Shown here: positions 1 through 56,957 of the stretch, piece after piece
Layout of the letters: every line of letters begins with the position of its first letter
How positions within the stretch are numbered: the stretch's first letter is position 1
Assembly (NCBI GenBank): GCA_020073005.1
Contig: JAIQFX010000007.1
Coordinates: 115,712-172,668, forward strand
Source of the DNA: Terriglobia bacterium
Lineage (GTDB): Bacteria > Acidobacteriota > Vicinamibacteria > Vicinamibacterales > CAVVIG01
Length of the DNA stretch: 56,957 nucleotides
Reading direction: 5' to 3'
Notes under the pieces: model-generated
What the model was told of the DNA's origin: nothing
The model's database searches: none
Seen by the model: only the letters and a program-made list of their open reading frames with translations
Program-made: the position numbers and the translations under genes

Positions 1-880
1 GCTGCTCGATGTAGACGCGCGACCCCGCGACGCACGTCTGGCCCGCGGCCGCGAAGATGCCGGCGAGGACGCCGGCTTCCGCCTGATCGAGATTCGCGTC
101 GCTGAAGACGATATTGGGACTCTTTCCGCCGAGCTCGAGCATGCAGCTGACCAGCCGCTGCCCCGCCCGCGCGGCGATCGCGCGGCCGGCCATGACGCTG
201 CCCGTGAACGACACCTTCGCGACCTGCGGATGATCGACGAGCGCTTCGCCGGTCTCGCGGAAGCCGGTGACGACGTTGATCACGCCAGGCGGGATGCCGG
301 ATTCCTCCGCCAGCCGCGCGAGCTCGATGGCGGATCCCGACGTGATCTCCGACGGCTTGAGGACGATCGTGTTGCCGGCGGCGAGCGCCGGCGCGAGCGA
401 CATGATCGCGATGAAGGTCGGCGAGTTCCACGGCGTGATGACACCGACGACCCCGAGCGGCTCGCGCAGCGTGTAGTTCAGGATGCTGCGCCGCTCGATC
501 GGAATGACCGTGCCTTCGATCTTGTCGGCGAGCCCGCCGAAGTAATAGAGCCAGTCCTCGGCGATCCGCGCCTGCGCGCGCATCTCGGCGTAGAGCTTGC
601 CGTTCTGCTCGGTCTCGATCGTCGCGATGCGATCCGCGTTCGCCGCGACGCGCTCGCCCCACTTCATCAGCAGGCGCCCGCGTCGCGTCGGCGTCAGCGC
701 GCTCCACGGGCCTGAGCGAAACGCCTCCCCCGCCGCCTCGACTGCGCGGCTCACATCGTCCGCCCCCGCGAGCGCGAACGTGCCCCACGGACCGCCGGTG
801 GTCGGATTGAATGCCGTGAACGTGCGACCGTCAGCGGCGGCGACGTCGCGGCCATTGATGTAGTTCGAGTACTGATTCAC
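1..880 (-). CDS. Aldehyde dehydrogenase, partial (C-terminal part off the left edge)
   Basis: NAD(P)-dependent aldehyde dehydrogenase superfamily member, expected to oxidise an aldehyde to the acid in the cytoplasm; the substrate cannot be told. About 293 N-terminal codons are present and the rest lies outside the window. Visible are the N-terminal SNYINGRDV, the cofactor-pocket ITPWNSP segment, the ELGGKSPN loop with the general-base Glu, and AGQTC with the catalytic Cys close to the edge. GTG at 880 is chosen because the resulting N-terminus fits the family; a GGGAAG box sits about 10 nt upstream. It is the last gene of a leftward run scoA-scoB-SDR-ALDH and is separated from the SDR gene by a heptamer array. 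Confidence 0.9.
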   Translation of the reverse strand, partial: MNQYSNYINGRDVAAADGRTFTAFNPTTGGPWGTFALAGADDVSRAVEAAGEAFRSGPWSALTPTRRGRLLMKWGERVAANADRIATIETEQNGKLYAEMRAQARIAEDWLYYFGGLADKIEGTVIPIERRSILNYTLREPLGVVGVITPWNSPTFIAIMSLAPALAAGNTIVLKPSEITSGSAIELARLAEESGIPPGVINVVTGFRETGEALVDHPQVAKVSFTGSVMAGRAIAARAGQRLVSCMLELGGKSPNIVFSDANLDQAEAGVLAGIFAAAGQTCVAGSRVYIEQ

Positions 881-896
881 AGGAGACTCGCTTCCC

Positions 897-924
897 TTTT
901 CAGTGTTCTGTTTTCACTTTCGAC
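897..924 (-). repeat. Degenerate heptamer array between SDR and ALDH genes
   Basis: Four 7-nt units (TTTTCAG, TGTTCTG, TTTTCAC, TTTCGAC on the + strand). It ends 2 nt from the SDR stop codon (927-929). Read on the coding strand it begins GTCGAAAGTGAAAACAGAA, nearly the same words that start the array at 4200, so the two look like members of one family. Confidence 0.6.
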
Positions 925-926
925 TT

Positions 927-1685
927 CTATATACAGCGTCCGCCGTCGACTTCCAGGACGGCGCCGGTGATGACACTGGCTTCGTCCGACGCGAGAAACA
1001 GCATCGCGTTCGCGATGTCGAGCGGCGCGGTCAGGCGGCCGAGCGGAATCGACGACAGGAACGGCGCGCGGTGCGCCGCGGAATCGCCGCCGACGAACGT
1101 CGCGAGCATCGGCGTGTCGCCCGGCCCCGGACACACCGCGTTGACACGAATGTTGTCCGGCGCGAGTTCAATCGCGAGCGACTTGCTCATGAGCAGCGCC
1201 GCGCCCTTACTGCTGTTGTACGCCGTCAGGTTCGGACGGGGGCGGATCGCCGCGACCGACACCGTGTTGAGAATCACGCCGCCGCCCTGGCGGCGCATCA
1301 CGGGTACCGCGTGCTGCGCCGCCAGAAAGATGGCCTTCGCGTTGACGGCGAACAGCCGATCGAATTCGTCTTCGCTCGTCGACGTGAACGGCAGCGGCGT
1401 CTGCGCCCGGCCCGCGTTGTTGACCAGGATGTCCAGGCGGCCGTACCGATCGACGGCCGTCTGAATCATGCGACGCGCGTCGGCGGCGAGCGCGACGTCC
1501 GCTTCGATTGACGCGGCATTCGCCCCAATCTCGCGAGCAGTTCGTTCACCGGCGACCGCGTCGCGATCGACGACGACCACGGTCGCGCCTTCTTCAGCGA
1601 ACCGGCGGCAGATCGCGGCGCCGAAGCCGGAGCCGCCGCCGGTGACGAGCGCCACTTTGCCGGACAGGCGCGGTAATTTGGTCAT
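927..1685 (-). CDS. Short-chain dehydrogenase/reductase (SDR)
   Basis: Classical SDR oxidoreductase of about 252 residues, NAD(P)-dependent and cytoplasmic. Seen: TGGGSGFG glycine-rich cofactor motif near residue 15, NNAG at about 89-92, and the YNSSK catalytic Tyr/Lys pair near 156-160. An acidic residue after the second beta strand (VVVVDRD) suggests NAD(H) preference. ATG 1685 (MTKLPRLSGK) is preferred over an in-frame ATG at 1709, because the extra eight residues would be encoded by the arm of an inverted repeat. Placed downstream of scoAB, it could act as a 3-hydroxyacyl or 3-hydroxybutyrate dehydrogenase feeding the CoA-transferase; that role is inference from context only. Confidence 0.88.
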   Translation of the reverse strand: MTKLPRLSGKVALVTGGGSGFGAAICRRFAEEGATVVVVDRDAVAGERTAREIGANAASIEADVALAADARRMIQTAVDRYGRLDILVNNAGRAQTPLPFTSTSEDEFDRLFAVNAKAIFLAAQHAVPVMRRQGGGVILNTVSVAAIRPRPNLTAYNSSKGAALLMSKSLAIELAPDNIRVNAVCPGPGDTPMLATFVGGDSAAHRAPFLSSIPLGRLTAPLDIANAMLFLASDEASVITGAVLEVDGGRCI

Positions 1686-1686
1686 G

Positions 1687-1766
1687 GAGTCATCTGGTGA
1701 TCTGGTCATTGGAATTGGCTCATTGATTCCAATCGATCACTCAATGACCAGATCACCAGATGACTC
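1687..1766. repeat. Perfect 25-bp inverted repeat built from octamer words
   Basis: Arms 1687-1711 and 1742-1766 are exact reverse complements with a 30-nt centre. The arms are made of near-repeated 8-mers (TCATCTGG, TGATCTGG on one side; CCAGATCA, CCAGATGA on the other). It lies in the gap between the scoB stop (1778-1780) and the SDR start, on the transcript of both genes, so it could fold as a strong mRNA hairpin. Confidence 0.75.
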
Positions 1767-1777
1767 GATGAACACAT

Positions 1778-2427
<650 letters not shown>

Positions 2428-2431
<4 letters not shown>

Positions 2432-3120
2432 GCGCGCACCGTCCTCTTCTCGATGCGCTTCTCGTAACCCGAGCCTTCGAAAATGTAGCGGACGAAGATC
2501 CCCGGCGTGTGCACGTGATCCGGATCGATCTCGCCCGGCTCGACGAGGTGCTCGACTTCGGCGATCGTCACGTCGGCCGCGGTCGCCATCACCGGATTGA
2601 AGTTGCGCGCCGTGCGCCGGTAGACCAGATTGCCGTCGCGATCGCCCTTCCAGGCCTTCACGAACGCGAAATCGGCGTGGAGCGGCGCTTCGAGGACGTA
2701 GGACTTGCCGTCAATCGTCCGCGTCTCCTTGCCTTCCGCGACGAGCGTCCCGAAACCGGTCGGCGTGAAGAAGCCTCCGATGCCAGCGCCGCCCGCTCGA
2801 ATCCGCTCGGCGAACGTCCCCTGGGGCACGAGCTCGACGTCCAGCTCTTTTGTAAGGAATTGTCGCTCGAACTCCTTGTTCTCCCCGACGTAGGTCGAGA
2901 TCATCTTGCGCACTTGCCGCGCTTTGAGCAGAATCCCGATACCGAAGTCGTCGACGCCAGCGTTGTTGCTGATGACCGTCAGGCCTTTGGCGCCGCGCGC
3001 GTGCAGCGCGGCAATGAGGCGTTCCGGGATCCCGCACAGGCCGAAGCCGCCCATCATGATGGTGGCGCCGTCTGGAATCCGCGCCACCGCCGCCTCCGCA
3101 TGCTCCAGCACCTTGTTCAC
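2428..3120 (-). CDS. scoA: 3-oxoacid CoA-transferase subunit A
   Basis: Alpha subunit (230 aa) partnering ScoB. Seen: the [16 protein letters not shown] glycine-rich N-terminal segment typical of class I CoA-transferase A subunits, and the conserved [15 protein letters not shown] loop. The GTG at 3120 ([12 protein letters not shown]) is chosen because it matches the family N-terminus; the open frame continues 20 codons further but that extension looks unrelated. No convincing Shine-Dalgarno box is visible. The start is only 34 bp from the divergent MoxR-type gene, so promoters for both directions must be packed into that gap or overlap coding sequence. Confidence 0.9.
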
Positions 3121-3154
3121 GGCCGGTATTCTATCAAGTAAGATGTGAGGCCCA

Positions 3155-4195
3155 TTGCATCCAGATCTCGAACACGCCATCGCTTTTCACGAAGCCATCG
3201 TCGCTGAGGGCGGCAAGGCGCTCGTCGGATACGACACCGCCAAGGCGCTCGCCAACGTCGTGCTGATGTCGGAGATCCCGACGTCGTACGACAAGAAGGA
3301 GCAGCGCCAGGTCAACGCCGGCAACCTGCTGCTGCGCGGCGTCCCTGGTGTCGGCAAAACGTTCTTCGGCGTTATCCTCGCCGCGATCAGCAACGCGAAA
3401 TTCGTCCGGCTCCAGGGCCGCGCGGACCTGCAGCCGACCGAAGTCGTCGGCTTCCAGATGATCAACCCCGCGACCGGCGAGCTGATGACGGAATTCGGTC
3501 CGCTCGCCGAAGCCGAAGTCATCCTCCTCGACGAGATCAACCGCATCCCGCTCAAATCGCAGAGCGCGTTCCTCGAGGGCCTGCAGGACCGCACGGTCAC
3601 CGTCGGCAAGACGACCTACGAGCTGCCGGCGTTCAGCTTCGCGATCGCGACGATGAACCCGGTCGAGCTCGGGCAGGGCACGTTCCCGCTGTCGGAGGCG
3701 GCGACCGACCGGTTCGCGATCATGGTGAACATCGGCTACCTGCCGCCGGCGGAGGAAGCCAAGCTCGTGCACTTCGACTTCAAGCGCGTGCGGCTCGACG
3801 CGCTGATGACGAAGGAGCGGATCATCCAGCTGCGCGGCGCAATCACACAGGAAGTCTTCCTGCACCCGCGGCTCGGCATGTACATCCAGCGGCTGGTCGC
3901 GGCGACGCGGCCCTTCAATCCGGAAACGGACTGGAACGTGCGCTCGCCGTCCGATCTGGTCGAGCACGGTGTCGACCTCGGCGCGTCGCCGCGCGCGATT
4001 ATCTGCTGGGGGCGCCTCGCGAAAGTGTGGGCGCTGCTCGTGCGCCGGCGGGCCGAGGTCTACCCGGAAGACATCCAGGATCTGGCGCCGTACATCCTCG
4101 GGCATCGCATCTGGCTCGGCCCGCACGCGGCCAGCCACGGATTGACGACCGACAAGGTGATTGCCGACGTGATCGAACGGGTAGCGGTGCCATAG
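3155..4195 (+). CDS. moxR: MoxR-type AAA+ ATPase (MxaR-like)
   Basis: AAA+ ATPase of the MoxR family (346 aa), thought to work as a chaperone with vWA-domain partners in maturing or activating other proteins. Walker A GVPGVGKT is at about 62-69 and Walker B VILLDE near 123-128, followed by INRIPLKSQSAFLEG and a sensor-type ATMNPVE. TTG at 3155 is the only start that keeps the N-terminal helix; GTGAGG lies just upstream. It heads a six-gene rightward run with a DUF58 protein, two vWA proteins and two membrane-anchored proteins, which is the mxaR-S-A-C-K-L order. Confidence 0.88.
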   Translation: MHPDLEHAIAFHEAIVAEGGKALVGYDTAKALANVVLMSEIPTSYDKKEQRQVNAGNLLLRGVPGVGKTFFGVILAAISNAKFVRLQGRADLQPTEVVGFQMINPATGELMTEFGPLAEAEVILLDEINRIPLKSQSAFLEGLQDRTVTVGKTTYELPAFSFAIATMNPVELGQGTFPLSEAATDRFAIMVNIGYLPPAEEAKLVHFDFKRVRLDALMTKERIIQLRGAITQEVFLHPRLGMYIQRLVAATRPFNPETDWNVRSPSDLVEHGVDLGASPRAIICWGRLAKVWALLVRRRAEVYPEDIQDLAPYILGHRIWLGPHAASHGLTTDKVIADVIERVAVP

Positions 4196-4199
4196 ACTC

Positions 4200-4262
4200 G
4201 AAAGTGAAAACAGAAAACTGAAAACTGAAAACTGAAAGCTGAGAGCTGAGAGCTGAAAGCTA
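4200..4262 (+). repeat. Heptamer array, nine units
   Basis: Nine consecutive 7-nt units drifting from GAAAGTG and AAAACAG through AAAACTG (three times) and AAAGCTG to AGAGCTG (twice) and AAAGCTA. It starts 4 nt after the moxR stop and fills nearly the whole gap to the next start codon. It is A/G-rich in an otherwise GC-rich region. Confidence 0.9.
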
Positions 4263-4269
4263 GATCCGG

Positions 4270-5193
4270 ATGCGTACCCGCGAAACCGACGTCGAACCCT
4301 TCGTCAACCTGTCGGAGCTGACCGAGATCGAGCTCCTCATCCTGCGACGGATGCGCGAATTCACGATCGGCGAGCACCGCAGTCTGTTTCACGGGCACGG
4401 CTTCGACTACGTCGGCCTGCGCGACTGGCAGCCCGGCGATCGCATGTCGGCGATCGACTGGCCGCAGTCCACGCTCACGAACTTCAGCCCGATGGTCGTC
4501 CGCGACTTCGAGCAGCGCAGCACGGCGACGGTCGTCGCGGTCGCCGATGCGTCGCTCTCGACGCGCTGCGGCATCGACGGCGTTCCGATCGCCGCGGCCA
4601 TCGCGCGCGCGATCGGGACGATCGGCATGTCCGCCGTGTTCTTCCAGGACATGTTCGGGCTCATCACGTTCGCGTCGCGCTTCGACGAGCTGTCCGCGGT
4701 GCGGCCGCGCATCGGCAAGAACCAGGTCATCCACTGTCTGGACGCGTACCAGTTCCACACGGGCACGCAGCCGCTCAAGGCCGCGGACACGCTCAGCATG
4801 ACGCTCGCCGGCTTCATGCGGAAGACGTCGATGGTGCCGGTGATTTCCGATTTTCTCTTCGACGAAGCCGCCAACGTCATGGGCGAGCTCGGCCACTTGA
4901 ACACGGCGCACGACGTGTTCATCGTCCTGATCGACGCCGCGTTCGCGTTCGACCTGCCGCCGATCTCGGCGGGATGGATCGAAGGCTTCGACGTCGAAAC
5001 CGGCAAGTCGCGCGTGATGTCGCGCCAGGCGCTGCGCCAGCTCTCGGCCAAGACCCGCACCTGGCAGGACGATGTCGCGGCCATGGCCAAGGCGAACGGG
5101 ATGGACGTCCTGCGCATCGGCGTCGACGAACAACAGACCGCGATCGCGCTCAGCGAGTTCATCGCCGAGCGGAGACTCAGAAAAGCAGCGTAA
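4270..5193 (+). CDS. DUF58 domain protein (MxaS-like)
   Basis: A 307-residue protein of the DUF58 family, which is related to the vWA fold and regularly encoded next to MoxR ATPases. The family signature is clear at about residues 40-65: the GFDYVGLRDWQPGD block followed by IDW. The following segment TVVAVADASLSTRCG resembles a degenerate MIDAS strand. No signal peptide or membrane segment is evident, so it is probably cytoplasmic. ATG 4270 follows directly on the heptamer array, so the ribosome-binding region is formed by or next to the repeat. By position it corresponds to MxaS of methanol dehydrogenase gene clusters; the biochemical role of that protein is itself poorly defined. Confidence 0.85.
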   Translation: MRTRETDVEPFVNLSELTEIELLILRRMREFTIGEHRSLFHGHGFDYVGLRDWQPGDRMSAIDWPQSTLTNFSPMVVRDFEQRSTATVVAVADASLSTRCGIDGVPIAAAIARAIGTIGMSAVFFQDMFGLITFASRFDELSAVRPRIGKNQVIHCLDAYQFHTGTQPLKAADTLSMTLAGFMRKTSMVPVISDFLFDEAANVMGELGHLNTAHDVFIVLIDAAFAFDLPPISAGWIEGFDVETGKSRVMSRQALRQLSAKTRTWQDDVAAMAKANGMDVLRIGVDEQQTAIALSEFIAERRLRKAA

Positions 5194-5195
5194 TC

Positions 5196-6395
5196 ATGCA
5201 GACCAAACGTTTCGTCATCGCTCTTGCGCTCGTCGCCGCCGTGACAACCTTGTCCCCAGGCGCCGCGGCGCAGACCACGCAGACCGACCCGCTCCAGTGC
5301 TGGTGGCGCACGAGCGCCGGCGCCATCCGCGTCGGCGAGATCTTCACGACCGTCCTCACCTGCGCCGTCCTCGAGACCGACGCAGTGACCGTCGTCGTCG
5401 ATCAGTCGAAGCTCGAGCCGTCGGTCATGCAGTTCGCGCCGTTCGAGGTCCTCGGCGGCACGCACGGCGCCGATCTCCGCACCGGCGCGCGGCGCTTCTT
5501 CCAGTACGAGTACCGGATGCGCCTCATCGCCGAGAACCAGTTCGGCAAGGACGTCGCGCTGCCGGAAACGAAGATCAGCTACCGCGTCCAGAGCCACGTC
5601 GGCGACAAGACGTCGATCGAAGGCCGCGATCAGACGTACCTGCTGCCGGCGACCTCGATCCGCGTCCTCTCGCTCGTGCCGGGCGACGCGACCGACATCC
5701 GCGACGCGTCGATGGAAACCTTCGCCGACATCGATCAGCGGGCGTTCCGATCGAATCTGTTCACCGTCGTCGGCGGCGTGCTGTTCGCGCTGGCCGGACT
5801 GCTGGCGATCCTCGCGCTCGTGCGCGTGGCCTCGAAGTTCCGCAAGCCGGTCGAAGTCCAGGATCAGTTGATCAGCGACGCGACGATCCTGCGCGGCGTC
5901 GGCCGCGAATTCGCCGCCGTGCGGCGGGAGCGCGAAGGCGGCGGCTGGACGCCGGAGCTCGTCACGCGCGCGCTGGCCGCGCTGCGCGTCGCGGCCACCT
6001 ACGCCGCGGGCGGCCACGTCGGCCACATGCCGGCCGGCGCCGAAGGCATCGCCGAAGACGGCCGGCTCATCCTTCGGGCCGGCTGGCCGAACGGCAAGCG
6101 CATCGCCGTGTCGGGCGCCATGACGCAGGGCGCGATCACGCGCAGGCTGGCGCGCGCGGCCGGCAACGGCGGCGCGCGCGCCCAGCGCCTCGAGACGCTC
6201 GGCGAGGCGCTCACGACGATGACCGCCGTGCAGTACGGCCGCGAGGCCAGGATGGACGACACCGCGCTCGACGCGGCGCTGGCGAGCGGCGAGGCGGTGC
6301 TCGGGCGGCTCAAGTTCGAGCAGACGTGGATCATGAAGCGGCTCGCGGCCCGGCGGGTGGCGAGCCAGGGTGATACGCGCGCGTGGTCCCGCTAA
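5196..6395 (+). CDS. Signal-peptide, single-TM protein of the MoxR/vWA cluster (MxaA-like position)
   Basis: A 399-residue protein with a signal peptide (cleavage likely after AAAQ, about residue 26), an extracytoplasmic part of roughly 160 residues predicted to be beta-rich, one transmembrane helix near 189-211 (TVVGGVLFALAGLLAILALV) and a cytoplasmic tail of about 190 residues. I do not recognise a catalytic motif. The architecture matches the BatD/MxaA-type anchors found between MoxR/DUF58 and vWA genes, and its place between the MxaS-like and MxaC-like genes is that of mxaA. It starts 2 nt after the DUF58 stop and overlaps the next gene by 13 nt. Assignment rests on order and topology, not on detected homology. 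Confidence 0.75.
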   Translation: MQTKRFVIALALVAAVTTLSPGAAAQTTQTDPLQCWWRTSAGAIRVGEIFTTVLTCAVLETDAVTVVVDQSKLEPSVMQFAPFEVLGGTHGADLRTGARRFFQYEYRMRLIAENQFGKDVALPETKISYRVQSHVGDKTSIEGRDQTYLLPATSIRVLSLVPGDATDIRDASMETFADIDQRAFRSNLFTVVGGVLFALAGLLAILALVRVASKFRKPVEVQDQLISDATILRGVGREFAAVRREREGGGWTPELVTRALAALRVAATYAAGGHVGHMPAGAEGIAEDGRLILRAGWPNGKRIAVSGAMTQGAITRRLARAAGNGGARAQRLETLGEALTTMTAVQYGREARMDDTALDAALASGEAVLGRLKFEQTWIMKRLAARRVASQGDTRAWSR

Positions 6396-7486
6396 CACGC
6401 GTTCCGGCGCTTCTCCGCGACGCGTTCGACGATTGGAGAAATCTCCGCGCCGCCGATCTGCTGTTCACGCACCGCGACGTCGCGATTCTCGCGGCCGTCG
6501 CCCTGATCGGCCTCTCGATCACGATCGTGCTCGCGCGCGCGCTCGCGCGGAGGAAGGCGGGCCGGACGCAGGTCGCCCTGCCGGCCGTGCTGAAGTCGAG
6601 CGGCCGGTCGTGGATCGGCCTCGTGCGCCACGGCGCGCTGCTCCTCTTCATCGCCGGGCTGCCGTTCTTCGTGATGGCGCTCGCGGATCCGTACTCGTCG
6701 CTCACGCGCGAGGACGTCGCGTTCCCCGGCCGCCGCATCGCGCTGATGATCGACGCCTCGTCGAGCATGATGGCGCGCTTCCCCGCCGCGCACCTGAACG
6801 CCAAGGCGCCGAACGAAGCGACGTTCTTCACGACCGTGGCCGCGGCGGAGACGTTCATCCGCCAGCGCATCAGCGGCAAGTACCACGACCTCATCGGCCT
6901 CGTCGAATTCGGCGACGAAGCCTACGTCGTCACGCCGTTCACGACCGACTACGACAACATCCTGCTCAGCCTGTCGCTCGTCGGCGACTGGACCGAGTTC
7001 ATGAAGTTTCCCGATCAGGGCACGACGATCGGGCTGGCGATCGAGCAGAGCGTCGATCTGTTCAAGGCGTTCGACTTCCTCGACGCGTCCGGCAACCTGA
7101 TGCTGATCTTCAGCGACGGCCAGGACACGCAGGTGACGATCCACGGCCGGCACGTCTCGGAGATTCTCGCCGGCGCGGTGGCGACGAAGATTCCCGTCTA
7201 TTTCGTCCGCATGAGCTACAACAAGGCGCTCGGCGCGGTGCTGCCCGACGACATCTGGAAGCCGGCGATCGAGGCGACCGGCGGCAAGTTCTATCCGGCG
7301 AGCGACGAAGCGGCGATTCTCGCCGCGATCAAGGACATCGACTCGCGCACGACGGGCCGCGTGGAGTTGAAGCGCTACAGCAGCCAGCAGCCGAAGTTCA
7401 TGGGCTACGCGCTGATCGCCGCGAGCTTCTGGACTGTTGGGCTGTTCCTGCAGTTGACCGTTCCGTACTTTCGGAAGTTTCCGTAG
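6383..7486 (+). CDS. vWA-domain membrane protein (BatA/MxaC-like)
   Basis: A 367-residue von Willebrand factor A domain protein. Two transmembrane helices (about 35-53 and 84-102) precede the vWA domain, which opens with MIDASSSMM, giving the metal-ion-dependent adhesion site Asp124, Ser126 and Ser128; a third helix lies near the C-terminus (about 343-361). This N-in anchored layout is that of BatA/BatB and MxaC. The GTG start at 6383 overlaps the preceding gene by 13 nt, indicating translational coupling. The domain faces the periplasm in the usual topology. It is followed immediately by a heptamer array. Confidence 0.85.
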   Translation: MVPLTRVPALLRDAFDDWRNLRAADLLFTHRDVAILAAVALIGLSITIVLARALARRKAGRTQVALPAVLKSSGRSWIGLVRHGALLLFIAGLPFFVMALADPYSSLTREDVAFPGRRIALMIDASSSMMARFPAAHLNAKAPNEATFFTTVAAAETFIRQRISGKYHDLIGLVEFGDEAYVVTPFTTDYDNILLSLSLVGDWTEFMKFPDQGTTIGLAIEQSVDLFKAFDFLDASGNLMLIFSDGQDTQVTIHGRHVSEILAGAVATKIPVYFVRMSYNKALGAVLPDDIWKPAIEATGGKFYPASDEAAILAAIKDIDSRTTGRVELKRYSSQQPKFMGYALIAASFWTVGLFLQLTVPYFRKFP

Positions 7487-7487
7487 G

Positions 7488-7522
7488 TTTCACTTTTCAC
7501 TTTTAGGTTTTCAGTTTTCAGT
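7488..7522 (+). repeat. Heptamer array, five units
   Basis: TTTCACT twice, TTTAGGT, then TTTCAGT twice. It begins 1 nt after the stop codon of the vWA gene. The words are the complement of those in the array at 4200, so the same family occurs in both orientations within one operon. Confidence 0.85.
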
Positions 7523-7537
7523 GTCTGGAGCGCACTT

Positions 7538-8263
7538 ATGAAAGGCATCGCAGGTCCACTGGTCATCGCCGTCGTGCTCGCGCTCGCGGGCGCGGCGTCG
7601 TACACGATGGGTCAGACCGAGCAGCGGCTGGCCGACGTGCACAAGCAGCTGGCGACGCTGCGGTTCGTCGCGGCGGGCGCCGGGAGCACCGATGTCGAGC
7701 AGGCGCTCGGGTTCGAACAGCGCCTGCCCGTCGTCGGGCAGGAAGCCGCGAGCGACGTGCGTGACGTGCGCGCGACGTCGGCGTACTGGCGGTCGGACTA
7801 TCCGTCGATCGCGCCGCAGAAGGACGCGGGCGGTATCGTGACGGACACGAACCCGACCGTCGTGTTCCTCGCGGCCAACGCGGCGTTCCGCGCGAGCCAG
7901 TCGAGCGATCGGCTCGATTCGCTGCGCAAGCTGGACACGGCGGTGAAGAATTACGCCGACGTCCTCAAGAACAGCCCCGGTCATCTCGACGCGGCCTATA
8001 ACTACGAGTACGCCGTCCGCCTGCGCGAGACGCTCGCGCATCCGAAGCCGGGCGCGAAGATGGCGGCCGTCGCGCCGAAGCCCGCGGCGGTCGACGAAGC
8101 GGGCGCGGATCTGCCGGCCGGACCGACGCTGCACGGCCGCCCCGGTGGTCCGCCGCCGGCGGCGAACATGAGTCAGTTCAAGATCGTGATCCCGAAGCGC
8201 GGCGAGGAACGCAAGGACGCGCCGGATGCGGGTAAGGGCGGCGCGAAGATTCGAAAGGGATGA
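7538..8263 (+). CDS. Membrane-anchored small protein of the MoxR/vWA cluster (MxaK-like position)
   Basis: A 241-residue protein with an N-terminal hydrophobic segment (residues 5-22) that is either an uncleaved anchor or a signal peptide. About residues 105-165 look helical and TPR-like (SDRLDSLRKLDTAVKNYADV and following), and the C-terminal third is low-complexity Pro/Ala/Gly/Lys. No enzyme motif is visible. Its place between two vWA genes is that of mxaK (or batC, also TPR-like). It is flanked by heptamer arrays on both sides, the downstream one starting at the base after the stop codon. Confidence 0.7.
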   Translation: MKGIAGPLVIAVVLALAGAASYTMGQTEQRLADVHKQLATLRFVAAGAGSTDVEQALGFEQRLPVVGQEAASDVRDVRATSAYWRSDYPSIAPQKDAGGIVTDTNPTVVFLAANAAFRASQSSDRLDSLRKLDTAVKNYADVLKNSPGHLDAAYNYEYAVRLRETLAHPKPGAKMAAVAPKPAAVDEAGADLPAGPTLHGRPGGPPPAANMSQFKIVIPKRGEERKDAPDAGKGGAKIRKG

Positions 8264-8342
8264 AATTAAGAATTGAGAATTGAGAATTAAGAAGAAGCGG
8301 CCGCCCACTCCGCCATTCCTGATTCCTAATTCCTAATTCCTA
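8264..8342. repeat. Head-to-head pair of heptamer arrays
   Basis: Left array 8264-8291: AATTAAG, AATTGAG, AATTGAG, AATTAAG. Right array 8315-8342: ATTCCTG then ATTCCTA three times. The reverse complement of the right array reads AATTAGG and similar words, so the two form an imperfect stem of about 28 bp around a GC-rich centre of 23 nt. The pair starts directly after a stop codon and ends 9 nt before the next start codon. Confidence 0.85.
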
Positions 8343-8351
8343 ATTTGGAGA

Positions 8352-9458
8352 ATGCTGAAAGGCATCGACCTCAACTCGCTGCGGTTCGCGTCGCCCGAGT
8401 ACCTCTGGCTGCTCATCGCGCCGGCGGCGCTGCTCGTGGCGTGGGGCTGGCAGCTCGGGCGGCGGCGGCGCGACGCGCGGCGGTTCCGGCAGCACCGGCG
8501 TCTGCCCGTGCGCGAGCGGTTTCCGATCTTCGGCGGGCTGGCGTTCTGGTTCTGTCTGCTGCTGGCCAGCGCGTCCACGATCATCGCGCTCTCGCGCCCG
8601 ACCGCGGCGGTCGCGCTCGTGCGCACGGCCGGCGTGGACCTGATAATTTTACAGGACGGATCCGCGTCGATGCGGACGCCCGACGTCACGGGCAACCGCT
8701 GGCAGCGGTCGATGCGTTTTCTGCGCGTCCTCGGCGAATCGCTCGCGTGGAAGGACGACCGGATGGCGATGGCGCTCTTCGCGCACATCGCCGCGCCGCA
8801 GATCCGGCTGACCAAGGATCCCAACACGTTCTTCTTCTTCCTCGATCACCTGAACAACGAATCGCCGTTCCGGCTCGAGGACGACACGACGTGGGACACG
8901 AACATCGAGCTCGGGCTCGCGTGGGGCATGCGGCTCATCGAGCGCGATCAGGAGGTCTACGGCAAGTCGCCGAACGCGAAGGCGTTCGTGCTGATTTCCG
9001 ACGGCCAGTCGTGGAGCGGCGAAGTGGCGCGCGCGCTCAAGACCGCGCGCGAGCGCAACCTGCCGGTATTCGTCGTCGGCGTCGGCACGACCGTCGGCGG
9101 GCTGATTCCAGAGCCGCCGCCGGCGCGCGGCAGCACGGCGCCGCAGAATCCGCCGATTCACTCGCAGCTCGACCGCGCGTCGCTGACGATGATCTCGGAC
9201 GCCGGCGGCGGCGAATACATGGAGCTGGATCGCGAGGGCGACCGCGAGATCGCCAACCGCATCATCGACGCGGCGCGCAAGCGGGCGGGATCGCGCGGGC
9301 TCGAAGTCGCGAGCGAAGAATTGTACTGGCGCTTTCTCGCTCTGGCCGTCGTGCTGGTCGGCGTCGGGCTGCTCTTCCTGCAGGAGCGCGTCGAGCTCTG
9401 GCTCCAGGCGGCCGGCGCGAGCGTCGCCCTGGCGCTCGTCTGGACTCTAACCCGTTAG
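8352..9458 (+). CDS. Second vWA-domain membrane protein (BatB/MxaL-like)
   Basis: A 368-residue von Willebrand factor A protein. Helices at about 15-33 and 61-80 anchor it, the vWA domain starts at LIILQDGSASM with a DxSxS metal site (Asp102, Ser104, Ser106), and a hydrophobic C-terminal region (about 326-365) adds one or two helices. The domain carries a Pro-rich insertion around PEPPPARGSTAPQNPP. It is distinct in sequence from the vWA protein encoded at 6383, as MxaC and MxaL are. It closes the six-gene cluster; the next gene is convergent. GGAG lies very close to the ATG, so translation may depend partly on the upstream gene. Confidence 0.84.
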   Translation: MLKGIDLNSLRFASPEYLWLLIAPAALLVAWGWQLGRRRRDARRFRQHRRLPVRERFPIFGGLAFWFCLLLASASTIIALSRPTAAVALVRTAGVDLIILQDGSASMRTPDVTGNRWQRSMRFLRVLGESLAWKDDRMAMALFAHIAAPQIRLTKDPNTFFFFLDHLNNESPFRLEDDTTWDTNIELGLAWGMRLIERDQEVYGKSPNAKAFVLISDGQSWSGEVARALKTARERNLPVFVVGVGTTVGGLIPEPPPARGSTAPQNPPIHSQLDRASLTMISDAGGGEYMELDREGDREIANRIIDAARKRAGSRGLEVASEELYWRFLALAVVLVGVGLLFLQERVELWLQAAGASVALALVWTLTR

Positions 9459-9462
9459 ATCC

Positions 9463-9490
9463 TTCTCACTTTTCTCTTCTCAGTTCTAAT
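9463..9490. repeat. Short degenerate heptamer array between convergent genes
   Basis: Four units TTCTCAC, TTTTCTC, TTCTCAG, TTCTAAT. It starts 4 nt after the stop of the rightward vWA gene and contains the stop codon (9486-9488) of the leftward ROK kinase. Confidence 0.6.
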
Positions 9491-10436
9491 TTTCCTTCTC
9501 CCACAACCACGCCGCGCCACGGACGCCGCTCGCGTCGCCGTGCTTCGCGCGCACGAGCTTCGTGACGACGCGATCGGAGAACACATGCGGCGCCCACAGT
9601 GCCGGCACCGCCTCGTACAGGCGATCGATGTTGGAGAGTCCGCCGCCGAGCACGATGACGCCGGGATCGAGCACGTTGATGATCGACGCCAGCGCGCGCG
9701 CCATCCGATCCTCGTAGCGCGCGAGACACGCGACCGCCAGCGGCTCTCCACGCTTCGCACGCTCGACGATCGCGATCGCATCGACCGCCGCGCCGGAATC
9801 ATCGCGATCTTCGTCGCGCGAGCCGTTCAGGCGAGCGTGATCGACGTAATCCCTCGCGAGACCCGGGCCCGACAGAAACGTCTCGATGCAGCCGCCGCGC
9901 CCGCAGTAGCACGCCGGGCCCGGACGCTCGTCGTCGCGCGGCGCGGGCAGCGGATTGTGTCCCCACTCTCCGGCGATCGCGTTCGCGCCGGTCACGACGC
10001 GGCCGTCGATCACGACGCCGCCGCCCGTGCCCGTGCCGATAATCACGCCGAAGACGATCGACGCGCCCGCCGCCGCGCCGTCCGTCGCTTCCGAGAGCGC
10101 GAAGCAGTTGGCGTCGTTCGCCAACCGCACGGGACGATCGAGCAGGCGCGGCAGATCGTCGGCGAGCGGCTGGCCGATCATCCAGGTCGAGTTGGAGTTC
10201 TTCACCAGGCCGGTCGCCGGCGAAATCGTGCCGGGAATGCCGACGCCGACGCTCCCTTTCGTCCCGCTCGCGCGTTCGATGGCGGACACCAGCTGAACAA
10301 TCGCTTCAAGTGTTCGACGGTAATCGCCGCGCGGCGCCGGGATCCGTTTCCGCGCCACTTCGCGCCCGCCGTCGTCGATGGCGATGCCTTCGATCTTCGT
10401 GCCGCCGAGGTCGATGCCGATGCGCATGACCGGCAA
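9486..10436 (-). CDS. ROK-family sugar kinase (fructokinase-like)
   Basis: A ROK kinase of about 316 aa that should phosphorylate a hexose with ATP in the cytoplasm. Seen: GIDLGGTKIEG phosphate-binding motif at the N-terminus, the ANDANCFALSEA catalytic-Asp region, GTGTGGGVV, and the ROK zinc signature with GEWGH, CYCGRGGCIE near residues 150-185. The zinc motif and GTKIEG opening resemble the Mak-type fructokinases, but substrate cannot be fixed from sequence alone. An internal ATG at 10427 (MRIGIDLGG) is an equally good start. The gene stands alone and is convergent with the vWA cluster; its stop codon lies within a heptamer array. Confidence 0.88.
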   Translation of the reverse strand: MPVMRIGIDLGGTKIEGIAIDDGGREVARKRIPAPRGDYRRTLEAIVQLVSAIERASGTKGSVGVGIPGTISPATGLVKNSNSTWMIGQPLADDLPRLLDRPVRLANDANCFALSEATDGAAAGASIVFGVIIGTGTGGGVVIDGRVVTGANAIAGEWGHNPLPAPRDDERPGPACYCGRGGCIETFLSGPGLARDYVDHARLNGSRDEDRDDSGAAVDAIAIVERAKRGEPLAVACLARYEDRMARALASIINVLDPGVIVLGGGLSNIDRLYEAVPALWAPHVFSDRVVTKLVRAKHGDASGVRGAAWLWEKEN

Positions 10437-10484
10437 TGGTAACGCCGGGTTCCGGGTTCTCGGTTCAACTTATAATCAATCGTC

Positions 10485-12296
10485 ATGACTCTTCTGCGCG
10501 CCTCTCGATTCGTCGTCGCCGCGTTCTGCGTCACCGCGATCGGCTGCGCGCAGCCGGCGCCCGCGCCAACCGCCGCCGACGCGAGAGCGTTCCTCGACAA
10601 CGTCAACGCGACGATGTTGAAGCTGAACATCGCGGCGAGCCAGGCCGGCTGGGTCCAGCAGAACTTCATCACGGACGACACGGAAGCGCTCGCGGCGCGC
10701 GCGAATCAGGAAGCCATCGACGCGACGGCGACGTTCGCGAAGGAAGCGACGAAGTTCGACAAGGTCGCCGTCCCCGCCGATCAGCGGCGCCAGCTGAATC
10801 TGCTGAAGCTGTCGCTCGTCATGGCGACGCCCGCGGACCCGAAGGAATCCGACGAGCTGACGAAGATCGCGGCGCGGCTCGAGTCGACCTACGGCAGGGG
10901 CAAGTGGTGCCCGGACGCGTCGAAGCCGGACGCGTGCCAGAACATCGACGACATCACGCGCACGCTCGCGACGTCGCGCGACGAAAAGCAGCAGCGCGCC
11001 GCGTGGGAGGGCTGGCACACGATCGCGCCGCCCATGCGCAAGGACTACGCGCGCTTCGTCGAACTGTCGAACAAGGGCGCGAAGGAGCTCGGCTTCGCCG
11101 ACACCGGCGCGATGTGGCGCGCGAAGTACGACATGCCGCCCGACGCGTTCACGAAGGAGCTCGACCGGCTCTGGGATCAGGTGCGGCCGCTCTATCTCAA
11201 GCTGCACGCCTACACGCGCATGAAGCTGCGCGAGAAGTACGGCGACGTCGTGCCCGCGAACGGCCCGATCCCCGCGCACCTGCTCGGCAACATCTGGGCG
11301 CAGGACTGGACGAACATCTATCCGCTCGAGGCACCGAAGAACGCCGACCCCGGCTTCTCGCTGACCGACATCCTCAGGAACAAGAAGCTGTCGTATCTCG
11401 ACATGGCGCGCACGGGCGAGCGCTTCTACACGTCGCTGGGCTTCGCGCCGCTGCCGAAGACGTTCTGGGAGCGCTCCCTTCTCGTCCGCCCGAAGGACCG
11501 CGACGTCGTCTGCCACGCGAGCGCGTGGGACATCGATCAGTCGGAAGACGTCCGCATCAAGATGTGCATCGAGCCGACGGCGGAAGACTTCACGACGATC
11601 CATCACGAGATGGGTCACAACTTCTACCAGCGCGCCTACAAGGGTCAGCCGTACCTCTTCCGCGACAGCGCGAACGACGGCTTCCACGAAGCGATCGGCG
11701 ACACGATCGCCCTCTCGGTCACGCCCGAGTATCTGGTGAAGATTGGACTGCTCGACAAGGCCCCGGACTCCTCGCGCGACATCGGGCTGCTGCTGAACAA
11801 GGCGCTCGAGAAGATCAGCTTCCTGCCCTTCGGGCTGCTCATCGATCAGTGGCGCTGGCAGGTGTTCTCGGGCGCGGTGCCCGCGACCGCCTACAACAAA
11901 GCGTGGTGGGATCTGCGGCTGAAGTACCAGGGCATCGCGCCGCCGACAGCCCGCGGCGAGGAGTTCTTCGATCCGGGCGCGAAGTATCACGTGCCGGACA
12001 ACACGCCGTACACGCGGTACTTCCTCGCCGACATCCTGCAGTTCCAGTTCCACCGCGCGCTGTCGAAGACCGCCGGCTGCACGCTGCCGCTGCACCGCTG
12101 CTCCATCTACGAGAGCACGCCGGCGGGCGATCGGCTGAACGCGATGCTCATGATGGGACAATCGAAGCCATGGCCCGACGCGCTGGAAGCGCTCACCGGC
12201 TCGAAGCAGATGGACGCGACGGCGATCCTCGACTACTTCGCGCCGCTGTCGAAGTGGCTCGATGAACAGCTGGCTGGGAAGCCGGTGGGCTGGTAG
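10485..12296 (+). CDS. Peptidase M2 family (ACE-like dipeptidyl carboxypeptidase), lipoprotein
   Basis: Zinc metallopeptidase of the angiotensin-converting-enzyme family (603 aa), which removes C-terminal dipeptides. The zinc motif HEMGH is at residues 374-378 and the third ligand Glu402 lies in EAIGD, the spacing known for ACE. The N-terminus is a hydrophobic stretch ending at AIGC, a plausible lipobox, so the protein is likely a lipoprotein of the envelope. The chloride/substrate-region YTRYFLADILQFQFH is also preserved near 505. Full length for a single-domain bacterial M2 enzyme. ATG 10485 places the hydrophobic segment correctly. The next gene follows after a heptamer array. Confidence 0.93.
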   Translation: MTLLRASRFVVAAFCVTAIGCAQPAPAPTAADARAFLDNVNATMLKLNIAASQAGWVQQNFITDDTEALAARANQEAIDATATFAKEATKFDKVAVPADQRRQLNLLKLSLVMATPADPKESDELTKIAARLESTYGRGKWCPDASKPDACQNIDDITRTLATSRDEKQQRAAWEGWHTIAPPMRKDYARFVELSNKGAKELGFADTGAMWRAKYDMPPDAFTKELDRLWDQVRPLYLKLHAYTRMKLREKYGDVVPANGPIPAHLLGNIWAQDWTNIYPLEAPKNADPGFSLTDILRNKKLSYLDMARTGERFYTSLGFAPLPKTFWERSLLVRPKDRDVVCHASAWDIDQSEDVRIKMCIEPTAEDFTTIHHEMGHNFYQRAYKGQPYLFRDSANDGFHEAIGDTIALSVTPEYLVKIGLLDKAPDSSRDIGLLLNKALEKISFLPFGLLIDQWRWQVFSGAVPATAYNKAWWDLRLKYQGIAPPTARGEEFFDPGAKYHVPDNTPYTRYFLADILQFQFHRALSKTAGCTLPLHRCSIYESTPAGDRLNAMLMMGQSKPWPDALEALTGSKQMDATAILDYFAPLSKWLDEQLAGKPVGW

Positions 12297-12300
12297 ACAA

Positions 12301-12335
12301 GAAGGAAGAAGTCAGAAGGCAGAAGGAAGAAGTGA
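12301..12335 (+). repeat. Purine heptamer array, five units
   Basis: GAAGGAA, GAAGTCA, GAAGGCA, GAAGGAA, GAAGTGA, followed by purine-rich sequence. It starts 4 nt after the M2 peptidase stop and runs up to the next start codon, so it may also supply the Shine-Dalgarno-like purines for that gene. Confidence 0.8.
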
Positions 12336-12348
12336 AGAAAAGAAGCCG

Positions 12349-13329
12349 ATGAAGAGGAACGCCATCCTGCGGATGTCGCTGATGGGCCTCGCCGCGTGTT
12401 TCATCGCGGCGTGGCCGGCGCGCGTGGCCACGCAGACGGACCTCGACGCGTTCATGAAGCAGGTGCTGCTCAAGCGCGACGACAACTGGAAGAAGCTGCA
12501 GCAGTACATCCTCGACGAACGCGAGGCGATGGAGCTGCGCGGGCCCGACCGGACGCCGATGTGGGGCGAGCATCGCGAGTACACGTGGTACATCCGCGAC
12601 GGCTTCTTCGTCCGCAGCCCGCTGAAGTTCAACGGCGTGACGATCGCCGAGCCGGAGCGGCGCAAGTTCGAAGCGGACTACCTGCGCCGAGAACAGCAGC
12701 GCGAGAAGCGGCGCGGCCGCGCACAGGCGATCGACAACACGCCCGACAACGCCCCGACGGTCCAGAGCGACGCCGACGCGCCGCGCAGCGTCGACAGCCT
12801 GATCAGGCAGACGCGCGAGCCGCAGTTCATCTCGTCCGCCTACTTCCTGCGCTTCAAGTTCGAAGAGGGCAAGTACGCGCTCGTCGGCCACGAAACGATC
12901 GACGGCCGCGATCTGCTGCGCATCGAGTACTACCCGGCCCGGATGTTCACCGGATCGGATCGCCGCCGCTCGGGACGCGGCCAGAGCGACGCGGACAAGG
13001 CGCGCGACGCCGAGTTCCGGCGGCTGATGAACAAGGTTGCGCTCGTCACGATCTGGGTGGAGCCGAACGCGCACCAGATCGTGAAGTACACGTTCGACAA
13101 CGTCGCGTACGACTTCCTTCCGGTGTCGTGGCTGATGCAGGTCGACGACGTCAAGGCGTCGATGACGATGGGCCAGCCGTTTCCCGACGTCTGGCTGCCG
13201 AACGCGCTCGAGGCGAATCTCGGGATGACGCTCGCGATCGGCCCCTTCACGCTGCACTACACGCTCGACTACCACGACTACCGCCAGCCCGACGTCGCCA
13301 CGAAGATCCGCATCCGCGAAGATCGCTGA
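12349..13329 (+). CDS. Secreted protein of unknown function
   Basis: A 326-residue protein with an N-terminal signal peptide (LMGLAACFIAAWPARVATQ). I do not recognise the family firmly. The mature part has a charged insertion at about 110-150 (RREQQREKRRGR, then an acidic stretch) and a C-terminal half rich in alternating hydrophobic residues, including VALVTIWVEPNAHQIVKYTF, resembling the beta-rich lipid-binding fold of lipoprotein-sorting proteins; that resemblance is only suggestive. ATG 12349 is chosen because it starts the signal peptide; the frame upstream is the heptamer array. The Omp85-type gene follows after 1 nt, so the two are probably co-translated and may act together at the outer membrane. 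Confidence 0.75.
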   Translation: MKRNAILRMSLMGLAACFIAAWPARVATQTDLDAFMKQVLLKRDDNWKKLQQYILDEREAMELRGPDRTPMWGEHREYTWYIRDGFFVRSPLKFNGVTIAEPERRKFEADYLRREQQREKRRGRAQAIDNTPDNAPTVQSDADAPRSVDSLIRQTREPQFISSAYFLRFKFEEGKYALVGHETIDGRDLLRIEYYPARMFTGSDRRRSGRGQSDADKARDAEFRRLMNKVALVTIWVEPNAHQIVKYTFDNVAYDFLPVSWLMQVDDVKASMTMGQPFPDVWLPNALEANLGMTLAIGPFTLHYTLDYHDYRQPDVATKIRIREDR

Positions 13330-13330
13330 C

Positions 13331-14629
13331 GTGCTGACGGCGCTGCTCCTGACCCTGTGTTGTGGTGACAACGTAGCGCGAGCCTTTCAGGCGAGCGAGA
13401 CCGGCGCGGATGTAGCGCGAGCCTTTCAGGCGAGCGAGACGATCGTCGCGATTCAGGTCCACGGCAACACGATCACGACCGACGAAGAAATCCGCCGGCT
13501 CTCCGGCGTCGATGTCGGCGCGCCCGTCACCGCGACGACCGTCGACGATGTGGCGACGCGGCTGCGCGCCAGCAAGCTCTTCGAGAAGGTCGACGTCCTC
13601 AAGCGCTTCGCCTCCATCACCGATCCGTCGCAGATCATGCTGGTCATCATCGTCGACGACGGCCCCGTACACATCAAGATGACCGGCGACCCCGACAATC
13701 CCGTCCGCACCGTCCGCAATCGCTGGCCCAAGCTGCTCTTTCTGCCCGTGCTCAACGCCGAGGACGGCTACGGCCTGACGTACGGCCTGCGGTTCGCGAT
13801 TCCCGATCCGGCCGGCGCGCACAGCCGCGTCGCGTTCCCGCTCACCTGGGGCGGCGAGAAGCGCGCCGCCGTCGAGTTCGACAAGCAGATCGAGCACTCC
13901 CCGGACATTCCAATCGACCGCGTGCTGGCCGGCGGCTCCGTGTCCCGCCGGACGAATCCGTTCTTCGATCGAGACGATGACCGCGAGCGCGTCTGGCTGC
14001 GGGCCGAGCGCGAGATCGTCCACGGCCTGCGCCTCGGCGCGTCGACGGGCTGGCAGCACGTGTCGTTCATGAACCTCGACGACCAGTTCGTGCACGCTGG
14101 CGGCGACGTGATCCTCGACACGCGCGTCGATCCCATCCTCGCGCGGAACGCGGTGTACGCGAAGGCGAGCTGGGAGCATTTGAGTTTCGCGGGCGACGGC
14201 GCGAACCGCACCGAGGTCGATGCGCGCGGATATCTGGGGCTGATTCGCCAAAACATTCTGGCCGTCCGCATCCTGCGCCAGGACTCCGACCGATCGTTGC
14301 CGGCGTACCTGCAGCCGCTGCTCGGCGGCATGGACACCCTGCGCGGCTTCCACGCGGGCACGGCGATCGGCGACACGCTCGTCGCGATGTCGGCGGAAGT
14401 GATCGTGCCCATCACCTCGCCGCTCGAGGTCGGCAAGCTCGGCGTGAGCGCGTTCGTCGACCGCGGTACGGTGTACAACAAGGGCGAGCGATTCGCCGAT
14501 CAGACGCTGAAGGAAGGCTACGGCGGCAGCGTCTGGCTCGCGGCGGCGTTTGTCAGGTTCAACGTCGCGATCGCCCATGGCGTCGGCGCGACGACGCGCG
14601 TGCACGTGGGAGCGACGGTGTCGTTCTGA
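13331..14629 (+). CDS. Omp85/BamA-type outer-membrane protein with one POTRA domain
   Basis: A 432-residue outer-membrane protein. Residues 38-110 form a POTRA-like domain (VHGNTITTDEEIRRLSGVDV, then LRASKLFEKVDV), and the rest is a beta barrel ending in the aromatic residue Phe (HVGATVSF). With one POTRA it is smaller than BamA and TamA and resembles the short FhaC/patatin-type or orphan Omp85 proteins. The GTG at 13331 lies 1 nt after the upstream stop. Between signal peptide and POTRA domain the gene carries two in-frame copies of a dispersed DNA element, read as VARAFQASET twice with a 39-nt period. These residues are probably a tolerated linker rather than functional. Confidence 0.8.
   Translation: MLTALLLTLCCGDNVARAFQASETGADVARAFQASETIVAIQVHGNTITTDEEIRRLSGVDVGAPVTATTVDDVATRLRASKLFEKVDVLKRFASITDPSQIMLVIIVDDGPVHIKMTGDPDNPVRTVRNRWPKLLFLPVLNAEDGYGLTYGLRFAIPDPAGAHSRVAFPLTWGGEKRAAVEFDKQIEHSPDIPIDRVLAGGSVSRRTNPFFDRDDDRERVWLRAEREIVHGLRLGASTGWQHVSFMNLDDQFVHAGGDVILDTRVDPILARNAVYAKASWEHLSFAGDGANRTEVDARGYLGLIRQNILAVRILRQDSDRSLPAYLQPLLGGMDTLRGFHAGTAIGDTLVAMSAEVIVPITSPLEVGKLGVSAFVDRGTVYNKGERFADQTLKEGYGGSVWLAAAFVRFNVAIAHGVGATTRVHVGATVSF
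13373..13440 (+). repeat. Two tandem copies of a dispersed ~29-bp element inside the Omp85 gene
   Basis: Copies at 13373-13401 and 13412-13440 are identical over 29 nt with core GAGCCTTTCAGGCGAGCG. The same element occurs at 17962-17990 (minus), 24842-24869 (one arm diverged) and 49278-49306. Here both are in the same reading frame, encoding VARAFQASET. Confidence 0.92.
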
Positions 14630-14632
14630 AGA

Positions 14633-14667
14633 ATTTCAGATTGCAGAGTTCAGATTTCAGATTTAAT
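14633..14667 (+). repeat. Heptamer array, five units
   Basis: ATTTCAG, ATTGCAG, AGTTCAG, ATTTCAG, ATTTAAT. It starts 3 nt after the Omp85 stop codon and ends 6 nt before the S9 peptidase start. Confidence 0.85.
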
Positions 14668-14673
14668 ACCGTC

Positions 14674-16839
14674 ATGAGGAAGTCGAGCTTTCTGGCCCTC
14701 GTGCTGGCGCTCGCCGGTGTCAGCCTCGCCGCGCAGGACCGCCTGAAATCGATGCCGGGCTACGAGCGCGCGCAGCAGATGACGCGCGAGAGCCAGACGG
14801 CGGTGCGCGGCGGCGTGCTCGCGGTGACGTGGGCGGGCGATGGCGCGTCATTCGAGTACACGCGCGACGGCAAGCAGTACCGCTTCGACATGCTGACGCG
14901 GCAGACCTCGGAGATCGGCGGCGTGCCGACTCTTACTGGTGGCCGCCCCTCGACAGGCTCGGGGCAAGCGGGTCGGGGACAGGCGCCCGGCACGCAGCCC
15001 GAGCGGGGCCGGCAGTTCGAATCGGCGACGTCGCCCGACAACACGCTGAAGGCGTACTACAAGGATCGCAATGTCTGGCTGAGCGCGCCCGACGGCGCCA
15101 ACGCGATCGCGATCACGACCGACGGCAGCGCGGCGAGCCGCGTGAAGTACGGGACGGCGAGCTGGGTGTACGGCGAGGAGCTGAGCCAGCGGACCGCGAT
15201 GTGGTGGTCGCCCGACGGCAAGAAGATCGCGTACTACCGGTTCGACGAATCGCAGATTCCTGACTTTTATCTCGCGCTCGATCAAACGCGCACGCAGACC
15301 ACGCTCGACACCGAGGCGTATCCGAACGCGGGCGTGCCGAACCCCATCGTCGATTTGTTCGTGTACGACGTCGCGACGAAGCAGTCGACGCGCGTCGACG
15401 TCCGCGACGGCAAGCCGTTCGACAACACGGTCGTCGGCCACTACGTCTATCACGTCGAGTGGTCGCGCGACGGACGCGAGCTGCTCTTCCTGCGCACGAA
15501 CCGCCGGCAGAATGTGATGGAAGTCGCCGCCGCGAATCCCGCGACGGGCGCGTGCCGCGTCGTGCTGCGCGAGTCGTGGCCGACCGGCTGGCTGATCTCC
15601 GAGCCGCGGATGGTGTTTCTCTCCGACGGCAAACGCTTCATCTGGGAATCGCAGCGGAACGGGTGGGACAACTACTACCTGTACGATGTGTCCGGCGCGC
15701 TGATCGCGCCGCTGACCTCGTCCACGACGTTCGAGGCGGCGTCGCTCGTCAAGATCGACGAGAGCGCGGGCGTCGTCTTCTACACCGCGCGCGACGGCGA
15801 CAATCCGCTCAAGCTGCAGCTCCATCGCGTCGGCCTCGACGGCAAGGGCGATCGGCTGCTGACCGATCCGCTGTTCACGCACACGATCGGCACCTGCATT
15901 CCCCGGCTCGGCTCGCGGCCCGAGCAGCCCGTCACGCCCGGGCCGTGCGCCATCTCGCCGGACAACCGGTACTTCATCGACGTCTATCAGACGCACGACA
16001 CGCCGCCGGCCACGCGGCTCGTCGACGCGATGACCGGCCGGACGGTCGTCGAGCTCGCGAAGAGCGACACGTCGACGTTCGCGGAGTTGGGTCTGAAGAA
16101 GACGGAGATGTTCACGTACACCGCGGCCGACGGCACGACGAAGCTGCGCGGGCTGATTCAGTTTCCGTCCAGTTTCGATCCATCCAGGAAATATCCCGCG
16201 CTCGTCAGCGCGTACGGCGGCCCCGAGTTCTCGCAGGCGACGGCGCGGGAAACATTCGTCGCCCCGAGCCCGCTGACCGAGTACGGTTTTCTCGTCCTGA
16301 ATCTCGACTCGCGGGGGATTCCCGGCCTCGGCAAGCGCGCCCTCGACTCGATCTATCTCAAGCTCGGCCAGGCGGAGATGGACGACATGGCCGAAGGCGT
16401 GAAGGCGTTGTGGAGCCGGCCGTACTTCGACAAGACGCGCGTCGGGATTTTCGGCACGTCGTACGGCGGCTACTCGGCGGTGATGGAGATCCTGCGTCAC
16501 CCCGACGTCTTCGCCGCCGCCGCGTCCTCGTCGCCGCCGACCGACTGGCGCAACTACGACACGATCTACAGCGAGCGCTACATGTGGATGCCGCAGGAGA
16601 ACGCGGACGGCTACGACGCCGGCGCGGCGATGACGTACGCGAAGAATCTGAAAGGCCGGCTGCTGCTCTACTACGGGACGGCGGACAACAACGTTCACCC
16701 GTCGAACTCGCTGCGGTTGATCAAAGCGTTGCAGGAGGCCGGCAAGAGCTTCGACGTCCAGGTCGGCCCCGACCGCGGCCACAGCGGCGTGAATGCCGAT
16801 CGCATGATGGAGTTCTTCATCGACACGCTCGGCAGATAG
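14674..16839 (+). CDS. Peptidase S9 (dipeptidyl-peptidase IV-like), secreted
   Basis: A 721-residue serine peptidase of the prolyl oligopeptidase family. It has a signal peptide (LALVLALAGVSLAAQ), a DPP-IV N-terminal beta-propeller at about 80-490, and an alpha/beta-hydrolase catalytic domain from about 520 with Ser596 in GTSYGGY, Asp671 in GTADNN and His703 in DRGHSG. It should release dipeptides from peptides outside the cytoplasm; a Glu-containing YGEELSQR motif in the propeller domain is like the substrate-amine binding motif of DPP-IV. ATG 14674 starts the signal peptide. An in-frame insertion of a dispersed repeat at 14947-14969 adds RPSTGSGQAGRGQ in a surface-loop position of the propeller. 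Confidence 0.92.
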   Translation: MRKSSFLALVLALAGVSLAAQDRLKSMPGYERAQQMTRESQTAVRGGVLAVTWAGDGASFEYTRDGKQYRFDMLTRQTSEIGGVPTLTGGRPSTGSGQAGRGQAPGTQPERGRQFESATSPDNTLKAYYKDRNVWLSAPDGANAIAITTDGSAASRVKYGTASWVYGEELSQRTAMWWSPDGKKIAYYRFDESQIPDFYLALDQTRTQTTLDTEAYPNAGVPNPIVDLFVYDVATKQSTRVDVRDGKPFDNTVVGHYVYHVEWSRDGRELLFLRTNRRQNVMEVAAANPATGACRVVLRESWPTGWLISEPRMVFLSDGKRFIWESQRNGWDNYYLYDVSGALIAPLTSSTTFEAASLVKIDESAGVVFYTARDGDNPLKLQLHRVGLDGKGDRLLTDPLFTHTIGTCIPRLGSRPEQPVTPGPCAISPDNRYFIDVYQTHDTPPATRLVDAMTGRTVVELAKSDTSTFAELGLKKTEMFTYTAADGTTKLRGLIQFPSSFDPSRKYPALVSAYGGPEFSQATARETFVAPSPLTEYGFLVLNLDSRGIPGLGKRALDSIYLKLGQAEMDDMAEGVKALWSRPYFDKTRVGIFGTSYGGYSAVMEILRHPDVFAAAASSSPPTDWRNYDTIYSERYMWMPQENADGYDAGAAMTYAKNLKGRLLLYYGTADNNVHPSNSLRLIKALQEAGKSFDVQVGPDRGHSGVNADRMMEFFIDTLGR
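14947..14969 (+). repeat. Dispersed palindromic repeat inside the S9 peptidase gene
   Basis: Core TCGACAGGCTCGGGGCAAGC, translated PSTGSGQA here and PEPVEG on the other strand. From memory, this word is a very widespread intergenic/intragenic repeat in bacterial genomes. It keeps the reading frame and sits between propeller blades, next to a further low-complexity stretch. Confidence 0.75.
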
Positions 16840-16849
16840 GAGCTTCCCG

Positions 16850-17746
16850 ATGCTTTCGCGAAGAGAGATGCTTCTGACGCCGCTGGCACTTGGCTCCGCG
16901 CGCGTGGCGTCCGCCGCTTCAGGAAAGATGACGCTCGCCATTCATCAGAACACGTCGGCGAGAGCCGGCTACCGCGCGTCGCTCGAGGGCTGGGCGCGCG
17001 CCGGGATCAAGTACGTCGAGCTGATCCCGCAGTCGCTCGACGAATTTCTGAAGGCCGAGACGCTGCCCGCCGCGCGCCGCGTGCTGACCGATCTGGGATT
17101 GACGCCGGTCTGCTGCACCTGCGGCGCCGGACTCTGGGAGCCGAATCCAAATCGCGCGACGGCGCTGGAGAACATGAAGCGGCGTTGCGAGATGCTGACG
17201 GCCCTCGGCATCCCGCGCACGTACGCGACGACCACGACCACGCAGAAATTCATGTCGGACGACTACAAGGTCGCCGTGCAGAACATGCGCGAGGCGGGAG
17301 ACATCGCCAGGCAGTTCAACATGACGGTGATGGCCGAGTTCGTGCGCACGTCGACGTTCATCTCGACGCTGACGACGCTGCTCACGCTGACGCGCGAAGC
17401 GGCGCACCCGAACATGCATCCGATGCTCGACTGCTATCACTTCTGGTCCGGGAACAACAAGCTCGAGGATCTCGATCTGCTGAAGCCCGGCGAGATCGCG
17501 CACGTGCACTTTCAGGATGTCGCCGACATCCCGCGCGAGCTGCTCGACAACGCGACGCGCGTCATTCCCGGCGACGGCGTGTCGCCGCTGGTGAAGATCC
17601 TCCGCAAGCTGGCGGACAAAGGCTACGCGGGTCACCTGTCGGTTGAATTGTTCGGGCCGAAATTCCAGCAGGCGGATCCGTACGAGCTCGCGAAAGAAAT
17701 CCGTCAGAAGGCGGAAGCCGTCATGCGGCAGGCGCGAGTGCTGTAG
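16850..17746 (+). CDS. Sugar phosphate isomerase/epimerase-like TIM-barrel protein, exported
   Basis: A 298-residue protein of the xylose-isomerase-like TIM-barrel superfamily (AP endonuclease 2 fold). The N-terminus MLSRREMLLTPLALG looks like a twin-arginine-type signal, although with an RRE rather than a canonical motif. Metal-site features include YVELIPQS, AEFVRTS with a Glu, LDCYHF with Asp and His, HVHFQDV, and SVELFGPK with the last Glu. Homologues act on hydroxypyruvate, inositol derivatives or keto sugars; the substrate here is unknown. It starts 10 nt after the S9 peptidase stop, so the two are probably co-transcribed. Confidence 0.83.
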   Translation: MLSRREMLLTPLALGSARVASAASGKMTLAIHQNTSARAGYRASLEGWARAGIKYVELIPQSLDEFLKAETLPAARRVLTDLGLTPVCCTCGAGLWEPNPNRATALENMKRRCEMLTALGIPRTYATTTTTQKFMSDDYKVAVQNMREAGDIARQFNMTVMAEFVRTSTFISTLTTLLTLTREAAHPNMHPMLDCYHFWSGNNKLEDLDLLKPGEIAHVHFQDVADIPRELLDNATRVIPGDGVSPLVKILRKLADKGYAGHLSVELFGPKFQQADPYELAKEIRQKAEAVMRQARVL

Positions 17747-17937
17747 GGGCACTTTGAGCGGACAGCCGAAATGAACGCCCGATGGCATGAAGCCCACGCG
17801 ATGCCCAGGAATCCGTCGCTCGAGCAACGGCTGCGGTGGCACGTCGCGCACGCCCGCGCGTGCCGGTGTCGCGAGATTCCTCGAAGCCTGATGGCTGCGC
17901 TCCGTCGTCACGGAATGACAGTACCGAAGCGACCAAG

Positions 17938-17955
17938 GTCCGGCTGAAGCCGGAC
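17938..17955. repeat. 18-bp palindromic element
   Basis: GTCCGGCT and AGCCGGAC form an 8-bp stem around GA. On the minus strand the surrounding sequence reads GFSRTL; a one-mismatch copy lies inside a gene at 23928-23945. Confidence 0.75.
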
Positions 17956-17961
17956 GCCCAC

Positions 17962-17990
17962 GTCTCGCTCGCCTGAAAGGCTCGCGCTAC
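17962..17990 (-). repeat. Copy of the dispersed 29-bp element
   Basis: Reverse complement of the element found twice at 13373-13440. All 29 positions appear identical. Confidence 0.9.
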
Positions 17991-17992
17991 AT

Positions 17993-18055
17993 CCCTACCC
18001 GCCCCACCCGCCCCTCCCGCCCTTCCTGCCCTTCGCGCCCTTCCTTTCCTTCGCG
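17993..18055 (-). repeat. GC-rich nonamer array, seven units
   Basis: Seven 9-nt units (CCCTACCCG, CCCCACCCG, CCCCTCCCG, CCCTTCCTG, CCCTTCGCG, CCCTTCCTT, TCCTTCGCG). It ends 2 nt from the acyl-CoA dehydrogenase stop codon (18058-18060), so it lies at the 3' end of that transcript. Confidence 0.85.
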
Positions 18056-18057
18056 CC

Positions 18058-19257
18058 CTATTTCCGCAATTCCAGCTTCGCGATCGCCTCGCGATGGACT
18101 TCGTCCGGTCCATCGGCGAGACGAATCGTCCGCGCGTGCGCCCACGCGCTCGCCAGCGGGAAATCGTCGCTCACGCCGGCGGCGCCGTGCGCCTGGATCG
18201 CGCGGTCCAGCACGCGCAGCGCCATCCGCGGCACGACGACCTTCACCATCGCCAGCTCGCCGCGCGCGCCCTTGTTGCCGGCGTGATCCATCAGATACGC
18301 CGCCTTCATCGTCAGCAGCCGCGCCTGCTCGATCTCCATCCGCGACTCGGCGATGTCGGCGCGGATCGTCCCTTGATCCGCGAGCGCCTTCCCGAACGCG
18401 ACGCGCGACTTCACCCGCCGGCACATCGCCTCGAGCGCGCGCTCGGCGACGCCGATCATGCGCATGCAGTGATGAATGCGGCCCGGGCCGAGGCGGCCCT
18501 GCGCGATCTCGAAGCCGCGGCCCTCGCCGAGCAGCATGTTCGACGCCGGCACGCGCACGTTCTCGTAGGTGATCTCCGCGTGGCCGTGCGGCGCATCGTC
18601 GTACCCGAAGACGGGCAGCATGCGGCGGATCGTCACGCCCGGCGTATCCATGGGCACGAGGATCATCGACTGCTGCTTGTGCTTCTCCGCCTCGGGATTC
18701 GACCGGCCCATGAAGATCGCGATGCGGCAGCGCGGATCGCCGGCGCCGGAGATCCACCACTTGTGCCCGTTGATCACGTAGTCGTCGCCCTGCCGCTCGA
18801 TGCGCGACTGGATGTTCGTGGCGTCGGACGAGGCGACGGCGGGCTCGGTCATGGCGAAGCACGACCGGATCTTGCCGGCGAGCAGCGGCTCGAGCCACTG
18901 CGTGCGCTGCGCCTCGTCGCCGTAGCGCACGAGCACTTCCATGTTGCCCGTGTCCGGCGCCGAGCAGTTGAAGACCTCGGGGGCGAACACCGGCGAGCGG
19001 CCCATCACCTCGCAGAGGTGCGCGTACTCGACGTTGGTGAGTCCCGCGCCGTACTCGCTCTCGGGCAGGAACAGATTCCAGAGGCCGGCGGCCTTCGCCT
19101 TCGGCTTCAGCTCCTCGACGATACTCGTGGGCTGCCAGCGATCGCCTTCCGCGATCTGGCGGCGGAACGTCGCCTCGTTCGGGTAGATGTGCAGGTTCAT
19201 GAACTCGACGAGACGCCGCTGCAGGTCGATGACCTTCTCGGAATGTTCGAAGCGCAT
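18058..19257 (-). CDS. Acyl-CoA dehydrogenase (ACAD10/11-like)
   Basis: A 399-residue flavoprotein expected to introduce the alpha-beta double bond into acyl-CoA. Family motifs are present: [16 protein letters not shown] for FAD binding, [12 protein letters not shown], the [17 protein letters not shown] helix, RVAFGKAL, and a C-terminal [16 protein letters not shown]. The arrangement resembles bacterial relatives of eukaryotic ACAD10/11. ATG 19257 is used; an alternative ATG at 19266 adds three residues. Only 25 bp separate it from the divergent kinase-like gene, which corresponds to the other half of the eukaryotic ACAD11 fusion. This pairing supports a role in 4-hydroxy or branched acyl-CoA degradation, as inference. 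Confidence 0.92.
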
Positions 19258-19282
19258 GGCGCGCATGATAGCCTTTTCCGGC

Positions 19283-20365
19283 ATGGAACAGGATGCGCGC
19301 ACCGTCCGCGCGGGCGAGCAGCTCGACTGGGACCGCCTGGTCCGCTGGCTGCGCGAACGTCTGCCGCTGTGCGGGATCCCGGGCCTGGACGTGTCGGCGT
19401 CCCCCGGTGCGACCGAACACGCGCAGTTCCCCGGCGGGCATTCGAACCTCACCTACCTCGTGCGCTTCGGTGACGTGGAGGTCGTCGTCCGGCGGCCGCC
19501 GTTCGGACCCGTGGCCCCGACGGCGCACGACATGGCGCGCGAGTTCCGCTGGCTGTCGGCGATGCACGGCGTCTTCCCGCTCGCGCCCCGGCCGTACCTG
19601 CTCTGCGACGACACGAGCGTGATCGGATCCGTGTTCTATGCGATGGAGCGGCGGCGCGGAATCGTCGTGCGCGCCCAGGAACCGCCGGAGCTGTTGGACG
19701 ACCCGGCTGCCCGGCGGCGTCTGAGCGCCGCGATGATCGACACGCTCGCGGATCTGCACGCGATCGACGTGGTCGACGGCGGATTGAGCGGCCTCGGCAA
19801 GCCGGCGGGATTCGTCGAGCGTCAGGTGCGCGGCTGGTCCGACCGCTGGAAGCGATCGCAGACGACGCCGCTCGAAGAGATGGACACCCTGTCCGCGTGG
19901 CTGATCGCGCGTCTGCCCGGCGATCCGCCCAAGCCGTCGGTCGTGCACGGCGACTTCAAGCTGGACAACGTCATGCTCGACGCGCACGACGTCGGCCGCA
20001 TTGTCGCGGTCTTCGACTGGGAGATGAGCGCGCTGGGCGATCCGCTCGTCGATCTCGGGATCGTCCTGGCGTACTGGGCGCCGACGGCGCCGCCGTCGAT
20101 GCGCGACGCGCTGACGACGGTCACCCATCGTCCCGGCTATTTCACGCGAGACGAGATCATCGAGCGCTACGCCACGCGATCGCGCCGCGATCTGTCCGGC
20201 ATCCGCTTCTACGAGATCTTCGCGCTGTTCAAGATCGCCGTCGTCATCCAGCAGATCTACTTCCGCTACAAGCAGGGCCAGACGACCGACGCGCGCTTCG
20301 CGACCTTCGACGCGCGCGTGGCGTTTCTGGCGCGGACCGCAGCGGAGATCCTTACGAAGGCGTGA
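19283..20365 (+). CDS. Aminoglycoside-phosphotransferase-like kinase (ACAD10/11 N-terminal type)
   Basis: A 360-residue APH-family kinase. The catalytic loop [12 protein letters not shown] and the metal-binding [16 protein letters not shown] are both intact, and an N-terminal [20 protein letters not shown] forms the nucleotide-binding hairpin. Homologues fused to acyl-CoA dehydrogenase in ACAD10/11 phosphorylate 4-hydroxyacyl-CoA, so it probably primes hydroxyacyl-CoA for the divergent dehydrogenase; that function is inferred. ATG 19283 is chosen over upstream in-frame starts, which lie inside the dehydrogenase gene. Its 3' end overlaps the convergent small membrane-protein gene by 14 bp. Confidence 0.9.
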
Positions 20366-20711
20366 CGCGGACGTGCCGGCGGTAGAACCAGTCGGCGATG
20401 AAGAGCGCGCCCACGGCGTAGGCCGGGCCGCTGATCATCAGGATGTCCGCGGACGGGAGACCGCGGCCGAGCGCCCACGACGTGTGAAAGGCGCCGGCGA
20501 ACACGAACAGCAGGCCGCCGGGAATTTCCCATCGCCACGCGACCGCGACGGCGAGCAGCACGACCGCCGTCGGAATCAGGTGCACGACGAACGCGACGAG
20601 CGTGTCCCAGGCCGTGAAGTTCCCTTCGAAGGCGTCGGCGGCGAAGATGGTGATGAACGCGGCGAGCAGCACGCCGAGGATTCGCGGCATCCAGTACAGC
20701 AGCGGCTTCAT
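20352..20711 (-). CDS. Small four-helix membrane protein, unknown function
   Basis: A 119-residue protein with four likely transmembrane helices (around 9-27, 37-57, 62-83 and 90-110) and a basic C-terminus. No motif suggests a function; it resembles the short uncharacterised integral membrane proteins annotated as DUF7670-like. ATG 20711 starts the first helix. It overlaps the convergent kinase gene by 14 bp. Confidence 0.7.
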
Positions 20712-20801
20712 GGCGTCACGCTGCCACAAGTTGCCGCGCGCTTCAACGCGACGTACACTTCCCCGATTCATCCGATTCCGATTCGACATCGTGGAGTTGA
20801 C

Positions 20802-21263
20802 ATGAGGCGCGGGAGCACGAACACGACTGCGTGGCTGATCGCCGGTATCGCGCTGTACGGCGCGACGACCTATTCATCCGCGCGCGCGAGCCAGGACGCC
20901 CCGAAGACGGCGTCGACGACGTGGGACGCGGTGTTCACCGAGGCGCAGGCGAAGCGAGGCGACGCGCTCTACTCGCAGTACTGCGCGAAGTGCCACGCGC
21001 CTGATCTCACGGGCGCCGACGTCGCGCCGGCGCTGACGGGCGCGGACTTCACGGCCAACTGGAACGATCTGTCGCTTGGCGATCTCTTCGAGCGGATGCG
21101 CATCGGCATGCCCGCGGACAAGCCGGGCAGCGTCAGCCGTCAGGACAACGCGGACATCCTCGCGTTCATGCTGTTCACGGCCGGCTTCCCCGCCGGCGCG
21201 AACGGACTTCCGGCACAAGCGGAGATGCTCAAGGACATCAAGTTCGTCGCGCAGAGGAAATGA
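20802..21263 (+). CDS. Secreted single-haem cytochrome c
   Basis: A 153-residue class I cytochrome c with signal sequence (WLIAGIALYGATTYSSARA) and one haem site CAKCH at residues 61-65. A likely distal Met ligand lies in RMRIGMPADKPG. It is expected to carry electrons in the periplasm. ATG 20802 follows GTGGAG. No redox partner is adjacent: the upstream neighbour is a divergent small membrane protein and the downstream gene is convergent. Confidence 0.88.
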   Translation: MRRGSTNTTAWLIAGIALYGATTYSSARASQDAPKTASTTWDAVFTEAQAKRGDALYSQYCAKCHAPDLTGADVAPALTGADFTANWNDLSLGDLFERMRIGMPADKPGSVSRQDNADILAFMLFTAGFPAGANGLPAQAEMLKDIKFVAQRK

Positions 21264-21275
21264 ATCGGTCGCCGG

Positions 21276-22217
21276 CTACCAGCGAAGATTGAACCGGACG
21301 CCGGCGCCGCCGCGCGAAATGACCGGTGAAACGACGGTGCGCGTCGCGGGCTCCGGATAGACGATCGTCGTGCTGTGAACGAGGAGTCCCACGATGGCGC
21401 CCGCGCCCGCGCCAAGTCCGCCCAGGAGCACGAGACCGTCCGGACATTCCGTGGTGTCTCCACCTCGACACTCTGTCAACGCGCCGAGAGCGACGCCCGC
21501 GCCCGCGCCGATGAGCGTCGCCATTCGAAGCGGTTGGCGGCGCACGGCCACCTGACGGACGCGCTCGCGCGTGAATTTCTTCTCGCCCGCGCCCGTCTGA
21601 ATCGCCATCTCATCGCGTGTCAGGCCGGTCAGGCGACCGGTGGTGACGCTCCCCGATTGATCCTCGACTCGCAGCCGATCGTCGAGGTTGACGCGAAGAC
21701 CGAGATCCTCGAGCAGGCCGGCGCCGGCGGCGCCGCGCGCCGCCGGAACGGACACGCGGTTGTCCGGCGCGCGATAGATGGTCTTCATCTGCGGGATGAG
21801 CGCCCCGATCGCTGCTCCCGCGCCGGCGCCGATCGGCGCGGCGCCGACAGGTCCGATCCCTGCCTCTCCGTGCACTGCGACGGCGACGGCGCTCAGCGCC
21901 GCGAACACCCCCGCTCCGATGAGTGCGTTCCGGCCGAGCGAGTAGCCGCGCACGGCGACCGCGCGGACGTTTTCACGCGTGAGATGCGTGTCGCGGCCAT
22001 CGGTCAGGATCGTGATGTCGTCGCGCGTGAGGCGCGAGAGCCGACCCGTGGTCTCGACTCCCGACTCGTCCTCGACCCGAACCTGATCGCCGAGGTTGAC
22101 GCGCAGCGGAAGGTCCTCGAAGGACTGAATGGTCTGAGCGGTTGCCGGAGACGACGAGAGCGCGAGACAGCCGATGAACGTGAGCGCAAGTGCGGGCTTC
22201 ACGGGACGCTTCTTCAT
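21276..22217 (-). CDS. Exported protein with internally duplicated domain
   Basis: A 313-residue protein with a signal peptide (ALALTFIGCLALSSSPATAQ). The mature chain consists of two homologous halves. Each starts with a short beta module (LPLRVNLGDQVRVED and LGLRVNLDDRLRVED, each followed by TTGRL and LTRD), then a glycine/alanine-rich hydrophobic hairpin (ALIGAGVFAALSAVAVAV; ATLIGAGAGVALGAL) of the glycine-zipper kind. It may insert in the outer membrane; function unknown. ATG 22217 is chosen for the signal peptide. It is divergent from the esterase gene at 22322. Confidence 0.78.
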   Translation of the reverse strand: MKKRPVKPALALTFIGCLALSSSPATAQTIQSFEDLPLRVNLGDQVRVEDESGVETTGRLSRLTRDDITILTDGRDTHLTRENVRAVAVRGYSLGRNALIGAGVFAALSAVAVAVHGEAGIGPVGAAPIGAGAGAAIGALIPQMKTIYRAPDNRVSVPAARGAAGAGLLEDLGLRVNLDDRLRVEDQSGSVTTGRLTGLTRDEMAIQTGAGEKKFTRERVRQVAVRRQPLRMATLIGAGAGVALGALTECRGGDTTECPDGLVLLGGLGAGAGAIVGLLVHSTTIVYPEPATRTVVSPVISRGGAGVRFNLRW

Positions 22218-22321
22218 GCATCCTACACCTCCGACGCTGCGACGCTTCACGGCTGTAATCCGAACGCGTCACTCTCGTTCCTGAGAATTTCGTGTAGCAT
22301 TACCCCATTCAAGGAGCGCCT

Positions 22322-23875
22322 ATGAAATTCCGAACGCTCGTTCTTGTCGCCCTGTGCACGATCCTTCCGGCGACCGCGTTTCCGCAGGCGCTCACGAGCC
22401 TCGCGTCGGTCCGCGTGGGCTACACGACGCGCAAGAACACCGTGAAGCCGCAGGGTGAGCTGAAGGCGCAGATCGACGCGCTCGATCAGCAGATCGCCGA
22501 GGCGACGCGACTTGGGAAGACCGGCGAGCTGCGGCGGCTCTTCGCCAAGGGCATCGTGCTGCTCTCGGGCCGCGCGTGGACGTCAGGCCTCGATTACACG
22601 AACTCGCTCGTGATTCGCACGGACCGCGTCGTCGCCGATTCGACGAAGCCGTACCCCGCACGGCTCGAGCAGATTTATCAGCCGACGGTCGAGCTCGATC
22701 GCGCGCTGATCGCGCGCATCGTCCTGCGCGAGCGTCCGACGCCGGCCGGTCCCGGCGCGCCGCCGCGGCCCGGACCTGTCGCCAAGGATTTCGGCACCTT
22801 CGAAGGCGTCGCCCGCGATCTCCGCGAATCGCCGTTCGCCGCCGAGTTGGACATGCACGACGTCGCCGACGGCGCCTATCAGCTCGTCGTCGAAGTGGCC
22901 GATCAGGGCGCGCCGATCGGCGCGGCGACACTCGTCATCGCCCTGCGAAAAGGCCTCGACGACGTCGTCGCGCGGCTCGAGACGGCCGCGAAGAGCGCGC
23001 CGGAGAACCTGCGCGCGGAGATCCTGTTCCCGATCGATCGGATGAAGAACGTCAACCGCGGACGCCTCGAGTTGCGAACGTTCGATCCCGCGCGGGATTT
23101 TGCAGCCGCAGAGACTGTCGCAGCCGCCGTAAAGGCGAACAAGGATCCGTTCGCCGGACGCACGGGTGATATCAAGCGCCACTACCTGCTCGACGCCGCG
23201 AACGAAATCATCCCGTACCGCACGTACATCCCGACGACGTACAACGGATCGAAGGCGTATCCGCTGATCCTGGCGCTGCACGGTCTCGGTGGAACGGAAG
23301 ACGCGTTCTTCGAGAACTACGAGAAGAAGCTGCCGCCGCTCGCCGAGCAGCACGGCTACATCGTCGCGGCGCCGCTCGGCTATCGCGTCGACGGATCGTA
23401 CGGCTGGGGTCTCGGCAATCCACCGGCGGATCCGGCGACGAAGCGGACGCAGGATTTCAGCGAGCAGGACGTGATGCAGGTGCTGCAGCGCGTGCGGCAG
23501 CAGTACAAGATCGATGACACGCGAATCTACCTGCTGGGCCACTCGATGGGCGCGATCGGCACGTGGAAGATCGCGCCGAAGTACCCGGACATCTGGGCCG
23601 CCATCGCGCCGTTCTCCGGCAGCGGCGCGGCCGCGACGCTCGAGCGGATTCGCGCGGTGCCCGAGATCATCGTGCACGGCGACAACGATCCGACGGTCAA
23701 CGTCGCCGGCTCGCGGAACATGGTCGCCAGGTTGAAGGAGCTGGGGACGGAGTTCAAGTACATCGAAGTCCCCGGCGGCGTGCACAGCGACGTCGTCGCG
23801 CCCAACCTCGCGGCCGCCGTGGAATTCTTCGACGCGCACCGCAAGACGATGCGGTCGACGTCGCGGCGGCAGTGA
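22322..23875 (+). CDS. Secreted alpha/beta-hydrolase esterase (PHB depolymerase/feruloyl esterase-like)
   Basis: A 517-residue secreted protein with a signal peptide (LVALCTILPATAFPQ), a long N-terminal region of unknown function to about residue 290, and a C-terminal alpha/beta-hydrolase domain. The nucleophile elbow GHSMG, the acid in HGDNDPTV and the His in GGVHSDV form a complete triad. The HGLGG oxyanion motif is intact. Such domains occur in esterases that act on polyesters or feruloyl sugars; substrate unknown. ATG 22322 follows AAGGAG at good distance. The next gene starts in the overlapping TGATG, so they are translationally coupled. Confidence 0.88.
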   Translation: MKFRTLVLVALCTILPATAFPQALTSLASVRVGYTTRKNTVKPQGELKAQIDALDQQIAEATRLGKTGELRRLFAKGIVLLSGRAWTSGLDYTNSLVIRTDRVVADSTKPYPARLEQIYQPTVELDRALIARIVLRERPTPAGPGAPPRPGPVAKDFGTFEGVARDLRESPFAAELDMHDVADGAYQLVVEVADQGAPIGAATLVIALRKGLDDVVARLETAAKSAPENLRAEILFPIDRMKNVNRGRLELRTFDPARDFAAAETVAAAVKANKDPFAGRTGDIKRHYLLDAANEIIPYRTYIPTTYNGSKAYPLILALHGLGGTEDAFFENYEKKLPPLAEQHGYIVAAPLGYRVDGSYGWGLGNPPADPATKRTQDFSEQDVMQVLQRVRQQYKIDDTRIYLLGHSMGAIGTWKIAPKYPDIWAAIAPFSGSGAAATLERIRAVPEIIVHGDNDPTVNVAGSRNMVARLKELGTEFKYIEVPGGVHSDVVAPNLAAAVEFFDAHRKTMRSTSRRQ

Positions 23876-24819
23876 TGCATTTCCGATCGTTCCTCGTCGC
23901 CGGCCTGCTGGGCACGAGTGTCGTGGTGCCCGGCTTCAGCCGGACTCAGCAGGCGTCCCCACCCGCCTCACCTGCGTCACCAGCCCCACCGGCCCAGTCC
24001 GGCCGCGGAGCGGCCGCTGACCCAGTGGCGGGCAACTGGCGCGGGACGCTGACGTCGGCGCCGGGCGTGACGAGCCCGATCATCCTCACGATCGCGAAGC
24101 GCAACGAGACGTACACCGGATCGACGAGCGGACTGACCGCGACCGCGGAAATCCCGTTGAAGACGCTCACGGTGGCCGGCACGCACGTGACGATCGAGGC
24201 CGCGTCGGAATCACGGCTGGGCGACGTCACGCTGACCGGCGAGCTGGCGGCCGAAGGCGCGGCACCGGCGACAATGACGGGCGCGGGCACGCTCACGATC
24301 GGGGGCCAGCACTTCGACGTCACGTTCGCGCTGCAGCGCCGGCCGCGCGCCGAAGTCATCCAGCCGCAGGTCGAGCAGAAGATCGACTACTTCGCCGGCC
24401 GCTGGACGTTCGAATATGTCGGCGCGGAGTATCCGCCGCTGAGCACCGGCAGCCGGACGGGCGCGGTGACGTTCACAAAGGTGGGCAAGTCGAATTTCGT
24501 CGCCGGCAAGGTGGACGGCGAGGTCGCGGACAAGGCGTACTCAGAAAGCCTGTCGATCGGCCTCGACCCCGACACGAACATGCTGGTGTTTCACGAACGT
24601 CACGCCGACGGCACGGAGTTGGTCAGCGTCGGCAACTGGCGCAGCCCGATCGGCATCAGCTTCGTCACGTCGCCCGTGCCGGCCGGCGGCAAGCTGTACC
24701 AGCTCCGGCGGTTCATCAACGTCACCTCGCCCGTCGCGTTCGAGGTGACCGAGGAGTTCTCCATCGACGGCGGGCCTTTCCGCCGCCTCGGCAACGCCCA
24801 CTTCACGAAGACGCCGTAA
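23875..24819 (+). CDS. Exported beta-rich protein of unknown function
   Basis: A 314-residue secreted protein. After a signal peptide (FLVAGLLGTSVVV) comes a linker of about 25 residues made almost entirely from dispersed DNA repeats: a GFSRT palindrome element and a nonamer array read as PPASPASPAPPAQ. Then two beta-rich modules follow: DPVAGNWRGTLTS to about 165, and from YFAGRWTFEYVGAEY to the end, both lipocalin-like in strand pattern. No catalytic residue set is evident. The start codon overlaps the esterase stop (TGATG), suggesting co-expression and possibly a role with that enzyme. Confidence 0.75.
   Translation: MHFRSFLVAGLLGTSVVVPGFSRTQQASPPASPASPAPPAQSGRGAAADPVAGNWRGTLTSAPGVTSPIILTIAKRNETYTGSTSGLTATAEIPLKTLTVAGTHVTIEAASESRLGDVTLTGELAAEGAAPATMTGAGTLTIGGQHFDVTFALQRRPRAEVIQPQVEQKIDYFAGRWTFEYVGAEYPPLSTGSRTGAVTFTKVGKSNFVAGKVDGEVADKAYSESLSIGLDPDTNMLVFHERHADGTELVSVGNWRSPIGISFVTSPVPAGGKLYQLRRFINVTSPVAFEVTEEFSIDGGPFRRLGNAHFTKTP
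23928..23995 (+). repeat. Palindromic element plus nonamer array inside a secreted-protein gene
   Basis: 23928-23945 is a one-mismatch copy of the palindrome at 17938-17955. 23960-23995 holds four 9-nt units (CACCCGCCT, CACCTGCGT, CACCAGCCC, CACCGGCCC). Both lie in the short linker after the signal peptide. Confidence 0.75.
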
Positions 24820-24841
24820 GACCGCTGCGGTAATCAGGCTT

Positions 24842-24869
24842 GTAGCGCGAGCCGTTCAGGCGAGCGTGC
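24842..24869 (+). repeat. Diverged copy of the dispersed 29-bp element
   Basis: Differs from the 13373 copy in the centre (CCGTTCAGG in place of CCTTTCAGG) and in the last bases. It lies between convergent genes, 22 nt after a stop codon and ending 2 nt before the stop codon of the leftward gene. Confidence 0.85.
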
Positions 24870-24871
24870 AA

Positions 24872-26152
24872 TCAGAACGTGTGGAAGCTGTACCCGAACT
24901 TCCGCAGCCGCTCGTACGAGAACATCAGCCAGCGCCCGCGCTCGTTGTCCAGAATGTGTGTGATGTCGCGGCTCAGCGCTTCGCCGGCGCGATCATCGCC
25001 GCCCGCCAGCGCGCCGGCTGCGCGCATCGCGTTCAGAATCTGTGAATACGCCGTGACGTGTGTGTCTGTCCGATCGACGGTCATCCCACGCCACGATTCG
25101 AGCGCGTCCTGCGTCCGGCGCTGGTCCCAGTCGATCGCGCCGATCAGAAATCGCGCATCGTTTGCACGATATCCGCCCGGGGTTGTCCGAAGAATGCCGT
25201 TCAGGATCGCCAGCCTGATGTTGTCGTAGTACGCCGCGAGCGCTTTCGACGACGTCAGCTCTCGGCGATCGAGCTGCGCCGCGTAATACCGGCGAACCCG
25301 GACGATGAGGTCGTAGGCGTTGCGATTCGAGGCGCGCGTCCACTCCAGGTGCTCTTCAGGATCCGTGTCCAGCAGCGTCGACAGCGTCTCGAGGCTGCCC
25401 TGCGTCAGGTTGTCCAACAGGAACAGCAGTTCGGTCGTCGCCCGCGTCGACGGGTGCTCTGACGCGAAGCGGCTGATGAAGGCGACGAAATTCGCGTGAT
25501 CGGCGGCGAGGCCCAACTCGGCCCAGAGTCTGGGATCGCGGATCTCGCCGTCGTAGTACGGCTGCAGCGCGTTCTGTTCGCGATACCGCTGCAGGAGGTC
25601 GGGCAGTTTCCCGGCATCGGCGCTGTGCGTCTCGGCAAGGTCCCTGATCGGCTGAAAGCGGCTCCAGCGGTCTCGTCGCGACCACGACGTGTCCGTGAGC
25701 GACTGGAGCGCGGCCTCGCCAAGCGCGAGAGGTGGATCGACGGCGGAACCCTGACGTCCGATGGCCGACGCGAACGGATTGCTCAAGCGCCTGAGGATCG
25801 GACGCGCCGGCGTCAGGCCGAAGTGATCCAGCGACAGGCCAGGCGTGAGGAACGGGAACAACAGCGTCGCGCGGTCCGCGATCCTGGCGACATCAAAACG
25901 GAGATCCGGAAGAAGGAGCGCAGAGTCGCCGGACGGGGACCGCAGCCAATCGTCCTGGACCGTGTCGATGGGATTCAGGCCTGCGTGACTCGGGTCTTCC
26001 GGCGCCACGGTGAAGACCCGCGCCGCCTGATCGGCCTCGACCGTCCGGATGACTCGCACGGCTGCCGCCGAGAACAGCGAAACCGCGGCGATCCCGCAGA
26101 TCAGGTGAAACGTCGCCGAGGATCCCAACGCCAGGAGGTAGCGCGGCTTCAT
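24872..26152 (-). CDS. Membrane-anchored protein of unknown function
   Basis: A 426-residue protein with one N-terminal hydrophobic segment (LLALGSSATFHLICGIAAVS). The rest is soluble and mainly helical, with many Arg/Leu/Ala/Asp residues and patterns such as LLFLLDNLTQGSLETLSTLL, which could be TPR-like solenoid. I do not recognise a domain. ATG 26152 starts the hydrophobic segment; the frame upstream is poorly conserved-looking. It is divergent from the glutamate-synthase operon across 171 bp that carry a palindrome. Confidence 0.72.
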   Translation of the reverse strand: MKPRYLLALGSSATFHLICGIAAVSLFSAAAVRVIRTVEADQAARVFTVAPEDPSHAGLNPIDTVQDDWLRSPSGDSALLLPDLRFDVARIADRATLLFPFLTPGLSLDHFGLTPARPILRRLSNPFASAIGRQGSAVDPPLALGEAALQSLTDTSWSRRDRWSRFQPIRDLAETHSADAGKLPDLLQRYREQNALQPYYDGEIRDPRLWAELGLAADHANFVAFISRFASEHPSTRATTELLFLLDNLTQGSLETLSTLLDTDPEEHLEWTRASNRNAYDLIVRVRRYYAAQLDRRELTSSKALAAYYDNIRLAILNGILRTTPGGYRANDARFLIGAIDWDQRRTQDALESWRGMTVDRTDTHVTAYSQILNAMRAAGALAGGDDRAGEALSRDITHILDNERGRWLMFSYERLRKFGYSFHTF

Positions 26153-26218
26153 GGAAGTGCGGGCTCGAGGGCGATAATCGCGCCGGATCCCCCGCCCGGT
26201 CAACGCGCGCGACACGAA

Positions 26219-26247
26219 CGCCGGCGCCGGCGATCAGCCGGCTGATC
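26219..26247. promoter_or_regulatory. Adjacent palindromes upstream of gltB, possible operator
   Basis: A perfect 16-bp palindrome GATCAGCCGGCTGATC occupies 26232-26247, sharing a base with the palindrome CGCCGGCGCCGGCG at 26219-26232. They sit about 77-105 bp upstream of gltB in a divergent gap, a place where a regulator of the nitrogen operon could bind. No promoter hexamers can be assigned with confidence. Confidence 0.35.
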
Positions 26248-26323
26248 CATTCACTCGACGCATGGATCCAATCGGATCATTGTATTTTACTTCTGGCTGA
26301 GGGCTTGGCATAACAGGCTCTCC

Positions 26324-30884
<4,561 letters not shown>

Positions 30885-30892
<8 letters not shown>

Positions 30893-32300
30893 ACCCACCG
30901 GCTTTCTCGAGATCCAGCGGCAGACGCCCCAGGCGCGTCCAGTCGACGCGCGCGTGCGCGACTGGCGCGAGGTCTATCTCCCGTACGACGGAGCGGCGTT
31001 GAGCGATCAGACCGCGCGCTGCATGGACTGCGGCATTCCGTTCTGCCATCAGGGCTGCCCGCTCGGCAATCTGATTCCCGACTGGAACGACCTCGTGTAC
31101 CGCGATCGCTGGCGCGCCGCGATCGATCGGCTGCACGCGACGAACAATTTCCCCGAGTTCACCGGGCGCCTCTGCCCGGCGCCGTGCGAAGGCTCGTGCG
31201 TCCTCGGCATCAACAGCGCGCCGGTGACGATCAAGTCGGCGGAGGCCGCGATCGTCGAGCGCGCGTTCGACGAGGGATGGATCGTCGCGCAGCCGCCGTC
31301 CACCCGCACCGGAAAGCGAGTCGCCGTCGTCGGATCCGGACCGGCCGGACTCGCGACCGCCGATCAGCTGAATCGCGCGGGCCATCTGGTCACCGTCTTC
31401 GAGCGCGCCGATCGCATCGGCGGCCTGCTCCGCTACGGCATCCCCGCATTCAAGCTGGAAAAACGCTGGCTGGAGCGCCGGCTGACGCTGATGCGCGACG
31501 AGGGCGTCACCTTCAGAACGGGCTGCCACATCGGCGTCGACGTCGATCCGAAACAGCTGAAGCGCGAGTTCGACGCGATCGTCCTGGCCGGCGGCTCGAC
31601 GGTGCCGCGCGATCTCACGGATGTCCCGGGCCGCGAGCTCCGCGGCATCCACTTCGCCATGACATATTTGTCGCTCCAGAACCGCGCGTGCGAAGGCGAT
31701 AATGTCGACGTGCCACTGGAGAAGATCACCGCGCGCGGCAAGCACGTGATCATCATCGGCGGCGGCGACACCGGCGCGGATTGCCTCGGCACCGCGCACC
31801 GTCAGGGCGCGCGCAGCGTGCGCCAGCTCGAGCTGCTCCAGCGTCCGCCCGACTCCCGCGCGCCGCAGAATCCGTGGCCGACGTGGCCCAACATCTTCCG
31901 CGTGTCGTCGGCGCACGAAGAAGGAGGCGAGCGGCATTACGCGATCGCGACCGAGCGGTTCTCGGGCACCGGCGACGGACGCGTCGCCCGGCTGCACGCG
32001 AAGCAGCTCGACACGAACGCCCCGATTGAGTTCGACGCGGACCTCGTGCTGCTCGCGATGGGATTCACCGGCCCCGAGCGCAACGGCGTCGTTGACGGTC
32101 TCGGCGTCAGCCTGACCGCGCGCGGCACCGTCGCCCGCGACGCCAACTGGATGACGAACGTCGACGGCGTGTTCGCGACCGGCGACATGCAGCGCGGCCA
32201 GTCGCTGATCGTCTGGGCGATCGCCGACGGCCGGAGCTGCGCGCGCGGCGTCGATACCTATCTCATGGGCAGTTCTTCGCTGCCCGCCCCCGTGGCGTAG
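30885..32300 (+). CDS. gltD: Glutamate synthase, small subunit
   Basis: Small, FAD- and NADPH-binding subunit of GOGAT (471 aa) that passes electrons through two 4Fe-4S clusters to GltB. Cluster cysteines are seen in [17 protein letters not shown] and in CPAPCEGSC near the N-terminus. [13 protein letters not shown] is the FAD Rossmann motif and [11 protein letters not shown] the NADPH one; [18 protein letters not shown] ends the FAD site. Length is normal. It starts inside gltB (8-nt overlap) and is followed by glnD after 3 nt, so expression should be tightly coupled. Confidence 0.96.
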
Positions 32301-32303
32301 CTG

Positions 32304-34808
32304 ATGGCGACGTCGCTCACGGGCGTGGAAACGGCGCGCGAGGAACTGTGCGCCGACGCCATGCGCGGGCAGGGCGGCCGCGCGGCGCTTCAACGTTTCT
32401 CCGATCGCGTCGACGATCTGATCGGGCGCCTGTTCGCCGACGCGCCGGCCGCGGGCAGCGCGAGCGTCCCTGTCGTCATCGTCGCGCTTGGCGGGTACGG
32501 GCGACGGCAGCTCTGCCTGCATTCAGACGTCGACATCCTGATCCTCTTCGACGGCCCGATCGGCCCCGCGGAAGAAGCGCGCGTGCGGTCGATCCTCCAC
32601 CCGCTGTGGGACCTGCATTTCACGGTCGGCCAGCAGATCCGGCAGGTCGAGGACTTCGCGCAGCTGGAGATCGACAACCCGGAGTTTCTCCTCGCGCTGC
32701 TCGACGCGCGGGCGGTCGCGGGCGACGCGTCGCTGCTCGATCGCATCACGGCGCGCGTCCGCACGCCGGCGGCGCACGCGCGGATTCTCGACGCGCTCAA
32801 GCGATTGATCGACGAGCGCCACGCGGGCTTCAACGACACGTTCTACCAGCTCGAGCCCGACATCAAGGACGCGCCCGGCGCGCTCCGCGATCTGATGGCC
32901 GTGCGGACGATCGCCGCGCTGACCGATCCGGCGCTGCTCGATCGCGGTCACGCCGATCGCGGGCGCCTCGACGAAGCGGAAGACTTTCTGCTGCGGCTCC
33001 GCTCGATCCTCCACGTCGAGCACAAGCGCAACAGGAACGTCCTGAGCCACGAGATGCAGGAGCAGGCGGCACTGCGCTGCGGGTACGCGGGCGCGCGGCC
33101 GGCCCAGCAGGTGGAACGCCTGATGGGCGACTACTTCCGTCACGCGCGCGCGGTCAGCCGATCGCTCGACTGGGTGCGGCAGGCGGCGCCGGTCCCGGTG
33201 GCGGAGAATCTCGTGCAGGCGCGCGACGGGATCCGCTTCGTCGACGTCGAGCGCGCCGACGCGCATCCGGAGAGCTGGCTCGCGCTGTTCCAGGCGGCGA
33301 TCGACGCCAACGCGCCGGTCGCGGACGACGCGCTGACCTGGATTCACCAGCGCGTCGATCGCTACGCGCCCGACGAGTTCTTCCCGTCAGCCGAGGATCG
33401 CGCGGCGCTCCTCGCGTTTCTCAGGCCGCGGGCCGGACTCTACGCGCGGCTGTCGGAGATGCACGACTGCGGTCTGCTGGGACGGATGTTCCCGGAATTC
33501 CAGGCGATCTTCTGCCGCGTCGTGCGCGACTTCTATCACAAGTACACGGTCGACGAGCACACGCTGCTGACGATCCGGAATCTCGAGCGCCTCGCCACGC
33601 GCGCGGCGCCCGGCCGGGAGCGCTTCGGCGCGCTGCTCGACGACCTCGCGCACCCGGAGCTGCTCGTCCTGTCGCTGCTCTTCCACGACGTCGGCAAGTG
33701 GCGCGACGAGGATCACGCGGAAGAAAGCGTCCGCATGGCGATGCAGATGATGCAGCGCCTGCAGCTGCCGGCCGATTCGGTCGCGCTCGTCGAGTTTCTC
33801 GTGCGCCATCACATCCGGATGTCGCTCGTCGCGTTCCGCCGCGACACCGACGATCCGGAAATCGTCCGCCAGTTCGCGGACCTCGTCGGCATCGAGGAGC
33901 GGCTGAAGATGCTGTGCCTCCTGACGCTCGTCGACGTCGAGGCCGTCAACCCGGAGACGCTGACGCCGTGGCGCGAGGAACTGCTCTGGCGTCTGTACGT
34001 GGACACCTACAACCACCTGACGCTCGAGTACGGCGACGAGGTGATCGAGCATCAGGAGTCCGGCCTGCGCGCGCTGATCGCGGGCCGGCCGGCCGACGTG
34101 ACCGAGTCCGAGATCACGCGCTTCGTCGAGGGCCTGCCGCGCCGGTACCTCCGTCTGTTCCCGCACGACGCGATCTACCGCCACGTGCGCCTGTCGCGCG
34201 ACATCACGCCGGACGATGTGCACGCGGACCTCGAGCGCAGGGATTCGCTCTGGGAACTGACGGTCGTCACGCTCGACAAGCCGTTCCTGTTCTCGAACAT
34301 CTGCGGCGCGCTCTCTTCCTACGGCATGGACATCTCGCGCGGCCACGCGATGACGAACCCGAACGGCCTCGTGCTCGATATCTTTCAGTTCACCGACCAG
34401 GAACGGTTCCTCGAGCTGAACGCGAGCGGCAAGGAGATATTCCTCGCGAAGCTCGGAGCGATCATCTCCGGCGAGACGGACGTGACCGAACGGCTGCGCG
34501 CGCGCGAGCAGAGCGTGCTCTACCGCCGCCGGACCGGTGTGACCGCGGTGCCGCCGGTCATTCACGCGGACAATCAATCGTCGCGCCGCTACACGATCCT
34601 CGACATCGTGGCGACCAACGCGCTGGGTCTGCTGCACCGCGTGAGCCGCGTCATGTCGCGCCATGGGTGCGACGTGGACCTCGTGCTGATCTCGACGGAA
34701 GGCCAGAAGGCGATCGACGTGTTCCACATCACCAAGGCCGGAGCCAAGCTGACCGACTCGGCGATCGCCGAGCTGACCGCGGACGTTCACCGCATGCTGG
34801 AGGCGTGA
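32304..34808 (+). CDS. glnD: [Protein-PII] uridylyltransferase / uridylyl-removing enzyme
   Basis: Bifunctional nitrogen sensor (834 aa) that uridylylates P-II when glutamine is low and removes UMP when it is high. The nucleotidyltransferase motif ALGGYGRRQLCLHSDVDI is at about residues 60-78. The HD phosphohydrolase domain shows LFHDVGKW near 459-465. Two ACT domains follow, starting near 649 (WELTVVTLDKPFLFSNICG) and 763 (YTILDIVATNALGLLHRVS), which bind glutamine. All four domains are complete. The next gene, 1 nt downstream, encodes its substrate P-II. Having glnD between gltD and glnK is not the enterobacterial arrangement, where glnD stands alone. Confidence 0.95.
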   Translation: MATSLTGVETAREELCADAMRGQGGRAALQRFSDRVDDLIGRLFADAPAAGSASVPVVIVALGGYGRRQLCLHSDVDILILFDGPIGPAEEARVRSILHPLWDLHFTVGQQIRQVEDFAQLEIDNPEFLLALLDARAVAGDASLLDRITARVRTPAAHARILDALKRLIDERHAGFNDTFYQLEPDIKDAPGALRDLMAVRTIAALTDPALLDRGHADRGRLDEAEDFLLRLRSILHVEHKRNRNVLSHEMQEQAALRCGYAGARPAQQVERLMGDYFRHARAVSRSLDWVRQAAPVPVAENLVQARDGIRFVDVERADAHPESWLALFQAAIDANAPVADDALTWIHQRVDRYAPDEFFPSAEDRAALLAFLRPRAGLYARLSEMHDCGLLGRMFPEFQAIFCRVVRDFYHKYTVDEHTLLTIRNLERLATRAAPGRERFGALLDDLAHPELLVLSLLFHDVGKWRDEDHAEESVRMAMQMMQRLQLPADSVALVEFLVRHHIRMSLVAFRRDTDDPEIVRQFADLVGIEERLKMLCLLTLVDVEAVNPETLTPWREELLWRLYVDTYNHLTLEYGDEVIEHQESGLRALIAGRPADVTESEITRFVEGLPRRYLRLFPHDAIYRHVRLSRDITPDDVHADLERRDSLWELTVVTLDKPFLFSNICGALSSYGMDISRGHAMTNPNGLVLDIFQFTDQERFLELNASGKEIFLAKLGAIISGETDVTERLRAREQSVLYRRRTGVTAVPPVIHADNQSSRRYTILDIVATNALGLLHRVSRVMSRHGCDVDLVLISTEGQKAIDVFHITKAGAKLTDSAIAELTADVHRMLEA

Positions 34809-34809
34809 G

Positions 34810-35142
34810 ATGAAGTTGATCAAGGCGATCGTGCGGCCCAACAAGGTCGACGACGTGAAGGAGGCCCTGGGGAGCGTGGGCCTCCCCGGAATGACCGTGA
34901 CCGAAGTCCGCGGCCACGGCAAGCAGAAGGGACACATGGCGATCTATCGGGGCAAAGAGTACGACGTCAGCCTGCTGCCGAAGATGGAAATCGAAGTCGT
35001 CGTCGAGGACAACATGGTCGACGACGCCGTCGCCGCGATCATCCAGGCGGCACGCACCGGCGAAATCGGCGACGGCCGCGTGTTCGTCATTCCCGTCGAG
35101 CAGAGCTATCGCATCCGCACGGGCGAACGGAGCGAGCTGTGA
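34810..35142 (+). CDS. glnK: Nitrogen regulatory protein P-II
   Basis: Small trimeric signal protein (110 aa) that senses 2-oxoglutarate, ATP/ADP and nitrogen state and controls AmtB and other targets. The T-loop is GKQKGHMAIYRGKEY with Tyr51, the residue uridylylated by GlnD, and the B-loop TGEIGDGRVFV is intact. Neighbours are glnD (1 nt upstream) and amtB (4-nt overlap), so the modifier, the signal protein and the channel it gates are in one operon. It is called glnK because of linkage to amtB; glnB would be equally defensible on sequence. Confidence 0.95.
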   Translation: MKLIKAIVRPNKVDDVKEALGSVGLPGMTVTEVRGHGKQKGHMAIYRGKEYDVSLLPKMEIEVVVEDNMVDDAVAAIIQAARTGEIGDGRVFVIPVEQSYRIRTGERSEL

Positions 35143-36566
35143 AAACACTCGTTGCCGTCGCCCTGCTCTGTCTCCTGTTGCCGGTGCCAGCGCTACGAGC
35201 GCAGTCCGCCAGCCCTCAGCCCTCAGCCCTCAGCCCTTCCGCTTCGCAAGTGTCCGCGGCCGATCTTGCGAAGCTGGATCAGCGCGTCACCGCCGCGCAA
35301 TCCTCCGCCGACAACGCGTGGATGCTCGTCAGCGCCGCGCTCGTGCTGATGATGACCGGCCCAGGGCTCGCGCTGTTCTACGGCGGCCTCGTCCGTCAGA
35401 AGAACACGCTCGCGATCATGATGCAGAGCTTCGCGCTCATGGCGCTCATCACGGTCCTGTGGGCGCTCGTGGGCTACAGCCTCTGCTTCGGCGAAGGCAC
35501 GCCGATCATCGGCGGCTTCAGCCACGTCATGCTGCGCGGCGTCGGCGTCGATCCGAACGCGGACTACGGGGGCACGATCCCGCAGCTGACGTTCATGGTC
35601 TACCAGCTGATGTTCGCGATCATCACGCCGGCGCTCATCACGGGCGCGACCGCGGAACGGATGAAGTTCAGCGGCACGGTGATGTTCATGGCGCTGTGGT
35701 TCCTGTTCGTGTACGCGCCGCTCGCGCACATGGTCTGGGGCAAGGGCGGGCTGCTCAACGCGACGCTCGGCGGCCAGTTCCCCACGCTGGACTTCGCGGG
35801 CGGGACGGTCGTGCACATTACCTCGGGCGTGTCGGCGCTCGTGTGCGCGCTCTACCTCGGCAAGCGCCAGGGCTATCCGAAGGAGCCGATGCCGCCGCAC
35901 AGTCTCGTGCTGAGTTTCATGGGCGCGTGCATGCTGTGGGTCGGCTGGTTCGGCTTCAACGCGGGCAGCGCGCTCGCGTCGAACGGGCTCGCGACCAGTG
36001 CGTTCGTCGCGACGCACTTCGCGGCCGCGGCGGCGACAATCGGCTGGCTCGTCGCGGAATGGACGACGCGCGGCCGTCCGAGCGCGCTCGGCGCGATCTC
36101 GGGCGCGGTCGCGGGTCTCGTCGCGATCACGCCCGCGTCAGGATTCGTGACGCCGATGCCCGCGCTCGTCATCGGGCTCGTAGCGGGCGTCGGCTGCTTC
36201 CTGATGGTGACCTGGGTGAAAGGCATGTTCGGGTACGACGATGCGCTCGACGCGTTCGGTGTGCATGGCGCCGGCGGCACACTGGGCGCGCTGCTGACCG
36301 GCGTCTTTGCGACGCGATCGGTCCAGGCGGTCTTCCACGACGCGCAGGGCCGCGCGCTTCCGGTCGGACTGATCGACGGCAACGCCGGACAGATCGGCTA
36401 TCAGCTCGCCGGCATCGCGATGGCGTGGGCGTTCGCGCTGGTCGGCACGATCGTGCTGCTGAAGATCACCGACCTGGTCGTCGGCGTGCGCGCGACGGAA
36501 GAGGCGGAGATCGAAGGCCTTGACCTCACCGAGCACGGTGAGGAAGCGTATAACCTGGAGATGTAA
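35139..36566 (+). CDS. amtB: Ammonium channel
   Basis: Ammonium transporter of the Amt/Rh family (475 aa). A signal peptide (LVAVALLCLLLPVPALRAQ) precedes eleven expected transmembrane helices beginning near residue 60. The twin pore histidines are visible in GGTVVHITSG and AFGVHGAGG, and FGFNAGSAL and ALFYGGLVR are typical. GTG 35139 overlaps the glnK stop, so translation is coupled. Four exact CAGCCCT heptamers are embedded in the coding sequence at 35210-35237, in the linker between signal peptide and first helix (read as SPQPSALSPS). The 3' end overlaps the convergent membrane-protein gene by 41 bp. Confidence 0.95.
   Translation: MKTLVAVALLCLLLPVPALRAQSASPQPSALSPSASQVSAADLAKLDQRVTAAQSSADNAWMLVSAALVLMMTGPGLALFYGGLVRQKNTLAIMMQSFALMALITVLWALVGYSLCFGEGTPIIGGFSHVMLRGVGVDPNADYGGTIPQLTFMVYQLMFAIITPALITGATAERMKFSGTVMFMALWFLFVYAPLAHMVWGKGGLLNATLGGQFPTLDFAGGTVVHITSGVSALVCALYLGKRQGYPKEPMPPHSLVLSFMGACMLWVGWFGFNAGSALASNGLATSAFVATHFAAAAATIGWLVAEWTTRGRPSALGAISGAVAGLVAITPASGFVTPMPALVIGLVAGVGCFLMVTWVKGMFGYDDALDAFGVHGAGGTLGALLTGVFATRSVQAVFHDAQGRALPVGLIDGNAGQIGYQLAGIAMAWAFALVGTIVLLKITDLVVGVRATEEAEIEGLDLTEHGEEAYNLEM
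35210..35237 (+). repeat. Perfect heptamer array inside amtB
   Basis: CAGCCCT four times without mismatch. Because 28 is not a multiple of 3 the units are read in all three frames, giving a Ser/Pro-rich linker. It is the only heptamer array seen within a gene in this window. Confidence 0.9.
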
Positions 36567-37776
36567 CGCGGCTGGCGAGGTCGGCGCGGAGCAGGAACGC
36601 CGCGCCGGCCGCCCACGCAATCCCGATCTGGATCGTCGGCACGCGCGCGGACCACGCGGCCCACGACGCCTGATTCAGCACGACGTTCGCCTCGCTCAGA
36701 CTGAACTGCGCGATCGCCAGCGCGGCCAGCAGCGCCAGCCAGACGAACTGCCGGCGCGCGGCCAGCGCGTTGATCACCATGGCGCTCGTCACGACGACGA
36801 CCGGCAGCAGGATCATGAATTCGCGCGAGACGTCGGTCGCGATGAGCGACATCCCGAACGCCGCGACGACGAGCGTCGCCATCACCGGCCAGACACGCGC
36901 GAGGGCCTCGCGCGGCAGCAGCCACGCGCCCAGCGCGACGATCGCGAATCCCCAGCCCCACGACGCCTCGACATCAATCAGCAGACTGCGCAGGTGACCC
37001 GGCGGCCAGTACGCGCCGGGCCAGAACGACGCGCCCGGCGGGCCCTGGCGCCAGAGATCCACGAACACCTGCGGCCACGCCGCGGGGTGCACGAGCATCG
37101 ACGTCAGCCCCGAGCCGTCGGCGTCGCCGAGAATGGCGCGCTCGAGGATGACGCCGGCCACGGCGACCGCCGTCGCGCCCGCGCCGCGTTTCCAGTCGCG
37201 CGCGCACCAGGCCGGCAGCAGCACGACGGGCACTTCGCGCGCGAGGAGGCCGACGACTCCGAGCGCCGCGAACAGCCAGAAGTTCTCGACCGCGAACGCG
37301 TACGTCATGCCCGACAGGATGAACAGGATCAGCCCGTCGGTGAGCCACGGCCCGAAGTAGATCGGCAGATGCGAGACGAACGTGAACGCGACCGCCAATC
37401 CGCATGCGGACGCGGCCGGACTCAGGCCGAGGCGCCGGCAGGTGAGAAGGACGAAGATGTACGCGCCGCCCAGCGACAGCCAGTTGACGAGCGCGAGCGA
37501 CAACACCGGACCGAACGGCAGCAGGCGCGCCAGCCACGGCGCAAGAACGCGGTACCGGAACGGCAGGCGCACCGACGACATCGACCACGGCGGATCGCTC
37601 GGGAGCGGCGGCCGGTCCACCCGATGGCCCGCCACCATCGACAGATAGACGGCTGCGTCACTGGGATACGTCGCGAGGTACGTTTGATCGATCGCGGGGA
37701 CGCCGCCGTGGGTGGCGATCCCGATGCTCGTGAGCGCCACGGCCACCAGCGTGGCGCCGAAGAGGTACTGCCTCAT
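36526..37776 (-). CDS. Polytopic membrane protein, unknown function
   Basis: A 416-residue integral membrane protein with about ten hydrophobic helices, including LFGATLVAVALTSIGIATHG at the N-terminus and AIVALGAWLLPR later. Layout, with a large extracytoplasmic segment after the first helix (DQTYLATYPSDAAVYLSMVAG) and YRYRVLAPWLARLL-like sequence (here FRYRVLAPWLARLL), resembles GT-C-type glycosyltransferases or related polyprenyl-linked sugar enzymes, but no firm family call is possible. ATG 37776 overlaps the upstream stop (ATGA at 37773-37776), so it is coupled to the secreted protein gene. Its 3' end overlaps the convergent amtB gene by 41 bp. Confidence 0.75.
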   Translation of the reverse strand: MRQYLFGATLVAVALTSIGIATHGGVPAIDQTYLATYPSDAAVYLSMVAGHRVDRPPLPSDPPWSMSSVRLPFRYRVLAPWLARLLPFGPVLSLALVNWLSLGGAYIFVLLTCRRLGLSPAASACGLAVAFTFVSHLPIYFGPWLTDGLILFILSGMTYAFAVENFWLFAALGVVGLLAREVPVVLLPAWCARDWKRGAGATAVAVAGVILERAILGDADGSGLTSMLVHPAAWPQVFVDLWRQGPPGASFWPGAYWPPGHLRSLLIDVEASWGWGFAIVALGAWLLPREALARVWPVMATLVVAAFGMSLIATDVSREFMILLPVVVVTSAMVINALAARRQFVWLALLAALAIAQFSLSEANVVLNQASWAAWSARVPTIQIGIAWAAGAAFLLRADLASRVTSPGYTLPHRAR

Positions 37777-38723
37777 CGTTCGCGGGGATCCGGCGTGCCC
37801 GTCTTTTCCTGATAGCGCGCGCCGCGCAGGATGTCCACCAGCGCGTGATTGCCCTCGTGGCAGGCGTACTCGAAGATCTGATCGCCGGTCTTCGTCATCG
37901 GCAGGACGGCGGTCCACGGTTTCGTGAACGTCGACGGATCGTCGACCGTGAACTCGTAGAGCAGCGTGTCGCCGTCCCGCGTGAAGCGCTCGATGAGATG
38001 CAGGCCTTCACCAGTCCCGCGGAAGTTCGTCTTGTCGGTGAAGTTCGTCGTGTCGACGACGAGCGTCGCGCCCTCGTAGCGGCCGACCGAATCGCCGAGC
38101 CACTGGCGGATCGACGGCGAGCGATGCGGCCGTCCGTCGAGCGGCACGATTCGCGCGTCGTGGATCATTTCCGTGAAGACGATCACGTAGCCGGGGAATT
38201 GCATCAGCTGCACGTAGTTGTTGTACGGCCCGGGCAGGATCGGCGGACCCGCGTTGAAGCTGAGACAGCGCTCCTGGAGCGACCGATTCTCCGGTCCGTC
38301 GGCGGGGTGCGCGCGGTTGTCCGCGTTCCGCGCCGCCGCCTTCGCGCGCGCGTCCGGCGTCTGCGCCGGAATGCGGCCGTCTGGCGGATCGATCACCATC
38401 GATGACGGCGTGCGGCCGTTGACCGTGGACACGTGCGTGCCGCGCTCGAACCAGTAGTCGTTGACCGCGCGCGCGACGTCGACGGCCGCGCCGCCGTCAC
38501 GCCGATCGCGATCGCCGCCGTCGAGCGCGCGCTTCTCGTACGCCGCGGCTTCCTCGTCCGTGAAGAACGGACGGCCGGCGACTTCCGGCGGCCGTTCGAC
38601 CGGCGTCAGCGTGGAGAAACTCCAGATGCCTTCGAGGTCCGGCGGTGGCGCGGTCTTCTGTCCGGCCAGCGGCGCGACGAGCGCGACCGCCGCGGCTGCC
38701 GCGATTGAGAGCCGGCGAATCAT
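37773..38723 (-). CDS. Secreted protein of the WEGDTLVVD-signature family (paralogue 1)
   Basis: A 316-residue protein with signal peptide (LSIAAAAAVALVAPLAGQ). It belongs to the same unnamed family as the products at 44999 and 45929: the N-terminal PDLEGIWSFSTLTPVERPP, the DPPDGRIP segment, then WLGDSVGRYEGATLVVDTTNF, FTDKTNFRG, RFTRDGDTLLYEFTVDD and the C-terminal YACHEGNHALVDILRGAR. This copy has Tyr and Ala where the others have Trp and Asp in the signature. From memory, such proteins are abundant in Acidobacteriota, with no function known to me. It is coupled to the membrane protein downstream and lies 10 nt after the PQQ-type gene. Confidence 0.8.
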   Translation of the reverse strand: MIRRLSIAAAAAVALVAPLAGQKTAPPPDLEGIWSFSTLTPVERPPEVAGRPFFTDEEAAAYEKRALDGGDRDRRDGGAAVDVARAVNDYWFERGTHVSTVNGRTPSSMVIDPPDGRIPAQTPDARAKAAARNADNRAHPADGPENRSLQERCLSFNAGPPILPGPYNNYVQLMQFPGYVIVFTEMIHDARIVPLDGRPHRSPSIRQWLGDSVGRYEGATLVVDTTNFTDKTNFRGTGEGLHLIERFTRDGDTLLYEFTVDDPSTFTKPWTAVLPMTKTGDQIFEYACHEGNHALVDILRGARYQEKTGTPDPRER

Positions 38724-38733
38724 CAGATCGCTA

Positions 38734-40581
38734 TTATCGATCCACTCCGAATGCGAGGAGCACATTGCCCGGCCGTCCGCCGAGCGCGCCGTACCCTGAG
38801 TTGATGTATACCATTCCGCCGGCGACGATCGGGCCCGGGCCGCTGATCGACGCGCCTTTCGCCGGCACGCCGTTCACCGTCTCGAAGTCGCGATTCGTAT
38901 CGAACTCCCACAGCAGCGAGCCGTCCTTCGTCGAGAAACCGCGGACGCCGCCGTCGTTCGATCCGGTGAACACGACGCCGGGGATGACGGTGATGGCGGC
39001 GAGAATCGCCGCGTTGCACCCGCGCCCGCCCGCGGGACACTTCGGTGGCGGCGGCGGCGCGAACCACGACCGCTCGCCGGTGGCGAGCTTCACCGCGTGC
39101 AGGCCGCCCGGCTGCGGACCGATCGTGTCGGAGACCGCGAAGTACGCCTGGTCGCCGTCGACGGCCGAGCCGAATTCGAGGCCGCCGAGCGCGCTGCCCT
39201 TTCCCGCGCGGTACTGCCAGAGCACTTCGCCCTTCTTGTCGGGATCGAACGCCCAGCCGACGCCGGACTTCTGTCCGTCGATGAGGACGTCCTTGCCGCT
39301 GGGCAGCGTAGCCAGAATCGGCGCGCTGCCGAAATCGAAGTCCGGGCCGAGTCCGACCTCCGAGGCGTTCGGGCAATTCGCGCCGTTCGGATTGTTGCAG
39401 CCGACGACGAACACGTCCTTCGGCGTCACCTGCCGCACCCAGCGCGTGGCGCCGGTCGCGAGATCGAACGCGACGATGGCGTCGCTCGTCCCCTGCTGCG
39501 GCTCCGTGTACATGTTGCCCGTCGCGGCGTAGACGACGCCGCGCTTGGCGTCGACGGTCGGCGACGACCAGATGCCGGCGCCCGACGGTCCCCAGCGCGT
39601 CGTGCCGCCGGCGTTCTTGCCGACGGGCTTCGCGTCAGCGGAAATCGTGTAGCTCTTCCACGCGAGCGTGCCCGTGGTCGTGTCCAGCGCGACGAGGCTC
39701 CCGCGGAACGTGCAGCACTCGTACTTGGGATTGCCGCCTTGTCCTTCCTCGCCCGACGCCACCGGCACGTAGAGCCGATCCTTGTAGAGCGCCGGCGTCC
39801 CGGTGATGTGCGCGGACGGATGCTCGTCCACGTTGCGCGACCACAGAAGATCGCCGGACGCGGCGTCCAGCGCGTAGACGTTCGCGCGGCCGTCGCCGAA
39901 GTAGGCCGTCGTTCCACGACCGCCCGTTCGCGGACCGATGACGATCGCCGTCCGCACGGCGCTCTTCGCGCGGTACATCCAGATCGTGCAGCCGGTCTTC
40001 GCGTCGAGCGAGTACACGTCGCCGCTGTTGCTGCCGACGAACAGGCGTCCGCCGGCGACGGTCGGCAGGGCGCGGGCGGAGGTCGCATTCGGGAAGCCGA
40101 ACGCCCACTTCAGCGTCAGCTTCGGCGTCTGCTCGGCCGTGAGCCCGGCCTGCGCGGCGGACTGGAAGCGCGTGTTGGTCACGTCCGGACTCCAGCCGTT
40201 CCACTGCGGGCCCCTGGCGAGATCGAGCGCGGGCGGCCCCGGGGGCGTTATGCAGCGGCCGACGGCAGGCGCGGACGCCTTCGTCGCGAGCGTGCCGCCC
40301 GACAGGTACTCGGCGACGGCGCGGCGCTGCGCGTCAGTCAGGTCCGCACCCTGCTCGCGCATCGAACCCGTCGTCAGCGCGTCGATGATCTGTTCGGGCG
40401 TCCGCTGCCGCAGCGCGGCCATCGATGGGATGCGCGCGTCGGTGCCGCCATGACACGTCGCGCAGTTGTTCTGGAATAGAACGGCCCCGCCGGCGGGGGG
40501 CGGCGCCTGTCGGGCGAACACGACGCAAGGCACGGCCAGCGCGGCGGCGATCGCCGCCACCATTAATAGATGTTGTCGCAT
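38734..40581 (-). CDS. Cytochrome c / PQQ-type beta-propeller dehydrogenase-like protein
   Basis: A 615-residue exported protein with signal peptide, a cytochrome c domain (haem site CATCH, residues 40-44) and an eight-bladed PQQ-binding propeller of alcohol-dehydrogenase type from about 130 to the end. Repeats such as GDVYSLDAKTGCTIWMYRA and ANVYALDAASGDLLWSRN mark the blades. The N-terminal haem and the propeller order resemble polyvinyl-alcohol dehydrogenases rather than methanol dehydrogenase. It should oxidise an alcohol in the periplasm and pass electrons to its own haem; the substrate is unknown. ATG 40581; gaps to neighbours are only 10 nt. Confidence 0.85.
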   Translation of the reverse strand: MRQHLLMVAAIAAALAVPCVVFARQAPPPAGGAVLFQNNCATCHGGTDARIPSMAALRQRTPEQIIDALTTGSMREQGADLTDAQRRAVAEYLSGGTLATKASAPAVGRCITPPGPPALDLARGPQWNGWSPDVTNTRFQSAAQAGLTAEQTPKLTLKWAFGFPNATSARALPTVAGGRLFVGSNSGDVYSLDAKTGCTIWMYRAKSAVRTAIVIGPRTGGRGTTAYFGDGRANVYALDAASGDLLWSRNVDEHPSAHITGTPALYKDRLYVPVASGEEGQGGNPKYECCTFRGSLVALDTTTGTLAWKSYTISADAKPVGKNAGGTTRWGPSGAGIWSSPTVDAKRGVVYAATGNMYTEPQQGTSDAIVAFDLATGATRWVRQVTPKDVFVVGCNNPNGANCPNASEVGLGPDFDFGSAPILATLPSGKDVLIDGQKSGVGWAFDPDKKGEVLWQYRAGKGSALGGLEFGSAVDGDQAYFAVSDTIGPQPGGLHAVKLATGERSWFAPPPPPKCPAGGRGCNAAILAAITVIPGVVFTGSNDGGVRGFSTKDGSLLWEFDTNRDFETVNGVPAKGASISGPGPIVAGGMVYINSGYGALGGRPGNVLLAFGVDR

Positions 40582-40591
40582 GGGGTCCTGA

Positions 40592-41884
40592 TTATCGCTT
40601 CGCGCCACTCGGTCGCGTTCTGGTCGCCGTCGAGCCGGGCAATTCGATCGTGCCGTAGTAGCCGAGCATCATCTCTTCCCACGTCTGATCGCCCCAGCGC
40701 ACGGTCGCGGTCGGATCGGGGTTGAACCGGTTGCCGCTCGAGTTGTCGTAGTGCATCACGACTTTCAGAATCGATCCCTTCGGCATCAACCTCGGCTCGG
40801 CCAGCTTGTAGCTCAGCTGCCAGTTGAAATCGTACTTCGGCACGCGCAGGACGACTTCCTCGCGGCCGTCGGGATAGACGATCGAGTACGTCGCGTCCTT
40901 CCCGCGCACGTGCATGTGCGGGTACATCGTGCTCAGGTACGTGTCGCGATCGATCTTCTGCTGTCCCGTCACGGCGAAGTTCGGATCGCCGGGCGGAATC
41001 GCGAACGTCGTGTTGGGAATCGCGCCGCCCGCTTCCTGACGCAGCTTCGCCGGCGGCTCCTTCGAGAGCACCAGACCGATCTCGGTCTGATCGATCACCG
41101 GCTGCCCGACGGTCGTGTAGTGCATCTGCAGGACGATGTCCGCGCCGGCCGGAATCTTCCGCGCGACGCCGTCCTCGTAGAGCCCGTACAGCCGGCCCGG
41201 CACGAGCCCGCCGAGCCCGCCCGCGACTTCCTTGCGCGTCAGATCTCGCGTCAGGCTCGGCTTCGGATCCGCGGGCATGCCGTTGCCTTCGACGACGTAG
41301 CTGATGATGTGATGGACGACGCGGCGGTCGGTGGGCTTGAGCTCGACGCCGCGAATCCACACGTCCGTCGCGAAGTTCGTGGGAATCGTGACGTACGTGT
41401 ACGGCACCGTGCCGTCGGCGGGCACGGCAAAGGGCTGCTGCATCCTGAGGACGACATCCGGCTTGCCGATCGACCAGCCGTCGGCGAACTCCGGCGCTTT
41501 GGGCAGATCGGCCGCGTTGCCCTGCGGCGCGCCGCCGTCGACCCACGCGACGATGGTGTCGATGTCGGACTGCTTCAGGCTGACGTCGTTCGCGTACTTG
41601 GCGACGGTCGGGTCCGCGCCCCACGGCGGCATCTGCCGCGCGACGACCTTCTGCTTGACGGCGCGCGCCCACGGCCGCACGTCGTCGTAGGTCATCAGCG
41701 ACATCGGCGCCATCGACGTCGGACGATGGCACTCGGCGCAGTTCTTATAGAGGATGGGTGCGACGTCTTTCGTGAAGGTCGGCGTCGGCGTGCCCGCGGC
41801 ACGCGTCACCGGCGACCACACCAGACTGCCCGCGACAATGCCAATCGGGCCAATCAGACCCAGCGTTCGGAGTGCGAATCGCAT
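40592..41884 (-). CDS. Cytochrome c / copper type II monooxygenase-like protein
   Basis: A 430-residue exported protein with a haem site CAECH at residues 49-53 and a C-terminal part like the two-domain copper type II ascorbate-dependent monooxygenases (PHM/DBM fold). Potential copper ligands are in RRVVHHIISY, LQMHYTT, YPHMHVRG and KVVMHYDN. ATG 41884 starts a signal peptide (LIGPIGIVAGSLVWSP). It could hydroxylate or otherwise oxidise a substrate taken up by the adjacent TonB receptor; that link is inference from the 41-nt gap and shared strand. Confidence 0.8.
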   Translation of the reverse strand: MRFALRTLGLIGPIGIVAGSLVWSPVTRAAGTPTPTFTKDVAPILYKNCAECHRPTSMAPMSLMTYDDVRPWARAVKQKVVARQMPPWGADPTVAKYANDVSLKQSDIDTIVAWVDGGAPQGNAADLPKAPEFADGWSIGKPDVVLRMQQPFAVPADGTVPYTYVTIPTNFATDVWIRGVELKPTDRRVVHHIISYVVEGNGMPADPKPSLTRDLTRKEVAGGLGGLVPGRLYGLYEDGVARKIPAGADIVLQMHYTTVGQPVIDQTEIGLVLSKEPPAKLRQEAGGAIPNTTFAIPPGDPNFAVTGQQKIDRDTYLSTMYPHMHVRGKDATYSIVYPDGREEVVLRVPKYDFNWQLSYKLAEPRLMPKGSILKVVMHYDNSSGNRFNPDPTATVRWGDQTWEEMMLGYYGTIELPGSTATRTRPSGAKR

Positions 41885-41925
41885 AAACCCTCCACGGTCT
41901 CGGAGATTATGAACCAGGAACCCTC

Positions 41926-44808
41926 TTACCAATCAACCCTCGCGCCCAACTGCGTGCGCCGCCCTTGGACGATGATTCCCGGCGTGTAGTAGCTCGGACC
42001 GACGGTCTCGTTCACAGTCAGGATCGTCGAGAAGTTCAGGAGGTTGTAGATCTCGATGAACGGCTCGATGCGCGTCCTGCCGGTCTTGAACGTGCGGGCG
42101 ATGCGCGTATCCACCGTCTTCACGTAGTCGTAATACTGCGCCGTCGGATCGACGACCGAGACCGTCAGGTTGCCGCCGCCGGTCAGGGCGACGCCGGCGA
42201 TCGCGCTGTTGAACGTGTAGAACGAACCGACGCTGATGCCGGGCCGCGCCTGGAACGTCAGGCTCGTGCTGAGCTCGTACGGGAACCGGTAGCCCGCCGA
42301 CGCCTTGTAGAGCGCCTGGAACGGCGGCGTCTGGCTGCAGAAGCGGCGGTTGTTCGGGTTCGAGTTCGCCAGGTCCGTGCACGTATCGGTCGCCGTGCGC
42401 TCGGTCGTCACGCCGCCGAAGACGAATCCGCGTCCGCCGAGCCGCGCGTTCGCGCTCGCCTCGATGCCGTTGTAGACGCGCGAATTGTTGTCCGACCACG
42501 TCAGCACGTTGTTCACGATGCCGAGCTTGTTCGCGTTCAGGTTGTACATCGTGATCGACTGGCCGCCGCCGCCGGGCAGGCTCGAATTCGCGGGAACCTT
42601 GATCGTGAACGGCGTGTAGTCGGTGTCGGGGTTCACGAGCGTGTTGGCCGTGTACTGCAGGTGCTGGAAAGTCCGGTGGTAGAAGCCGGCCGTGACCGAC
42701 ACGTTCTTGAGCACCTCGTGCTGCACCGAGACGGTCTCTTCCCAGTTCGTCGGCCGCGGCAGATTCGGATCGAACTGCGTCGCGCCGGACGGCAGGCCGA
42801 AGTTGTTGTTGCGCGTGACGCCGATCTCCGCGGTCTCGACGTTGCCGTTCGCGTCGAAAATCGTTCCGTTCTTGTCGAGGTCGGTCCACGAGCGCGAGTC
42901 CGTCTGGCTCGCCAGCGGGTTCGTCGACGACGCGAGGCCGAGCGCCTGCTGCGCGAGGAACTTGCCGACCGACACCTTGATCGCCGTGCGGCCGTCGCCG
43001 CGGAGGTCGTACGACGCGCCGAGACGGATCGACCAGTCGTTCCAGCACGGCAGACAGGACACCGCGGGAATGTTCGCGCGCGCCGCCTTCGCCGCCGCCG
43101 ACATGAACAGGCCCTTCTCGGCGGACTGATCGGGCGTCGACGCGTTGAAGTAGTCGTACCGCGCGCCGTAGGTGACTGTCAGGCGCGGCAGCGTCCACTT
43201 GTCCTGCGCGTACAGCCCGAGATTCGCGTTGAGGTTTTCGAACTTGTTGAACGGCGAGTTCGTGACCGTCACGGTGCTCGGCGTCGGCACGCCGTTGACG
43301 TTGACGTAGGTGAGCGCGGCGGTGTCGCCGTTGCGCTCCACTTTCGTCCGCTGATAGCCCCACTGCTGATTGAGCCCGGTCTTGAAGTTGTGCGACCCGG
43401 TGACGTACGAGAGATTCACCACCGTGTTCCAGATCTGATCGAAGTAATCCTGCGGCGCGGTCGACGACGCGACGGTGCGCACGCTCGTCGACGAGTTGAT
43501 GTGCTGGATGTCGAGCGGACCGTTCTCGGGCTGGTACTTGAACTTGTAGGTCGGAACCGCGAGCGATTGCCCGACTTCGAGGAGCAGCCGGCTGCTGATC
43601 GGCGACGTCCACTTGACCTGCGATCCGTACTGCAGCGGCGTCGGCAGCCAGTACGCGGCTTCCGGCGAAATGCACGCGACGGCGTTGAAGCTCGTCGCGG
43701 TGCAGCCGACGTCGAAGCGCTGCGTGCCGCCCTGCGATTTGTAGAACGCCCAGACGATCTTGTTGCGCTCGCTCGCCTGCCAGGTGAGGCGGACCGTCGA
43801 ATGCGGCGTGACCTGCCCGCCGGACGAGGCCGTGCCGCCCTTCGGGAAGTACTGCGTCGGCAGCGGAATCAGATTGTTCGCCTGCGAGACGCGCTGCGCG
43901 ACCAGGAACCACAGCTTGTTGCGGCGGATCGGGCCGCCGAACACGGTGTTGACGTCGTAGGTGTAGTCGAGCGAGTTGCCCGCCGTGATGAACGGCTTCA
44001 GCTCGTCGGTGATGTTGTCGTTCTGGAGCGAGCCCGTGCCGCCGAACGCGCGGAAGATGCCCGAGAAGGTGTTGCCGCCTTCCTTCGGAATCGAGTCCAT
44101 GCGCACGCCGCCGACCGCGACTTCGGCCGACTGCGAGCCCGCGTCGTAGATCAGTTCCTGCTGCGCGAGCTCGTTGACGCCGACGCCGTTGCCCTGCTGC
44201 CCGTTCTGCGTCAGGTTCTGGCCGATGTTCATCCCGTCGAAGTAGATGTGCTGGTCTTCGCGCAGCGATCCGTGAATCGACATGTTGCTCGTGAAGCCCT
44301 GGCTGTAGAACGCGACGCCCGGCACGAGACTCGCGCCGCCCTGCATCGTCCGCGCCGCCGGCAGGACGTCGAGCGCTTCGCGATTGATGACCGTCTGGTT
44401 CTGCGTGCTCTGCAGGTCGACGACGGGCGACGCGCCCGTCACGATGACCGTTTCCTCGACCGCGCCGACCGCGAGCGACGCATTCACCTGCGCGGCGAAC
44501 GCGCCTTCGATCACGATGCCCTCGCGCTTGAACGACTTGAAGCCGGGGAGCGTGAACGTGACGGCGTAGGTGCCGGGCCGCAGATCGACGACGGCGTAAC
44601 GGCCCGCGCTGTCGGTGATCGCGGTGCGCATCTGCTCGATGAGCACGGGACTCGACGCTTCGACTGTCACGCCCGGCAGGATCGCGCCGCTCGAGTCCTG
44701 CACGAGGCCGACGATGCTGCCGCGCTCCTGCGCGGACGCCACCGTGGCGGTCAGGAGAGTTGCCGCCGTCACGCACGCCACAGTCAACGTCATCGCGACT
44801 CGACGCAT
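41926..44808 (-). CDS. TonB-dependent receptor with carboxypeptidase-regulatory-like domain (Oar-like)
   Basis: A 960-residue outer-membrane receptor. After the signal peptide (LTVACVTAATLLTATVASAQ) comes a beta-sandwich regulatory domain at about 28-110 (GSIVGLVQDSSGAILPGVTV; YAVTFTLPGFKSF), then a plug (PVVDLQSTQNQTVINREALD) and a large barrel ending in Trp (RTQLGARVDW). This is the layout of Oar-type receptors for large or unknown ligands. ATG 44808 has GGGAGG at good distance. It heads a leftward run of five closely spaced genes, and the divergent partner is a secreted protein gene at 44999. Confidence 0.93.
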   Translation of the reverse strand: MRRVAMTLTVACVTAATLLTATVASAQERGSIVGLVQDSSGAILPGVTVEASSPVLIEQMRTAITDSAGRYAVVDLRPGTYAVTFTLPGFKSFKREGIVIEGAFAAQVNASLAVGAVEETVIVTGASPVVDLQSTQNQTVINREALDVLPAARTMQGGASLVPGVAFYSQGFTSNMSIHGSLREDQHIYFDGMNIGQNLTQNGQQGNGVGVNELAQQELIYDAGSQSAEVAVGGVRMDSIPKEGGNTFSGIFRAFGGTGSLQNDNITDELKPFITAGNSLDYTYDVNTVFGGPIRRNKLWFLVAQRVSQANNLIPLPTQYFPKGGTASSGGQVTPHSTVRLTWQASERNKIVWAFYKSQGGTQRFDVGCTATSFNAVACISPEAAYWLPTPLQYGSQVKWTSPISSRLLLEVGQSLAVPTYKFKYQPENGPLDIQHINSSTSVRTVASSTAPQDYFDQIWNTVVNLSYVTGSHNFKTGLNQQWGYQRTKVERNGDTAALTYVNVNGVPTPSTVTVTNSPFNKFENLNANLGLYAQDKWTLPRLTVTYGARYDYFNASTPDQSAEKGLFMSAAAKAARANIPAVSCLPCWNDWSIRLGASYDLRGDGRTAIKVSVGKFLAQQALGLASSTNPLASQTDSRSWTDLDKNGTIFDANGNVETAEIGVTRNNNFGLPSGATQFDPNLPRPTNWEETVSVQHEVLKNVSVTAGFYHRTFQHLQYTANTLVNPDTDYTPFTIKVPANSSLPGGGGQSITMYNLNANKLGIVNNVLTWSDNNSRVYNGIEASANARLGGRGFVFGGVTTERTATDTCTDLANSNPNNRRFCSQTPPFQALYKASAGYRFPYELSTSLTFQARPGISVGSFYTFNSAIAGVALTGGGNLTVSVVDPTAQYYDYVKTVDTRIARTFKTGRTRIEPFIEIYNLLNFSTILTVNETVGPSYYTPGIIVQGRRTQLGARVDW

Positions 44809-44940
44809 GAAGTCCTCCCTCTGCGGAACTGTCAAGGGTTGTAACTGGATGTTGATACTCCGCGTGGACCTGCAGCATGTCAACAGCTTTTCCTTACGCG
44901 CGCGACGAGTCACGCAAGAGGCTTCAAATCCTTAACTGCC

Positions 44941-44969
44941 TTGACCTTCGGTCAGATCAGGTGTATCTA
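44941..44969 (+). promoter_or_regulatory. Possible promoter with overlapping inverted repeat
   Basis: TTGACC (44941-44946), 17 nt, TATCTA (44964-44969), 30 nt upstream of the 44999 start. TGACCTTCGGTCA (44942-44954) is an inverted repeat over the -35 box and could be an operator. It lies between the divergent TonB receptor and the secreted protein gene. The -10 match is weak. Confidence 0.35.
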
Positions 44970-44998
44970 TCGCTGCATTCATGAGGAGTGGATCGACG

Positions 44999-45901
44999 AT
45001 GCGAAACGTGTTGCGAGGCCTGTTGACGGCGGCGGCTGCGGCCACTGTCGTCGTGACCGTGGGAATGATGTCGACGCTGGCAGGCCAGGCGCCGGCCGGT
45101 CGCGGCGCGCAGGCGCCGGCGGGACGAGGGACGGCGGCGCCGCGTCCGGCGGCGGGGGCGCACCCGGATCTGAACGGCATCTGGCAGGCCATGAACACGG
45201 CCAATTACGACATTCAGGAACACATGGCGCGGCCGGCGATGGCGCTGCGAGCGGGACCGTACGGCCCCGTGCCCGCCGCTCCAGTGCTCGCGCTGGGCGC
45301 GGTCGGATCGGTTCCGGGCGGCCCCGGCGTCGTCGAGGGCAACGAGATTCCGTACACGCCTGAAGCGCTCGCGAAGAAGAAGCACAACCAGGAGAACTGG
45401 CTGACGCTCGATCCGGAGATCAAGTGCTACCTGCCGGGCGTGCCGCGCGCGAACTACATGCCGTATCCGTTTCAGATCTTCCAGAGCGACAAGGCGATCT
45501 TCTTCGCGTACGAGTACGCGGGCGCCGTGCGGAACATCTATCTGAAGGATCCGGGCCCCGCGCCGACCGACTCGTGGATGGGCCAGTCGGTGGGCCGCTG
45601 GGAAGGCGACACGCTCGTCATCGACGTGAAGGGCTTCAACGAGGACTCGTGGTTCGATCGCGCCGGCAACTTCCACAGCGACGCGCTGCACGTCGTCGAG
45701 CGCTGGCGGAAGACGAGCCCGGACATCATCATGTACGAGGCGACGATCGAGGATCCGAAGGTCTTCACGCGGCCGTGGAAGATGAGCATGCCGCTCTACC
45801 GCCACGTCGAAAAGAACGCGCGGCTCGACGAGTTCAAGTGCGTCGAGTTCGTCGAAGAGCTGATGTACGGCCAGTTCCGCAAGAAGCCGCTCCCGAAGTA
45901 A
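44999..45901 (+). CDS. Secreted protein of the WEGDTLVVD-signature family (paralogue 2)
   Basis: A 300-residue exported protein. The signal peptide (LLTAAAAATVVVTVGMMSTLAGQ) is followed by a low-complexity APAGRGAQAPAGRG stretch. Family signature: HPDLNGIWQAMNTANYD, then SWMGQSVGRWEGDTLVIDVK, HVVERWRK and YEATIEDPKVFTRPWKMSM. It differs from the other two paralogues by lacking the TTNFTDKT segment and the CHEGN C-terminus, so it represents a second subgroup. ATG 44999 is preferred to 44981 because GAGGAG lies 10 nt upstream. It is divergent from the TonB receptor and 27 nt upstream of paralogue 3. Confidence 0.83.
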   Translation: MRNVLRGLLTAAAAATVVVTVGMMSTLAGQAPAGRGAQAPAGRGTAAPRPAAGAHPDLNGIWQAMNTANYDIQEHMARPAMALRAGPYGPVPAAPVLALGAVGSVPGGPGVVEGNEIPYTPEALAKKKHNQENWLTLDPEIKCYLPGVPRANYMPYPFQIFQSDKAIFFAYEYAGAVRNIYLKDPGPAPTDSWMGQSVGRWEGDTLVIDVKGFNEDSWFDRAGNFHSDALHVVERWRKTSPDIIMYEATIEDPKVFTRPWKMSMPLYRHVEKNARLDEFKCVEFVEELMYGQFRKKPLPK

Positions 45902-45928
45902 GCGAAAACGATCACGGAGCACGACCCC

Positions 45929-47047
45929 ATGAAGCAACGTCGCCATCGACTGTTCGCTGCCGCCGTCGCCGCCGCGGCCCTCGCAGTCGGCATGAGCACC
46001 GTGCCGCTGGCCGGCCAGAGCAAGATCACACCACGGACGCAGAAGGCCATGGCCACGGGCCAGGCGCCCATCGCGCGCACTCCGGACGGCCATCCGGATC
46101 TGCAGGGCGTGTACGATCTCGCGACGCTGACGACGCTCGAGCGTCCGGCGGGCGTGCCGCTCGTCATGACCGACGAGCAGGCCGCGAAGCTCGAGAAGCA
46201 GGTGACCGACCGCATCGAGCGGGCGTCGCTGCCGAGCAAAGGCGATCGCGACGCGCCGCCGGTCGGCGGCGACGGATCGGTCGGCGCCGCGGGCAACGTG
46301 GGCGGCTACAACAATTTCTGGATCGACTCGGGCACGCAGTACAACCTGATCGACGGCCAGAAGCGATCGTCGATCGTCATCGATCCGCCCAACGGCCGCG
46401 TGCCGCAGCTGACGCAGGAAGCGCGGCGGCGCGCGGCGGCGCGCGTCGTGCGCTCCACGTCCGACGAACAGTCGCGCGAAGACGATCCGGGGCTCGAGCA
46501 GGCGCCCGGCGCGTACGACGACCCGGAGCGCCGTCCGCTCGGCGAGCGCTGCCTGCTGGGCTTCGGCTCGACGTCGGGACCGCCCGCGCTGCCGGTGCTC
46601 TACAACAACCTGCATCAGATCGTGCAGACGCCGGACTACATCATGATCCTGAACGAAATGGATCACGACGCGCGCATCGTCCGGATGAACGCCGAGCACC
46701 TGCCGAAGACCATCCGCAAGTGGATGGGCGATTCGGTGGGACGCTGGGAAGGCGACACGCTCGTCGTCGACACGACCAACTTCACGGACAAGACGCGGTT
46801 CCGCGGCGCCACGGAGAACCTGCACGTCGTCGAGCGATTCACGCGCAAGGACGGGAACACGCTCCTCTACCGGTTCACGATCGAGGATCCGGCGACGTGG
46901 GAGACGCCGTGGACCGGGGAATACGCCTGGCCGGCGACCAACGAGCACATGTACGAATACGCCTGCCACGAGGGGAATTACGCGCTCGGCAACATCCTGC
47001 GCGGCGCGCGGGAAGCGGAAGCGAAGAAGACGGCGGAGAAGAAGTAA
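45929..47047 (+). CDS. Secreted protein of the WEGDTLVVD-signature family (paralogue 3)
   Basis: A 372-residue exported protein with signal peptide (LFAAAVAAAALAVGMSTVPLAGQ). Family motifs are well kept: DGHPDLQGVYDLATLTTLER, DPPNGRVP, KWMGDSVGRWEGDTLVVDTT, FTDKTRFRGATENLHVVERF, LYRFTIEDPATWETPW, and YACHEGNYALGNILRGAR with the conserved Cys/His. Two such proteins in a row divergent from a TonB receptor, and one in the receptor's own run, tie the family to that receptor. No enzyme activity is known to me. The C-terminal Lys-rich tail and the stop codon are formed by the following heptamer array. Confidence 0.85.
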   Translation: MKQRRHRLFAAAVAAAALAVGMSTVPLAGQSKITPRTQKAMATGQAPIARTPDGHPDLQGVYDLATLTTLERPAGVPLVMTDEQAAKLEKQVTDRIERASLPSKGDRDAPPVGGDGSVGAAGNVGGYNNFWIDSGTQYNLIDGQKRSSIVIDPPNGRVPQLTQEARRRAAARVVRSTSDEQSREDDPGLEQAPGAYDDPERRPLGERCLLGFGSTSGPPALPVLYNNLHQIVQTPDYIMILNEMDHDARIVRMNAEHLPKTIRKWMGDSVGRWEGDTLVVDTTNFTDKTRFRGATENLHVVERFTRKDGNTLLYRFTIEDPATWETPWTGEYAWPATNEHMYEYACHEGNYALGNILRGAREAEAKKTAEKK

Positions 47048-47096
47048 GAAGTAAGAATGAAGAAGTAAGAATGAAGAAGGCAGAATTAAGAATGAA
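47041..47096 (+). repeat. Heptamer array overlapping a stop codon, eight units
   Basis: GAAGTAA (twice), GAATGAA, GAAGTAA, GAATGAA, GAAGGCA, GAATTAA, GAATGAA. The stop codon TAA of the upstream gene is bases 47045-47047, inside the first unit. It is one of the longest arrays in the window. Confidence 0.9.
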
Positions 47097-47176
47097 GAGG
47101 GGCGACGTTCGACGGTAGAATCAGGGTTGCTGTCGCGAGAAGTGGATCTCGGCAGTCTGATTCAGAGAGGACCGCG

Positions 47177-47635
47177 ATGCGAACGAGAATCTTGACGGCG
47201 ATGGCCGGAGTCGGTCTGATGCTGGCGGCGGTCGCGCCGCTCGGCGCGCACCATGCGTTCGGCGGCGAGTTCGATCCGAACAAGCCGGTGCTGCTCAAGG
47301 GCACGGTGACGAAGGTGGAGTGGGTGAATCCCCACGCGTGGATCCATCTCGAGGTCACCAATCCGGACGGCACGAAGGAAGAGTGGATGGTCGAAGGCGG
47401 GACGCCGAACACGCTGATCCGCCGCGGCATCACGAAGGACTCGCTCGCCTTCGGCACGGCGATCGTCGTCGACGGCTACCAGACGCGCGATCACTCGCTG
47501 AAGCGCGCCAACGGCCGCAACATCACGTATCCGGACGGCCGCAAGCTGTTCCTGGGATCCTCGGGCACCGGCGCGCCGACCGACGGCGCAGATCCCACCG
47601 AACCGCCCAAGGGAAGAGGCCGAGGCGGGCTGTAG
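47177..47635 (+). CDS. DUF6152-like exported protein
   Basis: A 152-residue protein with a signal peptide ending at LGAHHAF. The core HHAFGGEFDPNKPVLLKGTV, then KVEWVNPHAWIHLEV and RRGITKDSLAFGTAIVVDGY, is characteristic of the DUF6152 family of small periplasmic proteins. The conserved HH and the PHAW motif suggest metal binding, perhaps copper, but this is inference. ATG 47177. It ends the rightward run that starts at 44999, and paralogous DUF6644-like genes lie just beyond on the other strand. Confidence 0.85.
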   Translation: MRTRILTAMAGVGLMLAAVAPLGAHHAFGGEFDPNKPVLLKGTVTKVEWVNPHAWIHLEVTNPDGTKEEWMVEGGTPNTLIRRGITKDSLAFGTAIVVDGYQTRDHSLKRANGRNITYPDGRKLFLGSSGTGAPTDGADPTEPPKGRGRGGL

Positions 47636-47637
47636 AA

Positions 47638-47725
47638 ATTGAGGATTGCGGAGTGCGGAGTGCGGATTTCAAGAGCCGCGGATTCAGAGCGGCGTAAGAT
47701 CCGCAATCCGCATTCCGACATCCGC
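47638..47725. repeat. Head-to-head heptamer arrays between convergent genes
   Basis: Left 47638-47665: ATTGAGG, ATTGCGG, AGTGCGG, AGTGCGG. Right 47698-47725: GATCCGC, AATCCGC, ATTCCGA, CATCCGC, followed by AATTA. The two face each other as an imperfect inverted repeat. The left starts 2 nt after the DUF6152 gene stop and the right runs into the stop codon (47728-47730) of the leftward gene, so it could work as a bidirectional terminator. Confidence 0.85.
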
Positions 47726-47727
47726 AA

Positions 47728-48219
47728 TTAACCGGAGAATCCGATCCAGCGTCCTCCAGCGCCGACACCGAACCACAGCGACAGAGATACGAGCGCGATC
47801 AGCTTGTAATACAGGGGTCGCACTCGCGTTTCATCCATCCTCAGCACTTTCCCCCGAACCGTGAACGTGAACAGCATCGCCAGCGCGAGCGACGCCATCT
47901 TCACCGCGAACGGCGCGCTGTAGTAGCACTTGATCGATTCCGAGAAGAACAGCGCGATTCCCGTCACGAGCATCACGATCAGGCTGGTGACGAGCCACGG
48001 CTGCGCTTCCTGCGCCAGGTCGCGAATCGGCTGACGCGTCAATCCGAATCCCAGCAGCCGCAGGTCGACGATCAGCACGGCGCCGCCGATGGCCGCGAGC
48101 GCGAGCAGATGGACGGACTCGATCGTCGCGAACGCCCACGTCGACTGTTGCATCGCTTGCCCGAACGCCGACTTCTCGGCCCACTGAAAGAACGGCAGCC
48201 ACGACGGGAATGTCGACAT
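47728..48219 (-). CDS. DUF6644-like membrane protein (copy 1)
   Basis: A 163-residue protein with four predicted transmembrane helices and a conserved N-terminal motif STWAFATIESVHLLALAAIGG, followed by LIVDLRLLGFGL. It is a paralogue of the neighbouring gene at 48239 (both have the ESVH and DLRLLG motifs). The His in ESVH lies in the first helix and could coordinate a metal or haem. GGAGAGG precedes the ATG at 48219. Its stop codon is at the end of a heptamer array. Function unknown; adjacency to DUF6152-like and cytochrome genes points to a redox role. Confidence 0.75.
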   Translation of the reverse strand: MSTFPSWLPFFQWAEKSAFGQAMQQSTWAFATIESVHLLALAAIGGAVLIVDLRLLGFGLTRQPIRDLAQEAQPWLVTSLIVMLVTGIALFFSESIKCYYSAPFAVKMASLALAMLFTFTVRGKVLRMDETRVRPLYYKLIALVSLSLWFGVGAGGRWIGFSG

Positions 48220-48238
48220 CAACGCCCTCTCCTGAACG

Positions 48239-48799
48239 TCAGTGGGTATCGTGCCCCGTGCAGCCCGCGAGCCACACGACGACCGACGATTGCGGCTTGT
48301 CGCAATCGAACCAGTTGTAGGCAATCATGCGCCCGAAGACGACGATGCCCGCCCAGAGGATGAGAGAGAAGAGGCCGGCGCGGCGCGCGGCCCGCGGCGC
48401 GATCACGGAGAGATCCCACTCGGCGACGCGCGTGTAGATGCCCGAGTGAAACGTCCACGCGTTCAGCCCCGCGAGGATCAGCATGATCACCTTGCCGCGG
48501 AACCAGACGCTCTGATACGAGCGCACGGGAATCGCGTAGAACAGCAGCATGCCGCTGATGAACATGACGACGAAGCCGGCCGTCATCCACGGCACGAGCC
48601 GGCCCGCCACTTCGGAGACGCGCACGCGGCGCAGCGTCACGCCCAGCAGCCGCAGGTCCAGCATGATCGACATGCCGACGAACAGGCACAGCGTCAGGAC
48701 GTGCACCGACTCGACGAGCGGGTACATGAAGAGCGACTCGTGAAGCGCGATGCTGCCCTGCGTGTCGGCCAGCCATTTACAAAACGGAAGCAGAGACAT
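48239..48799 (-). CDS. DUF6644-like membrane protein (copy 2)
   Basis: A 186-residue paralogue of the 47728 product with ALHESLFMYPLVESVHVLTL, then LFVGMSIMLDLRLLGVTLRR, and four or five transmembrane helices. It has a longer C-terminal tail (NWFDCDKPQSS) with a single Cys. ATG 48799 starts MSLLPFCKWLADTQGS. The gap to copy 1 is 19 nt, and the divergent cytochrome gene starts 14 nt away on the other strand. The two copies may form a heterodimer or two-subunit membrane module. Confidence 0.75.
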   Translation of the reverse strand: MSLLPFCKWLADTQGSIALHESLFMYPLVESVHVLTLCLFVGMSIMLDLRLLGVTLRRVRVSEVAGRLVPWMTAGFVVMFISGMLLFYAIPVRSYQSVWFRGKVIMLILAGLNAWTFHSGIYTRVAEWDLSVIAPRAARRAGLFSLILWAGIVVFGRMIAYNWFDCDKPQSSVVVWLAGCTGHDTH

Positions 48800-48813
48800 G
48801 CGTCCGGTATTAT

Positions 48814-49281
48814 ATGCGCATGCGAAATGTGATTTGGCTGCTCCTTGCCGGTTCGACGCTCGCAGCACAGGCTCCGGCCGAACAAGCCACACCACCGCCC
48901 GTCAAGCCCGGGCCGGCGTATCAGGCCGCGGGGACCATGAGCGAGCTCATGATCAAAGTCCTCTACCCCACGTCCGACGCGGTGTTCTACATCACGACGC
49001 GCACGCCGAAGACCGACGAGGAATGGGGTGAGCTGCAGGGCAAGACGATGATGCTCGCGGAATCCGCGAACCTGATGATGCTGCCGGGCCGCGCGCGCGA
49101 TCAGGATCGCTGGATGCAGGATTCGAAGCTGCTGCTCGACGCGGGCATCGCCGCGTTCAAGGCGGCCAAGCGGAAGGACGTGGCGGCGCTCGAAGCGCTC
49201 AACGATCAGCTCTACGCGTCGTGTGTGACCTGCCATCAGCACTACCGCCCGAACTACGGCCGCGGCCGCGGAGGACTGTAG
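48814..49281 (+). CDS. Secreted cytochrome with C-terminal haem motif (cytochrome c'-like)
   Basis: A 155-residue exported protein (signal LLAGSTLAAQ) with helical body and a haem site CVTCH about 19 residues from the C-terminus (residue 137), the arrangement of class II cytochromes c' rather than class I. Expected roles are gas binding or electron transfer in the periplasm. An in-frame ATG at 48820 is also possible. Its stop codon TAG (49279-49281) is contributed by a copy of the 29-bp dispersed element. It is divergent from the DUF6644-like pair. Confidence 0.82.
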   Translation: MRMRNVIWLLLAGSTLAAQAPAEQATPPPVKPGPAYQAAGTMSELMIKVLYPTSDAVFYITTRTPKTDEEWGELQGKTMMLAESANLMMLPGRARDQDRWMQDSKLLLDAGIAAFKAAKRKDVAALEALNDQLYASCVTCHQHYRPNYGRGRGGL

Positions 49282-49306
49282 CGCGAGCCTTTCAGGCGAG
49301 CGAGGA
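49278..49306 (+). repeat. Copy of the dispersed 29-bp element overlapping a stop codon
   Basis: Core GAGCCTTTCAGGCGAGCG, differing from the 13373 copies only at the last bases. The stop codon of the cytochrome gene is inside it (49279-49281), so its insertion probably changed the C-terminus. Confidence 0.9.
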
Positions 49307-49308
49307 CT

Positions 49309-49461
49309 CTACAGCCCCAGCACGACGCTGACGCGCAGCGTGCGCGGGAGCGCCGGATGCGAGTGGATGTCGTACACGCCGGCGAGCGGCCCGCGGCCGC
49401 CTGCCCGAAGGCGTTGGCGGCAACGCACGACGGCAGGACGAGAACGCCAGCCGCCGCGCGG
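49309..49461 (-). pseudogene. Possible remnant of a secreted/outer-membrane protein gene
   Basis: The minus strand shows a signal-peptide-like stretch (RAAAGVLVLPSCVAANAFGQ, about 49402-49461) and, in another frame further down, GVYDIHSHPALPRTLRVSVV ending in LGL and a stop at 49309-49311, which resembles the C-terminal strand of a TonB-dependent receptor. The two parts are close together but out of frame, as after a large internal deletion. The call is uncertain; the segment may simply be non-coding. Confidence 0.3.
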
Positions 49462-49845
49462 CTATTGCTTCTTCGCCGTGAACGTCCCATCGCCCAGGCC
49501 GACGATCGAGACTTTGCCTTTCATGGTGTCCTTGCTCTCGACGGTGCCGTCGTAGATGTACTCGAGCTGGTTGCCCTGCACGTCGATGGCGAACTTGATG
49601 TAGATCGCCTGGCCCTTGACCGTGCCGGTGAAGTCCGACTCGCCGAGCTGACCCGAGTAGTGGCCGGTGAGCTTCTCGCCGTCCTGTTTCATCGTCAGCG
49701 TCGGCGTGCCAGAGCCCGCCGCCGTCTCGACGTTGAACGTCCACTTGCCCGTCACGTCCACCTTCGCCGCCTGCCCGGCGAACGCCGCCGACACGCCGAG
49801 CAGCATGACAACCATCACCGCCGCGCGAATACAGCATGCTCTCAT
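49462..49845 (-). CDS. Small exported beta-rich protein
   Basis: A 127-residue protein with signal peptide (AAVMVVMLLGVSAAFAGQ). The mature part, VDVTGKWTFNVETAAGSG, then PTLTMKQDGEKLTGHYSGQL and KGKVSIVGLGDGTFTAKKQ, has alternating beta strands like small lipocalin-type or immunoglobulin-like proteins that are common in Acidobacteriota. No ligand site can be named. ATG 49845 is preferred because GAGGAG precedes it by about 7 nt. The upstream region holds a heptamer array. Confidence 0.75.
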   Translation of the reverse strand: MRACCIRAAVMVVMLLGVSAAFAGQAAKVDVTGKWTFNVETAAGSGTPTLTMKQDGEKLTGHYSGQLGESDFTGTVKGQAIYIKFAIDVQGNQLEYIYDGTVESKDTMKGKVSIVGLGDGTFTAKKQ

Positions 49846-49872
49846 CGGAGACTCCTCTTTGACTCTCGCTCT

Positions 49873-49914
49873 CACTTTTCACTTTTCAGTTTTCAGTTCT
49901 CAGTTCTCAGTTTA
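49873..49914 (-). repeat. Heptamer array, six units
   Basis: CACTTTT (twice), CAGTTTT, CAGTTCT (twice), CAGTTTA. It ends directly at the stop codon (49915-49917) of the leftward TPR gene. The words are the complement of those in the array at 4200. Confidence 0.9.
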
Positions 49915-51513
49915 TCAACGTCCCTGACGGATCGTCTTCAGCTCCGGCAGATCCGCGTCGGCCGTGCTCCAGTACTTGCCCGCGAGCGCGAGCTCGGCGG
50001 CGGCCGTCCGCTGATCGCCGGCATGCTGTGCCACGAGCGCGAGCGCGTAGTGCGAGCCGGCATAGTTCGGATCGTGCGCGGTCATTTGACGCGCGGCCCA
50101 GCCGGCCAGATCCCACTCGCCCGCCTCGCGGGCGGCGCGCGCCATCGCTTCGAGCGTGAACAGCGTCTGCATGAAGTTGTCCGGACCGGATTGCAGGCGC
50201 GCCTTGCGCGCGGCTTCCTCGAGCGCCGGCCGCGCCTTGTCGAGCTGCTTCGTGCGCAGGAAGAACTCCGCCTGGAACGTCTGGAGCGGCACGGCGATCA
50301 ACCCCCCTCCCTCGACGCCCTGGATCACTCGCAGCGCCGCGTTCCCTTCGTCGGCGGCGGCCTTGAACTGCCCCAGCGCGAGCTGTGCGTGACCGGCCTG
50401 GACATGTCCCCCGGCGCTCACGAGCGGCGACCGGTGGCTCGCCATCACGTTCGCGGCCTCGAGCGCCTCGGCCGCGCGGCCGCGCGCGAGCAGGAACACG
50501 ATCCATTCGCGCTTGTTGAACTCCTGCACGACGAGCGACGACGGGATCGCGAACGATCGCTTGAACACGGCCTCGGCCTTCGCCATCTGGCCCGCGTACT
50601 GATACGCCTGCCCCAGCAGATCGAGATTGTGCTGGTAGTGCCAGTCGAACTCGGCGGGGATCTTCTCCGCGGCGAAGTACGCCGACTCGAGCGCGTCGGC
50701 CGCCTGGAACTCCGCGATGGCCTCGTTCATCCGCCCCGTTCGCATCAGGTCGTGGCCGCGCATGTGGCGGGCATGCGGCACCTTCGGCGCCATCGCGGCG
50801 TACGTGGCGCCTTCCACGATGGCCGCGTCGAGGCGGCCGCTGTTCTCGTAGGCATGCGAGAGGTAGTGGTGAGGGGCGACGGCGTCCGGCGCCAGCGCGA
50901 GCGCCTTGTCGTAGAAGGGAATCGACGCGGCGGTGCTCCCCTGCCCACGCTCCGCCGGATCGGCGGACTCCGCCATCCCGCGCAGCAGCCACAACTCCTG
51001 GTCCTGCGGAAACTGCCGCAGCGCTTCGTCGAGCGCCTGACGATACGCGGCCAGCTTCGCCGTGTCGCCCGGCGCGGCCTCGGCCGTCATCTGCCGCTCG
51101 CGCAGCGCGATGTGGCGCCGATCGTGATCATTGGCGCGCGAGGCCAGGGCGTTCGCGCGCTCGAGCGCCGACTTCGCGGCGGCCGGCGCGTTCAGCTCGG
51201 TATACGCGAGGCTGAGTTCCGCGCGCGCGATGGCGAGGTTGGGATCGAGCGTCAGCGCCTGATTGAACGAGCGCGCGGCCTCGAGCCAGACGTACGAGTG
51301 CATGTAGGCGAGGCCTTGATCGTAGAACGCCTGCGCCTGCTTCGAGGCGGTCGCCACGGCGTCGTGGGCGACGCCGATGCCGGTTCGCAGCGGCACCGGC
51401 CGCCTCGCCGCTTCGAGAATCGACGCTGTCGCCGGCGGCGCGGCGTGCTGATGCGTGTCTTGCGAAAGGGCGAGCGCGGTGGCGAGCGCCAGAATAGGAA
51501 CCACGGCAATCAC
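49915..51513 (-). CDS. Exported TPR-repeat protein
   Basis: A 532-residue protein with an N-terminal hydrophobic segment (VVPILALATALALSQ) and a helical solenoid of TPR-type repeats for most of its length, for example AQAFYDQGLAYMHSYVWLEA, then ALTLDPNLAIARAELSLAY and GHVQAGHAQLALGQFKAAAD. The TPR scaffold probably mediates protein contacts in the periplasm. Possible starts are GTG 51513 or GTG 51504; the longer open frame upstream is only the heptamer array. No Shine-Dalgarno box is obvious. It lies downstream of a TonB receptor gene on the same strand but behind a strong hairpin. Confidence 0.78.
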   Translation of the reverse strand: MIAVVPILALATALALSQDTHQHAAPPATASILEAARRPVPLRTGIGVAHDAVATASKQAQAFYDQGLAYMHSYVWLEAARSFNQALTLDPNLAIARAELSLAYTELNAPAAAKSALERANALASRANDHDRRHIALRERQMTAEAAPGDTAKLAAYRQALDEALRQFPQDQELWLLRGMAESADPAERGQGSTAASIPFYDKALALAPDAVAPHHYLSHAYENSGRLDAAIVEGATYAAMAPKVPHARHMRGHDLMRTGRMNEAIAEFQAADALESAYFAAEKIPAEFDWHYQHNLDLLGQAYQYAGQMAKAEAVFKRSFAIPSSLVVQEFNKREWIVFLLARGRAAEALEAANVMASHRSPLVSAGGHVQAGHAQLALGQFKAAADEGNAALRVIQGVEGGGLIAVPLQTFQAEFFLRTKQLDKARPALEEAARKARLQSGPDNFMQTLFTLEAMARAAREAGEWDLAGWAARQMTAHDPNYAGSHYALALVAQHAGDQRTAAAELALAGKYWSTADADLPELKTIRQGR

Positions 51514-51561
51514 AGTGTACCGGAATGAAAAAAGGCGGCGGGACCGGGGTCCTACCGCCCA

Positions 51562-51628
51562 GAGATTGAGGATTGAGGATTGCGGATTGCGGATTTCTTC
51601 AATCCGCAATCCGCAATCCGAGATCCGC
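51562..51628. terminator. Heptamer arrays forming a perfect 19-bp hairpin, candidate terminator
   Basis: Heptamers GAGATTG, AGGATTG (twice), CGGATTG, CGGATTT run into AATCCGC (twice), AATCCGA, GATCCGC. Bases 51577-51595 and 51601-51619 are exact reverse complements around a 5-nt loop. It starts 2 nt past the TonB receptor stop (51631-51633) and precedes the TPR gene on the same strand. It lacks a clear U-tract, so terminator activity is only likely, not shown. Confidence 0.6.
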
Positions 51629-51630
51629 AA

Positions 51631-54600
51631 TTAGAAGTCGAAGTTCATCCCGATCTTGAAGAACCGGGCCTGGAGCACGTTCGTCGGCTTGAGGTAGTTG
51701 CTGCTCGCCGCGTTCGAGAACGTGGTGTTGACCGTGAACGGCCAGTCGCTGTTGGTGAGGTTGTACGCGTCGAGATCGACGCGGAAGCGGAACCCCTGGA
51801 ACCGGAACCGCTTCGACGCGCGGAGGTCGAGCTGGCTCAGGTTGTCGTTGCCGTAGTTCTGGCCGACGGCCATGAGGTTGATGCTCTTGGTCGTCGCGCC
51901 GGCCGAATAGACCGCCGGAGTCCGGAACTGCCCGATCGTCGTCGCCGACGCCGGCGTCGTCGCCCAGGTAGCCAGGATGCTCGGCGCCGCGCCGCCGTTC
52001 TGTACGCCGCGGGTGAACTGGTACGTGCCGCTGATCTGGATGTCGTACGGCAGCGTGTAGGAGCCCAGCAGCTTGAAGTCCGGACGGTACGGCAGATCCT
52101 GATGGCAGGCCTTGCTGCCATCCGGGAAGATCTCGGCAACCTCCGTGGCCGCCGTAGTCAGCGTCGACACGATGCCGGCACTCACCAAGTTGCACTGGTC
52201 GAAGATGCGCTTCTGCGCGTTGATGCCCGCCGACAGGAACGCGCCGGTCTTGAAGCGCGCGACAGTCGTGAGATCGAAGCCCTCGTAGATGTTCGTCTCG
52301 CCGCCGTAGTTGTCCGAGAACGTGATCGTGCTGTTCGCGGGCAGATTCTGGGCGATGACCGAGGGCTTCAGGTCGTACAGGCCGCAGACCTGGTACCCGC
52401 CGCCGTTCGGCAGGTTCGCGTCGAGCGGCGCGTTCACGCAGAACGGGCCGTCGAAGCTGTTCTTGGTGAAGCTGTAGCGGTTGTCCACGGTGACGGTCTG
52501 GTTGCCGAACTTGCGGCGGTACCAGCCGCCGTTCACGGAGATGCGCGGGGCGATCTCATGCTGCGCGCTGACCGTGTACTCCCAGTTGTAGCCGCGCACG
52601 CCCCAGCCGCTCAGCACGGCGGGGTCGGTCAGCGTCGACGAAGGGACGTTCTTGCCGAAGCTCGGGTTCGTCGAGGCGGCGAGCTCGTTCAGCTGGATGT
52701 GGCCCGCGGAATCGAACGGCGACCCGTTGCCGTCACGATCCGTCCACGCCCGCGTGTCGGTCAGTCCGACCGTGTTCTCCGCGTTGTTCGCGTCGGCCGT
52801 CGCGATCTGCTGGCCGGCCACATACCGGGCCACACTCGCCTTGATGGCGGTCTTGCCGTTGCCGAAGACATCGAACGCGACGCCGAGGCGCGGGCTGATG
52901 TCCTTCCAGTTCTGGACGCGGCCCGTGCAGCCGGCATTCAGGTTGTTCTGGCCATCCGGGCAGTCCGAATAGCTGACAGTCGGGTTGAAGGTGCCCGCCG
53001 GCAGCGTCTCGGGGAGTGTCGCGCCGATGAACTGGTCGTAGCGGACGCCCGCGTTGATCGTGGCCCGGCTGACCGTCCACTTGTCCTGCGCGAAGAGGCC
53101 GAGATCTTCCTTGATGGCATTCCGGCGATCGGTCGGAATACGGAGCGTGACGGAGACGGGCACGCCGTTGTTGTAAGTGACCGGGTTGACGTCGCCCGTG
53201 TACTGCTGCGCGAGCCGCCAGCGGCCTTCCGTGACGGCGCCGCCGAACTTGAAGGAGTGGGCGCCCGTGACGTACGACGCCGAGAGCATCTCGGTGAAGA
53301 GCTTCGAGAAGTGGTCGGCCGGGTTGTTCCACGCGCCCGCGATCTTGCCCGTGCTCGAATCGGTGATCGTGACCAGCGGAACCGGCCCTGCGAATACGTC
53401 GGGCTGGTAGTTTTCCTGGTACTCCTGGTCGTACACGCTCAAGCCGCCGTCGAACAGCAGTTTGTTGTTCTGCGTGCGCGTCCACTTCGTCACCGAGACG
53501 AAGCTGGTCGGCGTCGCCTGAATCGCGGAGGCTTCCGGCGGCACGTTGGACGCGATGCCCCAGTGGCCGCGGACTTTGTCCTGCTCGTCGTGGTAGTAGG
53601 AGATCTTGTCCTTCGCCGTCAGCTGCGCCGACACACGGCCCGCAAAGCTGCGGATGTGGCCGTCGTCAATGCCCGGCCGCGTCGTGTCCGCGACGTACTT
53701 GAAGGGCGAGGGATCCTTGTCGTAGAAGCTGTCGACGACCGTCTTGTTGACGCCGAGATAGCGGAACGTGCCGTAGAACCAGGCCCGGTCCTGCTTGATC
53801 GGTCCGCCGAACCCGGGATTGAAGTCGTAGTTCTTGGTGAGCGCGCTGACGTTGCTGAGATAGTTGTTCGTCTTGTTGAACGTCGTATCGCCGGTCAGAT
53901 TGGCGCGCGTGCAGGGCTGGCCGACGGCCGACGAGGCGCAGTTGTCGGAGGCCCACGCCGACGGCGAGTAGTTGCCCACCACGACGCCGTGGAACGAGTT
54001 GCTGCCGTCCCTCGGCACCATGTTGACGCGCATGCCGCCCTGGCCCATTTCGGCCGAGTCCGCGCCCGTCACGTAGCTGAATTCCTGGAAGCTGCCTTCG
54101 TTCCAGTACACGCCGCTGTAGGCGCCCTGCGCGCAGAGGTTGTTGAGGCGCAGCCCTTCGATGGTCTGGACCGTGTCGGCCGACCCGCGATACTGCAGCG
54201 GCGACTGCTGGAGGTTGCCCGAGCCGCCGACGTCGCGCGAGAGCGCGCCGCCGCCGCCGACCGCGATGGCCGTGCCCGGAATCATGATGCCGACGGCCTG
54301 AATGTTGCGGCCCGTCGGAATCGCGTCCAGCACTTCGCGCGTCATGACCGTGCGCGTCGTGATGCTCTGCACGTCGACGACGGGCGATTCCGCCGCGACG
54401 GTGATCGTCTCTTCGAGCGAACCGACCTTCAGATCGGCGCTGATCGTCGCGGTGAAGTCCGACGTCAGCTCGACGTTCTCACGCTTCACCGTGCTGAACC
54501 CGGGCAGCGTGAACGTGACCGTGTACGTGCCGGTCACCAGGTTCGTGATCTTGTACTGACCGGTGCCGTCGGTCGTGGCCGTGCGGACCTTTTCGATCAG

Positions 54601-54753
54601 CGCCGGGCTCGCCACTTCAACGGTGACACCGGGCAGCACCGCGCCCGAGGCGTCCTTCACCGTGCCGGCGATGACGCTGGTCTGAGCCGATGCCGCGTTG
54701 GCCAGCAATACGATCGCTGCCACCGCGAACATAATTCGTGCAAACGTACGCAT
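51631..54753 (-). CDS. TonB-dependent receptor with carboxypeptidase-regulatory-like domain (Oar-like), second copy
   Basis: A 1040-residue outer-membrane receptor. Signal peptide (FAVAAIVLLANAASAQ), regulatory beta-sandwich at about 24-110 (SVIAGTVKDASGAVLPGVTV; TVTFTLPGFSTVKREN), plug with VVDVQSITTRTVMTREVLDA, and a barrel ending in Phe (FKIGMNFDF). It shares domain order with the receptor at 41926 but differs clearly in the barrel. GAGGGAG precedes ATG 54753. Upstream there is no obvious partner operon; the nearest upstream gene on the same strand is a cytochrome c 200 bp away. The transcript probably ends at the hairpin at 51562-51628. Confidence 0.93.
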   Translation of the reverse strand: MRTFARIMFAVAAIVLLANAASAQTSVIAGTVKDASGAVLPGVTVEVASPALIEKVRTATTDGTGQYKITNLVTGTYTVTFTLPGFSTVKRENVELTSDFTATISADLKVGSLEETITVAAESPVVDVQSITTRTVMTREVLDAIPTGRNIQAVGIMIPGTAIAVGGGGALSRDVGGSGNLQQSPLQYRGSADTVQTIEGLRLNNLCAQGAYSGVYWNEGSFQEFSYVTGADSAEMGQGGMRVNMVPRDGSNSFHGVVVGNYSPSAWASDNCASSAVGQPCTRANLTGDTTFNKTNNYLSNVSALTKNYDFNPGFGGPIKQDRAWFYGTFRYLGVNKTVVDSFYDKDPSPFKYVADTTRPGIDDGHIRSFAGRVSAQLTAKDKISYYHDEQDKVRGHWGIASNVPPEASAIQATPTSFVSVTKWTRTQNNKLLFDGGLSVYDQEYQENYQPDVFAGPVPLVTITDSSTGKIAGAWNNPADHFSKLFTEMLSASYVTGAHSFKFGGAVTEGRWRLAQQYTGDVNPVTYNNGVPVSVTLRIPTDRRNAIKEDLGLFAQDKWTVSRATINAGVRYDQFIGATLPETLPAGTFNPTVSYSDCPDGQNNLNAGCTGRVQNWKDISPRLGVAFDVFGNGKTAIKASVARYVAGQQIATADANNAENTVGLTDTRAWTDRDGNGSPFDSAGHIQLNELAASTNPSFGKNVPSSTLTDPAVLSGWGVRGYNWEYTVSAQHEIAPRISVNGGWYRRKFGNQTVTVDNRYSFTKNSFDGPFCVNAPLDANLPNGGGYQVCGLYDLKPSVIAQNLPANSTITFSDNYGGETNIYEGFDLTTVARFKTGAFLSAGINAQKRIFDQCNLVSAGIVSTLTTAATEVAEIFPDGSKACHQDLPYRPDFKLLGSYTLPYDIQISGTYQFTRGVQNGGAAPSILATWATTPASATTIGQFRTPAVYSAGATTKSINLMAVGQNYGNDNLSQLDLRASKRFRFQGFRFRVDLDAYNLTNSDWPFTVNTTFSNAASSNYLKPTNVLQARFFKIGMNFDF

Positions 54754-54954
54754 GCAGTCTCCCTCCTCAAACGATTTCAGAAAACTCCCTGCCGAGGTCA
54801 CTGGCAAGAGCAGTTATTGTGCCGACAATTTACAGCCTTTTGGTCTGGATTTGGGCCTGATCTTTAGCCCCGGGCGACACGGCTTCCAATTTTCCGTATA
54901 GGGGATTCAGCGTACGTAAATCTGCGTCGTGTCGTGTAATTCGGGGGGGGGCCG
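54754..54954. promoter_or_regulatory. 201-bp upstream region of the TonB receptor with a G9 tract
   Basis: No gene is seen. It is less GC-rich than its surroundings (TTTAGCCC, AATTTTCCGTATAGG) and probably carries the receptor promoter. A run of nine G (54943-54951) sits next to the stop codon of the cytochrome gene (54955-54957). Confidence 0.4.
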
Positions 54955-55344
54955 TCAGCGTTTCGGTGCGAGAGACCGTACGTAGTTCACCACATTCCAC
55001 GTATCTGTCTCGCTGATCCGCTCGGCGTAGCCTTCCATGTCCTTCGAGGTGCCCTCGCGGATCGACGCGTAGATCTCGCCGTCGCTCGATCCAAAGGTCC
55101 ATTTGCCAGACGTGAGATCCGCGGGCTCGGCGCCGACGGCGGCCTCGCCGTCGCCCTTGCCGCTCGGCCCGTGGCAGCGGATGCAGAGGCGCTGATAGAC
55201 GCGCTTGCCCGCCGCCGCCGATTCCGGCGTCGCGGCAACCGGGTTCTTGATCTTGGCCGCTTCAGGATTGCCGCCCTTGCGGGGCGCGGTCGGTGACTGA
55301 AATCCGAGAACGAGCAATGTGACCAGCAGCGCGCGTGCGATCAT
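54955..55344 (-). CDS. Secreted single-haem cytochrome c
   Basis: A 129-residue class I cytochrome c with a short signal sequence (ALLVTLLVLGFQS), haem motif CIRCH at residues 54-58 and a likely Met ligand in SKDMEGYAERISETD. It would transfer electrons in the periplasm. Its ATG is 3 nt after the stop of the aldehyde dehydrogenase gene, so the two are probably co-transcribed and the cytochrome could serve an electron-transfer need of the same pathway, though the dehydrogenase itself uses NAD(P). Confidence 0.88.
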   Translation of the reverse strand: MIARALLVTLLVLGFQSPTAPRKGGNPEAAKIKNPVAATPESAAAGKRVYQRLCIRCHGPSGKGDGEAAVGAEPADLTSGKWTFGSSDGEIYASIREGTSKDMEGYAERISETDTWNVVNYVRSLAPKR

Positions 55345-55347
55345 TCG

Positions 55348-56817
55348 TCAAATGCCCCCGAGACAAATGTATTTGATCTCGCAGAATTCCTCGATCCCGT
55401 ACTTCGAACCTTCGCGTCCGAGTCCCGATTCCTTCACGCCGCCGAACGGCGCGACCTCCGTCGAAATCAGCCCCGTGTTGACGCCGACGATGCCGTACTC
55501 GAGCGCGTCGGCCACGCGGAAGATCCGGCCGACGTCGCGGCCGAAGAAATACGCCGCGAGGCCGAACTCCGTGTCGTTGGCGAGCGCGATCGCGTCGGCC
55601 TCGGTCGCGAAGCGGAACAGCGGTGCGACGGGACCGAACGTCTCTTCGCGCGCGATCGCCATCGACGGCGTGACGTTCGTCAGGATCGTCGGTTCGAAGA
55701 AGCGTCCGCCGCGCGCGTGACGCCTGCCGCCGAGCGCCACCTTTGCGCCCTTCGCGAGCGCGTCCTTGATGTGGCTCTCGACTTTCTCGACGGCGCGATC
55801 GTCGATGAGCGGGCCTTGCGTCGCGCCCGCGTCGAGACCCGGCGCCGGCGTCAGCTTCGCGACCGCCGTCGCGAGCTTCGCGGCGAAGGCGTCGTACACC
55901 GACTCCTGCACGAGCAGCCGGTTCGCGCACACGCACGTCTGTCCCGTATTGCGGTACTTCGACTGGATCGCGCCCTCCACCGCCGCATCGAGATCGGCAT
56001 CGTCGAAGACGATGAACGGCGCGTTGCCGCCGAGCTCGAGCGAGAGTTTCTTGACCGTGCCGGCGCACTGCGCCATCAATACTTTGCCGATCTCGGTCGA
56101 GCCCGTGAAGGACAGCTTGCGCACGGTCGGATGGCTCGTGAGCTCGGCGCCGATTTCAGTCGCAGAGCCTGTGATGACGTTGAGCACGCCTTTCGGCATC
56201 CCGGCGCGTTCGGCGAGCTCGGCGAGCGCGAGCGCCGAGAACGGCGTCTGCGACGCGGGCTTCAGCACGACCGTGCAGCCGGCGGCGATCGCGGGCCCGG
56301 CCTTGCGCGTGATCATCGCGAGCGGAAAATTCCACGGCGTGATGCACGCGACGACGCCGATTGGTTCCTTCGTGACGAGGATGCGCTTGTCGGCCTGCGG
56401 GGCGGGAATCGTGTCGCCGTAGACGCGCTTGGCCTCTTCGCCGAACCATTCGAGGAACGACGCGGCGTACCCGACCTCTCCGCGCGACTCCGCGAGGGGC
56501 TTGCCCTGCTCGGTCGTCATCAGACGCGCGAGATCTTCCTGGTTGGCGAGCATCAGCTCGAACCAGCGGCGCAGGACCGCGGCGCGCTCCTTCGCCGGCT
56601 TCTTCCGCCACGCAGGAAATGCGCGCGCCGCCGCCTCGATCGCCTGTCGCGTTTCCGCGCGGCCCAGGCGCGGCACGACACCGATCGTCTCCCCCGTCGC
56701 CGGATTGTCGACCGCGATCGCGTCGCGCGCGTCAATCCACGCACCATCGATGTAGCAGGCCTGACGGAAAAGCCGCGCGTCCTGAAGAGAAACGCCGACG
56801 GGGGCTGCTGTAGACAT
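55348..56817 (-). CDS. gabD: Succinate-semialdehyde dehydrogenase-like aldehyde dehydrogenase
   Basis: A 489-residue NAD(P)-dependent aldehyde dehydrogenase, most like GabD, oxidising succinate semialdehyde to succinate in 4-aminobutyrate use. Catalytic Cys295 in GQTCVCANR (the CxC form seen in redox-regulated SSADH), general-base Glu261 in LELGGNAPF, and PWNFPLAM and GSTEIGK for the cofactor are all present. The CVC pair and the C-terminal segment APFGGVKESGLGREGSKYGI fit GabD. ATG 56817 is chosen on family length. No 4-aminobutyrate transaminase gene is in the window. It differs from the partial dehydrogenase at 1-880. Confidence 0.92.
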   Translation of the reverse strand: MSTAAPVGVSLQDARLFRQACYIDGAWIDARDAIAVDNPATGETIGVVPRLGRAETRQAIEAAARAFPAWRKKPAKERAAVLRRWFELMLANQEDLARLMTTEQGKPLAESRGEVGYAASFLEWFGEEAKRVYGDTIPAPQADKRILVTKEPIGVVACITPWNFPLAMITRKAGPAIAAGCTVVLKPASQTPFSALALAELAERAGMPKGVLNVITGSATEIGAELTSHPTVRKLSFTGSTEIGKVLMAQCAGTVKKLSLELGGNAPFIVFDDADLDAAVEGAIQSKYRNTGQTCVCANRLLVQESVYDAFAAKLATAVAKLTPAPGLDAGATQGPLIDDRAVEKVESHIKDALAKGAKVALGGRRHARGGRFFEPTILTNVTPSMAIAREETFGPVAPLFRFATEADAIALANDTEFGLAAYFFGRDVGRIFRVADALEYGIVGVNTGLISTEVAPFGGVKESGLGREGSKYGIEEFCEIKYICLGGI

Positions 56818-56833
56818 GGCAGGATTCTAGCGC

Positions 56834-56957
56834 TCAGCTCGCCGGAAACTTCATTCGCCGCAGCAGCGCCTGCAGGCGGGGATCGGCCCGGAGGCTGTCC
56901 CACTCCATGTGCCAGGGCAAGTACATGAGTTGGCTGTCACGCCCTTCGTAGGCCTTC
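56834..56957 (-). CDS. C-terminal fragment of a TPR/protein-kinase-type protein
   Basis: The 3' end of a gene that enters from the right edge, about 40 codons. It ends AYEGRDSQLMYLPWHMEWDS, LRADPRLQALLRRMKF and a short tail. This motif is typical of the last TPR repeat in acidobacterial serine/threonine kinases and winged-helix TPR proteins, where the end reads like LRSDPRFQDLLRRMGL. The rest of the protein cannot be seen, so the kinase link is only a guess. Confidence 0.6.
   Translation of the reverse strand, partial: KAYEGRDSQLMYLPWHMEWDSLRADPRLQALLRRMKFPAS

Follow-up and report, generated by a model that had tools for sequence, protein, structure and literature searches.

A six-gene MoxR/vWA cluster with the gene order of mxaRSACKL in one acidobacterial order, and its possible link to PQQ dehydrogenases

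How metal and PQQ enter periplasmic dehydrogenases is little understood. The locus described here, which lies in a 56,957-nucleotide stretch of acidobacterial DNA (the window), has six genes in the order of mxaRSACKL, the genes that assist the MxaFI methanol dehydrogenase of methylotrophs, and the question is whether they serve a PQQ enzyme or belong to the more general Bat/MoxR system. A literature search for mxaR with Acidobacteriota found nothing, and searches on MoxR, Acidobacteria, and BatA gave no acidobacterial cluster by title among the matches listed. According to PMC9976466, the MoxR ATPase is genetically tied to vWA proteins in NorQ/NorD and other MoxR/vWA pairs, and a reductase cannot receive its iron without NorQ/NorD. 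The cluster in the window shares this tie and differs in adding two vWA proteins, a DUF58 protein, and the proteins A and K, with membrane and periplasmic parts.

The six genes and their products

Six open reading frames on the forward strand (3155–9458) encode a MoxR ATPase (R), a DUF58 protein (S), protein A, a vWA protein (C), protein K, and a second vWA protein (L) (Table 1). This R-S-A-C-K-L order, claimed in an earlier note on this DNA, was confirmed by the reading frames, by Pfam domains, and by its recurrence in related loci.

Table 1. Coordinates of the cluster genes and the genes upstream of them.
Feature	Coordinates	Strand	Basis
SDR dehydrogenase	927..1709	-	NF005559 E 1.8e-94
3-oxoacid CoA-transferase subunit B	1778..2431	-	TIGR02428 E 3.7e-98
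3-oxoacid CoA-transferase subunit A, divergent to R	2428..3180	-	TIGR02429 E 1.1e-88
R, MoxR AAA+ ATPase, 346 aa	3155..4195	+	AAA_3 E 9.8e-34, AAA_lid_2
S, DUF58 protein, 307 aa	4270..5193	+	PF01882 E 2.2e-14
A, MxaA/BatD-like layout	5196..6395	+	hydropathy, AlphaFold model
C, vWA protein with N-terminal TMs and C-terminal TM	6383..7486	+	VWA_2 E 2.3e-8, hydropathy
K, one N-terminal TM and TPR-like helical domain, 241 aa, MxaK/BatC-like	7538..8263	+	hhalign, predicted model
L, second vWA protein, MIDAS-type motif DGSAS	8352..9458	+	VWA E 1.9e-10

R has a TTG start and carries Walker A (GVPGVGKT) and Walker B (VILLDEI) motifs. Counted from its first start, the divergent CoA-transferase subunit A gene runs 26 bases into R, which makes a later start likely. 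Protein A consists of an N-terminal hydrophobic stretch resembling a signal peptide, a beta-sandwich domain (residues 33–157), a TM helix (hydropathy peak at 191–209), and a helical C-terminal domain; its AlphaFold model has a pLDDT of 82.5 and a pTM of 0.48. A Pfam search with A returned no family, and a fold search gave mostly generic Ig-like or TRAP-type matches, one of them at E 0.001, with TM-scores by query of at most 0.20 among the 50 matches listed. Gene C has a GTG start that overlaps the 3′ end of A, and its product carries the MIDAS-type motif DASSS; D-x-S-x-S is present in 63 of 63 sequences. The only Pfam match of K was DUF945 (E 0.1). Its model (pLDDT 73.5) gave weak TPR fold matches, these being mostly TPR-type among the 50 matches listed and none at E 0.001. 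A scan for promoters and terminators gave no signal exceeding that of shuffled sequences.

Conservation of the cluster among relatives

Among 67 stretches fetched, 66 carry one or more cluster genes and 65 carry at least three. All six genes are present in 48 of these 65 related loci, which belong to one acidobacterial order, and none of the 65 is rearranged or has genes on mixed strands. Six of the 17 incomplete loci reach a contig end (L079, L080, L084, L087, L095, and L246), and K is present on inspection in L093 and L096, though these stand outside the count of 48. S is absent from six second-copy clusters of genus g24 (three verified by profile), the cluster of genome G370 (L240) is split, and, at the threshold used, neither K nor L was found in L227 and no L in L245. 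The median identity of R to 62 members of the order is 84%, and its length of 346 aa is kept in most relatives.

Gene A occurs in 51 of 106 genomes of the order, and the cluster was found in about half of this one order only. R at 78% identity or more was found in five of five A-positive genomes tested versus none of five A-negative ones, whose MoxR proteins were 36–40% identical or gave no match at E 1e-20. The three other MoxR-DUF58 operons of the genome contain no A- or K-like ORF detectable with window and mxa profiles (best E 0.076). A plasmid search with gene A gave no match, and one with R gave identities of at most 40.3% among the best 40 of 279 records. The six genes, with their order and domains, are conserved as a unit.

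Comparison with mxaRSACKL

The mxa reference comprised six plasmid-borne loci from Methylobacterium, Paracoccus, Methylocystis, and Azospirillum (L102–L107), four of them annotated and two placed by tblastn. They share with the window the order MoxR-DUF58-(TM protein)-vWA-(small TM protein)-vWA; in all six, as in the window, the two vWA genes have a small TM gene between them, and BatD is annotated in none of the four annotated loci. The layouts of A and K are also alike, in that hydropathy indicates an N-terminal TM in K and in six of six MxaK proteins and a central TM in A and in five of six MxaA proteins. Alignment of window and Mxa profiles with hhalign gave the diagonals R-R, S-S, C-C, and K-K, and PQQ dehydrogenases are present in the genome.

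Identical order, shared TM positions, and matching diagonals are what a genuine mxa system, acting in calcium insertion for a Ca-type PQQ dehydrogenase, would be expected to show. We nevertheless consider it very improbable that the cluster is such a system. The earlier note proposed comparing A with MxaA, and no sequence match was found: hhalign with sequence profiles gave 0.2–0.6% (local, and local plus global with a deeper 61-row profile), the similarity being one of layout only. D-x-S-x-S, the MIDAS-type motif that L keeps, is found in 55 of 55 window-type L sequences and in none of six MxaL proteins. Furthermore, Ca-type active sites (a residue other than D at +2) are scarce alongside the cluster, with 2 of 37 readable sites in A-positive versus 8 of 27 in A-negative genomes, counted over related sequences and mostly top matches; the PQQ alcohol dehydrogenases (PQQ-ADHs) resident with the cluster are mostly lanthanide-type. 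R is 25–29% identical to MxaR. A MoxR tree gave no decision for or against a single clade of window and Mxa sequences (p-AU 0.431), the stems of both being very long.

The comparison of K with MxaK did not set K apart from Bat. K matched MxaK at 91.6–93.3% in hhalign, but BatC matched equally well (94.6%), and an ordinary TPR protein of the same genome reached 70–72% against the window-K profile, compared with 24–77% for single MxaK sequences. The decoys were 30 own-genome TPR loci, several of them of one protein; a synthetic TPR consensus had given too few. After both the TPR decoy and BatC had matched, the K–MxaK match was dropped as decisive evidence for an mxa system.

The cluster also differs from mxa loci in lacking upstream mxaFJGI. 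The absence of mxaF, mxaJ, mxaG, and mxaI from the window, stated in the earlier note, agrees with profile searches based on the four annotated mxa loci, which detected no MxaJ, MxaG, or MxaI there at E 0.01, and with TIGR03075, which found no MxaF-type protein over its cut-off in the window; MxaD had no match there either. In 68 fetched stretches, MxaJ and MxaI were not found at E 0.01, and the MxaG profile gave four weak cytochrome matches (best E 1.5e-4), none of them in the window.

Comparison with Bat operons

Five annotated Bat operons from spread species (L292, L293, L294, L296, and L298) served as a second reference, with the layout MoxR-DUF58-DUF4381/hypothetical-BatA-BatB-(BatC)-BatD. 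BatD lies 3′ of the vWA genes in all five; three of them have the TPR gene after both vWA genes, and the other two have no separate TPR gene. In contrast, the window has its TPR gene between the vWA genes, has no vWA-vWA-TPR-BatD order, and has a cluster of six genes only, which was met, within the sequences searched, in a single acidobacterial order. The gene order is discriminating: it is that of mxaRSACKL and not that of the five Bat operons.

Sequence comparison points the other way. All six window families scored higher on Bat than on Mxa profiles (R, 341 versus 138; S, 120 versus 112; C, 158 with BatA versus 102; K, 57 with BatC versus 52; L, 161 with BatA versus 44, or 72 with MxaC; A, 41 with BatD versus 20 with MxaA), a comparison that is somewhat uneven because the Mxa profiles represent six alphaproteobacteria and the Bat profiles five spread species. 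In hhalign, the Bat-type MoxR, DUF58, and two BatA/B-type vWA families matched at 100, 98.8, 99.4, and 99.5%, and A matched BatD weakly, at 41.9% over 42 columns of the beta domain. At E 0.01, a BatD profile detected nothing in the window or the 68 stretches, but its reach is limited, as it gave no match in L108–L110 either, and may not extend to acidobacterial BatD; DUF4381 was likewise unmatched in the window and the 68 stretches.

The earlier note had also offered a general Bat/MoxR system with convergent order. Given the failure of A to match MxaA, the tie of K with BatC, and the unspecific PQQ association described below, this reading has at least as much sequence support as mxa kinship, although the order is not that of Bat operons and BatD was not matched. 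In its plainest form, a generic envelope chaperone or stress system of Bat type that has the mxa order by chance and is unlinked to PQQ enzymes, it accounts for the profile scores but seems somewhat unlikely in view of the gene order, the unmatched BatD, the unevenness of the scores, and the restriction to about half of one order. Were it correct, a Bat-type system would have reached the mxa order independently, a caution against mxa naming from order alone.

We tentatively prefer to see the cluster as encoding a MoxR/vWA maturation complex that is derived from Bat and has the mxa order, with periplasmic PQQ dehydrogenases as its most probable clients. The six products may form one inner-membrane complex, descended from a Bat-type MoxR system and having the same gene order as mxaRSACKL. 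R would be a cytosolic ATPase ring that remodels membrane-anchored partners, the MIDAS-type vWA domains would come from C and L, A would contribute an Ig-like domain on the periplasmic side, and K would serve as a TPR platform, with S as a dispensable auxiliary. The clients, periplasmic metallo-dehydrogenases and most likely PQQ-ADHs (here nearly all D-x-D), would need help with the uptake of metal and PQQ or with reaching a metal-ready fold. The role of the MoxR/vWA pair NorQ/NorD in iron insertion speaks for such a function.

Co-occurrence with PQQ dehydrogenases

The genome encodes six PQQ-ADHs over the TIGR03075 cut-off, all outside the window. Within the window, an ORF combining cytochrome c and a PQQ propeller (38734–40608, reverse strand) scored 99.8 bits against the cut-off of 480, and the 172.7-kb contig of the cluster has a single TIGR03075 match, which is weak and 29 kb away. 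PqqC was not found in this genome, which entails that PQQ would have to be imported. Across the order, 13 of the 106 genomes have PqqC over its cut-off, and 12 of these are A-positive; most A-positive genomes thus lack PqqC.

TIGR03075 matches over cut-off were found in 45 of 51 A-positive versus 19 of 55 A-negative genomes (Fisher p 1.1e-8; p 3e-4 at the genus level), and in 22 of 22 versus 2 of 5 within the cluster's own family. This leaves 19 A-negative genomes with a PQQ-ADH and six A-positive ones without any over cut-off; two of these six (G329 and G355) have no PQQ-ADH at E 1e-60. A control with CoxL-like proteins (CO-dehydrogenase) gave 35 of 51 versus 15 of 55, with a genus-level odds ratio of 7.9 compared with 8.1 for PQQ. 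The association with PQQ enzymes is therefore present but unspecific, and co-occurrence was dropped as decisive evidence. The CoxL result lends weight to an unlinked Bat-type system, as the co-occurrence may stem from lineage or an aerobic life style.

Genes beside the cluster and active sites

PQQ-ADH genes recur next to the cluster, in four genera that belong to three families, and this argues against a system unlinked to PQQ enzymes. Nine PQQ-ADHs of at least 200 bits lie in 617 kb of flanks versus 1.2–3.6 expected under assumed densities, and they come from few lineages (four from g24 and three from g17). In G370, a PQQ-ADH gene is located between R-S and A-C-K-L, and in one genus a duplicated S-less cluster lies beside a cytochrome-fused PQQ-ADH. 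One neighbour enzyme, in L076, scores 521.7 bits to the "acido-empty-quinoprotein" family, below its cut-off of 650, and may therefore hold no PQQ; a relative of it occurs in an A-negative genome (G350, L216). The proposal in the earlier note of a different metalloenzyme, possibly a PQQ protein elsewhere in the genome, draws support from these neighbours and from co-occurrence, and is weakened by the CoxL control and the unpaired genomes. Maturation of such a PQQ protein remains the best single hypothesis for the client.

An aspartate at +2 (D-x-D, lanthanide-type) is found in eight of eight PQQ-ADHs of the genome and in 11 of 11 cluster-near matches, two of which are weak. If the cluster acts on such enzymes, it would be a candidate lanthanide-enzyme maturation system for acidobacteria rich in them, and the role of mxaRSACKL would become testable beyond methylotrophs. 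The D-x-D bias, the PQQ-ADH inside the G370 cluster, and the S-less copy beside a cytochrome-fused PQQ-ADH could even indicate an mxa-type machine dedicated to lanthanide-type PQQ-ADHs, which we regard as rather unlikely. The usual view is that lanthanide enzymes are loaded with no help from mxa-like proteins; such a dedicated machine would mean that they can possess a loading chaperone of their own.

Other genes also recur beside the cluster. A CxxCH protein is encoded at 11 loci in 5 genera and an aldehyde dehydrogenase at 9 loci in 7 genera, and a large ORF occurs with a small twin-arginine-like one, each at 4 loci in 4 genera. We take the latter two to be a GMC oxidoreductase and subunit 3 of a gluconate dehydrogenase; one such large ORF had no NCBIfam match at E 1e-20. 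These neighbours, like the CoxL co-occurrence, would fit a client that is another periplasmic or membrane oxidoreductase, such as a GMC-type dehydrogenase, c-type cytochromes, or CoxL-type enzymes. We judge this unlikely, since among the 28 neighbour groups listed only PQQ-ADH reaches three families.

The six-gene cluster and its conservation

The cluster is a real, conserved MoxR/vWA operon in mxa gene order and is Bat-like as judged by its sequence. PQQ alcohol dehydrogenases (PQQ-ADHs) are its leading, as yet unproven, candidate client. The earlier note had offered two readings, maturation of a different metalloenzyme, possibly a PQQ protein encoded elsewhere, or a Bat/MoxR system with convergent order; each retains something, the candidate client on one side and the Bat-like sequence on the other, and kinship between the mxa and window clusters apart from Bat is neither shown nor excluded.

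Features of the window, with profile scores of the cluster families against Bat and Mxa
Feature	Position	Strand	Length (aa)	Product or match	Bat score	Mxa score
Six-gene cluster	3155-9458	+
R		+	346	MoxR	341	138
S		+	307	DUF58	120	112
A		+	399	no Pfam or NCBIfam family over cut-off	41 (BatD)	20 (MxaA)
C		+	367	vWA	158 (BatA)	102
K		+	241	no Pfam or NCBIfam family over cut-off	57 (BatC)	52
L		+	368	vWA	161 (BatA)	44
ORF	38734-40608	-	624	cytochrome c domain and PQQ beta-propeller; 99.8 bits to TIGR03075 (low)
ORF	40592-41932	-	446	CxxCH motif; unmatched in Pfam and NCBIfam within the limits applied
ORF	49918-51630	-		BatC TPR profile, E 3.7e-8

At least one cluster gene was present in 66 of 67 fetched stretches and at least three in 65, and none of these 65 loci had a rearranged order or mixed strand. 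All six genes were found in 48/65 loci, or in 50/65 counting the K genes of L093 and L096, which the script behind the count of 48 hid and a separate reading made visible. Median identities to the window (54–62 relatives per gene) were 84% for R, 61% for S, 41% for A, 51% for C, 40% for K, and 57% for L, R being conserved far above its partners. Six loci of genus g24 (L218, L220, L222, L223, L232, and L234) lack S, and all six genomes carry a second, complete six-gene locus. In genome G370 (L303/L240) the cluster is split into R-S and A-C-K-L by about 9.5 kb.

Of 297 genomes sampled from throughout the phylum, 15 had gene A, and every one of these belongs to the order of the source genome. Within that order the gene was present in 51 genomes out of 106 (90% completeness), in a few as fragments only. 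A scan of 84,980 species yielded 31 gene A loci, titled Acidobacteria or Acidobacteriaceae (25), Luteitalea (1), Acidimicrobiia (4), and Bifidobacterium (1). The public records that bear the name Bifidobacterium breve or Acidimicrobiia (L176, L179, L181, L182, and L187) and yet contain the acidobacterial cluster are probably mislabelled MAGs.

Comparison with mxa and Bat operons

Six plasmids supplied the canonical mxa clusters, two of which were unannotated and were placed by tblastn. The order R-S-A-C-K-L is common to all six and the window, as the earlier note had proposed. Five annotated Bat operons read MoxR-DUF58-X-BatA-BatB-(BatC)-BatD; compared with these, both mxa and the window have a TPR gene between the vWA genes and lack BatD, which sets them apart from Bat. 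At E 0.01, neither the window nor any of 68 stretches matched the BatD and DUF4381 profiles, although the reach of these profiles is limited, since the other MoxR operons of the source genome were not matched either.

The AlphaFold model of A (27 rows; pLDDT 82.5, pTM 0.48) combines a beta-sandwich (residues 33–157) with a TM helix and a C-terminal region made of helices. That of K (26 rows; pLDDT 73.5) begins with a long helix at the N-terminus and continues in TPR-like helices. By hydropathy, K shares an N-terminal TM segment with 6/6 MxaK, and A shares a central TM segment with 5/6 MxaA and an N-terminal peak with 3/6.

In a 6 × 6 matrix of window and mxa profiles, the diagonal was prominent for R, S, C, and K, whereas L was closer to MxaC than to MxaL. 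In the comparison suggested by the earlier note, A (the 5196 product) matched neither MxaA nor any other mxa family, and K (the 7538 product) matched MxaK but scored higher against BatC. Bat profiles outscored Mxa profiles for every window family, a somewhat uneven comparison because the Mxa profiles come from six alphaproteobacteria only. The Mxa families likewise scored higher against Bat than against the window families; the exceptions were MxaS (Bat 110, window 112) and MxaA, which matched neither. In a MoxR tree of 29 rows, window R and MxaR formed two separate long stems, and forcing them into one clade cost 1.08 log units (p-AU 0.431). From scores and tree together, shared descent of mxa and window apart from Bat is therefore neither shown nor excluded. 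The motif D-x-S-x-S is kept in 55/55 window-type L proteins and absent from 6/6 MxaL. The window ORF matching the BatC profile is probably an ordinary TPR protein.

Association with PQQ alcohol dehydrogenases

No match over the cut-off of TIGR03075, the PQQ-ADH profile, lies in the window, in agreement with the reported absence of mxaF; the source genome has six (53 matched stretches altogether). In the family, a PQQ-ADH over cut-off was present in 22/22 A-positive vs 2/5 A-negative genomes. Across the order, with overlaps counted by hand from two genome lists, A and a PQQ-ADH occurred together in 45 genomes; 6 had A alone, 19 a PQQ-ADH alone, and 36 lacked both (p 1.1e-8). At genus level the corresponding counts were 24, 5, 13, and 22 (p 3e-4). 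PQQ dehydrogenases thus do co-occur with the cluster, but CoxL-like proteins, used as control at E 1e-150 (only 8 genomes exceed the CoxL family's own cut-off), were also associated with A (35, 16, 15, and 40, p 3.4e-5; by genus 22, 7, 10, and 25, p 3.5e-4), so that the co-occurrence is not specific evidence.

The position of PQQ-ADH genes close to the cluster is somewhat better evidence. The flanks of 65 clusters, 617 kb in total, contain nine PQQ-ADH matches of at least 200 bits. Between 1.2 and 3.6 are expected (p 6e-6 to 0.012) if the density is assumed to be 10 per 5 Mb, 20 per 5 Mb, or 35 per 6 Mb; should it be even higher in family f6, the excess would count for less. The neighbours occur in g12, g17, g24, and g207, genera of three families, a span reached by none of the other neighbour groups among the 28 listed. 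A PQQ-ADH gene lies 1.4–3.4 kb from four of the six S-less g24 clusters, and a divergent one within the roughly 9.5 kb that split the G370 cluster.

All ORFs were examined in the PQQ-ADH neighbourhoods of L232, L240, and L076; in L076 a cytochrome c gene separates R from the PQQ-ADH. Upstream of the cluster, the source genome has SDR, 3-oxoacid CoA-transferase, and aldehyde dehydrogenase genes. Genes near the cluster fit alcohol oxidation. In 68 stretches MxaJ and MxaI had no match and MxaG four weak matches to cytochromes, two being genes adjoining the PQQ-ADHs of L076 and L077. The quinohaemoprotein-like ORF of the window lies 29 kb from the cluster, and the 446-aa ORF resembles, by eye, a protein kind recurring beside clusters in five genera.

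Metal type and PQQ supply

Lanthanide enzymes are described in PMC10875860 and PMC11996626 as carrying Asp two residues past the catalytic Asp. With this +2 position taken from XoxF and MxaF chains, Asp was found in 8/8 loci of the source genome, in 35/37 family loci (these 8 included), and in 11/11 cluster-near matches, two of them weak; further loci of the order had D (19), T (5), A (3), and one unreadable residue. Non-D residues occupied 2/37 readable sites in A-positive vs 8/27 in A-negative genomes (p 0.013), the sites being related to one another and mostly the best match per genome. The difference is therefore only a hint, one that speaks against plain calcium insertion. At one grassland site, methanol dehydrogenases in genomes, gp6 acidobacteria included, were all XoxF-type according to PMC6784897. 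The main texts of PMC6784897 and PMC10875860 contain no mention of MoxR.

PqqC exceeded its cut-off in 13/106 order genomes. G022, of the same genus as the source genome, has one over cut-off, but none was found in the source genome itself, which would therefore import PQQ, a possible route, or hold partly "empty" enzymes. The L076 enzyme scored 521.7 bits, under the cut-off of 650, against TIGR04528, a related quinoprotein family with "empty" in its NCBIfam name.
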